Source: Tomocerus qinae (Eukaryota > Arthropoda > Collembola > Entomobryomorpha > Tomoceridae). Taken from it: a stretch of 64,000 bases of DNA. The stretch spans positions 12,400,001-12,464,000 of the forward strand of contig CM034546.1 of assembly GCA_020055645.1 (NCBI GenBank), given 5' to 3'. A program made the position numbers and the translations under genes. Under the pieces are notes generated by a model, which had not been told where the DNA came from, did not search any database, and saw only the letters and a program-made list of their open reading frames with translations. Positions 1-64,000 of this stretch are shown piece by piece. The first letter of the stretch is position 1. Every line of letters starts with the position of its first letter.

Positions 1-591
1 ACTTGTTAGTCCACTTTTCTTAATAAATATAATTTTTAATTCCTTTTTCTGAAAGTAGGCCGTGATAGTACTAGTTGTAGGTAGTTCAACTTTTATAGCT
101 CAATTATTTCTTACTTATGCTTACCATGTTTCGCATTAAAAGCCATTTTACAAGTCCCATGACAATTATTGCAACTGTAAATAAAGCAATTATTGACAAC
201 CAAACCCATTGGAATTGTAAATTTTGTGGAGTTTCTGCCTGCGTTATCGACATCCCAACAATTTTTGCAACTTAAATAAGATTCTTCTCTGGTTTTATTA
301 CTTTTCTCCGCTCTTTAAATATACTTCCCTTCATTTTTGGCACCCATATGTCGAATTTCTAGTGTGGATATTGTTGTGGAATACGGTAGACACTGATTGG
401 TTAAAATTGATTTATGTATGCGAATATTTACTTTTCCAGGTTTAATTGTTTTTTCTTCCCCATTTTTGTCAACCTAATAAATTTCAAATGTCTATTATAA
501 GGATCTTCCATTATACAGAAGTTATAGAATTTTATAGGATTACTATGTTGAATATCCGCAAAAGGAATGGTCTAAGGAGTGGCATTTTTAA

Positions 592-1586
592 GAGTAGTGG
601 CGGCTCTATGATTTGCGAGACCCTGGGCAAATGGTCTCGCGAGGCCCTATAGTAATAATTCACAAAAATGCAATTTTTAAATGTTCGGGAATCAGAAAGC
701 TAACCGTTTATTGTGTTTTGCTAAAATTGCAGAAATCGCCGTTGATTTGGTTGAATATTCAAACAATTGTTTTTTCATGTATTTCACTTATGGGTATTCA
801 AAATCATTATTAGCCAGCTAAAAATGGCACCCGGAAGAGTATGATTTATAAATATTAGACCGTAGTTAAGTTTCACTTCCTTTTCACTTCCTCCTGATTT
901 TGCAACTAATTTTGCAATTGAGGAGGGACTGAAAAGGAAGTGAAACTTTATCTGCGGTCTTATACATTAAGATTCAAAGATTTTTAAAATACTTAAACCC
1001 TGTTTTGCTGTGGGGTCCTTAAATATATTATATTATAATTGTTTTGCTGGAGTTCAATAGTCAAGCATTTTTTTTACTATTATTATAATAATTAAAACTA
1101 TGGAACTTTGTCGAGCGAAGCGAGAAATTTTTTCGCTTTAACTGAATTTGGTCATAAAAACAATATCATCGTGAAGAATTTTTATGAATTTTTGAATGTT
1201 AATGAAATAATTCCTTCTAAGGACAAGTAATACTCTTCCAAAATAAGAGTTTGAACCTCTGTTATAGAGCATTTAAGCGCTATTGAGACATTTTGCAAAA
1301 TGCAACTTTGTTCAATGAAATCAGATTAAAAATTTCAGAGATATACTTTTAATGTTTCAAATTATAAACTTTAGAGAAATAGTATACTTTTCTTCCTTGA
1401 ATTATGTGCAGCAATAAAGCTGTAAAAACTTTAGTCTGTAAATATAGTTTATCAAAACGTATACCTTAAACCAAAATCAGTGTTTCTGAAATACAAACAA
1501 CAGAAATTTTTTTCTTTGTCAAACCTCTGCGCGCGAGGCCCTGGGCAACTGCCCAGTCGCCCATTGGGAAAGTTGCCTCTAGGTGT
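592..1586. mobile_element. About 1-kb insertion in RTK copy D intron
   Basis: Copies A, B and C are collinear with D on both sides but lack this block. Both edges have GC-rich motifs (gcgaggcccta near 640, gcgcgaggccctgggcaac near 1533) in similar orientation. No open transposase and no clean inverted ends seen; unclassified. Confidence 0.5.
852..963. mobile_element. Short foldback (MITE-like) nested in the 1-kb insertion
   Basis: 112-bp palindrome-like unit: left arm TTAGACCGTAGTTAAGTTTC and CACTTCCTTTTC, right arm its near complement ending GCGGTCTTATA. Arms are about 40 bp. Confidence 0.6.
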
Positions 1587-4463
1587 GAGGACTTTCATAG
1601 AAAATTACTGAGAGAAATGGGACTAACCAACTGCAATGCGGTATTCAGTTGCAAAATGTACCAAACTTTGTTTCCTGATTTTAAATTAAGACTTTCGGTA
1701 ACGGCGGTAACAACTTAAATTTTACTACGAGTCGTAAAACAATAGATATCACCCACAATGCAAGAACTCAAGGGGTGTGCACCTATTGTGGTACTTCCTG
1801 TAGTAAGTTTCCCGTTGTCACAGCAACCAAAGTCCCGACACGTCCTTAAAAATATGCTATGAATGGTATCTAATATTTTAGGAACTTACTTTGACCCAGG
1901 CAACATTTTCCCTAAAAGCACCATCCACAGTGCAATTTATTTGTACAGATGATTTGGCACTGACAGACTGATTGTAAGGGTTAATAATAACATTATCAGA
2001 TTTCCAGTTCGTATCAGAAGGCATGCTCACGTTTACGTTCTTCAGATAAGTTTCGAATTTAGGACAAAGTAGAGACCCTCGCATATTTTCACTCTTTACA
2101 AGGCAAATGTTGATTGATTTTAGTAGAGGGTATTTAGTTTTAGTACAAATACCTTTAACGTCATCGACTTCGGTAGATTCAGTAAGCACACCAAGTAGTC
2201 CTAGTTTGTTAGCATGCATTGCCTTTTCGTATACACTGTCAGGGTTTTCAAAAGTTAGCCATCTTTTCCCATCTTCCATAAATGGAACTTTGGCCTTGTC
2301 ATCCCAAAAAATTCTCCATGACCCTTTTGTAACTAATACAGAATGGCAGATCTGGAAACACAATCAGAATATTATAATGGATAGCTTAAGCTGAACTGGT
2401 AACCATAAAGTTGGCCAACCAGGCAAATATAAATATTTAAGTTTAATTAATTTAGTTGGCTGCTGCTATCTTTACAATGGAGGGTATAGTAATGGTAGAA
2501 TTTACCCGACGTTGTAATATAATTTAGTGTACAACTGAATATGAATTTTACAAATATATAGGTACTTATTGCGCCTTACAGGGAAAAATTGTAAAACACA
2601 ACCGGAGCAGTGTAAAATGATTGCAGTGACCTATCAAAGTATAATTACTATTTAAATTGAAGTTTATAGCATTAATAAGCCATGTCAATTGCATATAAAA
2701 AAAGTAGAAGAGATAGCCATGATTTGCGACTTTAAATAACGTTAAGTTAAATAACGTTGCATTAAGGATTGTAATAAAATTGTTAACACCTTTTGTCAAC
2801 ACAATAACCTTTTATAATACATCCTAACCTAACGAACGTTTCATACTCAGTTGTTAGAAGAAATATTAGAAAACAATCAATCTTCTTTACCTCATAATAA
2901 AGCCAATAGTAATATTCCATGATTGGACTGTGTATATATACGTTTTCAGTCGGCATTGATGCATTTTCCGGTTTGAATGCAAAAGGTTGCCCCTCGAATT
3001 TGATTCCGAGAACTAAAGTGCTAAGTCGAACTTTCAATTTGAATAACAAATGATTCAAAATTTTATCAACGTGACCTAATTCATTCAACTCCGAAGCAAA
3101 TAAAGCAGACCAATGGGCTGGTCTTCTGTATAAGCCGGCATAATCCCAGGCTCTTATAACAATTATGTCGAAAATTCTACTGATTTGGGTAATATGGTTA
3201 CAGCATTGGTCAATTGTTTGCGTTGTACGTCCTGACACTTCCGTCGCTAATATCAAATCATGTTTTCGAAAATCCATTTTCAGCATCTATTGACAGTTAG
3301 AAATAAAAACATAACATGTCGAAATAATATTAAATAAAACTTGTCACTTCTATATGATGTCAATTGCATAAATTACGGAAAATTAATACTATCAGTAAGT
3401 GTAAATTAAAGTTTCTGCATAAACAATATTCTTGATTAGACATTAGTAAGATTGAACGAAAGTTTCCAACAATGCCTAAACAGATTTCATAATTTTTAAG
3501 CTGATATTGTAAAGTCCACCAGAAAAATTCACCTTTGCAAAGTCAACAAACTTTTCGTCTGGGTAGGTAATGAAGATACCGCCATTAAGATATGCTCCAG
3601 AAAGATTGAGTTCACTGAAATAGAAATCTAAACTAACAAAAAAAAACATTTTTCTATTTTGTCCAACTTTTAAGGTTTACTCACGTTACTTTGTTGTGCA
3701 ACATTGAAATCATTGTTAATTGCTTATCCCTAGTCGAAAGGAGGTTTAGTAATGCTTTGTAGGAATCCTTTACATCTGATAATCCAATTTCAACCAACGT
3801 TTTGAGATGAGGATACTTCGCTTGAATTATACTATTAAGCCCTTGAATGAACGCTTAAAAATAAAACAACTAATGTTAAAATAAAGTGCGCTTTAATTAG
3901 GGTTTCCTCAAGTATTAATATCTAATCTTTGCTGATACTCAAAGGAATATTTAAGCAAGTAACAAACGGTTGACTTTCATAAACAGTCGAACCCTAGAAA
4001 TTGTATATTCTTTCAACGAAGAGTTTTTTTCAGGAAAACTATATAAACGCCGTATAAATACCATTAAATTACTGTGACCTTGTGTAATAAAATTCAAAAA
4101 TCATAATCGTTTTTTACTTTATACTAAAGAACCCTCTTCCTGGCATAGAGTTCATATTGATATACATAAGTTCATACATACACATAAGTTCATATTGATT
4201 AGACGAGTACCCTTCCTCCCCATTTTCGGGATGAGTATAGTATTCCACACTGTCGTCAACCAATATTAACTGCATATTCAAATCTTGGCTGGGGGAAATA
4301 GGCGAGAACTGTATAAGATGAATGTTAGAGTTGTAAAAGCGGATTTAGGTATTCCTCCCTTTAATTGAGATTTCCGCAACTTGGTACAAGTTGTCTGCTT
4401 CGCAGTGCTATGGAGATTATACCCTCCACTACCACAGCTGTGGTAGGGAAGGGGCATAGAGTA

Positions 4464-5045
4464 CAGTGTACAAAATTTACCACTTTTTAGCCGTTTTTAC
4501 CATCACAGTGGTAAAAATGCATCTAATGGTAACAATGGTAAATTATAAATATTTTGCACATATACACAAACGACACATTAAAATAAGTTTTCATGCTCTA
4601 TTTTCTCTACAATATTTCTAATTAAAGATTTATATTTGAATATTCACTGAAAGTAGTGAAAAAAGTCACATAAACGACATTTATTCGCTTGGTACAAGCC
4701 AATTTTAAATTAATTAGAAAAACTGTTCATATAATTGAAATTAATTATTCGATAAGCAAATAAGGACGATTTTGTCCCAATTAGTTGACTTTTTCTTGGG
4801 CTAATTAACACACATTAAGTTGGGCAGTCAATTTGTGACAACAATCGTCAGCTACAAAGGTATTTCATGTATTAGCGGCCAAGTTGATTCAAATTCTGTA
4901 TGAAATTTAAATAAAACCATTTTTTACCATTTCTTACCAATTATACTATTGACCACCAATTTTTAGGTAGTGGTAAATAACATTAAATACCATTAAAAAC
5001 CACTTACCAAAAACCAAAACCATAAAAATGGTATTTTGTACACTG
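4464..5045. mobile_element. hAT-like MITE in RTK copy D intron
   Basis: Starts CAGTGTACAAAATTTACCA and ends GGTATTTTGTACACTG; CAGTG ends are typical of hAT. The flanking 8-mers (atagagta, gcagagca) match at 5 of 8 positions with only transitions differing, compatible with a decayed 8-bp target duplication. The same 5' end recurs at 63945. Confidence 0.6.
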
Positions 5046-6554
5046 GCAGAGCACTCTTCATAGAAATCTCATTGGAACAGCATAATAATATTCTTCCCTG
5101 TTACGTGGGTCGAGTTGAGAATAGTGTACCACATGCAGGATATACACACTTTTCCAAAGGAAGCGTATATAATCCCTGGGTTTCGAGTGACAAACCATGA
5201 ATGATTGAAGAATTGCACAAAGATAAAGTCGCGGTTATATTCAGCATTTTTACATTCATTATTCCTATAACACTAAGTTTTCTACTGAAAAGTAATTTCT
5301 AATTTAAACAATAGAAAGAGGAAAATAAATCATGCACTCGCAGTATTCATTATCACTGCGAATTTCGCCATTTTGTGAGTTGATGGTCAGCCGTTGGTAT
5401 ACGACATGAGTACAGAGATTTCCGTCGAAGGAAATTCTGTTACTGATATCGTGTAAATTAAAGGAAGCAATTCCCTTTCGTTGACTGGCTTCTAAAGAAA
5501 TCTTGCACATCACGATTGAACTGTGATTTCGATAACCTGCAATAAATTCAAGGGCTTTTTAATAACAGACAATTCTTCGAAATACTTATTTCACATGAAA
5601 TCAGGCACATACAAACGAATTTGTTGATCGGGAAAGCCAACAAATGAATTTACGGTAGTACGATATATATATAATTATTGGTTACGTGTTGTATTTAGTT
5701 AAACTATATAATAAAACTGATGGGTTCGTATGTGTACACAAGAAATCCATACTTCTGGCTTGCATGCTGACACATTGTGGTCACAACAGTAAGAAATAGA
5801 CAAGTGCCAGACCGCAAAAATTCATAGTGAATCGATATGGCAAATAATAACTTATTTCCGTAAAACTGGAAGCGGTGACCTGCAATTTGCTAAAAAATTC
5901 ATCATCAACACCAAAACTACGTTTTGCTTTGCCCAGTTATATTTGCTATTTCTAAACATTCTCAATCAAATACAATTTACTGCCTTGTAGAAGTATTTTA
6001 TGTGTACATATTCACACGCTTTAACGATGATCATCTAACCATTATATATATGCTGTTTAAATAAAACCACAGTGTACAATACTGTTAAGTTTCCTTTGGA
6101 AAAACACCAAAACATTGTAAACATACAATAACGATGAAAAAGAATTTAATACGTAATAAATGTTATTTTAATTATTATTTCTGTATTATAAGGAACTTTA
6201 ATGCGACTTATGCAGAAATTGACTAAAGTCACTAGTAGGTCAGGTTTTAGGAGATTTTTGGTTTTCCATCAGCAATTGATCATAGATTTCCTATTATTAA
6301 GATCTAACAATATTATTTCTTACCAAAATGTTATCGTTAACACTCAAATTAACCTAATGTGTATACCGATGTCTTCTGTTTACTTTGATATTGAAAATAT
6401 GTCATAACGAAAACCAATAGAATTAAGAAATATATATTGTCGCATATTTTCAATATGATAATTGATAATGTGAAATTAATTTGAAGTGATTAATCTTATA
6501 CCGACCTATTCTTTCTCATACCCTGCCCTGCTACTCGACCTTGACTGCATTCAG

Positions 6555-8212
6555 ACGTCGGAATTTTATTTAAGTAAAATTTTTACAGCCTTCTCATAGA
6601 GTTCTGAGACTTCGTATCTACACGAATCATGCACTGAGGATTTCAAAAATATAAAAGTGTTAGTAAACTTTTTTACACTTTTGTGTTCTAAAAAAATTTA
6701 AAGTTTTAGTAAATTTTTTTATATAAAAAAAAGTTTACATAAAATTTTCGACATAAAAAAATCTTAAGAAAATATTTTGGCAATTCCCAGAATATTGTAT
6801 AGGTTTTTAAAATTTTTTGCCAAAATTCTCAAAATGAAACTTACAATAAAATAAATGCATTTGCATAAATTATCTTTTCAATAAGCCTACAGTGGCCAAG
6901 ACTATCCAAGGTTAAGCGGGGCTTTCAAACATTACATTTTAGTGTCGCTGTAGTTGGAGTTGAATTGCAAGAAAAATTGCAAAATGCAGAAAGTAAAACT
7001 GACAATTTTCGTCTTTATTTCTTGTTAATTGAACTTTTTCTATTATACCAATTAATGTTATAATATTTTAGAATGCACAAGACATTTTTGAGTCCACGGC
7101 GACAAAAAAAATGTTATATGAAAAATATTGAAATGCCAATGGTTTCCCCTTATTATTTATCCACATGATTTTTCAATGGGTGTAATTTTGCCCGTTTTGT
7201 TGACTTTATTTAATTTCAATTTTAAAAATTTAATTTAAGATTTAAGATAATAAGCACGATATTTTAAGGTATAAATATTCGATTTTAAATTGGTCTGGAA
7301 TTTAAAAAGTTAAGATTCGATATTAAGTTTGGGTTGAATTTTAATATTACAATTTATATGATTTTAAGATGGCAAGTTTGGATTAAATTTTAATATTGGA
7401 ATATATATGCTATAAGATGGTAAGTTTGGATTAAATTTTTATATTATTGAAATGCGTATGATTTTAAGATGGTAAGTTTGGAATTTAAAATTGAAGATTA
7501 AATGTACAATTCTTATTTATCACTTGATTATTTAGGTAGAAATTCTGGCTTCTTTTTTCAATATGTTATATTACAGATAATGTTTTTACCGAAATCAAAA
7601 AAAAATTGTTTAGAGCAAATTCTTGCCATTTTTGGTAAATTTTTATAAAAAAATTTTTGCCATTTTTGGTAAAGGGGATGGCACCAGTCTTATGGAGTTC
7701 ATGGACCGACAGATCTGAATAGGATTAATATATGTTGTAGCACTATTTTTTCTGACCAAAAGTCATTATTGTCAAAATTCAATATGGGCTACCGTTTTCG
7801 AGATATCTGTGGTCAAAAACTGCCTTTTTAACGTTAGGGGAGCAATCCGGCAGCCTAAACCCGCAGATTTATTACCTGCCAACCATAGTTATTATAACAA
7901 TAATCTGCGGGTTTCGGCTGCCGGATTGCTCCCCTAACGTTAAAAAGGCAGTTTTTGACCACAGATATCTCGAAAACGGAAGCCCATATTGAATTTTGAC
8001 AATAATGACTTTTGGTCAGAAAAAATAGTGCTACAACATATATTAATCCTATTCAGATCTGTCGGTCCATGAACTCCATAAGACTGGTGCCATCCCCTTT
8101 TTATAAAAAATTTTTTGCCATTTTTGGTAAAATTTTATGAAAAATTTTTGCCATTTTTTGGTAAATTTTCGTGTAAATTTTTTGCGATTTTAAATAAATA
8201 AAATTCCGACGT
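6555..8212. mobile_element. 1.66-kb element with ACGTCGGAATTTTATTTA ends, RTK copy D intron 1
   Basis: Inverted ends ACGTCGGAATTTTATTTA at 6555 and its near complement (AAATAAAATTCCGACGT) ending at 8212. Interior is AT-rich, with repeated TTTTTGCCATTTTTGGTAAA motifs and a large central palindrome; no coding sequence seen. Copy C lacks this element at the equivalent place. Similar right-end sequence occurs at about 15003..15036. Confidence 0.6.
7671..8100. repeat. Large palindrome with arms of about 200 bp
   Basis: Left arm begins AAAGGGGATGGCACCAGTC and runs to about 7873; the right arm is its near-perfect complement ending GCCATCCCCTTT at 8100. The centre is a short segment near 7885. It looks like a foldback element nested in the surrounding insertion. 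Confidence 0.85.
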
Positions 8213-10006
8213 ATATATATATCTTGTGACAACAGCTTATACCCCACATTCACTATTTTTACATTTACTTATACTCCACTAGACAATAATCCTAATCTCC
8301 GTTTCTTCACTTGACTCCCAGAGTCACCGTCCCTATTTCTCTTTTTAATGAAAATAAATAGTGTGAACTGTTTTCACCTATACAATAAATTCGTTTCTCT
8401 ATTTAGCGAAAAATTGATTGATCTATTTTGTTCATTCTATCTACGTCTGCTTTATACAACATAAATATACATTGTCATCATTATCATACACTTATTACAA
8501 ACAACATGTAACCAACTAAGAATAATGCAGTAATTAGCTCACTAAAATTTTTGTTTGATTTTGCTCTGTATTTTATGAAATTTTTGCGTGGTTAAAATAA
8601 CTTAGCGGCTAATACATTGAATTACCTGTATATGAATGTCGAAAAAATTATATGGAAGTAAAAAGTCTTGAGGGATATTTGGAGTAATGTTTACTTCATG
8701 TATAATAAGTTTAATAAGTATTAACCGTACTTTAAATACATCCATAATATTTTTTCCCTTCCATTCAGTTTTATTTGAGATTTTTGAACAGACATTTCAA
8801 TGTAAAAGAGTATATACAAGTTACCATAAACTTACTTAAGAACTGTAACTTGAATATTTCACATTGACTTACAATTTTCAATTTATTGTTTCTTACAAAG
8901 ATACTTGGAATTTTAATAGTCGACTTTAAAATGCTAGCAAGGAATCTTACTTGGGCGACATACAAGATCAATGCTATTGGCATAGGCATTTTATATTGAC
9001 CAATATAAATATTTCTAATAGATAAACATACTAATAGTACAGGAATTTGTATTAATAAAATAATTTTGCCTTACTGATTGGTAACTGAGAGTGTCGAGAC
9101 TCAAATGCGTCTTTCGGTAAGTCATATTGCTTAATGCCATCTTCCGCAAGCCCGTATATGAGACAGCTACAACTTAATAGTGAAAAGCTGAATGTAAACT
9201 TCATTTGTTTTACAATTTTATATAAAAATTATAAATTCTCCGAATACTAGAAAGTTGTTTGCCTCTTTGATCGATACTGAATGCAAAAGAAGTAAAGTAT
9301 TAAAAAAAAGACAACGATTGGAATAGGAATGCTGATTAGTTATTGACTATATAGCCAACGCAAAATATTTAAAAATAAAGTTTCCTTATCTAACAATTAC
9401 GCGAGTGCACTCAGAAAACACAGAGGCAAAATCGCTAATGGAAATGATAAATTTTGCTTTTTGAGGGAAACCCAAAAATTCACTTCCATTTATACTGGGA
9501 AATGTTACATTTGCATCAATGGAAAGTGGGTTTACCATATTTAAGTAGCAATATTTCACTTAAAAACGGAAAAATAATTTTACTCTTAATCGTCTAACTT
9601 TTACCATTCCGAGAGTGAATTTTTCCATGAAGTAAAGCTACGTTAATCAGCGCCTTCTTATGAAAACGTAACTGTTGGAAGCATGGCAATTTGCACTGAA
9701 TAAGCATTTCCAAATTATTTCATCTTTTTTTCGCTAATTCTTCATTCATTTAAAAAAACAAATATCCAATCAGGATTATTATCGGGTAAAGGAAATCAGA
9801 AGAAAGAAAAAGGTAAGTATTACTATTCTTTATGAAAACTTATTCACAATTGTAAAATACTATATTGTAATTACGTATCTTAATCAATGTCATTTGTAGA
9901 TCATTTCAGCAACTCTTCTAAAAATTCGTAAAGCATATTTTGTATAATAACAAATTTTATAAAATGGAATGAAAACAGTTGCTTCTTGTATTTCATTAGT
10001 TTCATT

Positions 10007-12640
10007 ATGGATCTAACGGTAAGAGGCCACCTTCAATTACTGGGACTAGAAAGGTTTTCTCCGATATTTGAGGGTACAAATAATATATTAATTTCATTTA
10101 CTATATATATTACAATTGGGTAACCCAAATTATAACCTTTCAATTTTGTTATGAAGAAAACAAAATCGATGCCGAAACATTTTTATGCCTAACTGAAAAC
10201 AACTTAAGTCGACTGTTACCGGACAAAGTTGGGCCACAAATCAAGATTTATAAATATATTCAGAGCCTCGCTCAGAAAGAAAAGGAAGCCAATTGCAGTC
10301 AGTCGGACTTAAATGATAGCTTTTTTACCGAAATTTTGGAAACTGGAGTTCAAATCGTATGTTTTATATGCATATCTTTATTTGACACTCCATATCTCTT
10401 ATGGCAGCATTTGGTACATGTTCATACAATTACTCAAAACAGCAACCATTTTTTTGTCTCTGAATTCAATATTTTGAGATCTTATAAAAGACATATCTTT
10501 AGTTGTAAGTCGACAAAAACATCAACGATAGGAGCAGGAAATATAGATGCAATTTCAGATGATATATTTTTGGAGAATGACAATTCTGACCCGAAGTGCA
10601 TGATAACTAATCCCAATTCAAACAATCCAAAAATGAGCAACGCTGCTCAATTTTTATGTTCTTTGCAATCTTCCGGAAAAATTCCGATTAACATTACTAA
10701 TAATATTGTCAGGTATACTGAAAGTTTGGTAAATAGTGCAATAGATAGTATTGTTGACATTTTGACATTGTGAATCAAGAAACAGAAAGTGATGTTGCAG
10801 GCAAAATTAAAACTGATATTATAGTACGGGAACTTCGTCACCCTTTTAAAGGAGTGGACACTCAGTATAAATTAGAAAAATTTTTGAAAGACCAGGGATA
10901 CCTACTTAGATATAAAGAAATCATTTTAAACGAAAACCAAATTTTAGAACCAAGGGCTTCAGGTACCCATAAGGAAACATTTGATTATATTTATTATGTT
11001 CCAATAAAAGACACTATGGGTAAAGTTTTAGAGAAGCCAGAACTTTTTAACATAATAAACCAAAGCCAAACCACTGTAAGAGACGAATTAGTAAGAAGAA
11101 ATTTCAGGGATGGTGAATATTATCAATCTCAGTTTTGTGATGATTTTCTAATTAATCTGCTAATTTTTAATGACGATCTTGAGGTTTGTAACCCCTTAGG
11201 GGCAAGTAAAGGAGTTCACAAACTTAATATGACATATTTTCAGGTTTTAGATTTTCCCAGTCATTGCAATTCAAAGCTACAAAATATATTTTTAATCTCT
11301 GTTACAAAAACTGATAATATTAAGAGATACAGTCATAATTCAATACAAAAACTGATAGTGGAAGAGTTGGAACTTTTATGGAAAGATGGTTTCATGGTTA
11401 AAACAAATTATTTTAGTGGTAAAGTAAAAGTTAAAATGGCCCAATTGACTGGGGACAATTTAAGTATTCAATCCGTTTTAGGATTATCTGAAATTTTTGT
11501 GGCCAACAAATTTTACAGATGGTCCAAAATGGGACGAGCTGAAACTCACTCTGCAGTAATAGCAAATGTAGGATTAATTAGAAAAAAACTCAGTTTTCAG
11601 AGAAACTTAGACGTTAACGACTTTTCTAAAACTGGAATTCAGTTTAATAGCATTTCAACTCTTTAGATTACTTTCATGTTACTGACAATTTTTTGTCCTG
11701 ATGTCATGCATGACATTTTTGAGGGTGTAGCATTGCATGATTTTCGGCTATTGTTTAGACATCTTATTAGAATTAATAACTATTCAACGACTTATACTAT
11801 CATATAAAATTCCGTTTGGAAATAAAATCAAGCCAGTAATAACAGAAAACTTTATTAATGGTCGTACAGCAGCTTTAACAGCGTCTCAGTCGTTATCTTT
11901 AATATACGCTTTGCCGCTAATATTTGGTCACTTGTTACCTCAAGATGACCAATTTCTAGAGTTAATAGGGCTGCTATTAGAGGTAACCCAAATAGTTGTT
12001 GCACCTACTATATCAATAGATGGGCATCATTATTTAGATAATGTCATACAGAGACACCACAATTTGTACCAGGAGCTAAGTGAGCAGACATTTAAAGCCA
12101 AAACATCACAATCTTTTGCATTATCCTAGAGCTATTTTAAAACTAGGACCTTTAAAGCAATATTGGTCAATGCGTTGCGAGGCAAAGCACAAACTAGGTG
12201 AATAAAAATTAAAATATTTTAACAATATTTCACAACAAATTTAACATATACATTAGGTGTGATGTGCCTTGCCTGCAATTATAGCTGCATAAATGATTTT
12301 TTTTTCAGGTGGGAACAAGTTTAGAAGAATTTTGTGCTAAAGACATTCCTACTCAACCCTTTTCAGTTGCAACTGGAAGTGTAGTGGATCTGAAGTTTGA
12401 CCAATTTTTTTTATAATTGAACGAAGATGTGTATTCTCACGTACTTTATTGAAAGCAGTTGATTTCCTTTTTAAAAGCTATCATTTATTTCACATTGCTT
12501 TTCCTTCAGAGTGTAAACTAGTGTGGAATTTTTTGGGTAATTGTGTGTACAATCTTATCAATGACAAAGAGCTCACCGGCACCGCGAAAGCACTGAAGGT
12601 TTATTGTGAAAATTTAATTGAATAGTTAAAAAAGTTAATG
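10007..12640 (+). pseudogene. DNA-transposon gene: SAM domain, C2H2-like finger, Tnp2/KDZ-like transposase, decayed
   Basis: Exon 10007..10073 joins in phase to an exon from 10157; together they encode a SAM domain (LQLLGLERFSPIFE then NKIDAETFLCLTENNL and KVGPQIKIYKYIQSL). A C/H-rich stretch follows (CFICISLFDTPYLLWQHLVHVH). The frame then breaks near 10770, and a 298-codon frame (10770..11666) carries the segment NPLGASKGVHKLNMTYFQ and MAQLTGDNLSIQSVLG; further shifts separate DVMHDIFEGVALHDF (near 11700) and KPKHHNLLHYPRAILKLGPL (near 12100). These motifs belong to the large metazoan transposase-like family resembling CACTA Tnp2 and KDZ transposases; which superfamily is uncertain. At least three frame changes make it inactive. 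Confidence 0.6.
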
Positions 12641-12744
12641 GCAATTTTAGTTGGTTGTTGAATTAAATTAAAACAATTTCATAAATTTTTGTAAACTATA
12701 ATCAGAGTTATGTGAAAATTGAATAGTGTTAATAATTTGAATTG

Positions 12745-13035
12745 AATTGTGATTATGCTTTCAAATATATTTAGTTTTTGTTTAATTAAATAATGAGCTT
12801 ATGTTAAGCATATGATTTGTGATTTAGTTTTAAATATATTTATTTGTTGTATTAATAAATAATAAGTCTATGTAATGAATATGATTTGTAAATTAGCTTT
12901 TAAATATATTTACTTGTTGTATTAATAAATAGTAAATCTTTGTAATGCATATGACTTGTGATTTAGCTTTAAAAATATAATTACTTGTTGTATTAATAAA
13001 TAATGAGTTTATGTAATGCATATGATTTTAAAAAA
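12745..13035. repeat. Tandem repeat, about 68-bp unit, 4 copies
   Basis: AT-rich unit containing ATGATTTGTGATTTAG and TATTAATAAATAATAAG, repeated with small changes at roughly 68-bp spacing in the 3' part of the transposon region. Confidence 0.7.
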
Positions 13036-13138
13036 TGAAATAAATTATTTCTAAAATATTCTTGTTGACATTTTTAAGCATTGCCACTTATTTTAGTTTT
13101 TCCCTATCCATAGTTTTTATGACATATAAAGGTAAATT

Positions 13139-13322
13139 TTTCCATTTGTACGCAAAAGAATTTCCCAGTACAAAGGCGTTTTTTTCTATTTGTACGCAAA
13201 AGAATTTCCCAGTACAAAGGCGTTTTTTTCCATTTGTACGCAAAAGAATTTCCCAGTACAAAGGCATTTTTTTCCATTTGTACGCAAAAGAATTTCCCAG
13301 TACAAAGGCGTTTTTTTCCATA
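13139..13322. repeat. Tandem repeat, 44-bp unit, about 4 copies
   Basis: Unit contains TTTGTACGCAAAAGAATTTC and CCAGTACAAAGGCG, repeated every 44 bp with almost no change. Frames across it are repeat artefacts. Confidence 0.85.
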
Positions 13323-13489
13323 TATAAAAGAAAGGTTTCCTGTTATGCGCGGTAAACATCTTACAACTTACACTCTTAAAATGGGAAGTTTACCCTTTAT
13401 AGAACAATGTCCATTGTTTGTGTAATCTACGGGGAAGACTTACACGCTAGAAAGGGAAGATTTATCAAATAATTTTCTGAATGGTTTTC

Positions 13490-14790
13490 CTCCTACATTC
13501 AGGATATAATTATAATAAATGGAAATAACTCATGGCTTGTATGAATATGAATTAAAAGACATGAAGTTAGGGCAGGTATAAAAACCTTAAGTATTTAACA
13601 TTAAAACACTTTGCAGCTATTTCTCATTACCTTACCACTCACTAGACTCACTATCTTGCAAGTCATTATAATTCTCATTTGAGTTTTTGGTTCCCTAATT
13701 TTATCATGCCACCACAAACAGCATTTCTTCTATCAAGTCAAATGCTATTAATAAGTTGGCAAATGTGAATAGAAATGATTTACTGATGTCTAAAAGTAAT
13801 TTATTAATTAGGAATATAAGCATACACAATCCAAAATTTGTTAAAAAATATAAATTACAAGTTACTGATAGAAATATTGTTAATTATGGGCTAAGATAAA
13901 CCTGTCCTTTAGTATTTCCATTCTATAACGCGATTTACAATTTTAATTATTTAATAAGATTGTACCTTCTCATCCGGATGTTATGATGGGTTAGATAGGA
14001 TGTTAATCAAAAGATGTTCATCAATTGCCTACCTGTCTATATCATACCAATAGTATAGAGCTGAGATGGAATTCGCAATAAATAGAGCTGGAAAGATGAA
14101 ATTCTTCTTAGTACGCCAGCCAGGGAATTTGTGAAATTTTATGCGGTTGAAATCTTCGGCCTGTCATTGAATTTCGGGATAATATGCAACAAAGGGAAGT
14201 TTTAATTGCACCAGACCAGAGAGCCGCTTTCCGGGGCAGCATCGTTTGCATTGCAGTAAAATCATAAAATTCTGCGCCGATGGTAAAAGGTCTTATGATT
14301 ATTGTGCATAACTCCTCGTCAGTAGGCATCAGTATTATCCTATTACATTTAGGTCTTCCTCTAGATCTTATGTCTTGTTAAGCTTGTGCCAAATCGTTTG
14401 TCTCTTATTATGTGATTTACATTTTAGGCAAATCTATTCCATTTATATTCCGGGGTTTCTACATTTGTTTCTTCAAATATGAATGTTAGTCGGTTTTATG
14501 TAATGCATTTTGTGTCATTTACAATCATAGTTGATATGAACCCATTGCAGTCTAAATAGGGGCGAAGGTAGACAGATTGTTTCTACTCTCTGTGATGGTT
14601 ATGCCGCGCAAATGCGCACCGTACAGGTTATCTCGATTGGTTTAGATCATATGGATGGAATTAATTTAAGTAATTATTAAAAGTAATTAAGTAATGATAA
14701 TAACTAACTGTGCACTAAAGCAATCACATTAAGCAAGCTAATTAATTCTTTTAAACTCCACTGTACCCCACTGAATGCATTCGTGTGGGT
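13490..14790. other. Intergenic, no gene recognised
   Basis: AT-rich. A moderately GC stretch at 14100..14330 has a 73-codon minus-strand frame with no recognised motif; it may be old repeat. Confidence 0.5.
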
Positions 14791-15036
14791 TGGGCTATTT
14801 TCAAAGTGGAGGGAGGCTCTTTTCACTGCCAAACGAAAAATGGATTAAGGCTCTTTTCACTGCCCAACGAAAGTTGCATTAAGGTCTTTTGCATCCTTAA
14901 GGGACGATATGTTATATTATAGATAATATTATTAAATTATATTATCATAATTATATATTATAATTATATATTAAGATTATAATTAAATTATATCGTTTAA
15001 ATTTTTTGCGACTTTAAATAAATAAAATCCGACGTA
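14790..15036. mobile_element. Fragments of two MITE families
   Basis: 14790..14912 resembles the arm of the element at 44576..45208 (CTTTTCACTGCC motifs, then CCTTAAGGGACGATAT). 15003..15036 resembles the right end of the element at 6555..8212 (AATAAATAAAATCCGACGTA). Between them is a TA-rich simple stretch. Confidence 0.45.
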
Positions 15037-16206
15037 TGATTGTGACTTAACAATTGCACTAAAACCTATTTCCTTTGGTCGTAACTCAGCCTAACAATCT
15101 ATTCCTATAGCCTTATAGCTTAAATTATCTACCTAAATCCCAGATTCCCGACAGACGCAGACCTAATAACAATTTGTTTGGATTTCCATCTTTTAATGTT
15201 ATCTAGGCATAAATAAACAGAATCAGAAATAAGGTATTTTTAGATTAGATTTCAAGCTTTCGACGACAACAAATAAATCAATAAGGATAGTAATATTTCT
15301 GCCACACAAAGGTTATGTGAAAATATGTGTTGACGAAATGTATAGAATGGAATTACAGGTAAGCTGTATAAGATATGAAGTATTAGATAGGTACCAAGAC
15401 AGGAAGACTGACCGGCGTCATCAGAAGGTTTTCCTTTTCTCGTAGACATAAAGTGGGAGTTGAAACACACGTGTATATTATGAATATTGAATGATACCTT
15501 GGAGTAAAACATAACCTAATATACTTATATATAGATAGCTCAAATATTGACCTAAAGAAATTGAGAATTTGGCAAATGGGCGCAGGATATTTTTCCCAGT
15601 AGTCTTATAAAGGTTTGATAACGTTTGTTTTAAGAAATGTTTTTAAAGTACTATATTAATAAAATGGTAAAGGCGACAGAGTATTACACCTTTTTAGTAG
15701 GTAAAAATAAGATTTTTGCCTGGCAGCTATATTTTGCGACAATTTATGAACGTTTATATCAATTTTCAATTTAGGATTTTGATGATACTGTTTCCAGGCA
15801 AAATTTTTACCGAGGGTCAGCCAACGATTAAAAATTGAAATTTTAGCTACCGATGCTGTATTTATGAAATATGATTTTCCCACTTCAAAATAATTAAATA
15901 AAGGTTAAATAAACTTTAATAGCCCAACTTTATGACTTTGACTTCATGCGGAAATATGTGCTGAACCAGTGTATATGTCGTAGTATAACTAAACCCCTTG
16001 TACAATGGCGCCATTGTACTAGTATAACTGGTCCTTCTCCGTTGTACTAGGATAACCGACCCCCAAGGTTTCAGTACAACTGAATCCTTTTTAAATACAT
16101 TGCAAAGCATGAGTTAATAAGACAATTATGCAGCTTTATAATGATTATGATTATAATTTATGCTTAAAATCTTAATAGCTTGATTTACTGAGTCAAATAG
16201 TGATAA
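15037..16206. other. Intergenic, repeat remnants only
   Basis: 15660..15885 is a diverged relative of 17290..17430. Around 15975..16080 there are three TAGTATAACTgg-type motifs. I see no coding sequence. Confidence 0.5.
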
Positions 16207-16880
16207 TTACCAAAACCAAATCATTAATATGGGTAGAAACGTAAAAGAACAATTAATTGCACTTAACATTGTTACATTGTACCACATTGTACCACAGGGT
16301 ATGTCATTCTTTTTACATGGACATCTATTAGTTTGGCAATCCGTCTTGCATTTGCAGATTGATTGTCTACTGTAGGAAGTTACCGACCTTAAGGCAGTGA
16401 TGTACTTAATTGTATTAGTTGGCCATGCCGCTGTGTTTATTTCGGCTGACCAATTTCCAACTTTCGATTCTTGATCATGGTGTCGATAATGCCTTTTGCG
16501 CATTGTAGTTGTAGATTTCCATTTTCGCGACAATTAAGGACTTTGCATGGCAAATTCGTAGGATCCGTGTTCGATCTATCTACCTTAGGAATCAGCAATG
16601 AAACAATACTGCCAACGTTAACAGTTCTACTCTTTTGCTTTCCTTGATACCGGTCTCCTTGCTGTTTCCTATTAACCAAATACGCTTTTAAGTGTCCCAA
16701 CCGAAAATCCAAGTTTGTCAAAGTCGACCCTAGGCAATTGGAAGCTTCATTTATTGACCACAGAACTTGTAGCTTTTCTGAGATGATAGCACCGTTCAAA
16801 ACGGGACAAGGGCCTTCCTGTAATGCCTTCAGTACTTTGTAAAATCGTAATTTTTTATTTCTTGGTCTTTTTGTCATCAC
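16207..16880 (-). mobile_element. KRBA2-like integrase gene fossil, C-terminal part
   Basis: Broken remnant. Recognisable pieces are VGSIVSLLIPKVDRSNTDP and a cysteine-rich tail (CKCKTDCQTNRCPCKK), as found at the C-terminus of KRBA2/SCAND3-like integrases that descend from retroelement or Ginger-type elements. The integrase core itself is not visible. The stretch 15660..15885 and a diverged relative at about 17290..17430 flank it in the same orientation, as direct repeats 1.6 kb apart. It appears old. Confidence 0.5.
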
Positions 16881-17197
16881 AGTTGCAACTGCCCAAAGTA
16901 CTACGGGATCCTTTTGATAGAGTACCCAAAATTGCTGTGGTACATTTTCATCAACCTGTGTTGAGTGTAAAAATGTGGTGCTATAATTTTATGTAATGTT
17001 TTGTGACATTGTAACAAAATGTGTTGCAATGAAATATTTTGTTATGTTATATTAATTGTTATGTTGTGTACCTCATTAGTTTCCACCTCAACTGTAGCAA
17101 CCAACCCCACTGGGGCATCTGATCTCACTTCGACAATCATTTCTTAATTTTGGTTTAACTCCCCCATCAAATCTATTCCAAAAATTACTTCCTCCTC

Positions 17198-17288
17198 AAC
17201 CGCCCTATGATTCATAGTTTGTGGAAGTTTTGTGGAAGAAGTGGAGGATTTAAATGCAGAAGTGGTAACTATGAATCATAGGGCGGTT
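17198..17288. repeat. Hairpin-forming inverted repeat
   Basis: 22-bp perfect arms beginning AACCGCCCTATGATTCATAG, separated by about 46 bp; MITE-like. Confidence 0.75.
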
Positions 17289-17754
17289 TTATTTTAGGAA
17301 AACTTTTATTTTATCTTTTATTATTTTATACCACTTTTCAATGTAGGAGTTTTATGGTACTGTTTCATGGAAAATTTAGTGTCAACCAAAGGTTAAAAAT
17401 TGAAATTGAAATTACACTTTATTTACGAAAGCGAACCGTCATTGGCCATTGGTTTTAAGAATAATTACACCACAGGATAAATAAATTTTATTATCCAGCC
17501 TCAAAACTTGTTTCTTCATTAGGTGAAGTTTTCAAATCCCCTTTTTACCATTTTGTCTTTAACTGTAATATTAAATTGCCAAATATCGAACATTGCATTC
17601 TCATCATTATCATGGCATGCTCATGATAACTACGTTATGTATGTTATTATATTTGCATAGTGGATAGTTATTTCCTGTCTGACTTTGTTTATTTCTATGT
17701 AAGTTCCGTAGAGAATAGCTTCGAACTGACTTGAATGTAAACCTAGGAGTTCCA

Positions 17755-17760
17755 TATAAA
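17755..17760 (+). promoter_or_regulatory. TATA box candidate for IR-like gene
   Basis: TATAAA, about 170 bp upstream of the preferred start codon at 17924 and 67 bp upstream of the alternative at 17822. Position and match are reasonable; no other evidence. Confidence 0.35.
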
Positions 17761-17923
17761 GGAAAACAATTTTCCTCATACAACAGACGTTTCTTTACAC
17801 TCAACATGCATATGTGCAAGAATGTATTCTGATTTCTTATTCTATACTATTTTTTACTTTTCAAACATCGCTTGTTGCGCCCTGATCTTGATTTACATAA
17901 AATTTAACACTCTGAATATCAAC

Positions 17924-19864
17924 ATGTTTTTTATCTATATATCTATTCAATTTTTATTGCTTTTTATTGATATCAAAAATGTTCAATGTTTTCGAAAGTT
18001 ATATTACCATAATTGCGATTACAACATGATCACTTTCAATCAATCACAGTGGCAGACAAAATTTATGCTGTCAAACCAAAATGGCCAACCATGGACCTTA
18101 GCAACATCAAATTATAGCAAAACGCTTTTCGGTCGTCATGAAACAAGTCCTCGAGATCTGTCAAAAAACTTGTGCAGTGTGAATATTCTAATGGAGCCTC
18201 ACCCTGAGTTGAAAAATCTGGTTAAACATTTTGGAAAAGAAATAAATCGAGTGCATTCAAGATTCATAGTCGTCATTAAAGATGAATTGAAAGCTATGAA
18301 TCCAGAATGGCAATCAAGACTGATTCAAGATTTGGTGGCCCCCTTATTTATTTTGGCAATGGAAGGTCAAAACAGTTATTCAGTTTACACCACGATTCTC
18401 TACAATCCTAGCACAAAATTTCCAGTTTTTCGTCAGCTTGAAATTGGAAGCTCAGAAAAAGCTTGGGAAAGTGTTTGGAATACATTGAATGGAAATCTTC
18501 ATGGAATTCCAATTGGTGGTGTTTATCACTACTTCAAATTCGATGGTGACCGCCAACTGCCAAAATGCAGGAAACCAATCTACACAACAACGAAGATTAA
18601 ATATTATTGCCGAAATGCGGTGAGGGTTGTTGAATTAATGGCTGAAGAATGGAACTTCACTGCCGTTTATGCATCGAGATCGAAAAATCTGAAGGCAAAA
18701 CATACAGGATGTGGAGTGATTGACATGTATGCAAATCGAGAAAAGCCGTATAAAATACGATGGTATGAAACTTTTTTTATTGAATACTTTCAGGAACAGA
18801 TTCCATATTACTGTGAAGCAATTCCTAGTTTCCTCGACACTCCTCTAACAGTTCTAATTCAAAATACTTTTGATGATTATTGCTGGTGGCTGATATTCTC
18901 TCTATTCCCGATTTCATTCTATCTTTTGGGCTTAAGATTCACATCTGTCTATAAGAAATTCGAATTCATCTTTGCATCTACAATATCCGTTCTTTTAAAT
19001 CAGGATGTTTCCAATAAAGGGAGAAACATTTTGTATATGGTAACTGTGTCCATGGGATTTATAATTGCTATTCAATATGATACGTGGATAACAAGCGAGA
19101 TTATTGCACCGCCAGATAGAAAACAATTTAGAGACTTCAAAGACCTCGTCGAAAACGGACACAAGTTGTTGTTAGACAAAGACACAAGACGGGGTTTTAA
19201 TGAACAGAGAATCGAATGTTTTGAAAAATATAAACTTCTGGATAGATATAATGCCAGTGTCCACATATTCGATTTTCAAAAGGATGCATCACTTATCGAC
19301 ATGAAAATGAGTAGTATCCATCTTAATTGGAAATTGTTGACCAACTTTTCATTGAAACTGTTTGTAGTGAAGGACAAAGTGGAGAGTAAATACCTAGTGC
19401 ATTTAATACCATCTGAAATATCTTCAAATGGAGTTTGCATGACAGTAAAAGAAACAGATCTTGCTGATCCGATATCTTATGAATTCACTGATTGCTACCG
19501 TTATAAATTTCAATCGTATTTTCAGGCCATACAAGAAAGAGGCTTTTTAAAATATTTTAAGCAACAACATGATTTTGAATGGATATTAGAGTACAGACTA
19601 TCTTACACCAAACTGAAGTATGAACAGTCTCGGAGTGAGGCCATCAGTCTTACGATGAAGATTCATACTATTTTCTTCGTTTGTGGATACTTCATACTTG
19701 GCTCGTTTATTACTATGTTCCTAGAAAGATTTTGGTATCATAGATTAACTTTACAAGTACATGTTTTAGATATTTTTGAAAAAATTAAAAATTGTTACAA
19801 AAATTCGAAAACTGAAAATCGTGTATTTCCAGTTGCAATGGATGACGTCTTTGAATTACATTAG
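17924..19864 (+). CDS. Divergent ionotropic receptor (IR-like), single exon
   Basis: Intronless frame of 646 codons from the methionine at 17924, chosen because it opens a good signal peptide (MFFIYISIQFLLLFI, ending near VQC); an upstream in-frame methionine at 17822 would add 34 residues. The architecture fits insect-type ionotropic receptors, ligand-gated cation channels related to ionotropic glutamate receptors: long variable extracellular region, first membrane helix in WWLIFSLFPISFYLLGL, pore/second-helix region in ILYMVTVSMGFIIAI, a second ligand-binding lobe, and a third helix in IHTIFFVCGYFILGSFI near the C-terminus. Lobe motifs are degenerate, as in taste or odour members. A TATAAA lies at 17755..17760 and an AATAAA at 19882..19887. 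The ligand cannot be inferred. It is the only IR-like gene in the window that looks intact. Confidence 0.8.
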   Translation: MFFIYISIQFLLLFIDIKNVQCFRKLYYHNCDYNMITFNQSQWQTKFMLSNQNGQPWTLATSNYSKTLFGRHETSPRDLSKNLCSVNILMEPHPELKNLVKHFGKEINRVHSRFIVVIKDELKAMNPEWQSRLIQDLVAPLFILAMEGQNSYSVYTTILYNPSTKFPVFRQLEIGSSEKAWESVWNTLNGNLHGIPIGGVYHYFKFDGDRQLPKCRKPIYTTTKIKYYCRNAVRVVELMAEEWNFTAVYASRSKNLKAKHTGCGVIDMYANREKPYKIRWYETFFIEYFQEQIPYYCEAIPSFLDTPLTVLIQNTFDDYCWWLIFSLFPISFYLLGLRFTSVYKKFEFIFASTISVLLNQDVSNKGRNILYMVTVSMGFIIAIQYDTWITSEIIAPPDRKQFRDFKDLVENGHKLLLDKDTRRGFNEQRIECFEKYKLLDRYNASVHIFDFQKDASLIDMKMSSIHLNWKLLTNFSLKLFVVKDKVESKYLVHLIPSEISSNGVCMTVKETDLADPISYEFTDCYRYKFQSYFQAIQERGFLKYFKQQHDFEWILEYRLSYTKLKYEQSRSEAISLTMKIHTIFFVCGYFILGSFITMFLERFWYHRLTLQVHVLDIFEKIKNCYKNSKTENRVFPVAMDDVFELH

Positions 19865-19881
19865 ATATTTAACGAATTTCT

Positions 19882-19887
19882 AATAAA
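19882..19887 (+). terminator. Polyadenylation signal of IR-like gene
   Basis: AATAAA 18 bp after the TAG stop at 19862..19864. Confidence 0.5.
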
Positions 19888-19949
19888 TAAATCTTTCTTT
19901 ATGTTATAATCGTAGATATAATGAAGCAATACATTTACCTTTACAATTA

Positions 19950-20570
19950 TTGGTTACATGTTGTCTTTAGTTAAACTTTATAATAATAATAATAAGTTGT
20001 TGGTTTGTATGTGTACACAAGAAATCCGTACTTCTGGTTTGGATACCTTGTATGCTGACACACAATAGCAAAAAATTGACAAGTGCCAGACCGCAAAAAT
20101 TCATAGTGAATCGATATGATGACAAATAAAAACTTATTTCCTTAAAACTGGGAGCGGTGGCCTACAATTTGCTAAACGATTCATCATCAGTTCATCAACG
20201 CCAAAACTATGTTTTCTTATGCCCAGTTAATCGTAATCTATCCATACTTGCTATTTCTAAACACTCAATCAAATACAATCTACTGCGTTGTAGAAGTATT
20301 TTAAGTGTACATATTCACACGCTTTAACGATGATTATCTAACCGTTATATATATACTATTTAAATAAAACCACAGTGTAATTTTATATTAAAATTATAAA
20401 GTTGTTTGCCTCTTCGATCGATACGAAATGCATAAGAAGTAAAGTATTGAAAAATAAGACAACGATTGGAATAGGAATGCTGATTAGTTATTGACTATAT
20501 ATTCACCGCAAAATGTTTAGAAATAAATTTTCCTTATTTGGCAATTACGCGAATGCTTTGAGTGAAAATA
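19950..20570 (-). pseudogene. RTK 5' region relic without exons
   Basis: Two blocks of RTK copy D non-coding sequence joined: about 5676..6085 (intron 1) and about 9215..9400 (5' flank), in the same orientation. The stretch between, holding the signal-peptide exon, is missing. It marks another lost receptor copy next to the IR-like gene. Confidence 0.6.
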
Positions 20571-20802
20571 TTAGAGACTGTGGAGACTGTAGAGTTCTAA
20601 ATATTGTTCTTCGGCCATTATTTGTAAAATTAGTTCAAGTTCAGCTTTATTAACGTGACATCATAGGATCAATTACACGAATTGAAATCAGTAATAACAG
20701 TTAAGCTACCACTGTTAAGCTCTTCCCCCAAAGTCACCAATAACAAAATAAAATAAAAAAGTTGTAACTTCCAGCCAATAATTTAGACTGGTCACCTCAA
20801 GA

Positions 20803-20960
20803 ACGTATCCAGAGGGGGGGCCCGGGCCCTCCTAAGTGTCCAGAAAAAGGCAATTTTTTTGCCAAAAAAGTTAAAAATCCAAAAAATATATACGCGAATA
20901 TGTCTTCGTTTTATCAATATATTTTGGTGTGCCCCCCCTTGGTCAAATTCCTGGATACGT
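20803..20960. mobile_element. Short MITE with ACGTATCC ends
   Basis: 158 bp; begins ACGTATCCAGAGGGG and ends with its rough complement (CCTGGATACGT), with G/C runs next to each end and an AT-rich middle. Confidence 0.5.
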
Positions 20961-21249
20961 GCCTGGGTCACCTTATGTAATTTTTTCCATTCCACTGCCT
21001 CATACTTTCTTTAAAATTCTCAAGACGATAAGCAATTCAATAATCAAACGGAGTCATTTTTTTCTCTGTGACCCTATTAATTGTTATATTATGGTCATTT
21101 GTCCTTTGGTGAAGCATATTATATTAGCCAAGTTAATGCCATCCCTATATACTTATCTAACATCGTTTTATCATCTAAGCTATGGAACATGGACAACGAT
21201 GTCTGATTTCAATTCCACCGAGTAATTAAATTTCCTGTAACTTTTGTTT

Positions 21250-21490
21250 TATAGTTAGGACAAAAAACTACTAATAAGTATGTATCACATTTATTATAAC
21301 AATATTTAAAGGCATTAAAACTATTAATTTAGTGTTAGTTCACATTTCATTATTATGTATTATTCGAAGTTATAATAGTATGCTTACAAATGTAAATGTT
21401 TAAGGAATGAGAAATAAGGCGTTTTAACCAAGGCATAATATTTGTAATAAAGAGCGTGGATCATTCAATCATATTTGGATGACTAGACTA
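21250..21490 (-). pseudogene. RTK 3' flank relic
   Basis: Diverged match to the receptor 3' flank at about 24500..24680 (TTAAAACTATTAATTTAGT, CATAATATTTGTAA, then AAAGAG and GATTCAA motifs in the same order). No kinase exon remains. Confidence 0.5.
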
Positions 21491-22127
21491 ACCTACCTAA
21501 CAATGTGTGATTAGGTAGGTTATTAGTGATTATATTAACTTCTAAAATGCAGTGAGTTCAAGATGCTGTATTCTAATTTAGCATAGCCAATGTTACATTG
21601 GCGGATGCGAATCTTTATTATAATTTTACCGTAGGAGTTGTATATATCTTTAAAATTTTCATCCATGCAATGCAAGTACTCTAATTTCTCGGTTGAATTA
21701 ACCTACTTCTTTAACGCTTTTGCTTACATCATATTTATCTTCGGATTCACTTCTTTGAATCCATTATAAAGGCACTAAAATAAATTTAAGTAAGTTGAAT
21801 ATAGCGAAATGAAAAGTTCATACACTTCATGGTGATAATTATGTTAATTAGTTTTAGAGACCGAAAGCAATAGCTTTGCTTCGTTTACCATTTATGTCGA
21901 TGAGTACATAAATTACCTTGCGTAATTTTAAACTTGTATAATCGCTACTTCGTAGTACCTATAAGATACCAAGTATAGCATTAATTTTAATTCGGAAAAT
22001 ATTTATTGGATTTATTTAGTATTTAAACCCTCTTCGGTTAACCATGACCTTATAGTCTTCTATTACCTCTCCTAAAAGAAGGAAATAAACAAACCATCCT
22101 GTTTTGTTTTCTGACTTCCATTCGAAA
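21491..22127. other. Upstream region of the Gly/Trp-rich gene
   Basis: From about 21640 the sequence is shared (inverted) with 55200..55640 and (direct) with 51250..51700, so it is the duplicated promoter flank of the Gly/Trp-rich family. Confidence 0.55.
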
Positions 22128-22703
22128 ATGAGGCCTTTCGATGAATCCAAGGTAAACTGATTTTTCAATATCTCAGTATTTTTATTTCTAAAAAAAACTT
22201 GGATAAGAATCATTTTTTAAAAACAGCTGTTTTTTTATTTTATCCAGGAGTTTCGTTGCTTATCGGTGCTTTTCTTCTTCGCAACTGGGATTGTCCTTGC
22301 CTCGTGTGCGGGAATACCAGCCCAAAAGTCAGGAGACACATACCAAGAACAATCGTCACACTATTTGTCTAATGAAGCCGACCCTGGAATTCCTGCAAGC
22401 ACTCCGTATAATGACAACCCAACGACAGAGAAAGACTTACAACCACATTCTGTTCCATCGGCCGTTCACTATGCGGATATTGTTGATGAACAACGACTGG
22501 CAGCCCTAAATGGTCTAGCGCCAGCGATTTATCCATTAAATGCCGAAAAACCCGAAGGTGTGGATCCATTCTTCGTACCGATAAGAGGTGGAGGTTGGGG
22601 AGGCGGTGGGGGTGGCGGTTGGGGAGGTGGTGGGGGAGGCGGTTGGGGAGGCGGATGGGGAGGCGGACGGGGAGGAGGTTGGGGCGGTGGATGGAGAGGT
22701 TAA
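22128..22703 (+). CDS. Secreted Gly/Trp-rich protein, two exons
   Basis: Exons 22128..22151 and 22248..22703, joined in phase 0 across a 96-bp GT-AG intron, encode 159 residues. The first exon (MRPFDESK) supplies the ATG; without it the main frame has no proper start, and the paralogue at 54634..55160 has the same small first exon. A hydrophobic segment (LSVLFFFATGIVLASC) should act as a signal peptide. The middle is Ser/Pro/Asn-rich. The last ~40 residues are repeats of GGGW type with a few Arg, ending GGWRG. Such Gly/Trp-rich tails occur in cuticle, silk-like, adhesive and antimicrobial proteins; the exact role is unknown. A polyadenylation signal is at 23074..23079. Upstream sequence is shared with the paralogue, so the promoter was duplicated too. 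Confidence 0.72.
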
Positions 22704-24094
22704 AATTTCAATCTCAAAAACGTCATGGAAAAACAATCTTCTTCCACCTAATAGAAGAGGCAAGTGGTATCTTACGGTGAAGGTGTATTCCTCCGCTCCC
22801 GCGCGCAACGTCACAATTTGAGTGGCTTATAAATTCTCTAAGCCAATCAAGTTCTGACGTTGCGGTCAGCTGATGGATCTATACGACTTCACCTAATCTT
22901 TACAACCTAGCCCTTCTATTATCCTAAAAAGTAGATCGTTTTTCCATGCAAAAACGTGTATTTCTTGTTTTCTCTTCAAATTAATCTACAATAGGGAATT
23001 CATATTTATTACCAAGAATCTTGTCTTCTTATACTACAGATTATACATGATGTGTATTTAATGATGAAATGGAAATAAAATTACTGTTGTGTATTTTAAG
23101 TACTTATATTTGTATTAACTTCTACTCCTGTATTTTTACATTCCCAACTTCACATCTGCTACTTTCAACAAATTATAGCCTCCAGTATCTATTTGTTTCT
23201 TCATTTTTAAAATTCAGAAAACAATTGAATTAATAGGATCTCACTCACACTATAACTGGTTTTGAAAGAATAAATTTAACGCACCATTGGAATAGCTTGT
23301 TGTACTTGCATTGTAGTACGTATTATCGAAAACTGAAAACGAGAAACCCCAATTTATCATTTATCGCCACCAAATTATTAACGAAAATGACTATCAACAT
23401 CAAAATGTCAACACAATAAAAAAATTTGCAAATCATTTTGCCATATCATTGTCTTTATTTCCTTTTTATGTTATTTATATGATTTATAGATTTTCAATTT
23501 AATTTTTATAAATCGTTTATATATTTTAATGTCCATAGCCTGAATAAAACTTTTTCTGTTGATAAAATGAACAATGGTGTACATGAAAGGATTGGGAATA
23601 CTTTTGACATGTTGACAACTAGACACTGATCCCCGAAAATATTTTTAACAATATCAGTTATAATGAACAATTTGACTGTGTAAGCAAATTAAAAACGTGT
23701 TTAAAGCACCGATACAGTTTTCGTCACATTATAGTCTTAAAAACCAAAATATCGATCTATCTTAAGAACCTTCATCAATACAGGATATTTACTAAACAAT
23801 TTCCATGCATTATCGGCATAAGGGTTATTCAATCGCAATACAACTGCAACTAAAACGAATGTGCAAATAAACGTAGGAAGTTGTATTATTAGACAACACT
23901 GATCCTGAAATTAAAAACGTTGCTGTCGTCAAAATATCCAGGTAACGACTCATATTTCTTATTTTTGTATACACTGGGATATAACGATTTAGCAAGTCGC
24001 ATTAAGTGTGCTAATAGCACTCAAAGCGTTGGTATTCTTGGAAGATAATGTCATTTACATAAGCTGACCATCTGCATGGTATTTGGCACATCCA
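22704..24094. other. 3' UTR of Gly/Trp-rich gene and intergenic DNA
   Basis: AATAAA at 23074..23079. Parts near 23390..23450 recur inverted near 54230..54300. From 23935 the sequence is identical or nearly so to 32291 onward. No further gene seen. Confidence 0.5.
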
Positions 24095-24767
24095 TTATTC
24101 ATTAATATATCTTGCATTTCCTACTACGTACACGATTGAGATTCTAACTACCATGTACATCGTTATAACAATTATAAGAATAAGTAGCCAACTGGTAAAC
24201 ATTTCTCCAACAAAAACAATTACACTTAGCCCTTTATGGGCTTGATTTGATGGGCAGTCAGAGAGGCTGACAAATTTAGGACATAAGATAGAAAAATACT
24301 TCGCCAAACATTTGTAGCGTTACAAAACATCACTTTTATCGTTACCATATTAGTAAAGGTTTATATACCAAAGTAATACTTTGCAACATAACAATTAAGG
24401 AGCATTCATTATCATTTTTGACTTTGAAATTATATTGCAATATATTTTATACCAAATTTTTTAAAGTTGGTGTTGCACAAGAGTTTATGGACGGGGCTCG
24501 TACACTACTTATCACAACAATATTTTAAGCACTTAAAACTATTAATTTAGTATTAATTCACATTTTATTAATGCGTATTTTTAGAAGTTCTAACAAATGA
24601 GAGTGTGTTAACCATAACATAATATTTGTAAATAAAGAGGGTGAATGATTCAATAATATTTGAGTGACTATTGTGGTTTGTCAACGATTGCTTTTAATGG
24701 AGTTTAGCCGTTTTCATTTTCTTTTAGATGTGTGGCCAGAGTGTTTTATTTCTTCGAACGAAATCTT

Positions 24768-27700
24768 TTAAGTAGTTAAATATGTATATCTATCGATACT
24801 GATGGTTTTCTTTATTATTGGGCGAAATTCTTTTTCAATTTCGTCAATTTTTGGACGTTCTTCTGGTAACACACTCCAACACTTTTTCATTAAATCAAAA
24901 CTAGAAGCAAAAATCGAGTATAATAAATTATCAACCGTGTGTAAGCAATTATCAGAAGAATAGAAAAAAGATTGTCTTTTAAAAAATTGATTTTGTTAGT
25001 AAAGTAATTTATACATTTCGGGTGTAGCGTGCTTAGGACAATTCATTCTGTGTCCGTTTTCCAGTTCGTTTATAAAATCGTAAGAATAGGATAATCCCGG
25101 ATATGGAGTTTCAGCAAGAGAAAATATTTCCCACAAAGTAATCCCAAGTGACCAAACATCGGATTGGAAAGAAAACGTCATGTCACGAAGAGCCTCGATT
25201 GCCATCCAACGCCAAGGAAGAGGTTCCTGTTACAGAAACGTATTATTTTATTCATAGGCTAAACAACAATTAATATTGATATAATATATTATAAATTGTA
25301 TTTACTCACTTGACTTTTCTTGACGTAGTTATTATAACAGTATACCTTCCTGGAAAGTCCAAAATCGGTGATCTTTACAGTTTCCAAATCAAATAGCAAT
25401 ATATTACGTGTAGCCAAGTCTCCGTGAATGACCTTGAGAAATACAATAACACATTGTGGTGATTAAGTGCTAAATTTATGGCGAATTTTCAGTACCAACT
25501 GAAATTGCATAATATTGCGTATTTGATACCATGAGGGACGATACATGTAGTACAGATAGTGTCTATAATGCACGCGTAATCGAGAAGTATAATAAAGTAT
25601 TTGCTATTATTATTGAATAAATTATTTATAATTCGGTAAATGTTTTGATATTTTAAATAGGTTCAAATCATACATAGGGAGCTCCGTCGTACACTTAATA
25701 AGAGATGTAGGGTTTGGAGCGGATCGCGCCATTTTTCACAGTAGAGGAGTAAAATGGTGCTCACCACCAACAACTAGCCTGACTGCCCACCACAATATGT
25801 AAGCCATCCATTATACAATGCAATAAATTCGAAAATGTTCGAGAAGGCTAACTACTTTTCTGTGCCCATGGTAGATCACTGTATGGCATTATATAATGGA
25901 CAGCTCACATGCTGTGGGGGGCAGTCCGGGTATTTGGTGGTGAGCACCTTGGTACTCATCTACTGATAAAAATGGCGCGATCCGCTCCAAACCCTACATC
26001 TCTTATTAAGTGTACGACGGAGCTCCCTATGTATGGTTCAAATCTCACTATTTGCAATGTATAGCTAAAATATTTTTAGATTCTTTATACCTTCCTTAGG
26101 CGCAAATGTTGTACAGCATTAATCATTTGATATGACCAATTTGCCAAATGGTAAGTTGTTAGACAGTTGGAATAATCCCTATCCAAAGTATTTCATTGTT
26201 AAACTTTTTACAATAAATACAAAAGTGATGAAATGGTTCAACAGTTTTGTAATTACATATTTTTAGCTCCATTATTATTGAAGGAATAGATGTCAGATTT
26301 GACAAAGTCCTTGCGCCGTTTTCTTAAAAATCCTTCCAAGGATCCTAGTGCACAGTATTCAACAAAAATATACGCAACACCTGAAACATTCCATTTTATA
26401 ATATTAAGCATGTTTTCTGAGTAACCTTAATATTTAAAGTGAATAATTTTAAAACCTAATTAGACTAATTACTTATAAAAAATATTCATGTTAGTCATTT
26501 ATGTTTGATGTAATTATTCCAAGCAGTTCATCTTCTCTGTCTGCAATTACTGTTTCTTGTGTCTGTCTGTCTACCAAATCAGTCTGGGAACCTTGTGCAC
26601 GATAACTTTCGAACAGTTTGTACTAGAGAGTTAAAATTTTAACGGCACAATCTACAGGTAAATAGAAAGGCGGAGTTCGTTAATGGTTTAAATCGGTTGC
26701 ATCCCCTGATTTGGGGAGGGGTTTAAAATGCTATTTTGCTACATTACCAGATTGCTACATACTAGAAACGGTTCTATTAATTTTGTTCCTAATTAGTTCA
26801 CTCTTTCTTTGATCACGTATGTTTTACCTTGAGATAAACTTTTTGTTCGTGCACCCAATACACTAACAATATTTGGATGATTTCCAATGTGAATCAAAAC
26901 TTTCAATTCCTGTAACAAGGATTTTAAATACTGCTTATCACATCCAGGCTTCGTTGTCTTGACAGCCACCAAGTTGTCGTGGATGCGCCCTTTATAAACG
27001 ATACCAAACTCTCCACAACCCAAAATCTTTTCTTTGTCTGTTAAATCAGATTTATTTAAGTTAATTTTTGCTTCCATATTAAATAATAACTTATTTAGAT
27101 GTCACTTTTAGTCCAACATTTTTTTACAAAATGAAATTTAGGGTCTTCAATAAGTATCCCTATAATAAAATGTTAATACCAATTTGATAAGCTTCTTCAT
27201 TGACTTCAAAAGTGTCCTTTTCATATGGCAGCTCATCTGGATTGGTACACATGTCAGATATGTCATCATTTTCATGGATCTGTCGTTGCAATCCATTGTT
27301 GAATAAAGCGATTTCCATACTTGTTAGGCCACTTTTCTGAACAAATATACTTTTTTAGACTTATGCTGCTGTATGTAGGACACTGACTTCTGGTTGTAGT
27401 TTATATTTATAGGTAGTTCAAATTTTGGAATTAATTATTTCTTATTTGTCCTTACCATTTTTTGCATTGAAAACCACTTTACGAATCCTATTACAATTAT
27501 TGTAACTACAAATACAGTAATAAATGTTATCCAAACCCATTGGAATTGTGTATTTCGTGAATTTTCTGTACTATCTATATCCCAGCAATTTTTGCAACTA
27601 AGATAAGATTCCTCTGCTATGGCTTCATTACTTTTTCCCGCTCTACAAATATATTTTCCTGCATTTTGAGCACCCACGTTCTTTATTTCTAGTGTAGATA

Positions 27701-30700
27701 TGGTTGTTCTATAAGGTAGACACTGATCAGTTAAAGTAGAGTGATGTATACGGATATTTACTCTTCCAGAATTAATTGCTTCTTCTTCTCCCTTTTCATT
27801 AACCTAATAAATTTTAAATGACTTCTATTAGGATCTTTAATCATTTAGGGGCGTTTTTTGAATTTTATATGTTGTATTTAGTAAGCTACTATTGAATATA
27901 AGTAAAAAGTATACACAACAGGAATGGTGTAAGGGAAAGGAGGAGGGAAATAGTTTTCAGAAAATATTACTAAGAGAAATCGGCTGAACGTTTTTGGGCG
28001 TGGTTTTCAGTTTTAAAATCTACCAAATTTTTTTAGACGGGCACGAAATGAAGTCTTACTTTTGAAAATTATTTTTTAAATCATCGGGAAATTCTATTTG
28101 AAAATTTTGAGTAGGGAAATACATGAAAGAATACATTTCATTGACGTAGTTAGGTAGGTATAATATTTTGAATTTTTGTTCCCATTTGTAGGCAAAAATT
28201 CAAAAGAGGCTTGCACTCATTTTCTCTTCCTTCCATAGTATTTTTGTTTTATTTTTACTATTTACCAAAATCCAGAAATCGAAATGACAATTTTTTGGTA
28301 ACGAAGCTAAAACAACTTTACTATACTGTACGTATGTAATAGTTACCACCCACGATACAAGAACTCAGTGGTGTGCATCTATTGTGGTTTTATTCGGGCT
28401 TCCTGTAGTAAGTTACCCGTTGGGATGGAAACAAAAGTCACCATATGTCCTTAAAAACGTGTTATGCATATTATATAATATTATTTTTGATGACTTTTAA
28501 GAACTCACTTTGAACCAGGAAAATTTTTTCCTGAAAGCTCCATCCACAGTGCAATTTATTTGTACCGATGATTTAGCAGTGACAGACTGATTGTAAGGAT
28601 TAATCATTACATTATCAAATTTCCAGGTCTTATCAGAAGGCATTCTCATGTTTACGTTCTTCCGATAAGTTTCGAATTGAGGACAAAGTAGAGACCCCTT
28701 CATATTTTCACTCTTTGCAAGGCCAATGTTGATTGATTTTAGTAGAGGGTATTTAGTTTCAGTACAGATACCTTTAACATCATCTCCTTCAGCAGATTCA
28801 GTAAGCACACCAAGTAGTCCTAGTTTGTTAGCATGCATTGCCTTTTCGTATACACTATCGGGATTTTCAAAAGTTAACCATCTTTTTCCATCTTCCATAA
28901 ATGGAACTTTGGCCTTTTCATCCCAAAAAAATTCTCCATGGCCCTTTTGTAACTAATACAGAATGGCAGATCTAAAAACACAATCGAAATATTATAATGG
29001 ATAGCTTAAGCTGAACTGGTAACCATAAAGTTGGCCAACCAGGTAAATGTCAATTTTTATGCAAGTTTAATTAATTCAGTTGGCTGCTGCTGTCCTAACA
29101 AAGGAGGGTAGAAATGGTAGAACTTACCCGACGTTGTACTATAATTTAGCGTACATAAGAATAAGAATTTTACGAAATATACTTATGGCTTGTAACTAAA
29201 ATTATAATATACAACTGACCGTATGTAAAATGATTGCAGTGACCTATCAAATTTAATTGCTATGTTAATTGAAGTTTACAGCATTACTAAACCATGTCAA
29301 ATGCATGTAAAAAAGTAGAAGAGATAACAGGGAATAGCGACTTTAAATGACGTTTTAGTGCATTTTTCCAATGACCTTTGACCTTGTGGCCCGTATGATT
29401 TGATCTGACCTAACGAATAACTATCGAACGAGAGATATGTGAGATATCATGTCGTTAATTAAAGTTAGGCCAATTTTTATATTTATAAACACGCCCACAG
29501 GCAGGGTGTGAGTCCGATGTTACCTACAGTTAAACTTGGCATCAGTTTTGTCCCCAGATGACGTTCAGAAAGTTCGCACGGATTATCTCAAACCGTTGTT
29601 GAGTTATCGTGATAACGTTAAGACAGAAGGACAGACAGACAGATCAGTGATTCATATGAAGTATCTCCCATCTCCGCTACTTAATAAGTTTTATAATCAA
29701 TGGTGAGTAAAATTCTAGAAAACAACCAATCTTCTTTACCTCATAATAAGGCCAATAGTAATATCCAAGAATTGGACTGTGTATATACACGTTTTCAGTC
29801 GGCGTTGATGCATTTTCCGGTTTCAATGCAAACGGTTGCCCCTCGAATTTGATTCCGAGAACTAAATTGCTAGGACGAACTTTCAATTTGAATATCAGAT
29901 GGTCTAAAAATTTATCAACGTGAGCTAATTCATTCAATTCCGAAGCAAATAAAGCAGACCAATGAGCAGGTCTTCCGTTGTACAAGTCGGTGGCATAATC
30001 CCAGGCTCTTATAACAATTATGTCGAAAATTCTACTGATTTGGGTAACATGGTTAATGATTTGGTCAAATCTTTGAGTTGTACATCCCCATACTTCAGTC
30101 ACCAATATCAAATTTTGTTTTCGAAATTCACTTTTTAGCATCTATTGACAGTCAGAAATAAAAACATTACATGGCGAAATTACATTAAATTACAAAGCTT
30201 GACACTTCTATGATGTCAATTGAATAAACCACAGAAAGCACTAATATCAGTAAATTTGCAATGTATTGATTGACATAAGAAAATTGCAATGCTTTGTGAT
30301 TACTCGCTTTACAATCAATGACTATACGTTAGCAAAGTTGGACCAAACTTTCCAACAGTACCTAAAACATTTTTCATAATTTTTATTCCGATATTGTGAT
30401 AAAGTCAACAAAAAAATCACCTTTGCAAAGTCAACAAACTTTTCGTCTGGGTAGGTTATGAAGATATTGCCACTAAGATATGCTCCAGAAAGATTGAGTT
30501 CACTGCAATAGAAATCTAAACTTAGAAACAAAAACATTTTTTCCCATTTTGCCCAATTTTTAAGGTTTACTTACGTTATTTTTTCGTGCAACATTGAAAT
30601 TAATGTTAATTGCTTTTCCATAGTTGAAAGTAGGTTTAGTAATGCGTTGTAAGAATATTTTTCATCTGATGATAATCCAATTTCAACCAACGTTTTGAGA

Positions 30701-31020
30701 TGAGGATACTTCGCTTGAATTACACTATTAAACAATCTCATGAACCCTTAAAAAATAACAAATGTTAAAACACAGTGCGCTTTAATTAGGGTTTTCTCAA
30801 GTGTTAATACCTAATCTATGATGAATGATGAAACTCAAACGAATCTCTTATATTATAAACATAGAAGAGATAAAGCAATAAATTTACTAATCTATCTATA
30901 TATGAATGTCTGGCAGGAAGAGTATACAGTTCCTTGGTTTCGAGTGATAAACCATGATTGAGGAATTGCACAAAGACAAGGTATACAGCCAAAGCCGGAT
31001 GTTATATTATGTATTTTTCT
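24768..31020 (-). pseudogene. RTK copy A, headless (exons 3-14), GH18-Ig-TM-kinase
   Basis: Paralogue of the complete receptor at 33124..42663. Exons, 5' to 3': 30575..30746, 30421..30502, 29740..30141, 28509..28971, 27456..27803, 27180..27336, 26828..27070, 26257..26380, 26091..26178, 25310..25432, 25015..25226, 24768..24900. The signal-peptide exon and first GH18 exon are absent: similarity to the complete copy stops at about 31020, where a fragment of another copy begins. Exon 28509..28971 is 1 nt longer than its paralogues because an A run near 28924..28930 has 7 rather than 6 bases, shifting the frame in the last GH18 segment. The kinase half is nearly identical to copy C (for example SLAETPYPG against SLAENPYPG). 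Without exons 1 and 2 and with this shift it probably makes no receptor, though the kinase exons themselves look whole. The A run could be an assembly error. Confidence 0.82.
25670..26034. mobile_element. MITE in kinase intron of RTK copy A, 10-bp target duplication
   Basis: 365-bp element with about 60-bp terminal inverted repeats (starts ATACATAGGGAGCTCCG, ends in its complement). It is flanked by the 10-bp direct repeat GGTTCAAATC at 25660..25669 and 26035..26044. Long inverted repeats with 9-10-bp target duplications suggest a Mutator-like parent. It sits in the intron between the exons encoding the hinge/catalytic-loop segments. Confidence 0.75.
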
Positions 31021-32290
31021 TAGATTGCTACATACTAGAAACGGTTCTATTAATTTTGTTCCTAATTAGTTCACTCTTTCTTTGATCACGTATGTTTTAC
31101 CTTGAGATAAACTTTTTGTTCGTGCACCCAATACACTAACAATATTTGGATGATTTCCAATGTGAATCAAAACTTTCAATTCCTGTAACAAGGATTTTAA
31201 ATACTGCTTATCACATCCAGGCTTCGTTGTCTTGACAGCCACCAAGTTGTCGTGGATGCGCCCTTTATAAACGATACCAAACTCTCCACAACCCAAAATC
31301 TTTTCTTTGTCTGTTAAATCAGATTTATTTAAGTTAATTTTTGCTTCCATATTAAATAATAACTTATTTAGATGTCACTTTTAGTCCAACATTTTTTTAC
31401 AAAATGAAATTTAGGGTCTTCAATAAGTATCCCTATAATAAAATGTTAATACCAATTTGATAAGCTTCTTCATTGACTTCAAAAGTGTCCTTTTCATATG
31501 GCAGCTCATCTGGATTGGTACACATGTCAGATATGTCATCATTTTCATGGATCTGTCGTTGCAATCCATTGTTGAATAAAGCGATTTCCATACTTGTTAG
31601 GCCACTTTTCTGAACAAATATACTTTTTTAGACTTATGCTGCTGTATGTAGGACACTGACTTCTGGTTGTAGTTTATATTTATAGGTAGTTCAAATTTTG
31701 GAATTAATTATTTCTTATTTGTCCTTACCATTTTTTGCATTGAAAACCACTTTACGAATCCTATTACAATTATTGTAACTACAAATACAGTAATAACTGT
31801 TATCCAAACCCATTGGAATTGTGTATTTCGTGAATTTTCTGTACTATCTATATCCCAGCAATTATTGCAACTAAGATAAGATTCCTCTGCTATGGCTTCA
31901 TTACTTTTTCCCGCTCTACAAATATATTTTCCTGCATTTTGAGCACCCATGTTCTTTATTTCTAGTGTAGATATGGTTGTTCTATAAGGTAGACACTGAT
32001 CAGTTAAAGTAGAGTGATGTATACGGATATTTACTCTTCCAGAATTAATTGCTTCTTCTTCTCCCTTTTCATTAACCTAATAAATTTTAAATGACTTCTA
32101 TTAGGATCTTTAATCATTTAGGGGCGTTTTTTGAATTTTATATGTTGTATTTAGTAAGCTACTATTGAATATAAGTAAAAAGTATACACAACAGGAATGG
32201 TGTAAGGGAAAGGAGGAGGGAAATAGTTTTCAGAAAATAATACTAAGAGAAATCGGCTGAACGTTTTTGGGCGTGGTTTTCAGTTTTAAA
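31021..32290 (-). pseudogene. RTK fragment B: Ig/TM, juxtamembrane and kinase N-lobe exons only
   Basis: A 1.27-kb piece equivalent to 26750..28020 of copy A, lying in tandem between copies A and C. It holds three exons, all open: 31729..32076 (Ig end, CxxC, transmembrane helix), 31453..31609 (juxtamembrane), 31101..31343 (P-loop, VAVK lysine, alpha-C helix). It differs from copies A and C at a few bases (for example NNCWD instead of KNCWD, WITVITVF instead of WITFITVF), so it is not an exact assembly echo. Both ends join unrelated parts of the repeat unit with only 2-4 bp of shared sequence. No promoter, signal peptide or rest of the kinase is present. Confidence 0.8.
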
Positions 32291-32449
32291 ATCCAGGTAA
32301 CGACTCATATTTCTTATTTTTGTATACACTGGGATATAACGATTTAGCAAGTCGCATTAAGTGTGCTAATAGCACTCAAAGCGTTGGTATTCTTGGAAGA
32401 TAATGTCATTTACATAAGCTGACCATCTGCATGGTATTTGGCACATCCA

Positions 32450-32704
32450 TTATTCATTAATATATCTTGCATTTCCTACTACGTACACGATTGAGATTCT
32501 AACTACCATGTACATCGTTATAACAATTATAAGAATAAGTAGCCAACTGGTAAACATTTCTCCAACAAAAACAATTACACTTAGCCCTTTATGGGCTTGA
32601 TTTGATGGGCAGTCAGAGAGGCTGACAAATTTAGGACATAAGATAGAAAAATACTTCGCCAAACATTTTGTAGCGTTCCAAAACATCACTTTTATCGTTA
32701 CCAT
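32450..32704 (-). CDS. Possible small membrane protein, 84 residues, 3' of RTK copy C
   Basis: Open frame of 84 codons starting MVTIKVMFWNATKCLAKYF, with four cysteines in the first half and a strongly hydrophobic stretch (SWLLILIIVITMYMVVRISI) near the C-terminus. It begins about 420 bp beyond the receptor's stop codon, on the same strand. The equivalent frame beside copy A (24095..24307) is opened only from an internal start because of a 1-nt difference near 24315. Diverged versions at 53040..53330 and 55635..55870 do not keep the frame. I recognise no family; it may be non-coding 3' flank carried along with the duplication. Confidence 0.25.
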   Translation of the reverse strand: MVTIKVMFWNATKCLAKYFSILCPKFVSLSDCPSNQAHKGLSVIVFVGEMFTSWLLILIIVITMYMVVRISIVYVVGNARYINE

Positions 32705-33100
32705 ATTAGTAAAGGTTTATATACCAAAGTAATACTTTGCAACATAACAATTAAGGAGCATTCATTATCATTTTTGACTTTGAAATTATATTGCAATATA
32801 TTTTATACCAAATTTTTTAAAGTTGGTGTTGCACAAGAGTTTATGGACGGGGCTCGTACACTACTTATCACAACAATATTTTAAGCACTTAAAACTATTA
32901 ATTTAGTATTAATTCACATTTTATTAATGCGTATTTTTAGAAGTTCTAACAAATGAGAGTGTGTTAACCATAACATAATATTTGTAAATAAAGAGGGTGA
33001 ATGATTCAATAATATTTGAGTGACTATTGTGGTTTGTCAACGATTGCTTTTAATGGAGTTTAGCCGTTTTCATTTTCTTTTAGATGTGTGGCCAGAGTGT

Positions 33101-33106
33101 TTTATT
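33101..33106 (-). terminator. Polyadenylation signal of RTK copy C
   Basis: An AATAAA on the minus strand, 18 nt beyond the stop codon of RTK copy C. The equivalent site in copy A is 24745..24750. The 3' UTR would be very short. Confidence 0.5.
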
Positions 33107-33123
33107 TCTTCGAACGAAATCTT

Positions 33124-36100
33124 TTAAGTAGTTAAATATGTATATCTATCGATACTGATGGTTTTCTTTATTATTGGGCGAAATTCTTTTTCAATTTCGT
33201 CAATTTTTGGACGTTCTTCTGGTAACACACTCCAACACTTTTTCATTAAATCAAAACTAGAAGCAAAAATCGAGTATAATAAATTATCAACCGTGTGTAA
33301 GCAATTATCAGAAGAATAGAAAAAAGATTGTCTTTTAAAAAATTGATTTTGTTAGTAAAGTAATTTATACATTTCGGGTGTAGCGTGCTTAGGACAATTC
33401 ATTCTGTGTCCGTTTTCCAGTTCGTTTATAAAATCGTAAGAATAGGATAATCCCGGATATGGATTTTCAGCAAGAGAAAATATTTCCCACAAAGTAATCC
33501 CAAGTGACCAAACATCGGATTGGAAAGAAAACGTCATGTCACGAAGAGCCTCGATTGCCATCCAACGCCAAGGAAGAGGTTCCTGTTACAGAAACGTATT
33601 ATTTTATTCATAGGCTAAACAACAATTAATATTGATATAATATATTATAAATTGTATTTACTCACTTGACTTTTCTTGACGTAGTTATTATAACAGTATA
33701 CCTTCCTGGAAAGTCCAAAATCGGTGATCTTTACAGTTTCCAAATCAAATAGCAATATATTACGTGTAGCCAAGTCTCCGTGAATGACCTTGAGAAATAC
33801 AATAACACATTGTGGTGATTAAGTGCTAAATTTATGGCGAATTTTCAGTACCAACTGAAATTGCATAATATTGCGTATTTGATACCATGAGGGACGATAC
33901 ATGTAGTACAGATAGTGTCTATAATGCACGCGTAATCGAGAAGTATAATAAAGTATTTGCTATTATTATTGAATAAATTATTTATAATTCGGTAAATGTT
34001 TTGATATTTTAAATAGGTTCAAATCATACATAGGGAGCTCCGTCGTACACTTAATAAGAGATGTAGGGTTTGGAGCGGATCGCGCCATTTTTCACAGTAG
34101 AGGAGTAAAATGGTGCTCACCACCAACAACTAGCCTGACTGCCCACCACAATATGTAAGCCATCCATTATACAATGCAATAAATTCGAAAATGTTCGAGA
34201 AGGCTAACTACTTTTCTGTGCCCATGGTAGATCACTGTATGGCATTATATAATGGACAGCTCACATGCTGTGGGGGCAGTCCGGGTATTTGGTGGTGAGC
34301 ACCTTGGTACTCATCTACTGATAAAAATGGCGCGATCCGCTCCAAACCCTACATCTCTTATTAAGTGTACGACGGAGCTCCCTATGTATGGTTCAAATCT
34401 CACTATTTGCAATGTATAGCTAAAATATTTTTAGATTCTTTATACCTTCCTTAGGCGCAAATGTTGTACAGCATTAATCATTTGATATGACCAATTTGCC
34501 AAATGGTAAGTTGTTAGACAGTTGGAATAATCCCTATCCAAAGTATTTCATTGTTAAACTTTTTACAATAAATACAAAAGTGATGAAATGGTTCAACAGT
34601 TTTGTAATTACATATTTTTAGCTCCATTATTATTGAAGGAATAGATGTCAGATTTGACAAAGTCCTTGCGCCGTTTTCTTAAAAATCCTTCCAAGGATCC
34701 TAGTGCACAGTATTCAACAAAAATATACGCAACACCTGAAACATTCCATTTTATAATATTAAGCATGTTTTCTGAGTAACCTTAATATTTAAAGTGAATA
34801 ATTTTAAAACCTAATTAGACTAATTACTTATAAAAAATATTCATGTTAGTCATTTATGTTTGATGTAATTATTCCAAGCAGTTCATCTTCTCTGTCTGCA
34901 ATTACTGTTTCTTGTGTCTGTCTGTCTACCAAATCAGTCTGGGAACCTTGTGCACGATAACTTTCGAACAGTTTGTACTAGAGAGTTAAAATTTTAACGG
35001 CACAATCTACAGGTAAATAGAAAGGCGGAGTTCGTTAATGGTTTAAATCGGTTGCATCCCCTGATTTGGGGAGGGGTTTAAAATGCTATTTTGCTACATT
35101 ACCAGATTGCTACATACTAGAAACGGTTCTATTAATTTTGTTCCTAATTAGTTCACTCTTTCTTTGATCACGTATGTTTTACCTTGAGATAAACTTTTTG
35201 TTCGTGCACCCAATACACTAACAATATTTGGATGATTTCCAATGTGAATCAAAACTTTCAATTCCTGTAACAAGGATTTTAAATACTGCTTATCACATCC
35301 AGGCTTCGTTGTCTTGACAGCCACCAAGTTGTCGTGGATGCGCCCTTTATAAACGATACCAAACTCTCCACAACCCAAAATCTTTTCTTTGTCTGTTAAA
35401 TCAGATTTATTTAAGTTAATTTTTGCTTCCATATTAAATAATAACTTATTTAGATGTCACTTTTAGTCCAACATTTTTTTACAAAATGAAATTTAGGGTC
35501 TTCAATAAGTATCCCTATAATAAAATGTTAATACCAATTTGATAAGCTTCTTCATTGACTTCAAAAGTGTCCTTTTCATATGGCAGCTCATCTGGATTGG
35601 TACACATGTCAGATATGTCATCATTTTCATGGATCTGTCGTTGCAATCCATTGTTGAATAAAGCGATTTCCATACTTGTTAGGCCACTTTTCTGAACAAA
35701 TATACTTTTTTAGACTTATGCTGCTGTATGTAGGACACTGACTTCTGGTTGTAGTTTATATTTATAGGTAGTTCAAATTTTGGAATTAATTATTTCTTAT
35801 TTGTCCTTACCATTTTTTGCATTGAAAACCACTTTACGAATCCTATTACAATTATTGTAACTACAAATACAGTAATAAATGTTATCCAAACCCATTGGAA
35901 TTGTGTATTTCGTGAATTTTCTGTACTATCTATATCCCAGCAATTTTTGCAACTAAGATAAGATTCCTCTGCTATGGCTTCATTACTTTTTCCCGCTCTA
36001 CAAATATATTTTCCTGCATTTTGAGCACCCACGTTCTTTATTTCTAGTGTAGATATGGTTGTTCTATAAGGTAGACACTGATCAGTTAAAGTAGAGTGAT

Positions 36101-39100
36101 GTATACGGATATTTACTCTTCCAGAATTAATTGCTTCTTCTTCTCCCTTTTCATTAACCTAATAAATTTTAAATGACTTCTATTAGGATCTTTAATCATT
36201 TAGGGGCGTTTTTTGAATTTTATATGTTGTATTTAGTAAGCTACTATTGAATATAAGTAAAAAGTATACACAACAGGAATGGTGTAAGGGAAAGGAGGAG
36301 GGAAATAGTTTTCAGAAAATAATACTAAGAGAAATCGGCTGAACGTTTTTGGGCGTGGTTTTCAGTTTTAAAATCTACCAAATTTTTTTAGACGGGCACG
36401 AAATGAAGTCTTACTTTTGAAAATTATTTTTTAAATCATCGGGAAATTCTATTTGAAAATTTTGAGTAGGGAAATACATGAAAGAATACATTTCATTGAC
36501 GTAGTTAGGTAGGTATAATATTTTGAATTTTTGTTCCCATTTGTAGGCAAAAATTCAAAAGAGGCTTGCACTCATTTTCTCTTCCTTCCATAGTATTTTT
36601 GTTTTATTTTTACTATTTACCAAAATCCAGAAATCGAAATGACAATTTTTTGGTAACGAAGCTAAAACAACTTTACTATACTGTACGTATGTAATAGTTA
36701 CCACCCACGATACAAGAACTCAGTGGTGTGCATCTATTGTGGTTTTATTCGGGCTTCCTGTAGTAAGTTACCCGTTGGGATGGAAACAAAAGTCACCATA
36801 TGTCCTTAAAAACGTGTTATGCATATTATATAATATTATTTTTGATGACTTTTAAGAACTCACTTTGAACCAGGAAAATTTTTTCCTGAAAGCTCCATCC
36901 ACAGTGCAATTTATTTGTACCGATGATTTAGCAGTGACAGACTGATTGTAAGGATTAATCATTACATTATCAAATTTCCAGGTCTTATCAGAAGGCATTC
37001 TCATGTTTACGTTCTTCCGATAAGTTTCGAATTGAGGACAAAGTAGAGACCCCTTCATATTTTCACTCTTTGCAAGGCCAATGTTGATTGATTTTAGTAG
37101 AGGGTATTTAGTTTCAGTACAGATACCTTTAACATCATCTCCTTCAGCAGATTCAGTAAGCACACCAAGTAGTCCTAGTTTGTTAGCATGCATTGCCTTT
37201 TCGTATACACTATCGGGATTTTCAAAAGTTAACCATCTTTTTCCATCTTCCATAAATGGAACTTTGGCCTTTTCATCCCAAAAAATTCTCCATGGCCCTT
37301 TTGTAACTAATACAGAATGGCAGATCTAAAAACACAATCGAAATATTATAATGGATAGCTTAAGCTGAACTGGTAACCATAAAGTTGGCCAACCAGGTAA
37401 ATGTCAATTTTTATATGCAAGTTTAGTTAATTCAGTTGGCTGCTGCTGTCCTAACAAAGGAGGGTAGAAATGGTAGAAGTCACCCGACGTTGTACTATAA
37501 TTTAGCGTACATCAGAATAAGAATTTTACGAAATATACTTTTGGCTTGCAAACTAAAATTATAATATACAACCGGCCGTATGTAAAATGATTGCAGTGAC
37601 CTATCAAATTTAATTGCTATGTTAATTGAAGTTTACAGCATTAATAAACCATGTCAAATGCATGTAAAAAAGTAGAAGAGATAACCAGGAATAGCGACTT
37701 TAAATGACGTTTTAGTGCATTTTTCCAATGACCTTTGACCTTGTGACCCGTATGACTTGATCTGACCTAACGAATAATCTTTCGAACGAAATATGTGAGA
37801 TATCATGTCGTTAATTAAAGTTTACATGTTACCTACAGTTAAACTTGGCATCAGTTTTTGTCCCTAGATGACGTTCAGAAAGTTCGCACGGATTATCTCA
37901 AACCGTTGTTGAGTTATCGTGATAACATTAAGACAGACAGACAGATCAGTGATTCATATAAGGTATCTCCCATCTCCGCTACTTAATAAGTTTTATAATC
38001 AATGGTGAGTAAAATTCTAGAAAACAACCAATCTTCTTTACCTCATAATAAGTCCAATAGTAATATCCAAGAATTGGGCTGTGTATATATACGTTTTCAG
38101 TCGGCATTGATGCATTTTCCGGTTTCAATACAAACGGTTGCCCCTCGAATTTGATTCCGAGAACTAAATTGCTAGGACGAACTTTCAATTTGAATATCAG
38201 ATGATCTAAAAATTTATCAACGTGAGCTAATTCATTCAATTCCGAAGCAAATAAAGCAGACCAATGAGCTGGTCTTCCGTTGTACAAGTCGGTGGCATAA
38301 TCCCAGGCTCTTATTACAATTATGTCGAAAATTCTACTGATTTGGGTAACATGGTTAATGATTTGGTCAAATCTTTGAGTTGTACATCCCCATACTTCAG
38401 TCACCAGTATCAAATTGTGTTTTCGAAATTCACTTTTTAGCATCTATTGACAGTCAGAAATAAAAACATTACATGGCGAAATAACATTAAATTACAAAGC
38501 TTGACACTTCTATGATGTCAATTGAATAAACCACAGAAAGCACTAATATCAGTAAATTTGCAATGTATTGATTGACATAAGAAAATTGCAATGCTTTGTG
38601 ATTACTCGCTTTACAATCAATGACTATACGTTAGCAAAGTTGGACCAAACTTTCCAACAGTACCTAAAACATTTTTCATAATTTTTATTCCGATATTTTG
38701 ATAAAGTCAACAAAAAAATCACCTTTGCAAAATCCACAAACTTTTCATCTGGGTAGGTGATGAAGATATTTCCACTAAGATATGCTCCAGAAAGATTGAG
38801 TTCACTGCAATAGAAATCTAAACTAAGAAACAAAAACATTTTTTTCCATTTTGCCCAATTTTTAAGGTTTACTCACGTTATTTTTTCGTGCAACATTGAA
38901 ATTAATGTTAATTGCTTTTCCATAGTTGAAAGGAGGTTTAGTAATGCTTTGTAGGAATATTTTTCATCTGATGATAATCCAATTTCAACCAACGTTTTGA
39001 GATGAGGATACTTCGCTTGAATTACACTATTAAACAATCTCATGAACCCTTAAAAAATAACATAATATTAAAACACAGTGCGCTTTAATTAGGGTTTTCT

Positions 39101-42100
39101 CAAGTGTTAATACCTAATCTATGATGAATGATGAAACTCAAACGAATCTTTTATATTATAAACATAGAAGGGATAAAGCAATAAATTTACTAATCTATCT
39201 ATATATGAATGTCTGGAAGGAAGAGTATACAGTTCCTTGGTTTCGAGTGATAAACCATGATTGAGGAATTGCACAAAGACAAGGTACACCCAAAGCCGGG
39301 TGTTATATTACGTATTTTTCTTATTTCCATTATTCTTATCTCATTAAGTTACTACAGAAAAGTACATTTAAATATATGTACGAAAAAGAGGACAATAAAT
39401 CATGCACTCACAGTATTCATTATCACTGCGAATTTTGCCACTTTGTGAGTTGATGGTCAGCCGTTGGTATACGACATGAGTACATAGGTTTCCGTCGAAA
39501 TAATTACTGCTACTGATATCGTTCAAATTAAAGAAAGCATTTCCCTTACGTTGGCTGGCTTCTAAAGAAATCTTACACATGACGATTGAACTGTGGTTTC
39601 GATAACCTGTAATAAATGCAAAAGAATTTTTAATATTTGCAACAATATTCTTAGAAAATGAAACCAGGCACATACGCACAAATTTGCTGATCAAATCAAC
39701 CAACAAATGAATTTGCGTTAGTAAGATGAGTGTGTATAACTTTTGGTTACTTATTATCTGTACTTAAACTTGGATACTTTTCATGCTGACATACTGTACT
39801 GACAAAAAAGACAACTGTCGGACCACAAAAATACACATTAAGTCCATAATATGACAAAAAATAATTTATATTCTTAAAATGGAAGCTGTGACATAATTTG
39901 GTAAACGATTCATTATTCATTATCAACACCAAAACTATATTTTCTTATGCCCAATTAATCGCAATATGCATCGTCAGGCTGGTAGCTTAACCACGGCTTA
40001 GCCTATATGCATATTGCATATTTTCGAGACCAGCCTACTGATGAATAATGCCTATTTTCGGTGGCAGCTATTAGCTAGCTACATATTGCGTATTTGATAC
40101 CTTAATTAAGGGACGTTTTGATTTTCCATCAGTAATTGATCATAGATACCTTAATACTAAGATAGATTCTGAAAAATTATTTCTTACCAAAATGTTATTC
40201 GTAAAAACTAATATGTACCTAATGAATGCCGATGTCTTCTGTCTATATGTGAGAATAACAACCAATGGAATCAAAAAATGAGTAGTCTTGCATTCATAAT
40301 ATTACATTAATTTGAAGACAACTTCTTAGTCCTAATCTTATGTCGGTTTTTGCCATATTTGCATACCCTGCCCGGCCACTTTTTGCATCATATATCTGAC
40401 CCCTTTGGCTCATACTCTACAATTACTATTTTTACCTTTACTTATACTCCTATGGAGAATCTTATTCTGGACTTTTTTAAGACTTGAATTCTACTACAGT
40501 CATCGTCCTCATTTTTCCACTGGATAAAAATAATTATTGTCCACTGTATTTACAGTGTTCGATGACCAGCCGGTTAGCCGGCTATAATGGTCAGGTTAAA
40601 ATGGCTAGCCGGCTGGCAAAATACCCTTGTTAGCCGGCGGATAAAATGGCTAAATTGGTTAAAATGGTCAAAAATAAAATATACGTAAAATGGGGCAAAG
40701 TAAAACCCTATTCTGCCTAGATTAGCCTATCCTTGATCTACACCAAAGTTTAAACTAATTTTGTTTAAGAAGGGCCTACATACTTGCAATCTACAAATCA
40801 ATCTTTGGTCACAATTCTTCCAACTAACCGTTGTGAAGACATAAGACTACGCTAAACCTTGTCAGTCTTGTTTCTTGGCGAATTAGTACGGTCAGGAAGT
40901 GTTGCTGAAGCAGGTGCACTAAAACGTGACGCGGTTGCAGCAGAGCGTCGTCGTGCCGGCGTTCTTCGTTTTGTTTTTTGCTTTGATGACATTTTCTGCG
41001 AAAACTGTAAAATCCGATAGAGATGTAACAGTATTTGATATCGTAACTAAAATGTAGTTAAATTTTAAAAATGCAGTTAAATTTTAAAAATGTAGTTAAA
41101 TTTTAAAAATGTAGTTAAATTTTAAAAATGTAGTTAAATTTTAAAAATGTAGTTAAATTTTAAAAATGTATACTTTGAAAAACAAATAAACTTATTGATC
41201 AGGGGTGGCATTACGTATCTTTTCAAATAAGCCGCTTAGATATAATCCAAAGTTAACCCGAGTTTAACCGTAAATATAACCTCATTCTGTAGCAAAAAGT
41301 AATATGGCTCAACTTTGGTTCAAACTAAACCATGGTTTAACTTTTTTAACCACAATAGTTTGATCCCCATGGCTACTCCTACATGTGGATGGGTCAAATT
41401 ACTAATGTGGTTTGCAGATTTAAAAATATAGTTTATATGAGTCTTCAAGTTTACTTCCAAAATAAAAGTGTCCATGACTACCTACGCTGAGATTTGGACT
41501 TGGACTATAAAGTATGAGAAATACAATGCAAAATAACATTATTATCAGACTTAATCCACCTATGAGGCTGGATTAACTTTTTTGGCTCAATTCGTGGTTT
41601 GAACTTGACGTTTAAAGTTACAGAATATGCGTATTCGCTAATTTAGGTCAAAGTGACGATGACTTAACTTTTTCTCATCTTTTGTTGTCTCAGCCATTTT
41701 ATTTCCGGTTATAGAATAGGTTTAAGTCTGGATTAGAAGATAACCCGATTATTTCTGGCTTAACGAACTTACGTAATGCCACCCCAGAGAATGAATTTGT
41801 TTGAGAAGAGAGTACACAGAGCAAAATGGCGCCAGTCTATTATTATTCATTTGTTGGACGCTGCGCTGTGGCTTGAAGTTTGAACTCCTGTGCTGCAAAA
41901 TCAAGGAGGTTTCAAGGATATGGACATTTTTAGCCATTTTAACCATTTTAGCCATTTTAACCATTTTAGCCATTTTAACCATTTTAGCCGGCTGGTTGGT
42001 CAAAAAGCTTTTTAGCCGGATAAAATCGAACACTGTGTATTTATACATGTACAACAAAGTCGTTTATTTGGCACAAAAATTCATCTATTTTGGTTCTTAT

Positions 42101-42663
42101 CTACTTTCGCTTTATTCAATCTAAATTTATATTGTCATCTTTATCATGTAGCAATGAGTATATTCCTTTCAGATTACATTACATCTCAATCATCTCATTC
42201 ATCAACAATAAAACTCCTACGTTTAATGCGAACTTTGTGTAACAGACTAAGAGTTGCAGTGGTTAATCCACTAAAAATTTTTTTAGTTTTAATCTGAATT
42301 TTGATATTATAAATTGTAATTTATAATATTTGTCTTGATATCACTATGACATTACAATGTTCGGTTTTCGAAAATTCTAGCAGTCCATTTTAATAAGCTA
42401 GCACAAAACTTTTACATGGGGGCGACGTGCGAGATGGCTACTTGCAAGATATTTTACATTGATTAATATAAATATTTCTACTAGTAAACAAACACTTAAG
42501 TATAGTGAAAGTAATAAATTAATATTGCCTTACTGATCGGTAACTGAGAGTGTCGGGACTCAAATGCATCTTTTAGTGAGTCATATTGTATAATGCCATC
42601 TTCAGCAAGCCCGAATAGAAGACAGGAAAAACTTATTAATGAAAGGCTGAATGTAAACTTCAT
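33124..42663 (-). CDS. Receptor tyrosine kinase with chitinase-like (GH18) ectodomain, copy C, complete
   Basis: Fourteen exons read on the minus strand: 42534..42663, 39412..39606, 38877..39048, 38723..38804, 38042..38443, 36864..37325, 35811..36158, 35535..35691, 35183..35425, 34612..34735, 34446..34533, 33666..33788, 33371..33582, 33124..33256. All introns are GT-AG, all phases agree, and the total is 2871 nt (956 residues plus stop). Signal peptide 1-20. GH18-like domain about 45-445: LCTHVVY at 84-90, [19 protein letters not shown], and [10 protein letters not shown] in the C-terminal part. Ig-like domain about 460-540 with QINC, WFK and KYIC. Transmembrane helix about 570-591, preceded by a CxxC. 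Kinase about 657-950: GCGEFG, Lys687 in VAVK, HGD 804-806, DFG 824-826, [19 protein letters not shown]. It should sit in the plasma membrane and signal by tyrosine phosphorylation; a glycan ligand is inferred. Intron 1 carries a 1.5-kb hAT-like insert. An AATAAA lies 18 nt past the stop. Confidence 0.88.
34026..34389. mobile_element. Same MITE insertion in kinase intron of RTK copy C
   Basis: Orthologous to the insertion at 25670..26034: same intron, same 10-bp duplication GGTTCAAATC (34016..34025 and 34390..34399), one G shorter in an internal G run. The insertion therefore predates the duplication that made copies A and C. Confidence 0.75.
41045..41165. repeat. Tandem repeat of about 19 bp, 6 copies
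   Basis: Unit ATGTAGTTAAATTTTAAAA repeated almost exactly inside the hAT-like element. Confidence 0.85.
41212..41785. mobile_element. MITE nested in the hAT-like element
   Basis: Inverted ends GGGGTGGCATTACGTA and TACGTAATGCCACCCC. The interior is rich in TTTAACC-type motifs and non-coding. Flanking duplication is unclear. Confidence 0.55.
41925..41990. repeat. Minisatellite of CATTTTAGC/CATTTTAAC units
   Basis: Alternating 9-bp units near the right arm of the hAT-like element. Translation gives a meaningless ILAILT repeat. Confidence 0.8.
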
Positions 42664-43599
42664 AATACGTATTACAGTTTTATTTAACGATTATAAATTC
42701 TCCACACACTAGAAAGTTGTTTGCCTCCTTGGCCAATATTAAATGTCATGGAATAGAGTCAAGACAAATAAGGTAAAACTAAGAAAAGGATTGCTGATTA
42801 ATCCGTGTTTGACTAGTCACCACAAAATATTTAATAATAAGTTATACCGAACCATAACGATTATTATTTATAACGTTTTAGAGGAATGAAAAAGAAAACT
42901 TGGATGACTGACCGCACATGAAGATAAGATTGACTTGTTAATCTATTATGCTTACATAAATCCATTTTATAAACTTTATTTATGCATACAAACAAAACTT
43001 AAACCAATGTCAATCATTCTAATGTGAATTGTATCACAATGTTCATAGTCCTATAAAGTAATTCCCTATATATTCTATATTCGCTGTCATCTTAAATTTT
43101 TGCTAACTATCTGTTCGAGAGAAAAACTGATGCAACTCGAAGCTGGAGAAATCCAGTCAATAGTGATAAGATATGTGCAAATAATGCAACCGATTTCAAT
43201 ACCAACTTAGTAAATTGACTTTTTGTTTAAGACCAAAAGGAATTTTTTAAACCACTATATATGTAAGAAAAAATGTTATGGCTTAAATATACAAACAATT
43301 GATTCACCCCCTAATTTTCAGCACTAAAATCCCAACATATCTATGTACTTTTTGTCAACACGCTTTTCCTTTTTGTCAACACCACTTTTCCTTTATTGCC
43401 AACAGAAATTGTTATTCATTGCATTAATTGTGTTGCCTAAGAATTCCTTCCATCTACCCAAGCTTTTACTCTTTCAGCAAACTCTCCGTTTTCTTCTACC
43501 ACTACTACACTGTACATATCCCTTTCTGTACATGACCAGTACTTTTTTTCTGATCTTTGAGTTCTTAGACTATAAATCTAACCGTTTCTGGTATTAGCT
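42664..43599. other. 5' flank of RTK copy C
   Basis: The first ~180 bp resembles the 5' flanks at 9205..9400 and 20380..20570, including AGTTGTTTGCCTC; this is the likely promoter region. The rest is AT-rich with no gene. Confidence 0.45.
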
Positions 43600-46025
43600 T
43601 ACGATAATCTGTAAAGCAGAATGTTCTATAGTTATGAATCTCTTACAAGTAATATTATATGACAAGGCTGAACATACTTTTTTAATGCGATTAGCTTTGC
43701 TCGTCCGACATTTTGATAATGCAAAACCACAAGAAAGGGAAAATAGTTTTTGATGATCATACAGTATGCAGAAGAAAGGCAGTTATGGAAGGAATGATGT
43801 TCATATAACAAAAGCCACTAAATACTTTGCTATTCAGATACAATATATTTCAATTCTGCTGCAGCAATTTTTACGAAAAGGCAGTTATAAAAGGAATGAT
43901 GTCTTGTTCATGTAACAAAAGACACTAAATACTATGCTATTCAGATGCAATATATTTCAATTCTGCTGCAGCAATTTTTACAGATGGCTTGTACAACAAT
44001 ACTTAATAACTGGACTCGCGGCAATAGTTGGCCGATAGACTACAAAGATAATCTGTAAAGCAGAATGTTCTATAGTTATGAATCTCTTACCAGTAATATT
44101 ATATGACAAGACGGAACATACTATGTTACTAGGGTTTTCTATGCTTGTCCGACATTTTAATAAATGCGAAACTCAAAAAATTTCAATTCTGCTTCATCAA
44201 GTTTTACAGATGGCGTGAACAACAATACTACATAACTGGACTCGCGGCAATAGTTGGACAATAGACTATAACGATAATCTGTAAAGCAGAATGTTCTATA
44301 GTTATGAATCTCTTACAAGTAATATTATATGACAAGGCTGAACATACTTTTTTAATGCGATTAGCTTTGCTCGTCCGACATTTTCATAATGCAAAACCAC
44401 AAGAAAGGGAAAATAGTTTTTGATGATCATACAGTATGCAGAAGAAAGGCAGTTATGGAAGGAATGATGTTCATATAACAAAAGCCACTAAATACTTTGC
44501 TATTCAGATACAATATATTATTAAGTATTGTTGTACAAGCCATCTGTAAAAATTTCTGCAACAGAATTGAAATATCGTCCCTTAAGGATCGAAAAAGCCT
44601 CTATCCACTTTCAGATTGGTGGACGAATAAGCCTAAATCCATTTTTTGTTTGGTGGACAATAAAGCCTAAATCCATTTTTTGTTTGGTCGACGAATAAGC
44701 CTATATCCAATTTTCGTTTGGTGCAGGAAATAGCTTCTATCCTCTTACAGCCTTACGTAAAGTGGTCGGGGCACAGTAAGAATAAGCAAGTTGACGAAAT
44801 GAAATATTTATTATTTTTATGTTGATACTTGAAATATATCAGCTAGAATGTACATAAGCATTATAAACTTTTAGCTAATTACACAAAAAGACAAAAACAA
44901 AACTTTTAATGACACAAATTCGTATTTTGATATTGGATAAAACCGAACTGGTTGATGGAAGAATAAAAGTTCAATATTTCCGCCGCCATTATTAACCATG
45001 TATCAATACGCCCCTATAACTTTACAAGCAAAGCTGCAAGAGGATAGAAGCTATTTCCTGCACCAAACGAAAATTGGATACAGGCTTATTCGTCCACCAA
45101 ACAAAAAATGGATTTAGGCTTATTCGTCCACCAAACAAAAAATGGATATAGGCTTTTTCGTCCACCAATCTGAAAGTGGATAGAGGCTTTTTCGATCCTT
45201 AAGGGACGATATATTGCATCTGAATAGCATAGTATTTAGTGTTTTTGTTACATGAACAAGACATCATTCCTTTTATAACTGCCTTTTCTCTGCATAATAT
45301 ATGATCACCAACAACTATTTCCCCTTTCTTGTGGTTTTGCATTATTAAAATGTCGGTCATGCAAAGCTTATCGCATAACAAAGTATGTTCAGCCATGTCA
45401 TATAATATTACTGGTAAGAGATTCATAAATATAGAACATTCTGCTTTACAGATTATCGTTATAGTCTATTGGTCAACTATTGCTGTGAGTCCAGTTATGT
45501 AGTATTGTTTTACACGCCACCTGTAAAATTTGATGAAGCAGAATTGAAATTTTTTTGTGCTTTTACATTTATTAAAATGTCGGACATGCATAGCAAATCC
45601 CAGTAACATACTATGTTCCGTCTTGTCATATAATATTACTGGTAAGAGATTCATAAATATAGAACATTCTGCTTTACAGATTATCGTTATAGTCTATTGG
45701 TCAACTATTGCTGTGAGTCCAGTTATGTAGTATTGTTTTACACGCCACCTGTAAAATTTGATGAAGCAGAATTGAAATTTTTTTGTGCTTTTACATTTAT
45801 TAAAATGTCGGACATGCATAGCAAATCCCAGTAACATACTATGTTCCGTCTTGTCATATAATATTACTGGTAAGAGATTCATAACTATAAAACATTCTGC
45901 TTTACAGATTATCGTTATAGTCTATTGGGCAACTATTGCAGCGAGTCCAGTTATTAAGTATTGTTGTACAAGCCATATGCAAAAATTGCTGCAGCAGAAT
46001 TGAAATATATTGCATCTGAATAGCA
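43600..46025. repeat. Inverted array of ~228-bp repeats around a MITE
   Basis: The unit begins GATAATCTGTAAAGCAGAAT. It occurs in one orientation at about 43603, 44047 and 44272, and in the opposite orientation at about 45440, 45668 and 45896; right-hand units are spaced 228 bp and nearly identical. The MITE at 44576..45208 sits at the axis. The array lies between RTK copy C and the inverted IR pseudogene half, where it may have promoted rearrangement. Short identical frames inside it (45466..45654, 45694..45882) look like repeat artefacts. Confidence 0.8.
44576..45208. mobile_element. MITE with long inverted arms at the axis of the array
   Basis: 633 bp; begins CGTCCCTTAAGGATCG and ends with its complement. 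Arms over 180 bp contain repeated GGTGGACGAATAAGCC-type motifs. The empty site GAAATATATTGC is visible at about 46003, so the insertion duplicated only the 2 bp AT. No coding sequence. Confidence 0.75.
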
Positions 46026-46065
46026 TAGTATTTAGTGTCTTTTGTTACATGAACAAGACATCATT

Positions 46066-47260
46066 CTATTTATGAATTAGGTCGCAGTCCACAGTTTGCT
46101 TTAATTCCAACCATGGAAGAGTCCTACAATTTTATTTCTTGTGTCGTTTTGGAGGATGAGAGTCTCTCTTTCTATGGACACATTCGACCATTTCAACCAT
46201 ATGCATGGTTGGCCATCATGCTCACAATGATCACTTTAGTAATTTTTGTCAATTGTGTGGTATATTGCAAAAAAGATGAAGCTATTCAATTTCTTATGGT
46301 TTGTTATGCATATGTATTGGAAGTTAGTTACTCTCTAACAGCAAAAGCAGAAAAACTCGTCTGGCTCAGATTAATAATGGGTCCATTGCTGCTCATGTTC
46401 ATTGTAATCACGAACTGCTACAAGGGAATTGTCATCACTGACTTAGTAGAGCCACGTCCAGTAATACAAATCGAATCCATTGAGCAATTGGCCAATCTAA
46501 GTGATATAACTGCCTCAGTGAGGTTAAAGATGCGACAGAATTTGACCCCTTCTATCTTGGATTACGGTTTCAATCAGAAATATTGAGACTATATTATTGC
46601 CATGAAGAAAATGGAACTGTCTTTCTACCAATAAAGTGCACAAAATATTCCTTTTTTAATGAACTTCATTTTCGTATTGTAATGTATTTTCAGAATGAAA
46701 GTCGAGATATTGTCGAATCTGCCATGTATGCCTATAATTTTGAACAGAATACTCAAAAGCATGAAAAACTTTTTTCGCTTCAAAATGTGATATCAGAAAA
46801 TCTACCATCATATGAAAATATCGGATTTTCAAAAATGGTAAAGTTAATGGACAGCATACCCAAAAAACTCCGATTCCCTTTTGGATTTCCTTACTTGACC
46901 CCTCAGAAATGGATAGCCGAATGTAATAACTCTGTGTTGATTATGAGAAGTTCTCGTCTGCATCGCGTTTTGAATGACTCTTACTGGAATCCCGAACACG
47001 GAGGCGTTAAACCAAAGAGACAATTATTTCATGGGAAGGAGGAGAACTCGTTTTTATCATTTCTTATTTACATAGGATTTGATACACATAAAGCTCCGAT
47101 GTTAATTTCAGTTCTAAATCAAAAGTTATTAGTTCTAAGTCATTCAGGACTTCTCAATTTATGGATGGACCATTTCAAGGAATTTAACTTTTCTACATGT
47201 CAAACATGCTGGAATACTAATCCTCCGAGGCCCATAACATTTTATAATTTCCTTCCGTGA
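46066..47260 (+). pseudogene. IR-like pseudogene 1, 3' half, inverted
   Basis: Encodes the C-terminal half of a divergent ionotropic receptor (from ELGRSPQFALIPTMEESYNF onward): the first membrane helix region (HAW-type stretch after YGHIRPF), the second helix region (LLLMFIVITNCYKGIV), the VEPRP segment and the second ligand-binding lobe. One base missing near 46517 relative to the paralogue at 56222..58121 shifts the frame, so it is read in two overlapping frames. It ends abruptly at about 47257, before the last helix, exactly where the N-terminal half of the same gene begins on the other strand. It is therefore half of a gene broken by inversion. Confidence 0.75.
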
Positions 47261-48275
47261 AAAAATAATTCGTAAAATAAGCATTTGTCCTTGGCTTTCC
47301 ACAATATTTAGTTTTCTTTAATTCAACTGCCCCAGCCATTCGCCCATAATCTTGATCCATGATTTTCAAAGCAAATGTTCTCGTGTAGCTCAAAAATATT
47401 TTAGTAGCCCTTTTTCGAAGTGATGTGCCATCACAATCATTTTGTAAACATAACGATACAAAATTGTAGCTAATTCTGAACTTAGGTAAGTCTTGACTTG
47501 TGCGATATCCGAACTGACGTGGACAAACGAAGTACGTTAATAGTTCATATTCATCTGGCGAGGATAAGAGAAACCAGGATTTTGATAAAAATTAGTAATA
47601 TATTATGTTTGGGTCTTTAAAAAATGTTCCTGGTGCCTCAAAAAATAAATCCGAATTTAATATCGCAGAGTCGATAATATTTCTTTCCATGGCAATGTAA
47701 ACAGAAGAATGTTCCCCGAAGTTATACCATTTATCGGAGTGTATTTCTAAATGAGGGACTAGTAATTCTTCCTTATTTGACATTTTACTGATGTGGATCA
47801 TTAGCGCTGTATCACTGAAAAATCTCGGATCAAAATTGATGACTGCGTGTACAATGCAGTTAAAACGAGTCAATGTTCGTGGCAGAGTTATGCTCAGGTT
47901 ATGTTTTTTGTAAACTTTTTCACAAAGTTTCGCACTTCGTCCTCGATGAAAAGTATAAATACTTGCTTTACAGTAGCCTCGCTTCCCTGTGAAGTTTGGT
48001 TTAGTAATAACGAAAGGAGTACTAATCTCCTGTACTTGTTTGGTTAATGATTCTTCCATTGGAGTCGAAGGACTCTCTTGCCAAATCAGATTGACATAGC
48101 AAGATTCTTCCATTTCTATTACTTTTGCCAGTTTCCATCCCAAAGACAAGTCTACGATTAAAATCAACGAAAAACAAATTATATTCTTCATCGTGCTTAC
48201 GAAATTATTAAAACTAGTGGACAGTGTAGTGTTTCGTGTGGTTATTTTGTTTGAATATTTTTGGCGATAATCCAA
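47257..48275 (-). pseudogene. IR-like pseudogene 1, 5' half
   Basis: N-terminal half of the same receptor, in opposite orientation to the piece at 46066..47260. A signal peptide starts at 48191 (MKNIICFSLILIVDLSLG). The extracellular region matches the copy at 56222..58121, but the frame is lost near 47590. Similarity ends at about 47257 inside the segment TNYFFTE. Its 5' flank to about 48960 is shared with the other copy (60066..60437 and 63586..63930). Confidence 0.75.
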
Positions 48276-49388
48276 TAGTAAAAGCGGCCTTTAACTAGAG
48301 TGGTTTACTTTATTTGTAATATACACAAAAGATTTATATACTCGTTTCTTACTAAGTGAATTACACTTTTTCACTATGTATTTGAATCAATGTAGATATT
48401 TGGGCAGTTTATTGTTATGATTTGCCATCCTTCTTGAATTTAATTCAATACAAAATAATCCCGTAATAACTATGAGAGAGCAGTAAAAAATTTATTGTTG
48501 TTTAGCAGAATTATTTTCCTTTAGTTTTAACTTTGCATTGAAAAATAAAACTTAACAATTTAAATAATTTACAAACTAATGTTGCGAAGTCTGAGGAGTA
48601 AGAACACTAACATGTATTGCTATGTCTAACTTATGATGGCCACCTAGCATAAGTATAAGATTCTTACAAATGTACTGCGTGTTAAATAGTATTGATTGAT
48701 ATTGAAGTTTCCTAAGAGACATGACGGACATTAAGGTACAAACACACTTACTTTACCCTTGAAATGCTATATTGGAATATTACAATGTATTCAACTATCT
48801 TGTATCAACTAGCTATTCCTTACTCTACCCATAGTACATAATATTATATGTATTTGTAAAAATATTCTATTGGTTATTGTCACATAACCAACTAAAATTA
48901 AATTTCTGTAAAGATATCTAATTATGAATTATGACAGAAATTACTTGAAAATTACATCACTCCTAAGACAATGAATAGAAATGATAAAAACGAAGTTTTA
49001 CGATTGTACACGATGATAGATTTGTCTGTAAGTTCACTATACCGCCACAAATAATTCCCGCAGTTAAGGGCACGCTGTATATTAAAACTCGAAATACAAT
49101 TGGATAGTTATTAATAGTATCATCACTTCGGGGTGTAGACGATAATTATGATGTTTACTTGTAATTAGATATTTGTGGGTTTGCAAAGAAGTTTAAATCT
49201 CTCTAGCTTGTTAACATCCATTACTTTTCACGATAAAATGCATAGTTAGTGCGAGTGCGGGGATGGTATTATAACGTAAAATGTATTGTGTACAAATAAA
49301 TATTACATTGCATGAAGAATGTTTATCATTTATTAATGTTTATTAGTTATATTATAATTGGCATATTCCAAATAGAGTAAAATAAAAA
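48276..49388. other. Duplicated 5' flank of the IR-like pseudogenes
   Basis: 48293..48640 matches 60066..60437 and 48660..48960 matches 63586..63930. The remainder to the knottin stop shows no gene. Confidence 0.6.
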
Positions 49389-50459
49389 TTATTGGCATTT
49401 TCTTTCTCCACGTCCACTCCATGCGCATTGGTTGGAACAACATTGTCCAGCAGCTCGGCAGTTTTGACCACGTGGACGACATCCCTATGAAATATAAGTC
49501 AACGTAAGTGAAACCAATTGGTTACAGGATATGACCAATTAATTTTTATTGTTAGACTTGTAATACGAAAATCTAACACCTTCACAAGTTATCATTACAA
49601 TGAGAAAGTGGGTACATAGGAGTAGATTATAAGAGGAGCTATCACGATACCTCCTCTTATATAATCTACTCAAAGGGATTGAAAACGAAATGCTTGATAG
49701 ATGAGCATTAACCCTGGAATGGATAAGGAGATTGGAGTTTTTCACTTTCCATTGTTACTGCTCAAAGCAGATACGCCTTATAACCTCGTGGAGTTTTTTA
49801 GTTGTCAAAATGCATCTCTCTTCTACTGTTGAAAATTTCATGAAAAACGGGGAATGTTTAAGGCAAATTAAAATTATGAAATTCAAAAGTGGGACCACTT
49901 TTTACGTTAAAGGATGAGGACTCCATGCATGGAGACCAATAGAGTTGTCCTCCATGCAAGTTCACTTCTATTGGTTCTCCATGCATTTAATTGGTCTCAA
50001 TGTATGGAGTCCTTATCTTTTAACATTCGTTTTTTCACCTATATATTCTGGGGTTACGCAATTATCAAACAAAGTCACGCTTAAAAATTACTAACTGTAA
50101 ATGTAAATTTTCTAATTATTACTACGCTCATAGTTATACTTACCATTCGGGCACCAATTAACCCGTAAGCATCGTAGTAGTCATAGTCGATCATTCCCCT
50201 TTTCTGCCTGACCATTTCTTTTGACATGTCTGTGTCACTTTGGGCAAAGGTTTTCGCTTCTGAAGATTAATTCGTTAAAATTACTCAGTTATATTCAGTA
50301 AATTACTCAGTTACTCAGTAAATTATTAGTAAGCTCAGCATTTTTAGATTAGACAAGAATCAATTTTTAAAAATGGTTACCTGATCCTGTAAATCCAATA
50401 ACGATTGCTAACGTTAAAAGGAAGACGCACCAATTTAAATGAAAATTTTTGAGCTCCAT
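49389..50459 (-). CDS. Secreted six-cysteine knottin-like peptide precursor, three exons
   Basis: Exons 50381..50459, 50144..50259 and 49389..49484 join in matching phases (GT-AG) to give 96 residues. Exon 1 is a signal peptide (MELKNFHLNWCVFLLTLAIV...). Exon 2 is a propeptide with a QKR cleavage site followed by GMIDYDYYDAYGLIGARM. Exon 3 is the cysteine core GCRPRGQNCRAAGQCCSNQC with one more Cys near the end; spacing is C-x6-C-x5-CC-x3-C-x9-C, the order of inhibitor-cystine-knot peptides. Small knottins of this layout include arthropod antimicrobial peptides (for example the beetle Alo type), ion-channel ligands and neuropeptides. A mature basic peptide released after QKR is inferred. The exons are shorter than 130 bp, so simple frame scans miss the gene. 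Confidence 0.75.
49621..49670. repeat. Short hairpin
   Basis: AGTAGATTATAAGAGGAG and its near complement around a 12-bp loop, 140 bp past the acceptor of the knottin's last exon, inside its intron. Confidence 0.6.
49906..50024. mobile_element. Short MITE in knottin intron 2
   Basis: 119 bp with inverted ends GTTAAAGGATGAGGACTCC and GGAGTCCTTATCTTTTAAC and internal CCATGCATGGAG palindromes; lies in the intron between exons 2 and 3 of the knottin gene. Confidence 0.6.
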
Positions 50460-50660
50460 TTTCAATTTCGGAAGTTTAGGATGCTGGGCAAGATATTTCG
50501 ATACTGATTAAAATGTTTAGCTTTTATAAGCAAAAAATAATCAACCATTGAATCATTTACCAATTTAACTGCAGTGATTAAGCATTATTATTATTTTAAA
50601 TAATGCGATAATAATAATCATAATTTAATATTTTATTGTATATAATTACTATTTCTAATA

Positions 50661-50710
50661 ATATCTGTAATGACGCAAGTGTATATTTGTACTTGCGTCA
50701 TTACGGATAT
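50661..50710. repeat. Hairpin upstream of the knottin gene
   Basis: About 20-bp arms (ATATCTGTAATGACGCAAGT and complement) with an 8-bp spacer, 200 bp upstream of the knottin start codon. Could be a tiny MITE or a paired regulatory site. Confidence 0.55.
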
Positions 50711-51361
50711 AGGCCGTATTAATTAATGCGGAATTTTTGTTTTATATCGATTACTGACTTGTGATTATTTATCATTTTGCAGTTTTTTTATGCACGAGGC
50801 CGATATAACTGCAACAATACATGATAAAATAAGTACATTCCTAATGCTAAGAATAATTAGTTTAATCAAATATACCGAATTTAATCATGCCATAAAATCA
50901 AAATTAGCTTTATGCTTTGTTCTTTTATTACCTTTACAAGTTTGATGTAAAAACATTTCAGTAAATACAAACCTTTGAATATCCTAGAAGTCACAATTCA
51001 AGTTTTTCAAATAAAACTGAATTAAACCATTCAGTGTCAACTATAGTATTTTAATTGTAGTTTCGTCTTTGCCATACCTTAAACGGGGTCAATACCTGCA
51101 TGAAACTTAAATTGTCTCCACTACTCAATTTATAATTTAATTATTATGCTGATTCATGAAAATATTATGACAATGCTCTTTATTAAAAAAGGGATTCTAT
51201 TTTTTCAAGTTACACTCTTTATTTATTACGTCATAGCATTGAATTGATTTCTTTGTAATCATTTTAAAACCACTAAAATAGATTTAAGTATAGCAAAAAG
51301 CGAAAATGAAATGTTTATACAGTGGTCGATAATTATGCAAAATAGTTTTAGAGATTGAAAG

Positions 51362-51493
51362 AAGGGCCGCAGCCATAAAAAAATTTCGGAGGGACACCGA
51401 GAAAAAAGTTTAGCGATTTAGACAAAAATTTAGAGATTTTTTGCGTTTTTGACAAAGGGTCACGTGCTCTGGTGCCCCCTTCGCTGCGGCCTT
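51362..51493. mobile_element. Short MITE with GGGCCGCAGC ends
   Basis: About 130 bp with inverted ends AAGGGCCGCAGC / GCTGCGGCCTT. It lies in the upstream flank shared by the Gly/Trp-rich gene copies and is absent from the 21800 copy. Confidence 0.55.
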
Positions 51494-51639
51494 GATGGAA
51501 AGTAGTATCTTTGCTTTTACAATTTGTATCGATAGAAGACATAAATTACCTGTGTAGTTCTGAATTTGTGTAATCGTTACTGCGTAGATCCTGCAAGATA
51601 CGAAGTATAACAATAATTATAATTGAGAAAATACACGTA

Positions 51640-51955
51640 CACATTTTATTAATTATATAAACTGTCTTCGGTTAACCGTGACATTATAGTCATCTTTAAA
51701 AAACCAATCGAGTTCTGCTTTCTAAATTCCTTATGAAAATGAAGCATTTGAAGGTAAATTTATTTTTTAACATCTCAGAAATTTTTATTTAAAAATGCAA
51801 CCTAGATAAGAATGTGTTTTAAAAATTTTTTCTGTTATGTAAGTTTTCGTTCCTCATTCGTGCTTTTCTTCTTCACAACTGAGATTGTCCTTTTCTCCCC
51901 GGGTACTGCTGATGAACAAAGACTGGCAACTCTAAATGGTCCGGCTAGGGCATCC
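51640..51955 (+). pseudogene. Third, degenerate copy of the Gly/Trp-rich secreted gene
   Basis: Diverged match to 22010..22520: the upstream flank, a first-exon remnant, the signal-peptide stretch (gtgcttttcttcttcacaac) and then a jump to the segment corresponding to DEQRLAALNG. The Ser/Pro-rich middle is deleted and the Gly/Trp tail is missing, so no product is expected. Confidence 0.55.
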
Positions 51956-53039
51956 AAAGCCCTTTTCTCACCGGTTTAAAAAACCCGGATTTTAAAAAAC
52001 CAAAAACCGGTTTTAACTTTCTAAAAACCGGTTTTGATAGAAGTTATAAAACTATATCTTACCCAGCCACAATGGCCTGGTGGAGTACTCATTCGTCTGA
52101 CTATTCAATGTGTGCTTCCACTGCCAGTTCAAGTCTTTGGCTGGTTGAAATGGCCGAGGGCTGTTTAAAGGCGAGTGTTTGAGTTGCAAATGTGGAATTA
52201 AGACAAAGGTTAAGCACGAACCCGCAATTACAAGGGCCGTCCTATGGATACCTCGTATGTGTAGTGTACGTAGAGAAGCTTGGACAACCTGTCTTTAATG
52301 GGCTAGTAGACTCCCGATAACAGTCCCACAACAGTGACTCGTAAATGACAGCCTTTGGCTTCTCGGGTATTAATTAACAACAATACCAGTGTTGAGGGAG
52401 TTGGCAATGGGCCCGTATTTGAGGCCTGTGTTCAGTACTATCACTATAAAGTGAGACAGTACACCCCATATGACATTCATACAACTATCTATATCTGATA
52501 TGCAGTTAAAATAGCAGTAAAGCCTGAAAATTCGAAAAACCGAAATTGAGATACAATTATAAATTCAAGTAAAATATACATAAAATAGCAAAACGTTTAC
52601 TAATATTAACACATGGAAATCCTAATTATCAAGATACGTGCAATTATGTGGACCCCAGTAAAGTAAAACACACAATACACTAGTATTCACTTGTAGTAAA
52701 GTAATAGAAGGAATTTTTAGTAACTTGGCACTTGTATATCCAAACCAATGTTAATTGGCTTGAAAGTTCAATATCGCCAAACAATTGCCAGATTGTCGGT
52801 AATAATGTGATTGCAACATAACATGAAAAGTAAGTTTAAGATACGACTAACATGGTATTAGACAAGTGTATATTGAAATGAAGTAAATATGAATTTGTCA
52901 ACAGAAAATAAAAACAAAATCAGTTTTGCTTTTACATTGCATGCATGCATGTATACATGCTAAAACAAAAGCAAGCTAGTAATTGTAGAAAGGTGTGCTA
53001 ATTACTGTATTGCTAAAACATGTGAAAATTTCCACGTAG
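51956..53039. other. Intergenic, unclassified repeat-like sequence
   Basis: Three AAAACCGGTTTT-like palindromic motifs occur near 51985..52035, then a less AT-rich block (52080..52400) with no recognised family. No coding sequence. Confidence 0.4.
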
Positions 53040-53330
53040 CAATTAGTCATATTTCTTATATTTGCCTACACTCAAATTTAATGATTTAGCAAGTTCCATT
53101 AAGCACGTAAAAACGCTGTGCTATATACAGGTGCTATCTGTATTTATGGAATAAAATCTATTGCCATTTACATAAGTTGACCATCTGTATGCAATGCAAG
53201 GTACATTTATTATGCAATATCTATATGTCTTATACTACTTTGTATACACGATGACGATTATGAACAACGATTTACACCGTATAAAAATAAGTAGTTAAAT
53301 GGTAGACAATCACATAACATTCAAAACAGA
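53040..53330 (-). pseudogene. RTK 3' flank relic, second
   Basis: Diverged match to about 23940..24200 (ATATTTCTTATTTTTGTATA, GATTTAGCAAGT, TTACATAAGCTGACCATCTG motifs in order). No open frame is preserved. Confidence 0.5.
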
Positions 53331-54190
53331 GAAGAATGACTTAAATGGTATATAGTTGGTATTTTATTTGTAGAAACACAATGCCGTTTTATTTATGGCA
53401 ATTGCATTATTTCTGTATTTTGTTTAAAGTTTCCGACATGTAGAAAATATGTGTGGTACCGGAAACTTTACGACGAGAAGTTTTACGTCAGCAAAAGTTG
53501 AAAATTTTCCTTTGATAAATTGTCGATGGGTACCCCCACGTAGTAAAATAACAATTATTAACAATAAACCAACTAAAATCTCAGATTTTGTAGATTTTTT
53601 CGTTTTGGATATGATTATTGAGATGAGTATACCTAAGCTATCTTTCGTTCTTGGGATGAGCTACAAATCCACCGGCCTGATTCCACAAATAGTGCTTCCA
53701 GTCCTGTTCCAGCATTGTATTTTGTCGATATCTTAATTAAATAAGTTCCGTTATGGTAAGATTTGTATACAAATTTGGTGACACTTCAATGAATATTAAA
53801 CGTCAGCAACTTGAAGCTCATAGTGATCTTGGTTAGATAAATTGTAACACAGGAGCAGATAAAAATACCAAGCAAGACCGAGTACGGATTTAAGTTGTGT
53901 AACTTATAATAATATATTATCTACACATAATATTATAATAAACGATCTGATCTACATATATAACTACAAATATAAAGTGCTGCATGACCTTATGCCTTAT
54001 CAATACAAATACATTCTCTGATATTTATTATCTGGTCACAAGCTGTAATAATTTTAAAATTTATTATGACGCATTACAAGGCTACTAATATCTAAAATAT
54101 AATAATTAGTTTTAAATATATGGGTTATGTTGTAAGTTACGTAATTCAATGCCAACATCAGCATCAATTAGAAAGCATAATATTATTCTT
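53331..54190. other. Intergenic, possible old exon remnants
   Basis: Minus-strand pieces near 53600..53790 read like the end of an extracellular domain (NGTYLIKISTKYNAG) followed by a hydrophobic segment (ILVGLLLIIVILL), interrupted by stops. I cannot assign a family; chance is possible. Confidence 0.25.
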
Positions 54191-54633
54191 TCATGATGCA
54201 TTAATAGTTACTTTTTTTGTTTTTGCAAATTTGGCAAAATAGTTTTATCGTGTTGACATTTTGATGCAGATAATCTTTTTCGTTTGTAATTTTTTGGTGG
54301 TGATAATTTGGGGTTTCTCGTTTTCTGTTTTCAATGATACATACATACAATTCAATTGCTTTCTAAATTTTGAAAGTGAAAAACTAAATCATTTCTGGTG
54401 TCTATAATTTAAGTAGCAATTTGGCTACAAGTTCGAAATAAAAAGAAATAGTAGATTAGTAATACAAATATAAATACTTTAAATACAAATGTTGTGACAA
54501 TAATTTTATTTCCATTTCAATATCATAATACACACGCAGTGTAAAGACAAGATTCTCCGTAATAAATAGGAATTTTCCATTTTAGAGTAATTTAAAGTGA
54601 AAACAAGAAATAAGCGTTTTTGAGGATGAAAGT

Positions 54634-55160
54634 TTAACCTCTCCATTCCCATCCACCACCCCATCCTCCTCTCCATCCGCCTCCCCATCCTCCTCTCCAT
54701 CCGCCTCCCCATCCTCCTCCCCAACCGCGTCCCCAACCTCCACCTCTTACGACCACAATCGGCAAGAAGAATGGATCCACACCTTCGGGTTTTTCGGCAT
54801 TTGTTGGATAAAATCCGCATAGTGAACGGCCGATGGAGCAGAATGTGGCTGTAAGTCTTTCTCTGTCGTTGGATTGTCGTTATACGGAGTGCTTGCAGGA
54901 ATTCCAGGGTCGGCTTTATTAGACAAATGGTGTGACGATTGTTCTTGGTATGTGTCTCCTGACTTTTGGGCTGGTATTCCTGCACATGAGGCAAGGACAA
55001 TCACAGTTCCGAAGAAGAATAGCACCGATAAGGAGCGAAACTCCTGGATAAAATAAAAAAAGCTTTAAACAAAACAGTTTTTATCTAAGATGTATTTTGA
55101 TATAACATGTTCTAAGATATTGTAAAATAAGTTTACCTTGAATTGATTAAAAGGATTCAT
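54634..55160 (-). pseudogene. Gly/Trp-rich secreted protein paralogue, frameshifted
   Basis: Exons 55137..55160 (MNPFNQFK) and 54634..55043, with the same intron position as the gene at 22128..22703. The signal peptide and Ser/Pro-rich part are nearly identical. A deletion of about 60 bp after HYAD puts the following segment out of frame; the original frame resumes with DPFFLPIVVVRGGGW and a tail of GGGW and RGGW repeats ending WEWRG. As it stands, the first frame terminates near 54747. Flanks on both sides resemble those of the other copy, in inverted orientation, so this is an inverted segmental duplicate. Assembly error in the repeat-adjacent region cannot be excluded. Confidence 0.65.
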
Positions 55161-56221
55161 TTTTGAATGGAAGTCAAACTGAAAAACATTATGGTTTGAG
55201 TGGGAGAGGTAAAAGAAGACTATAAGGTTACTATTTACTGAAGAGGGTTTAAATACTAAATAAATCCAATAAATATTTTCCGAATTAAAATTAATGCTAT
55301 ACTTGGTATCTTAGAGGTACTACGAAGTAGTGATTATACAAGTTCAAAATGTACGCATATGTAGTTCATAGTTCATATATATCTTCATCGATAAAAATTG
55401 CAAATTAAGCAAAGCTGTTGCTTTCTTCTATCTCTAAAACTAATTAGCATAATTAACACCCAGAGGTGTATAAACTTTTCATTTCGCTATATTTCCAATA
55501 CCTACATTTATTTTATTGCCTTTATAATGGTTTCAAAGAAATGCATTCAAAGATATTATGTAAGTAAAAGCGTTAAAGAATTATAATAATTCAACCGAGA
55601 AAATACTTGCACGAGTACTTGCATGGATGAAAATCTATATCTTGCATTTCCTACTACGTACACGATTACAATTCTAAGTACGATGTACATCGTTATAAGA
55701 ATTATAAGAACAGGCAGCCAACTGGTAGACGATGATTGGAAGTCAGAGAGGCTAACAAGTTTAAAGGGCTAAGAAAAATACTCCGCCAAACATTTTGTAA
55801 CAATATCGCTTTCTCCGTTATCTTTTTACATACCTTTGGCATGGTTCATTGGTTTGTTTACTAAAGTAATACATTTGCAGCATAGCAATTAAGTATAATT
55901 TCTCAGTTTTGACTTTGAAATTGTATTCCAATATATCTTATACTATAGCTATTTGGTAAATGATGATAATAATATCAGAGGTAAAACATTTTTATTTGAA
56001 AAACAACAATTCCAATTTAATTTAATTCATTTATTTTTAAAAATTAAGCCCTTGCTTGTTACAAAACATAATTTAAAAAAATTATTGTTTTGGCTATAAA
56101 CAACTAAAATGTGTATTGCTGTTTTCGCAAAGTCGTATTGAAATAAGAAAATTTTTCAAACTTTGACCTTTTACAGCAAATTTAAATAACCTGCAATACA
56201 ATACCGATAAAAAAGTATTTT
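55161..56221. other. Flank of Gly/Trp-rich pseudogene and RTK relic
   Basis: 55200..55640 is the inverted duplicate of 21640..22110, followed by the RTK relic at 55635..55935. 55940..56221 shows no recognised feature. Confidence 0.5.
55635..55935 (-). pseudogene. RTK 3' flank relic, third
   Basis: Match to about 24110..24430 (TTGCATTTCCTACTACGTAC, GATGTACATCGTTATAA, CGCCAAACATTTTGTAAC). The small membrane-protein frame seen at 32450..32704 is disrupted here. Confidence 0.55.
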
Positions 56222-58121
56222 TTAGGAAAAAAGTTTTTCATGCTTTTGAGTATTCTGTTCAAAATTATAGGCATACATGGCAGATTCGACTATATCTCGA
56301 CTTTCATTCTGAAAATACATTACAATACGAAAATGAAGTTCATTAAAAAGGGAATATTTTGTGCACTTTATTGGTAGAAAGACAGTTCCATTTTCTTCAT
56401 GGCAATAATATAGTCTCAATATTTCTGATTGAAACTGTAATCCAAGATAGAAGGGGTCAAATTCTGTCGCATCTTTAACCTCACTGAGGGCAGTTATATC
56501 AGTTAGATTAGCCAATTGCTCCATTGATTCGATTTGTTTGACAGGCCGAGGTTCTACTAAGTCAGTGATGACAATTCCCTTGTAGCAGTTTGTGATTACA
56601 ATGAACATTAGCAACAACGGACCGATTATTAACTTGAGCCAGACGAGTTTTTCTGCTTTTGCTGTTAGGGAATAGCTGACTTCCAACAAATATGCATAGC
56701 AAATCATGATGAATGGAATACTTTCATTCTTAGTGTAATATAGCACGCCATAGACGAAAGCAGTTACAGAAATAGTTGTAAAAATGGTAGCCAGCCAAGC
56801 ATGAAGTTCAAATGGTTTAATATATCCGTAGAAAGAGAGACTCTCATCTTCCAAAACGACGCAGGAAATAAAATTGTAGGAATCTTCCATTGTTGGAATG
56901 AAAGCAAACTGTGCACTGCGACCTAATTCATTCACATTATTAAATTGAAAATAAAAAATAACATGATAGGAGTCTTTAGGGATTTTTCTTTTGTTAATAC
57001 AAGTGTTATGGGTCAACATTCTGTCCGACACTGATATGGTGGAATTCGAAAAGTGTTCGAACATGATCGAAGCAATTGGAAGAGAAACACTGTTTTCTTC
57101 TGTGAAAAAATAATTCGTAAAATAAGCATGTGTCCTTGGCTTTCCACAATATTTAGTTTTCTTTAATTCAACTGCCCCAGCCATTCGCCCATAATAGGGG
57201 TCCATGATTTTCAAAGCAAATGTTCTCGTGTAGCTCAAAAATATTTTAGTAGCCCTTTTTCGAAGCGATGTGCCATCACAATCATTTTGTAAGCATAACG
57301 ATACAAAATTGTAGCTAATTCTGAACTTAGGTAAGTCCTGACTGGTGCGATATCCGAACTGACGTGGACAAACGAAGTACGCTACTAGTTCACATTCATC
57401 TGGCGAAGATAAGAGAAACCAGGATTTCGAAAGGAATATGTAATACATTATGTTTACGTCTTTAAAAAATGTTCCTGGTGCATCAAAAAATAAATCCGAA
57501 TTCGATATCGCAGACTCGATAATATTTCTCTCCATGATGACGTAAACAGAAGAATGTTCCCCGAAGTTATACCATTTATCGGAGTATATTTCCAAACGTG
57601 GGACTAGTAATTCTTCCTTATTTGACATTTCACTGAAATGGATCATTAGCGCCGTATCCCTGAAAAATCTCGGATCAAAATTGATCACTGCGTGTTACAA
57701 TGCAGTTAAAACGAGTCAATGTTCGTGGCAGAGTTATGCTCAGGTTATGATTTTTGTAAACTTTTTCACAAAGTTTCGCACTTCGTCCTCGATGAAAAGT
57801 ATAAATACTTGCTTTACAGTAGCCTCCCTTCCCTGTGAAGTTTAGTTTAGTAATAACGAAAGGAGTACTAATCTCCTGTACTTGTTTGATTAATGATTCT
57901 TCCATTGGAGTCGAAGGCCTCCTCTGCCAAATCAGATTGACATAGCAAGATTCTTCCATTTCTATTAATTTTGCCAGTTTCCATCCCAAAGACAAGTCTA
58001 CGATTAAAATCAACGAAAAACAAATTATATTCTTCATCGTGCTTACGAAATTATTAAAACTAGTGGACAGTGTAGTGTTCCGTGTGTTTATTTTGTTTGA
58101 ATATTTTTGACGATAATCCAA
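56222..58121 (-). pseudogene. IR-like pseudogene 2, collinear but truncated
   Basis: Divergent ionotropic receptor on the minus strand with a signal peptide starting at 58037. One extra T near 57693 shifts the frame between an N-terminal frame (57675..58121) and the main frame (56222..57688, 488 codons). The main frame carries the extracellular lobe, helix 1 (LATIFTTISVTAFVYGVLYY), pore/helix 2 (LIIGPLLLMFIVITNCYKGIV) and part of the second lobe, then stops at KHEKLFS near 56222, where similarity to the other copy ends; the last ~180 residues and third helix are gone. Upstream a foldback element (58144..60059) has landed within 30 bp of the duplicated 5' end. Confidence 0.75.
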
Positions 58122-58143
58122 TAGTAAAAGCGGCCTTTAACGA

Positions 58144-60059
58144 GGGTAAATCCAGGTAGCCGAATCCGAAGGTCCAGCTAGCCGAAGCCGAAGGTCCAGC
58201 TAGCCGAAGCCGAAGGATGACACCTGAAGCCGAAGGTCCAGGTAGCCGAAGCCGAAGGTCCAGCTAGCCGAATCCGAAGGTCCAGGTAGCCGAAGTACCA
58301 GCTAGCCGACTCGAAGGTCCAGCTACCCGTAATCAGAAGGTCCAGCTAGCCGAAGGTCCCGCTACCCGAAGCAGAAGGATGACACCCAAAGCCGAAGGTC
58401 CAGGTAGCCAAAGCTGAAGGTCCCGCTACCCGAAGCCGAAGGATGACACCCAAAGCCGAAGGTCCAGGTAGCCGAAGCCGAAGGTCCAGGTAGCCGAAGC
58501 CGAAGGTCCAGATAGCCGAAGCCGAAGGTCCAGCTACCCGAAGCCGAAGGTCCAGCTACCCGAAGCCGAAGGTCCAGCTACCCGAAGCCGAAGGTCCAGG
58601 TAGCCGAAGCCGAAGGTCCAGCTACCCGAAGCCGAAGGTCCAGCTACCCGAAGCAGAAGGTTCTTCTACCCGAAGCCGAAGGTCCCGCTACCCGAAGCCG
58701 AAGGATGAAACCCGAAGCCGAAGGTCCAGCTACCCGAAGTACCAACTGCCCAAAGGATACATAAAACTAAACTGCATCAAGTACTTAATCTATTACGTAC
58801 CAAAATACTATGTATTCATTTTTAGCTCGGCTGAGTAAGGCGACTAGGCTTTATTTGATTCGCCCTTTCAATAGTCATAAAACAAACTGCAGTAACATAA
58901 ATTCGATCTTTATACCGAAAATGTGTACATTATTTATATTTGAAAATTTGATAACAACCTTGAATTGGGATTCAAAGTTACCATTTTTGCAGTCATTAAA
59001 TTCCCAAAACTAGATTGGATATTATACGACGTAATTATTGACTGTTCCAGATTATTGTATAACACTTGTTAAATTTCAGATTTTTAAAAGGTGGAAATTT
59101 TAAAAATCAATTTTCCTAAAATCAATGCAGATTGGGCCACAAGTTTCAGTTATCTGAGATTATTGCCTACAATTTTAGTTTAAAGTTTTTGTGGGATACT
59201 CTGCGTTGAGTAACAAAAGTGATTTAAACATTTCCAAAAAAACTTCTTTTTAAATCTATTATTACCCAGGGTTGGATTTTTACCAAGATTCAACATGCTC
59301 ACAGATTGACTAGCTTGACTTTCTGATTTCGGCTAGCTGGTACCTTCGGCTTCGGCTACCTGGACCTTCGGCTTCGGCTACCTGGACCTTCGGCATCGGC
59401 TACCTGGACCTTTGGCTTCGGCTACCTGGACCTTCGGCTTCGGCTACCTGGACCTTTGGCTTCGGCTACCTGTATGTACCTTCGGCTTCGGCTACCTGGA
59501 CCTTCGGCTTCGGCTACCTGGAAATTCGGCTTCGGCTACCTGGACCTTCGGCTTCGGGTAGCTGGTACTTCGGCTTCGGGTAGCTGGTACTTCGGCTTCG
59601 GGTAGCTGGTACTTCGGTTTCGGGTAGCTGGACCTTCGGCTTCGGGTAGCTGGACCTTCGGCTTCGGGTAGCGGGACCTTCGGCTTCGGGTAGATTCACT
59701 TATCCCTTCTACTTCGGGTAGCGGGACCTTCGGCTTCGGGTAGATTCACTTATCCCTTCTACTTCGGGTAGCGGGACCTTCGGCTTCGAGTAGATGCACA
59801 TATCCCTTCGGCTTCGGCTAGCCGGACCTTCTGATTTCGGGTAGCTGGACCTTCGGAACTTCGGCTACCTGGTATATTCTTCGGCTTCGGCTAGCTGGTA
59901 CCTTCGGCTTCGGCTACCTGGACCTTCGGATTCGGCTAGCTGGACCTTAGGCTTCGGCTATCTGGACCTTCGGCTTTGGGTGTCATCCTTCGGCTTCGGC
60001 TACCTGGACCTTCGGCTTCGGCTAGCTGGACCTTCGGATTCGGCTACCTGGATTTACCC
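58144..60059. mobile_element. MULE-like foldback element built of a 22-bp minisatellite
   Basis: Element starts GGGTAAATCC and ends GGATTTACCC, flanked by the 9-bp direct repeat CTTTAACGA (58135..58143 and 60060..60068). The paralogous 5' flank near 48290 lacks it, which confirms the insertion. Both arms (58144..58750 and 59325..60059) are tandem arrays of a roughly 22-bp unit based on CCGAAGCCGAAGGTCCAG and are inverse complements of each other. The centre (about 58760..59320) is unique AT-rich sequence with no convincing gene. Nine-bp duplication and long inverted arms fit Mutator-like foldback elements. Confidence 0.75.
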
Positions 60060-60691
60060 CTTTAACGAGAGTGGTTTACTTTATTTGTAATATGTACAAA
60101 ATATTTATAATACTCGTTTCTTACTAAGTGAATTACACTTTTCCACTATTTATTTGAATCAATGCAAATGTAGATATTTTGACAGTTTATTGCTATGATT
60201 TGCTATCCTGCTTGAATTTAATTCAAAACAAAATAATCCCTTAATAGCTTTGAGAGAGCAGTAAAAAATATCTTGTTGTTTAGCAGAATTATTTTCCTTT
60301 AGTTATAAATTTACATTGAAAAATAAACCTCAACAATTTAAATAATTTACAAACTAATGTTGCGAAGTCTGAGGAGTAAGAACACTAACATGTATTGCTA
60401 TGTCTAACTTATATGATGGCCATCTAGCATAAGTATAGCAGCAGATATACTTCATCTTATCTGATTATCCCTTTATGAATGTGATTCCCCTATTAAAAAA
60501 TCACATGGCTTAAGTGTAAACAACTTTTGTGATATTCATAATCATAAGATGATGCGCAAGCTCATTCATAATAAAAATGTCTAGTTTAGCAAATTAGTAT
60601 AAACCAATAGGCCCTTTTCTGATTCTGACTTTATGATTGCGAGGATGAACTAGTCTGGTAATTTTGAAATTTCTTCCTATCGAAACCGATC

Positions 60692-62041
60692 ATGTCAGAA
60701 GAATTACTCGAATTCTTAATTGTAAGAAAAATAAGAAAAAAACGAAAAAGGACACTATATATCCGAAATATCTTTGAAAACCGCACTAACCAAGGAGAAT
60801 TATTTCTTGTTCACGAGCTAGAAAATGATGCATATTATCATCACCGGTATTTCAGGTAAATATTTTCAAATGAAATTTGTTTTCTATTTATACGTCAATT
60901 TATACAAGATTTCACCAACATTCTGATTCATTAGGATGGACAAGGAAACGTTCAACGACTTGTTCCAAACAGTTCGACAACGTATAACCCATCATAAAAC
61001 TCATCGCCACCCAATATCACCGCTGATGAGGTTTTGCATTGCTTTAAGGTGCAGTAAATATTATGGTCACTCCTTCTATTAAATTTATACAAATTTCTCA
61101 CTTAATTAGGGTCATCACATATAAGCCTAGCTCTGAGTTATCGGATTTCTCCGTCGTCCGTTTCCAAACTTGTTCGTGAGGTCCTTACTGCTATTTGGGA
61201 CAAGTTGCGGGAAAAATATCTTCCAATTTTGACTGAAGATATGTGGAAAGAAAAGGCGGGGGAATTTTTTGACTTATGGAACTTTCCCCATTGCTGCGGT
61301 GGAATAGATGGAAAGCACATTCGCATAAAATGTTTTAGTAATACCGGGTCTGAAAACTTTAACTACAAAAAGTATTTTTCAATTTTACTTTTGATTGTAG
61401 CAGATGCCAAATACAAAATTACTTTTTGCGATATTGGAGCTTGTGGCTCGTACAGTGATGTCGGCGTTCTCGAGAACTCTGTATTTGGAAAAATGTTATA
61501 TCAACAACAATTACCTTTCCCACCAGAAGAAAATCTCCCTGAATCAAACATTAAAGTTCCGTACGTTTTACTTGGTGATGGAGGATTCCCGTTGCGGAAA
61601 AATTTACTGCGGCCTTATCCAATGGACCACAACCTGACATTGGAGCGGAAATCATTTAACTACAGGCTGTCCAGGGCTAGAAGGATAACTGAAAATACAT
61701 TTGGCATTTTAGCAGCCAGATTTCGAATATTTCATTCTGAAATAGAAGGAAGTCCCGACTTAGTGAATACAATAGTGAAATCGTCTGTGGTGCTTCATAA
61801 TTATTTAATGGAAAAATCTGATCTGTTTGGCATAACTACAGATAATGATCAAACCGGTGAAATAACTCTTGGAAGTTGGAGAGACATTGTACAGAATGAC
61901 ACTGGACATTCGCCTGCTAGGCGATTGGGAAGCAACAATTATTCAGCTACAGCCGAAGAGATTAGACAGAAGTTCACAAACTATTTTATGCTTCCAGAAA
62001 AACAACTTCCATGGCAGAATAGATATGTAACCAGATGTTAA
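60692..62041 (+). CDS. PIF/Harbinger transposase (HARBI1-like, DDE_Tnp_4)
   Basis: Likely exons 60692..60855, 60935..61048 and about 61110..62041. The first starts MSEELLEFLIV and has a basic stretch; the second (MDKETFNDLFQTVRQ) and early third (SYRISPSSVSKLVREV) make the helix-turn-helix region; the DDE nuclease follows with GGIDGKHIRIK, the SDVGVLENS aspartate, LLGDGGFPLRKNLLRPYP, and NYRLSRARRITENTFG with the glutamate. The exon 1/2 junction is in phase. The exon 2/3 junction is one base out with the obvious acceptor at 61109, so either another splice site is used or there is a 1-nt lesion. Everything from 61205 to the stop is open (278 codons). It would cut and rejoin the element's ends together with its MADF partner. 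Confidence 0.8.
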
Positions 62042-62199
62042 TAACTGATAAATAAACGTATGCTATTCTTGTCAAAAATGGTTATACCACGATAATCATT
62101 ATTTTTTATTTGTTCGTTTGATAGGATCACATTGAATAAAGTATAGTAAGATAGTAATCCATGCAGTAGGATTTAAAATAAGATACCACAATAAAAAAA

Positions 62200-63217
62200 T
62201 TATTGTGGGGTCTCATTAATTGTACTAGATATTTGAGAGCTATTTTTAATCAGTTCCAGGATATTAATTTGGATATCCAAAACATCAACAGTCTTTGCAG
62301 CATCTCTCAATTTCGTAGCTACTATTTGACCAAAGTGATAGTATTCATCCTCTTTTATTTTATTTGCATAGAGGTGCAAAAACTTTTCTTCGAAGGGATC
62401 AGCCGATTTCCGTTTTGTTATCTGCATTAAAATCATTTTATAAAAAACCATTTCAAAAATTGAGGAAGAATTAAATTATGATATAAATAGTATTGTGTAA
62501 TAACATTTTGTTTTTGTGGAATTTCAACTGTGCAACTGGCTTCTGCCATGGTCTTTGCTCTTTGAACGTCCAATACGCTCTCCACATCATCGAAGTTATG
62601 TACAACTGACGTGTCCATTTCATTATTGCAACTGTGAAATGTTGCCATATCTTCATCTTCATCCTCATCATTTGTCGTTGCAGCTAATCCATAATTGGAT
62701 GTTGTTCTGGAATGCAAAAAATGTCAAAATCAGCTGTCACAAAATCTTTAGTATCAAAATATTAGTTTGCAAAGGATTTTTTTAAAGTCTACTGGTTCGT
62801 ACTTGTTTTTGTGGGGACGATAGCATTTTCTATAGAACTCCATGGTTTGACTGTGACGAAAGAACGGGGTTGATTTATATGCAGATCCCGTGGGGTAATC
62901 AATTTTCCTCAAGTAGCTCGTATATTGTTTTCTAAGGCTTTCCCATTCCTCCATACAAGATTTAACTGTAATATTTCATCATCTTTATGTATTATTTGCA
63001 TATTATTTGAAAATACTGATTGTATAGACCTAATGACATGATTAATTATATCAGTAATAAACTCACCATCCTTTTTCAATTCCTCGGAAATTTTTTCCCA
63101 GCCATTTCGCTTCTTCATTTTATCTTTGTAATCCGCAGATTTGATATCATAAAGATAGGGTCTCTCCTGAATTTGCAAAATAAGTTTTTCCTCGAAGTCT
63201 AACGGTGAACTAGCCAT
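62200..63217 (-). CDS. MADF-domain accessory protein of the Harbinger element
   Basis: Minus strand, convergent with the transposase. Exon 63067..63217 begins MASSPLDFEEKLILQIQERP and continues LYDIKSADYKDKMKKRNGWEK, the N-terminal half of a MADF (Myb/SANT-like) DNA-binding domain. The second exon, from 62965, has VKSCMEEWESLRKQYTSYL, completing it. Then come an acidic linker exon (about 62520..62712, DEDEDEDMATF) and a last exon (62200 to about 62427) with a BESS-like helical end (EEKFLHLYANKI, YYHFGQIVATKLRDA). The donor of the second exon is not certain. Active PIF/Harbinger elements pair a transposase with such a Myb/MADF protein that binds the ends and brings the transposase into the nucleus. 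Confidence 0.72.
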
Positions 63218-63944
63218 TTTAAAACGACGAGAAACTGGTATGTCAACAGTCTATTGAAGTGCAATTGGATTGCGCTTCTGCTCAAAGTTGACTTCCAGCC
63301 AACTCACACAAATCAGAAACAAAGTCAGAAGGGAAGGATTAATCAGACAGCATAAAGACAAAAATCTGATCGGATCTGAGACAAGAATCAGGTAATGTAA
63401 ATGAGCAATCTGAAGAGCAATCAAATAAAAAAGTGTAAAGATGCTTCAGATTTTTCTAAATGTCAGAAAATCGCAATCTCAAAGTCAGAATCCAATGAAT
63501 AGGGGGAATCTAGGCACTATAAACTCCCAAAGGTTGAAGGAAGGGGGGAATCATAGGAGCAATCCACTAGTATAACCACGGCTTATAAGATTCTTACAAA
63601 TATACTGCGCGTTAAATAGTATTGATTGATATTGAAGTTTCCTAAGAAACATGACGTACATTAAGTTACAAACACACTTATCTTACCCTTGGAATGTTGG
63701 AATGCTATTGGAATATATTGCGACGTATTCAACTATCTAACAATCCTTACTCTATCCATAACAGCTATACCTTAGCCCATATTATTTTTATCGTGTATTT
63801 GTAGTTGGTATAAGAAAAAATATTCTATTGTATATTGCCACCTGACCTACTAAAACTAAATTCCGGAAAATATACCTAATTATAAAGCCCTTTTGAAATC
63901 CTTTATAATGACTTAAAGTGTATTACTTACAATTACATCGCTCC

Positions 63945-64000
63945 CAGTGTACAAAATTTACCACTTTTTAGGTTTTTTACCATTACAGTGGTAAAAATGC
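63945..64000 (+). mobile_element. hAT-like MITE, 5' end, cut by the window edge
   Basis: Nearly identical to 4464..4519 (CAGTGTACAAAATTTACCAC, then a TTACCATTACAGTGGTAAAA motif). Only the first 56 bp are visible. Confidence 0.65.

Follow-up and report, generated by a model that had tools for sequence, protein, structure and literature searches.

A predicted receptor tyrosine kinase with a catalytically dead chitinase-fold ectodomain in the collembolan Tomocerus qinae

To our knowledge, animal receptor tyrosine kinases (RTKs) take their ectodomains from a short list. A gene in the stretch of contig CM034546.1 analysed here (64,000 nucleotides, referred to as the window) raises the question of whether that list extends to a chitinase-fold (GH18) domain and, if so, whether the receptor reads chitin or another glycan, as the first-pass annotation of this locus had inferred. 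The gene, hereafter copy C, lies on the minus strand between positions 42663 and 33124. Its splice model comprises 14 exons that are all joined in phase, with GT-AG borders at 13 of 13 introns:

Exon 1: 42534..42663, minus strand; start codon and hydrophobic, signal-like N-terminus (splice model, hydropathy).
Exon 2: 39412..39606, minus strand; first strands of GH18, with Cys54 and Cys85 (Pfam, PDB alignment).
Exon 3: 38877..39048, minus strand; GH18, with GLS opposite the chitinase GGW (PDB alignment).
Exon 4: 38723..38804, minus strand; GH18, with TELNLSGA (residues 166-173) opposite DxxDxDxE (PDB alignment).
Exon 5: 38042..38443, minus strand; middle of GH18, raw frame matching Pfam GH18 (1.7e-6).
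Exon 6: 36864..37325, minus strand; one unbroken frame that carries the last part of GH18 followed by the beginning of the Ig domain (raw-frame Pfam).
Exon 7: 35811..36158, minus strand; remainder of the Ig domain, membrane helix and beginning of the cytoplasmic part (hydropathy, raw-frame search).
Exon 8: 35535..35691, minus strand; juxtamembrane segment, 12 residues of which align to VEGFR2 ERLPYDASKWEF.
Exon 9: 35183..35425, minus strand; kinase N-lobe (GCGEFG, VAVK), acceptor at 35425 or, better, 35392.
Exon 10: 34612..34735, minus strand; kinase hinge and short kinase insert.
Exon 11: 34446..34533, minus strand; kinase segment preceding the catalytic loop.
Exon 12: 33666..33788, minus strand; HGDLATRN catalytic loop, DFG and activation-loop tyrosines Y832 and Y837.
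Exon 13: 33371..33582, minus strand; WMAIEAL (in place of APE) and SDVWS.
Exon 14: 33124..33256, minus strand; end of the kinase C-lobe and stop codon.

The 14 exons and the phase of the earlier gene model were recovered, but its length needs correction. That model, of 956 codons plus a stop, used an exon-9 acceptor at 35425 that lacks a pyrimidine tract. An alternative acceptor at 35392 keeps the frame and yields a protein of 945 amino acids, in which the matches to PDGFRA and KIT now reach into the juxtamembrane segment. Position 35392 appears to be the better acceptor, and we prefer 945 residues over 956.

Pfam analysis placed GH18 (residues 62-383, 5.4e-30), Ig_3 (residues 450-536, 6.4e-8) and PK_Tyr_Ser-Thr (residues 663-937, 3.7e-73) on this one protein model, all above their curated cut-offs, and hydropathy added a hydrophobic helix near residues 571-589 and a mildly hydrophobic, signal-like N-terminus (residues 1-25). 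This agrees with the proposal that the locus encodes an RTK with a GH18 ectodomain, one Ig domain and a membrane helix. The GH18 homology is independent of splicing, since the unspliced frames of exon 5 (1.7e-6, 28.4 bits) and exon 6 (4e-6, 27.1 bits) each match GH18, both slightly under the 29.6-bit cut-off. The raw exon-6 frame also contains the start of the Ig domain after the end of GH18 (Ig_2, 0.018, under its cut-off), and the raw exon-7 frame contains the end of the Ig domain together with the membrane helix. The Ig domain matched titin (1.7e-8) better than VEGFR2 (9.2e-6), the latter being a weak match summed over domains; its identification with one specific VEGFR2 Ig domain is unsupported, since more than one Ig domain of VEGFR2 shares the match and titin comes first. 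A search of NCBIfam returned six prokaryote kinase-type families, all under their cut-offs, and neither Rfam matches nor tRNAs were found (0 each).

Three further copies of the gene lie in the window:

Copy A: 24771..30744, minus strand; exons 3-14, without exons 1-2.
Copy B: 31022..32293, minus strand; fragment that spans exons 7-9 and matches copy C positions 36375-35104 at 99.8% identity.
Copy D: 1..9204, minus strand; exons 1-7 and the start of exon 8, the window edge cutting off the rest.

Copy A is 98.1% identical to copy C overall (95.1-100% by exon), shares its 3' flank and carries an additional T within an exon-6 T-run; it may have arisen as a duplicate in the assembly or by very recent duplication. 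Because of this near-identity it is weak evidence, and we set it aside as independent support. Copy D is diverged; where the window edge cuts it, a 28-base stretch corresponds to the last part of intron 7 plus the initial 18 bases of exon 8. Its exons 1-6 are open, while exon 7 carries a stop and a frameshift, and copy D as read here is unable to make the membrane or kinase part. Comparison of copies C and D over exons 1-6 gave a dN/dS of 0.36 (bootstrap 0.25-0.52, 478 codons), a pairwise value that averages both branches, and all indels in these exons are multiples of three, showing purifying selection on the predicted ectodomain exons. The Ig codons of exon 6 alone gave a weaker sign (dN/dS 0.50, n = 56). 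The earlier assertion that the full domain order recurs in copy A and the ectodomain order in copy D, which we take to be the copies so lettered above, holds for the diverged copy D, but copy A is nearly identical to copy C and exon 7 of copy D is broken. An assembly join can be rejected as the source of the GH18-Ig-membrane helix part, since GH18 and Ig meet within exon 6 and diverged copy D repeats the order. This rejection does not extend to the kinase part, for which such a join could still account: the kinase exons are present only in copy C and in copies A and B, which hardly differ from it.

We then asked what kind of GH18 domain this is. By sequence, its best PDB matches are chains of OfChtIV (PDB 6jm7 and 6jm8; 2.3e-27 and 2.5e-27, query residues 4-370 of 388), which we take to be a group IV insect chitinase, and the GH18 domain of copy D, searched separately against PDB, gave 1e-27. 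Homology extends to Cys54, Cys85, Cys329 and Cys396, which align with cysteines of a solved GH18 barrel chain, as found for OfChtIV. Unlike OfChtIV, copy C has lost the acidic residues of the DxxDxDxE motif as well as two tryptophans, and is fused to an Ig domain, a helix and a kinase. In both copies TELNLSGA stands opposite the chitinase DGLDVDWE. All four acidic positions are changed in copy C in both alignments displayed, and in copy D in three of the five displayed; in the other two, the catalytic Glu and the first Asp lie opposite a gap. The GGW tryptophan is opposite Ser in copy C and Leu in copy D, and the strand-8 LWS tryptophan is opposite Glu in both. The motif alignment rules out an active chitinase, no DxxDxDxE acidic residue being left in C or D, and we read the ectodomain as a non-enzymatic, apparently catalytically dead relative of insect chitinases. 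Non-catalytic GH18 proteins linked to signalling in a growth-factor-like manner are exemplified by IDGF2 and CHI3L1/YKL-40. CHI3L1 matches copy C over most of the GH18 domain and IDGF2 over only about 50 C-terminal residues. Both are secreted, whereas the GH18 domain of copy C would be a receptor ectodomain, and its active site is presumably more eroded than theirs.

The kinase is nearest to VEGFR2, followed by PDGFRA, VEGFR1 and KIT, among solved structures, a set that holds no insect Pvr. In the list of the best 60 PDB sequences, RET, FLT3 and FGFR4 all come after these four. One EGFR chain, 9p9u, formally scores higher, but it contains the kinase twice and its score is the sum of both copies; EGFR was therefore rejected as the nearest kinase. 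With the 35392 model, the best VEGFR2 match reached 218.2 bits and included the exon-8 juxtamembrane LPY segment, which lies opposite VEGFR2 ERLPYDASKWEF; an LPYxxxxWE-type segment at this place is a motif of the PDGFR/VEGFR class. Y832 and Y837 stand opposite two VEGFR2 activation-loop tyrosines, and the lysine, DFG and the catalytic Asp and Asn are also kept. In the catalytic loop, HGDLATRN is opposite VEGFR2 HRDLAARN, so that HGD replaces HRD, and AIE replaces APE; kinase activity of copy C is therefore probable, not certain.

Copy C thus shares with the PDGFR/VEGFR/KIT class (Pvr in insects) its kinase, LPY segment and activation-loop tyrosine pair, as well as a single membrane helix with an adjoining Ig domain, and differs from it in the HGD and in the ectodomain. 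Receptors of the PDGFR/VEGFR class have five to seven Ig domains, whereas copy C has one, the rest being GH18. We regard it as rather likely that copy C encodes a PDGFR/VEGFR-class RTK (Pvr in insects) whose outer Ig domains have given way to a dead GH18 domain related to insect chitinases, with one membrane-proximal Ig domain left. In such a receptor, the GH18 barrel would bind a ligand without cutting it; the lost residues make a secreted or surface protein a more probable ligand than chitin. Binding would pair receptors via the Ig domain and membrane helix, each kinase would phosphorylate the activation loop of its partner, and signalling would proceed as in Pvr-class receptors; pairing with an ordinary Pvr may also occur. 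VEGFR-class receptors bind VEGF-type ligands with their outer Ig domains, which are absent here, and the usual ligand should therefore not act directly on the copy C receptor.

An alternative is that copy C is a glycan or chitin pattern receptor, one whose dead barrel can still bind an oligosaccharide and whose kinase passes the signal on. It would fit the homology to insect chitinase structures and the existence of plant GH18 receptor kinases that lack the catalytic glutamate. Excerpts of two papers describe tobacco CHRK1 as a membrane protein with a GH18-type ectodomain and a cytoplasmic kinase (PMC10573068, PMC5485988); its ectodomain lacks the catalytic glutamate according to the excerpted text of one review (PMC10573068), and a defence role has been proposed for it in one review (PMC10573068 / PMC5485988). 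We nevertheless consider this alternative unlikely, given that every acidic residue of the motif, glutamate included, is lost and both tryptophans are replaced. Tryptophans at these places in GH18 domains carry sugar binding. These same losses leave the claim that the receptor reads chitin unsupported, and immunity, moulting or gut-lining sensing as its role are guesses. What survives of the suggested analogy with plant chitin receptor kinases is the GH18 architecture, specifically that of CHRK1 as the excerpts describe it, and not the chitin reading.

A second alternative, to which we give a low probability, is a decoy or modulator: a soluble ectodomain and the membrane form would either bind a ligand or form pairs with an ordinary Pvr and so limit its signalling. 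With its open exons 1-6, dN/dS below 1 and exon-7 stop, copy D could at present yield no more than a soluble ectodomain, and the HGD and AIE changes of the copy C kinase point the same way. Against this, copy C keeps the kinase residues listed above, including both activation-loop tyrosines, and the broken exon 7 of copy D may be mere decay, with a pairwise dN/dS that averages both branches. That the whole array is decaying and copy C is likewise non-functional is highly improbable; copy A has no exons 1-2, copy B consists of exons 7-9 only and copy D is interrupted by its stop and frameshift, yet copy C is open across all 14 exons and constrained relative to copy D in exons 1-6. Least probable is a pair of genes, the first for a GH18-Ig protein that is secreted or membrane-bound and the second for a kinase downstream in the same orientation, joined as an artefact of manual splicing: the weak acceptor at 35425 and an in-frame ATG just upstream of it at 35432 would favour it, but exon 7 extends beyond the membrane helix, exon 8 carries the VEGFR-like motif in phase with exon 9 at the better acceptor, which raised the VEGFR2 match, and the introns on either side of exon 8 are short, intron 7 having 119 bases and intron 8 109 or 142, depending on the acceptor. 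The probabilities given to these alternatives overlap and are not meant to sum to one.

Returning to the favoured reading, a Pvr-class receptor with a dead GH18 head, copy C resembles CHRK1 and the plant GH18 receptor-like kinases, as far as the excerpts describe them, in combining a glutamate-less GH18 ectodomain, a membrane helix and a kinase. This likeness is one of predicted architecture only and not of descent. CHRK1 is a plant receptor-like kinase of class V chitinase ancestry, and the excerpts do not mention an Ig domain, whereas the nearest PDB sequences listed for copy C are animal RTKs rather than plant receptor-like kinases. We infer that the two designs are of independent origin. 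Perhaps, and we advance this tentatively, an animal lineage reached the CHRK1 design on its own, as a tandem-multiplied family of RTKs headed by a pseudo-chitinase that would feed a protein or glycan cue into the VEGFR/Pvr pathway. Beside CHRK1, copy C would then be a second origin of the GH18 receptor-kinase design. Secreted GH18 pseudoenzymes act as signals; here the pseudoenzyme would be the receptor head, making copy C a concrete protein for asking which ligands dead GH18 domains bind.

Among the literature matches listed, none described a GH18 domain on a receptor kinase of an animal. Excerpts on Venus kinase receptors describe invertebrate RTKs that likewise have an ectodomain from another protein class (PMC2680970, PMC4026697); theirs is a Venus flytrap ectodomain on an insulin-receptor-like kinase, in contrast to copy C. 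Pattern scans of viral contigs yielded no relatives (6 pattern matches, or 88 with the alignment of C and D). In a scan of prokaryote genome contigs, one of five pattern matches passed; it lies in Lentisphaera (L001), shows 24% identity and plays no part in the readings above.

Copy C, the predicted receptor gene, comprised 14 exons with consistent phases and GT-AG boundaries at 13 of 13 introns, and its spliced frame extended over 956 codons plus a stop. Three related copies lie beside it in the window.

Copies of the gene
42663-33124, minus strand: copy C, the main gene
24771-30744, minus strand: copy A, exons 3-14
31022-32293, minus strand: copy B, a repeat of exons 7-9 only
9204 to the window start, minus strand: copy D, diverged, exons 1-7 and the start of exon 8

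The first-pass annotation had described 14 in-phase exons coding for a GH18 domain, an Ig domain, a membrane helix and a tyrosine kinase, an order borne out by the splice sites, Pfam and hydropathy.

Domains of copy C (residue numbering of the 956-residue model throughout; membrane helix and N-terminus assigned by hydropathy alone)
First 25 residues: signal-like N-terminus
62-383: Glyco_hydro_18, Pfam 5.4e-30, profile positions 12-310 of 317
450-536: Ig_3, Pfam 6.4e-8
about 571-589: putative membrane helix
663-937: PK_Tyr_Ser-Thr, Pfam 3.7e-73

The frame proposed earlier is indeed open; its length needs correction. Of the acceptors from which exon 8 still reads in frame into the kinase glycine loop, the exon-9 acceptor at 35392 has a better tract than the one used (35425), and the model then has 945 residues. 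With 35392 in place of 35425, the best VEGFR2 match scored 218.2 bits instead of 215.6. The matches to PDGFRA and KIT then started in the juxtamembrane segment and no longer inside the kinase, whereas some VEGFR2 matches extended to that segment even with 35425. In the VEGFR2 alignment, a 12-residue juxtamembrane segment of copy C lies opposite ERLPYDASKWEF. An in-frame ATG (35430-35432) just upstream of the glycine loop could start a kinase-only product.

The strongest evidence for the fusion came from the raw exon frames, which are independent of splicing. The exon-6 frame alone carries the end of GH18 (positions 266-310 of 317, 4e-6) followed by the start of the Ig domain (Ig_2, positions 3-36 of 79, 0.018), and the exon-7 frame carries the Ig end (I-set, positions 52-78 of 90, 0.0029) with the membrane helix 3′ of it. 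The exon-5 frame matched the middle of GH18 (1.7e-6). The single-exon Pfam scores do not reach the curated cut-offs, which is to be expected of domain fragments; the spliced whole exceeds them.

Copy A had been cited as repeating the same order, yet it cannot count as independent support, being nearly identical to copy C, 3′ flank included: 23932-29466 and 32288-37822 are 99.5% identical over about 5.5 kb, and 29517-31022 and 37826-39323 are 97.0% identical over about 1.5 kb. Individual exons are 95.1-100% identical, with one extra T within a T-run in exon 6 of copy A. The tandem units (23932-31022 and 32288-39323) represent either a recent duplication or an assembly duplication. Copy B, 99.8% identical to copy C, sits between them. 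Kinase exons in the window occur only in copy C and its near-identical copies, the diverged copies having no kinase-exon coverage.

Copy D was also said to repeat the ectodomain order. Its exons 1-6 hold an open frame: the indels are multiples of three in length, and one donor, that of exon 2, is GC. In exon 7, however, a stop falls at the second Ig cysteine, with a frameshift further on, so that copy D is unable to make the receptor today. Over 478 codons aligned between copies C and D, the Nei-Gojobori method gave dS 0.234, dN 0.084 and dN/dS 0.36 (bootstrap 95% 0.25-0.52). Introns 2-6 share 68% identity overall at aligned positions (57 to 91% per intron), with big gaps. Since copies C and D diverged, therefore, the joined GH18-Ig reading frame has been conserved at the protein level.

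dN/dS between copies C and D, by residues
1-44: 0.32
45-193: 0.39
194-327: 0.36
328-425 (GH18 end): 0.23
426-481 (Ig start, 56 codons): 0.50

The solved structure nearest to the GH18 domain of copy C is OfChtIV (6jm8, 2.3e-27; 6jm7, 2.5e-27), which we take to be a group IV insect chitinase; copy D matched it at 1e-27. The introns and gene families point to an animal source, and the resemblance to chitinase makes an arthropod probable. Cys54, 85, 329 and 396 of copy C lie opposite cysteines of the OfChtIV chain. The catalytic DGLDVDWE lies opposite TELNLSGA (166-173), replacing Asp by Thr, Asp by Asn, Asp by Ser and Glu by Ala, in both alignments displayed for copy C and three of the five for copy D; against 3wkz and 3wl1, the Glu and first Asp face a gap in copy D and the middle two Asp face Asn and Ser. 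Chitinase GGW is opposite GLS in copy C (its tryptophan opposite Leu in copy D), strand-8 LWS opposite TES in both, and strand-6 MTYD opposite RAWD in copy C. Copies C and D share TELNLSGA unchanged, which marks the altered site as established and not as random scatter. The GH18 domain is thus a predicted pseudoenzyme. In GH18 proteins, aromatics of the kind lost here serve in sugar binding, which makes chitin binding less likely too; with catalytic motif and aligned tryptophans lost in both copies, the chitin-reading role first suggested is disfavoured.

The kinase of copy C keeps the VAVK lysine, DFG, the catalytic Asp and Asn and the SDVWS aspartate, and departs at HGD for HRD and AIE for APE. 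HGDLATRN in exon 12 (33666-33788) lies opposite VEGFR2 HRDLAARN, giving a non-RD receptor tyrosine kinase, which is unusual. Y832 and Y837 lie opposite two activation-loop tyrosines of VEGFR2. Among the best 60 PDB sequences listed, the order was VEGFR2, PDGFRA, VEGFR1, KIT, then RET, FLT3 and FGFR4, a placing by match ranking among solved structures. EGFR was rejected as nearest kinase: the top listed chain, 9p9u, sums the scores of two EGFR kinase copies.

The Ig domain has both cysteines and matched titin at 1.7e-8 and, more weakly, VEGFR2 at 9.2e-6, both scores being summed over several Ig domains. As there is no good single-domain score, position only, not sequence, suggests a counterpart of the membrane-proximal Ig of the VEGFR class. 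Outer Ig domains bind VEGF-type ligands in the VEGFR/Pvr class, whereas copy C is without them. From the architecture read in the sequence, we infer that a ligand probably binds the dead GH18 barrel, that receptors would then probably pair, and that their kinases probably trans-phosphorylate and signal like Pvr-class receptors.

The predicted pairing of GH18 ectodomain and kinase also occurs in plants, where passages of one review count 91 sequences that combine a kinase domain with a predicted GH18 extracellular domain, and name tobacco CHRK1 (PMC5485988). The reviews disagree, the ectodomain being predicted enzymatic in that one while passages of another state that CHRK1 is inactive as a chitinase because it lacks a glutamate (PMC10573068). 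Venus kinase receptors (PMC2680970) are an invertebrate precedent for a borrowed receptor ectodomain. The main text of a holozoan tyrosine-kinome paper contained 0 occurrences of chitin or glyco as word starts (PMC8662651), and a Daphnia paper had both sought words in its references only. No animal GH18 receptor tyrosine kinase was among the matches listed by full-text literature searches; because subscription papers, preprints and protein databases lay outside these searches, proteins of this kind may already have been annotated automatically.

Other elements were observed in the window.

34022-34393 (intron 11) and 25666-26038: a fold-back element, about 80% matching its own reverse complement over 380 columns
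46072-48295 and 56217-58141: a pair of copies sharing two blocks at 89-95% identity, one of these blocks in inverted orientation relative to the other
61106-62038, plus strand: DDE_Tnp_4 transposase
62912-63250, minus strand: MADF DNA-binding frame
58060-59900: minisatellite-like repeats

The frames tested in the two copies at 46072-48295 and 56217-58141 gave no Pfam match; by eye, their hydrophobic segments resemble those of a divergent membrane protein of ionotropic-receptor type. The neighbouring transposase and MADF frames (61106-63250) presumably form a Harbinger-type transposon. The repeats at 58060-59900, with open frames on both strands (by eye, from the frame list), fall within the 4 kb of the window with the highest G+C content (0.418).
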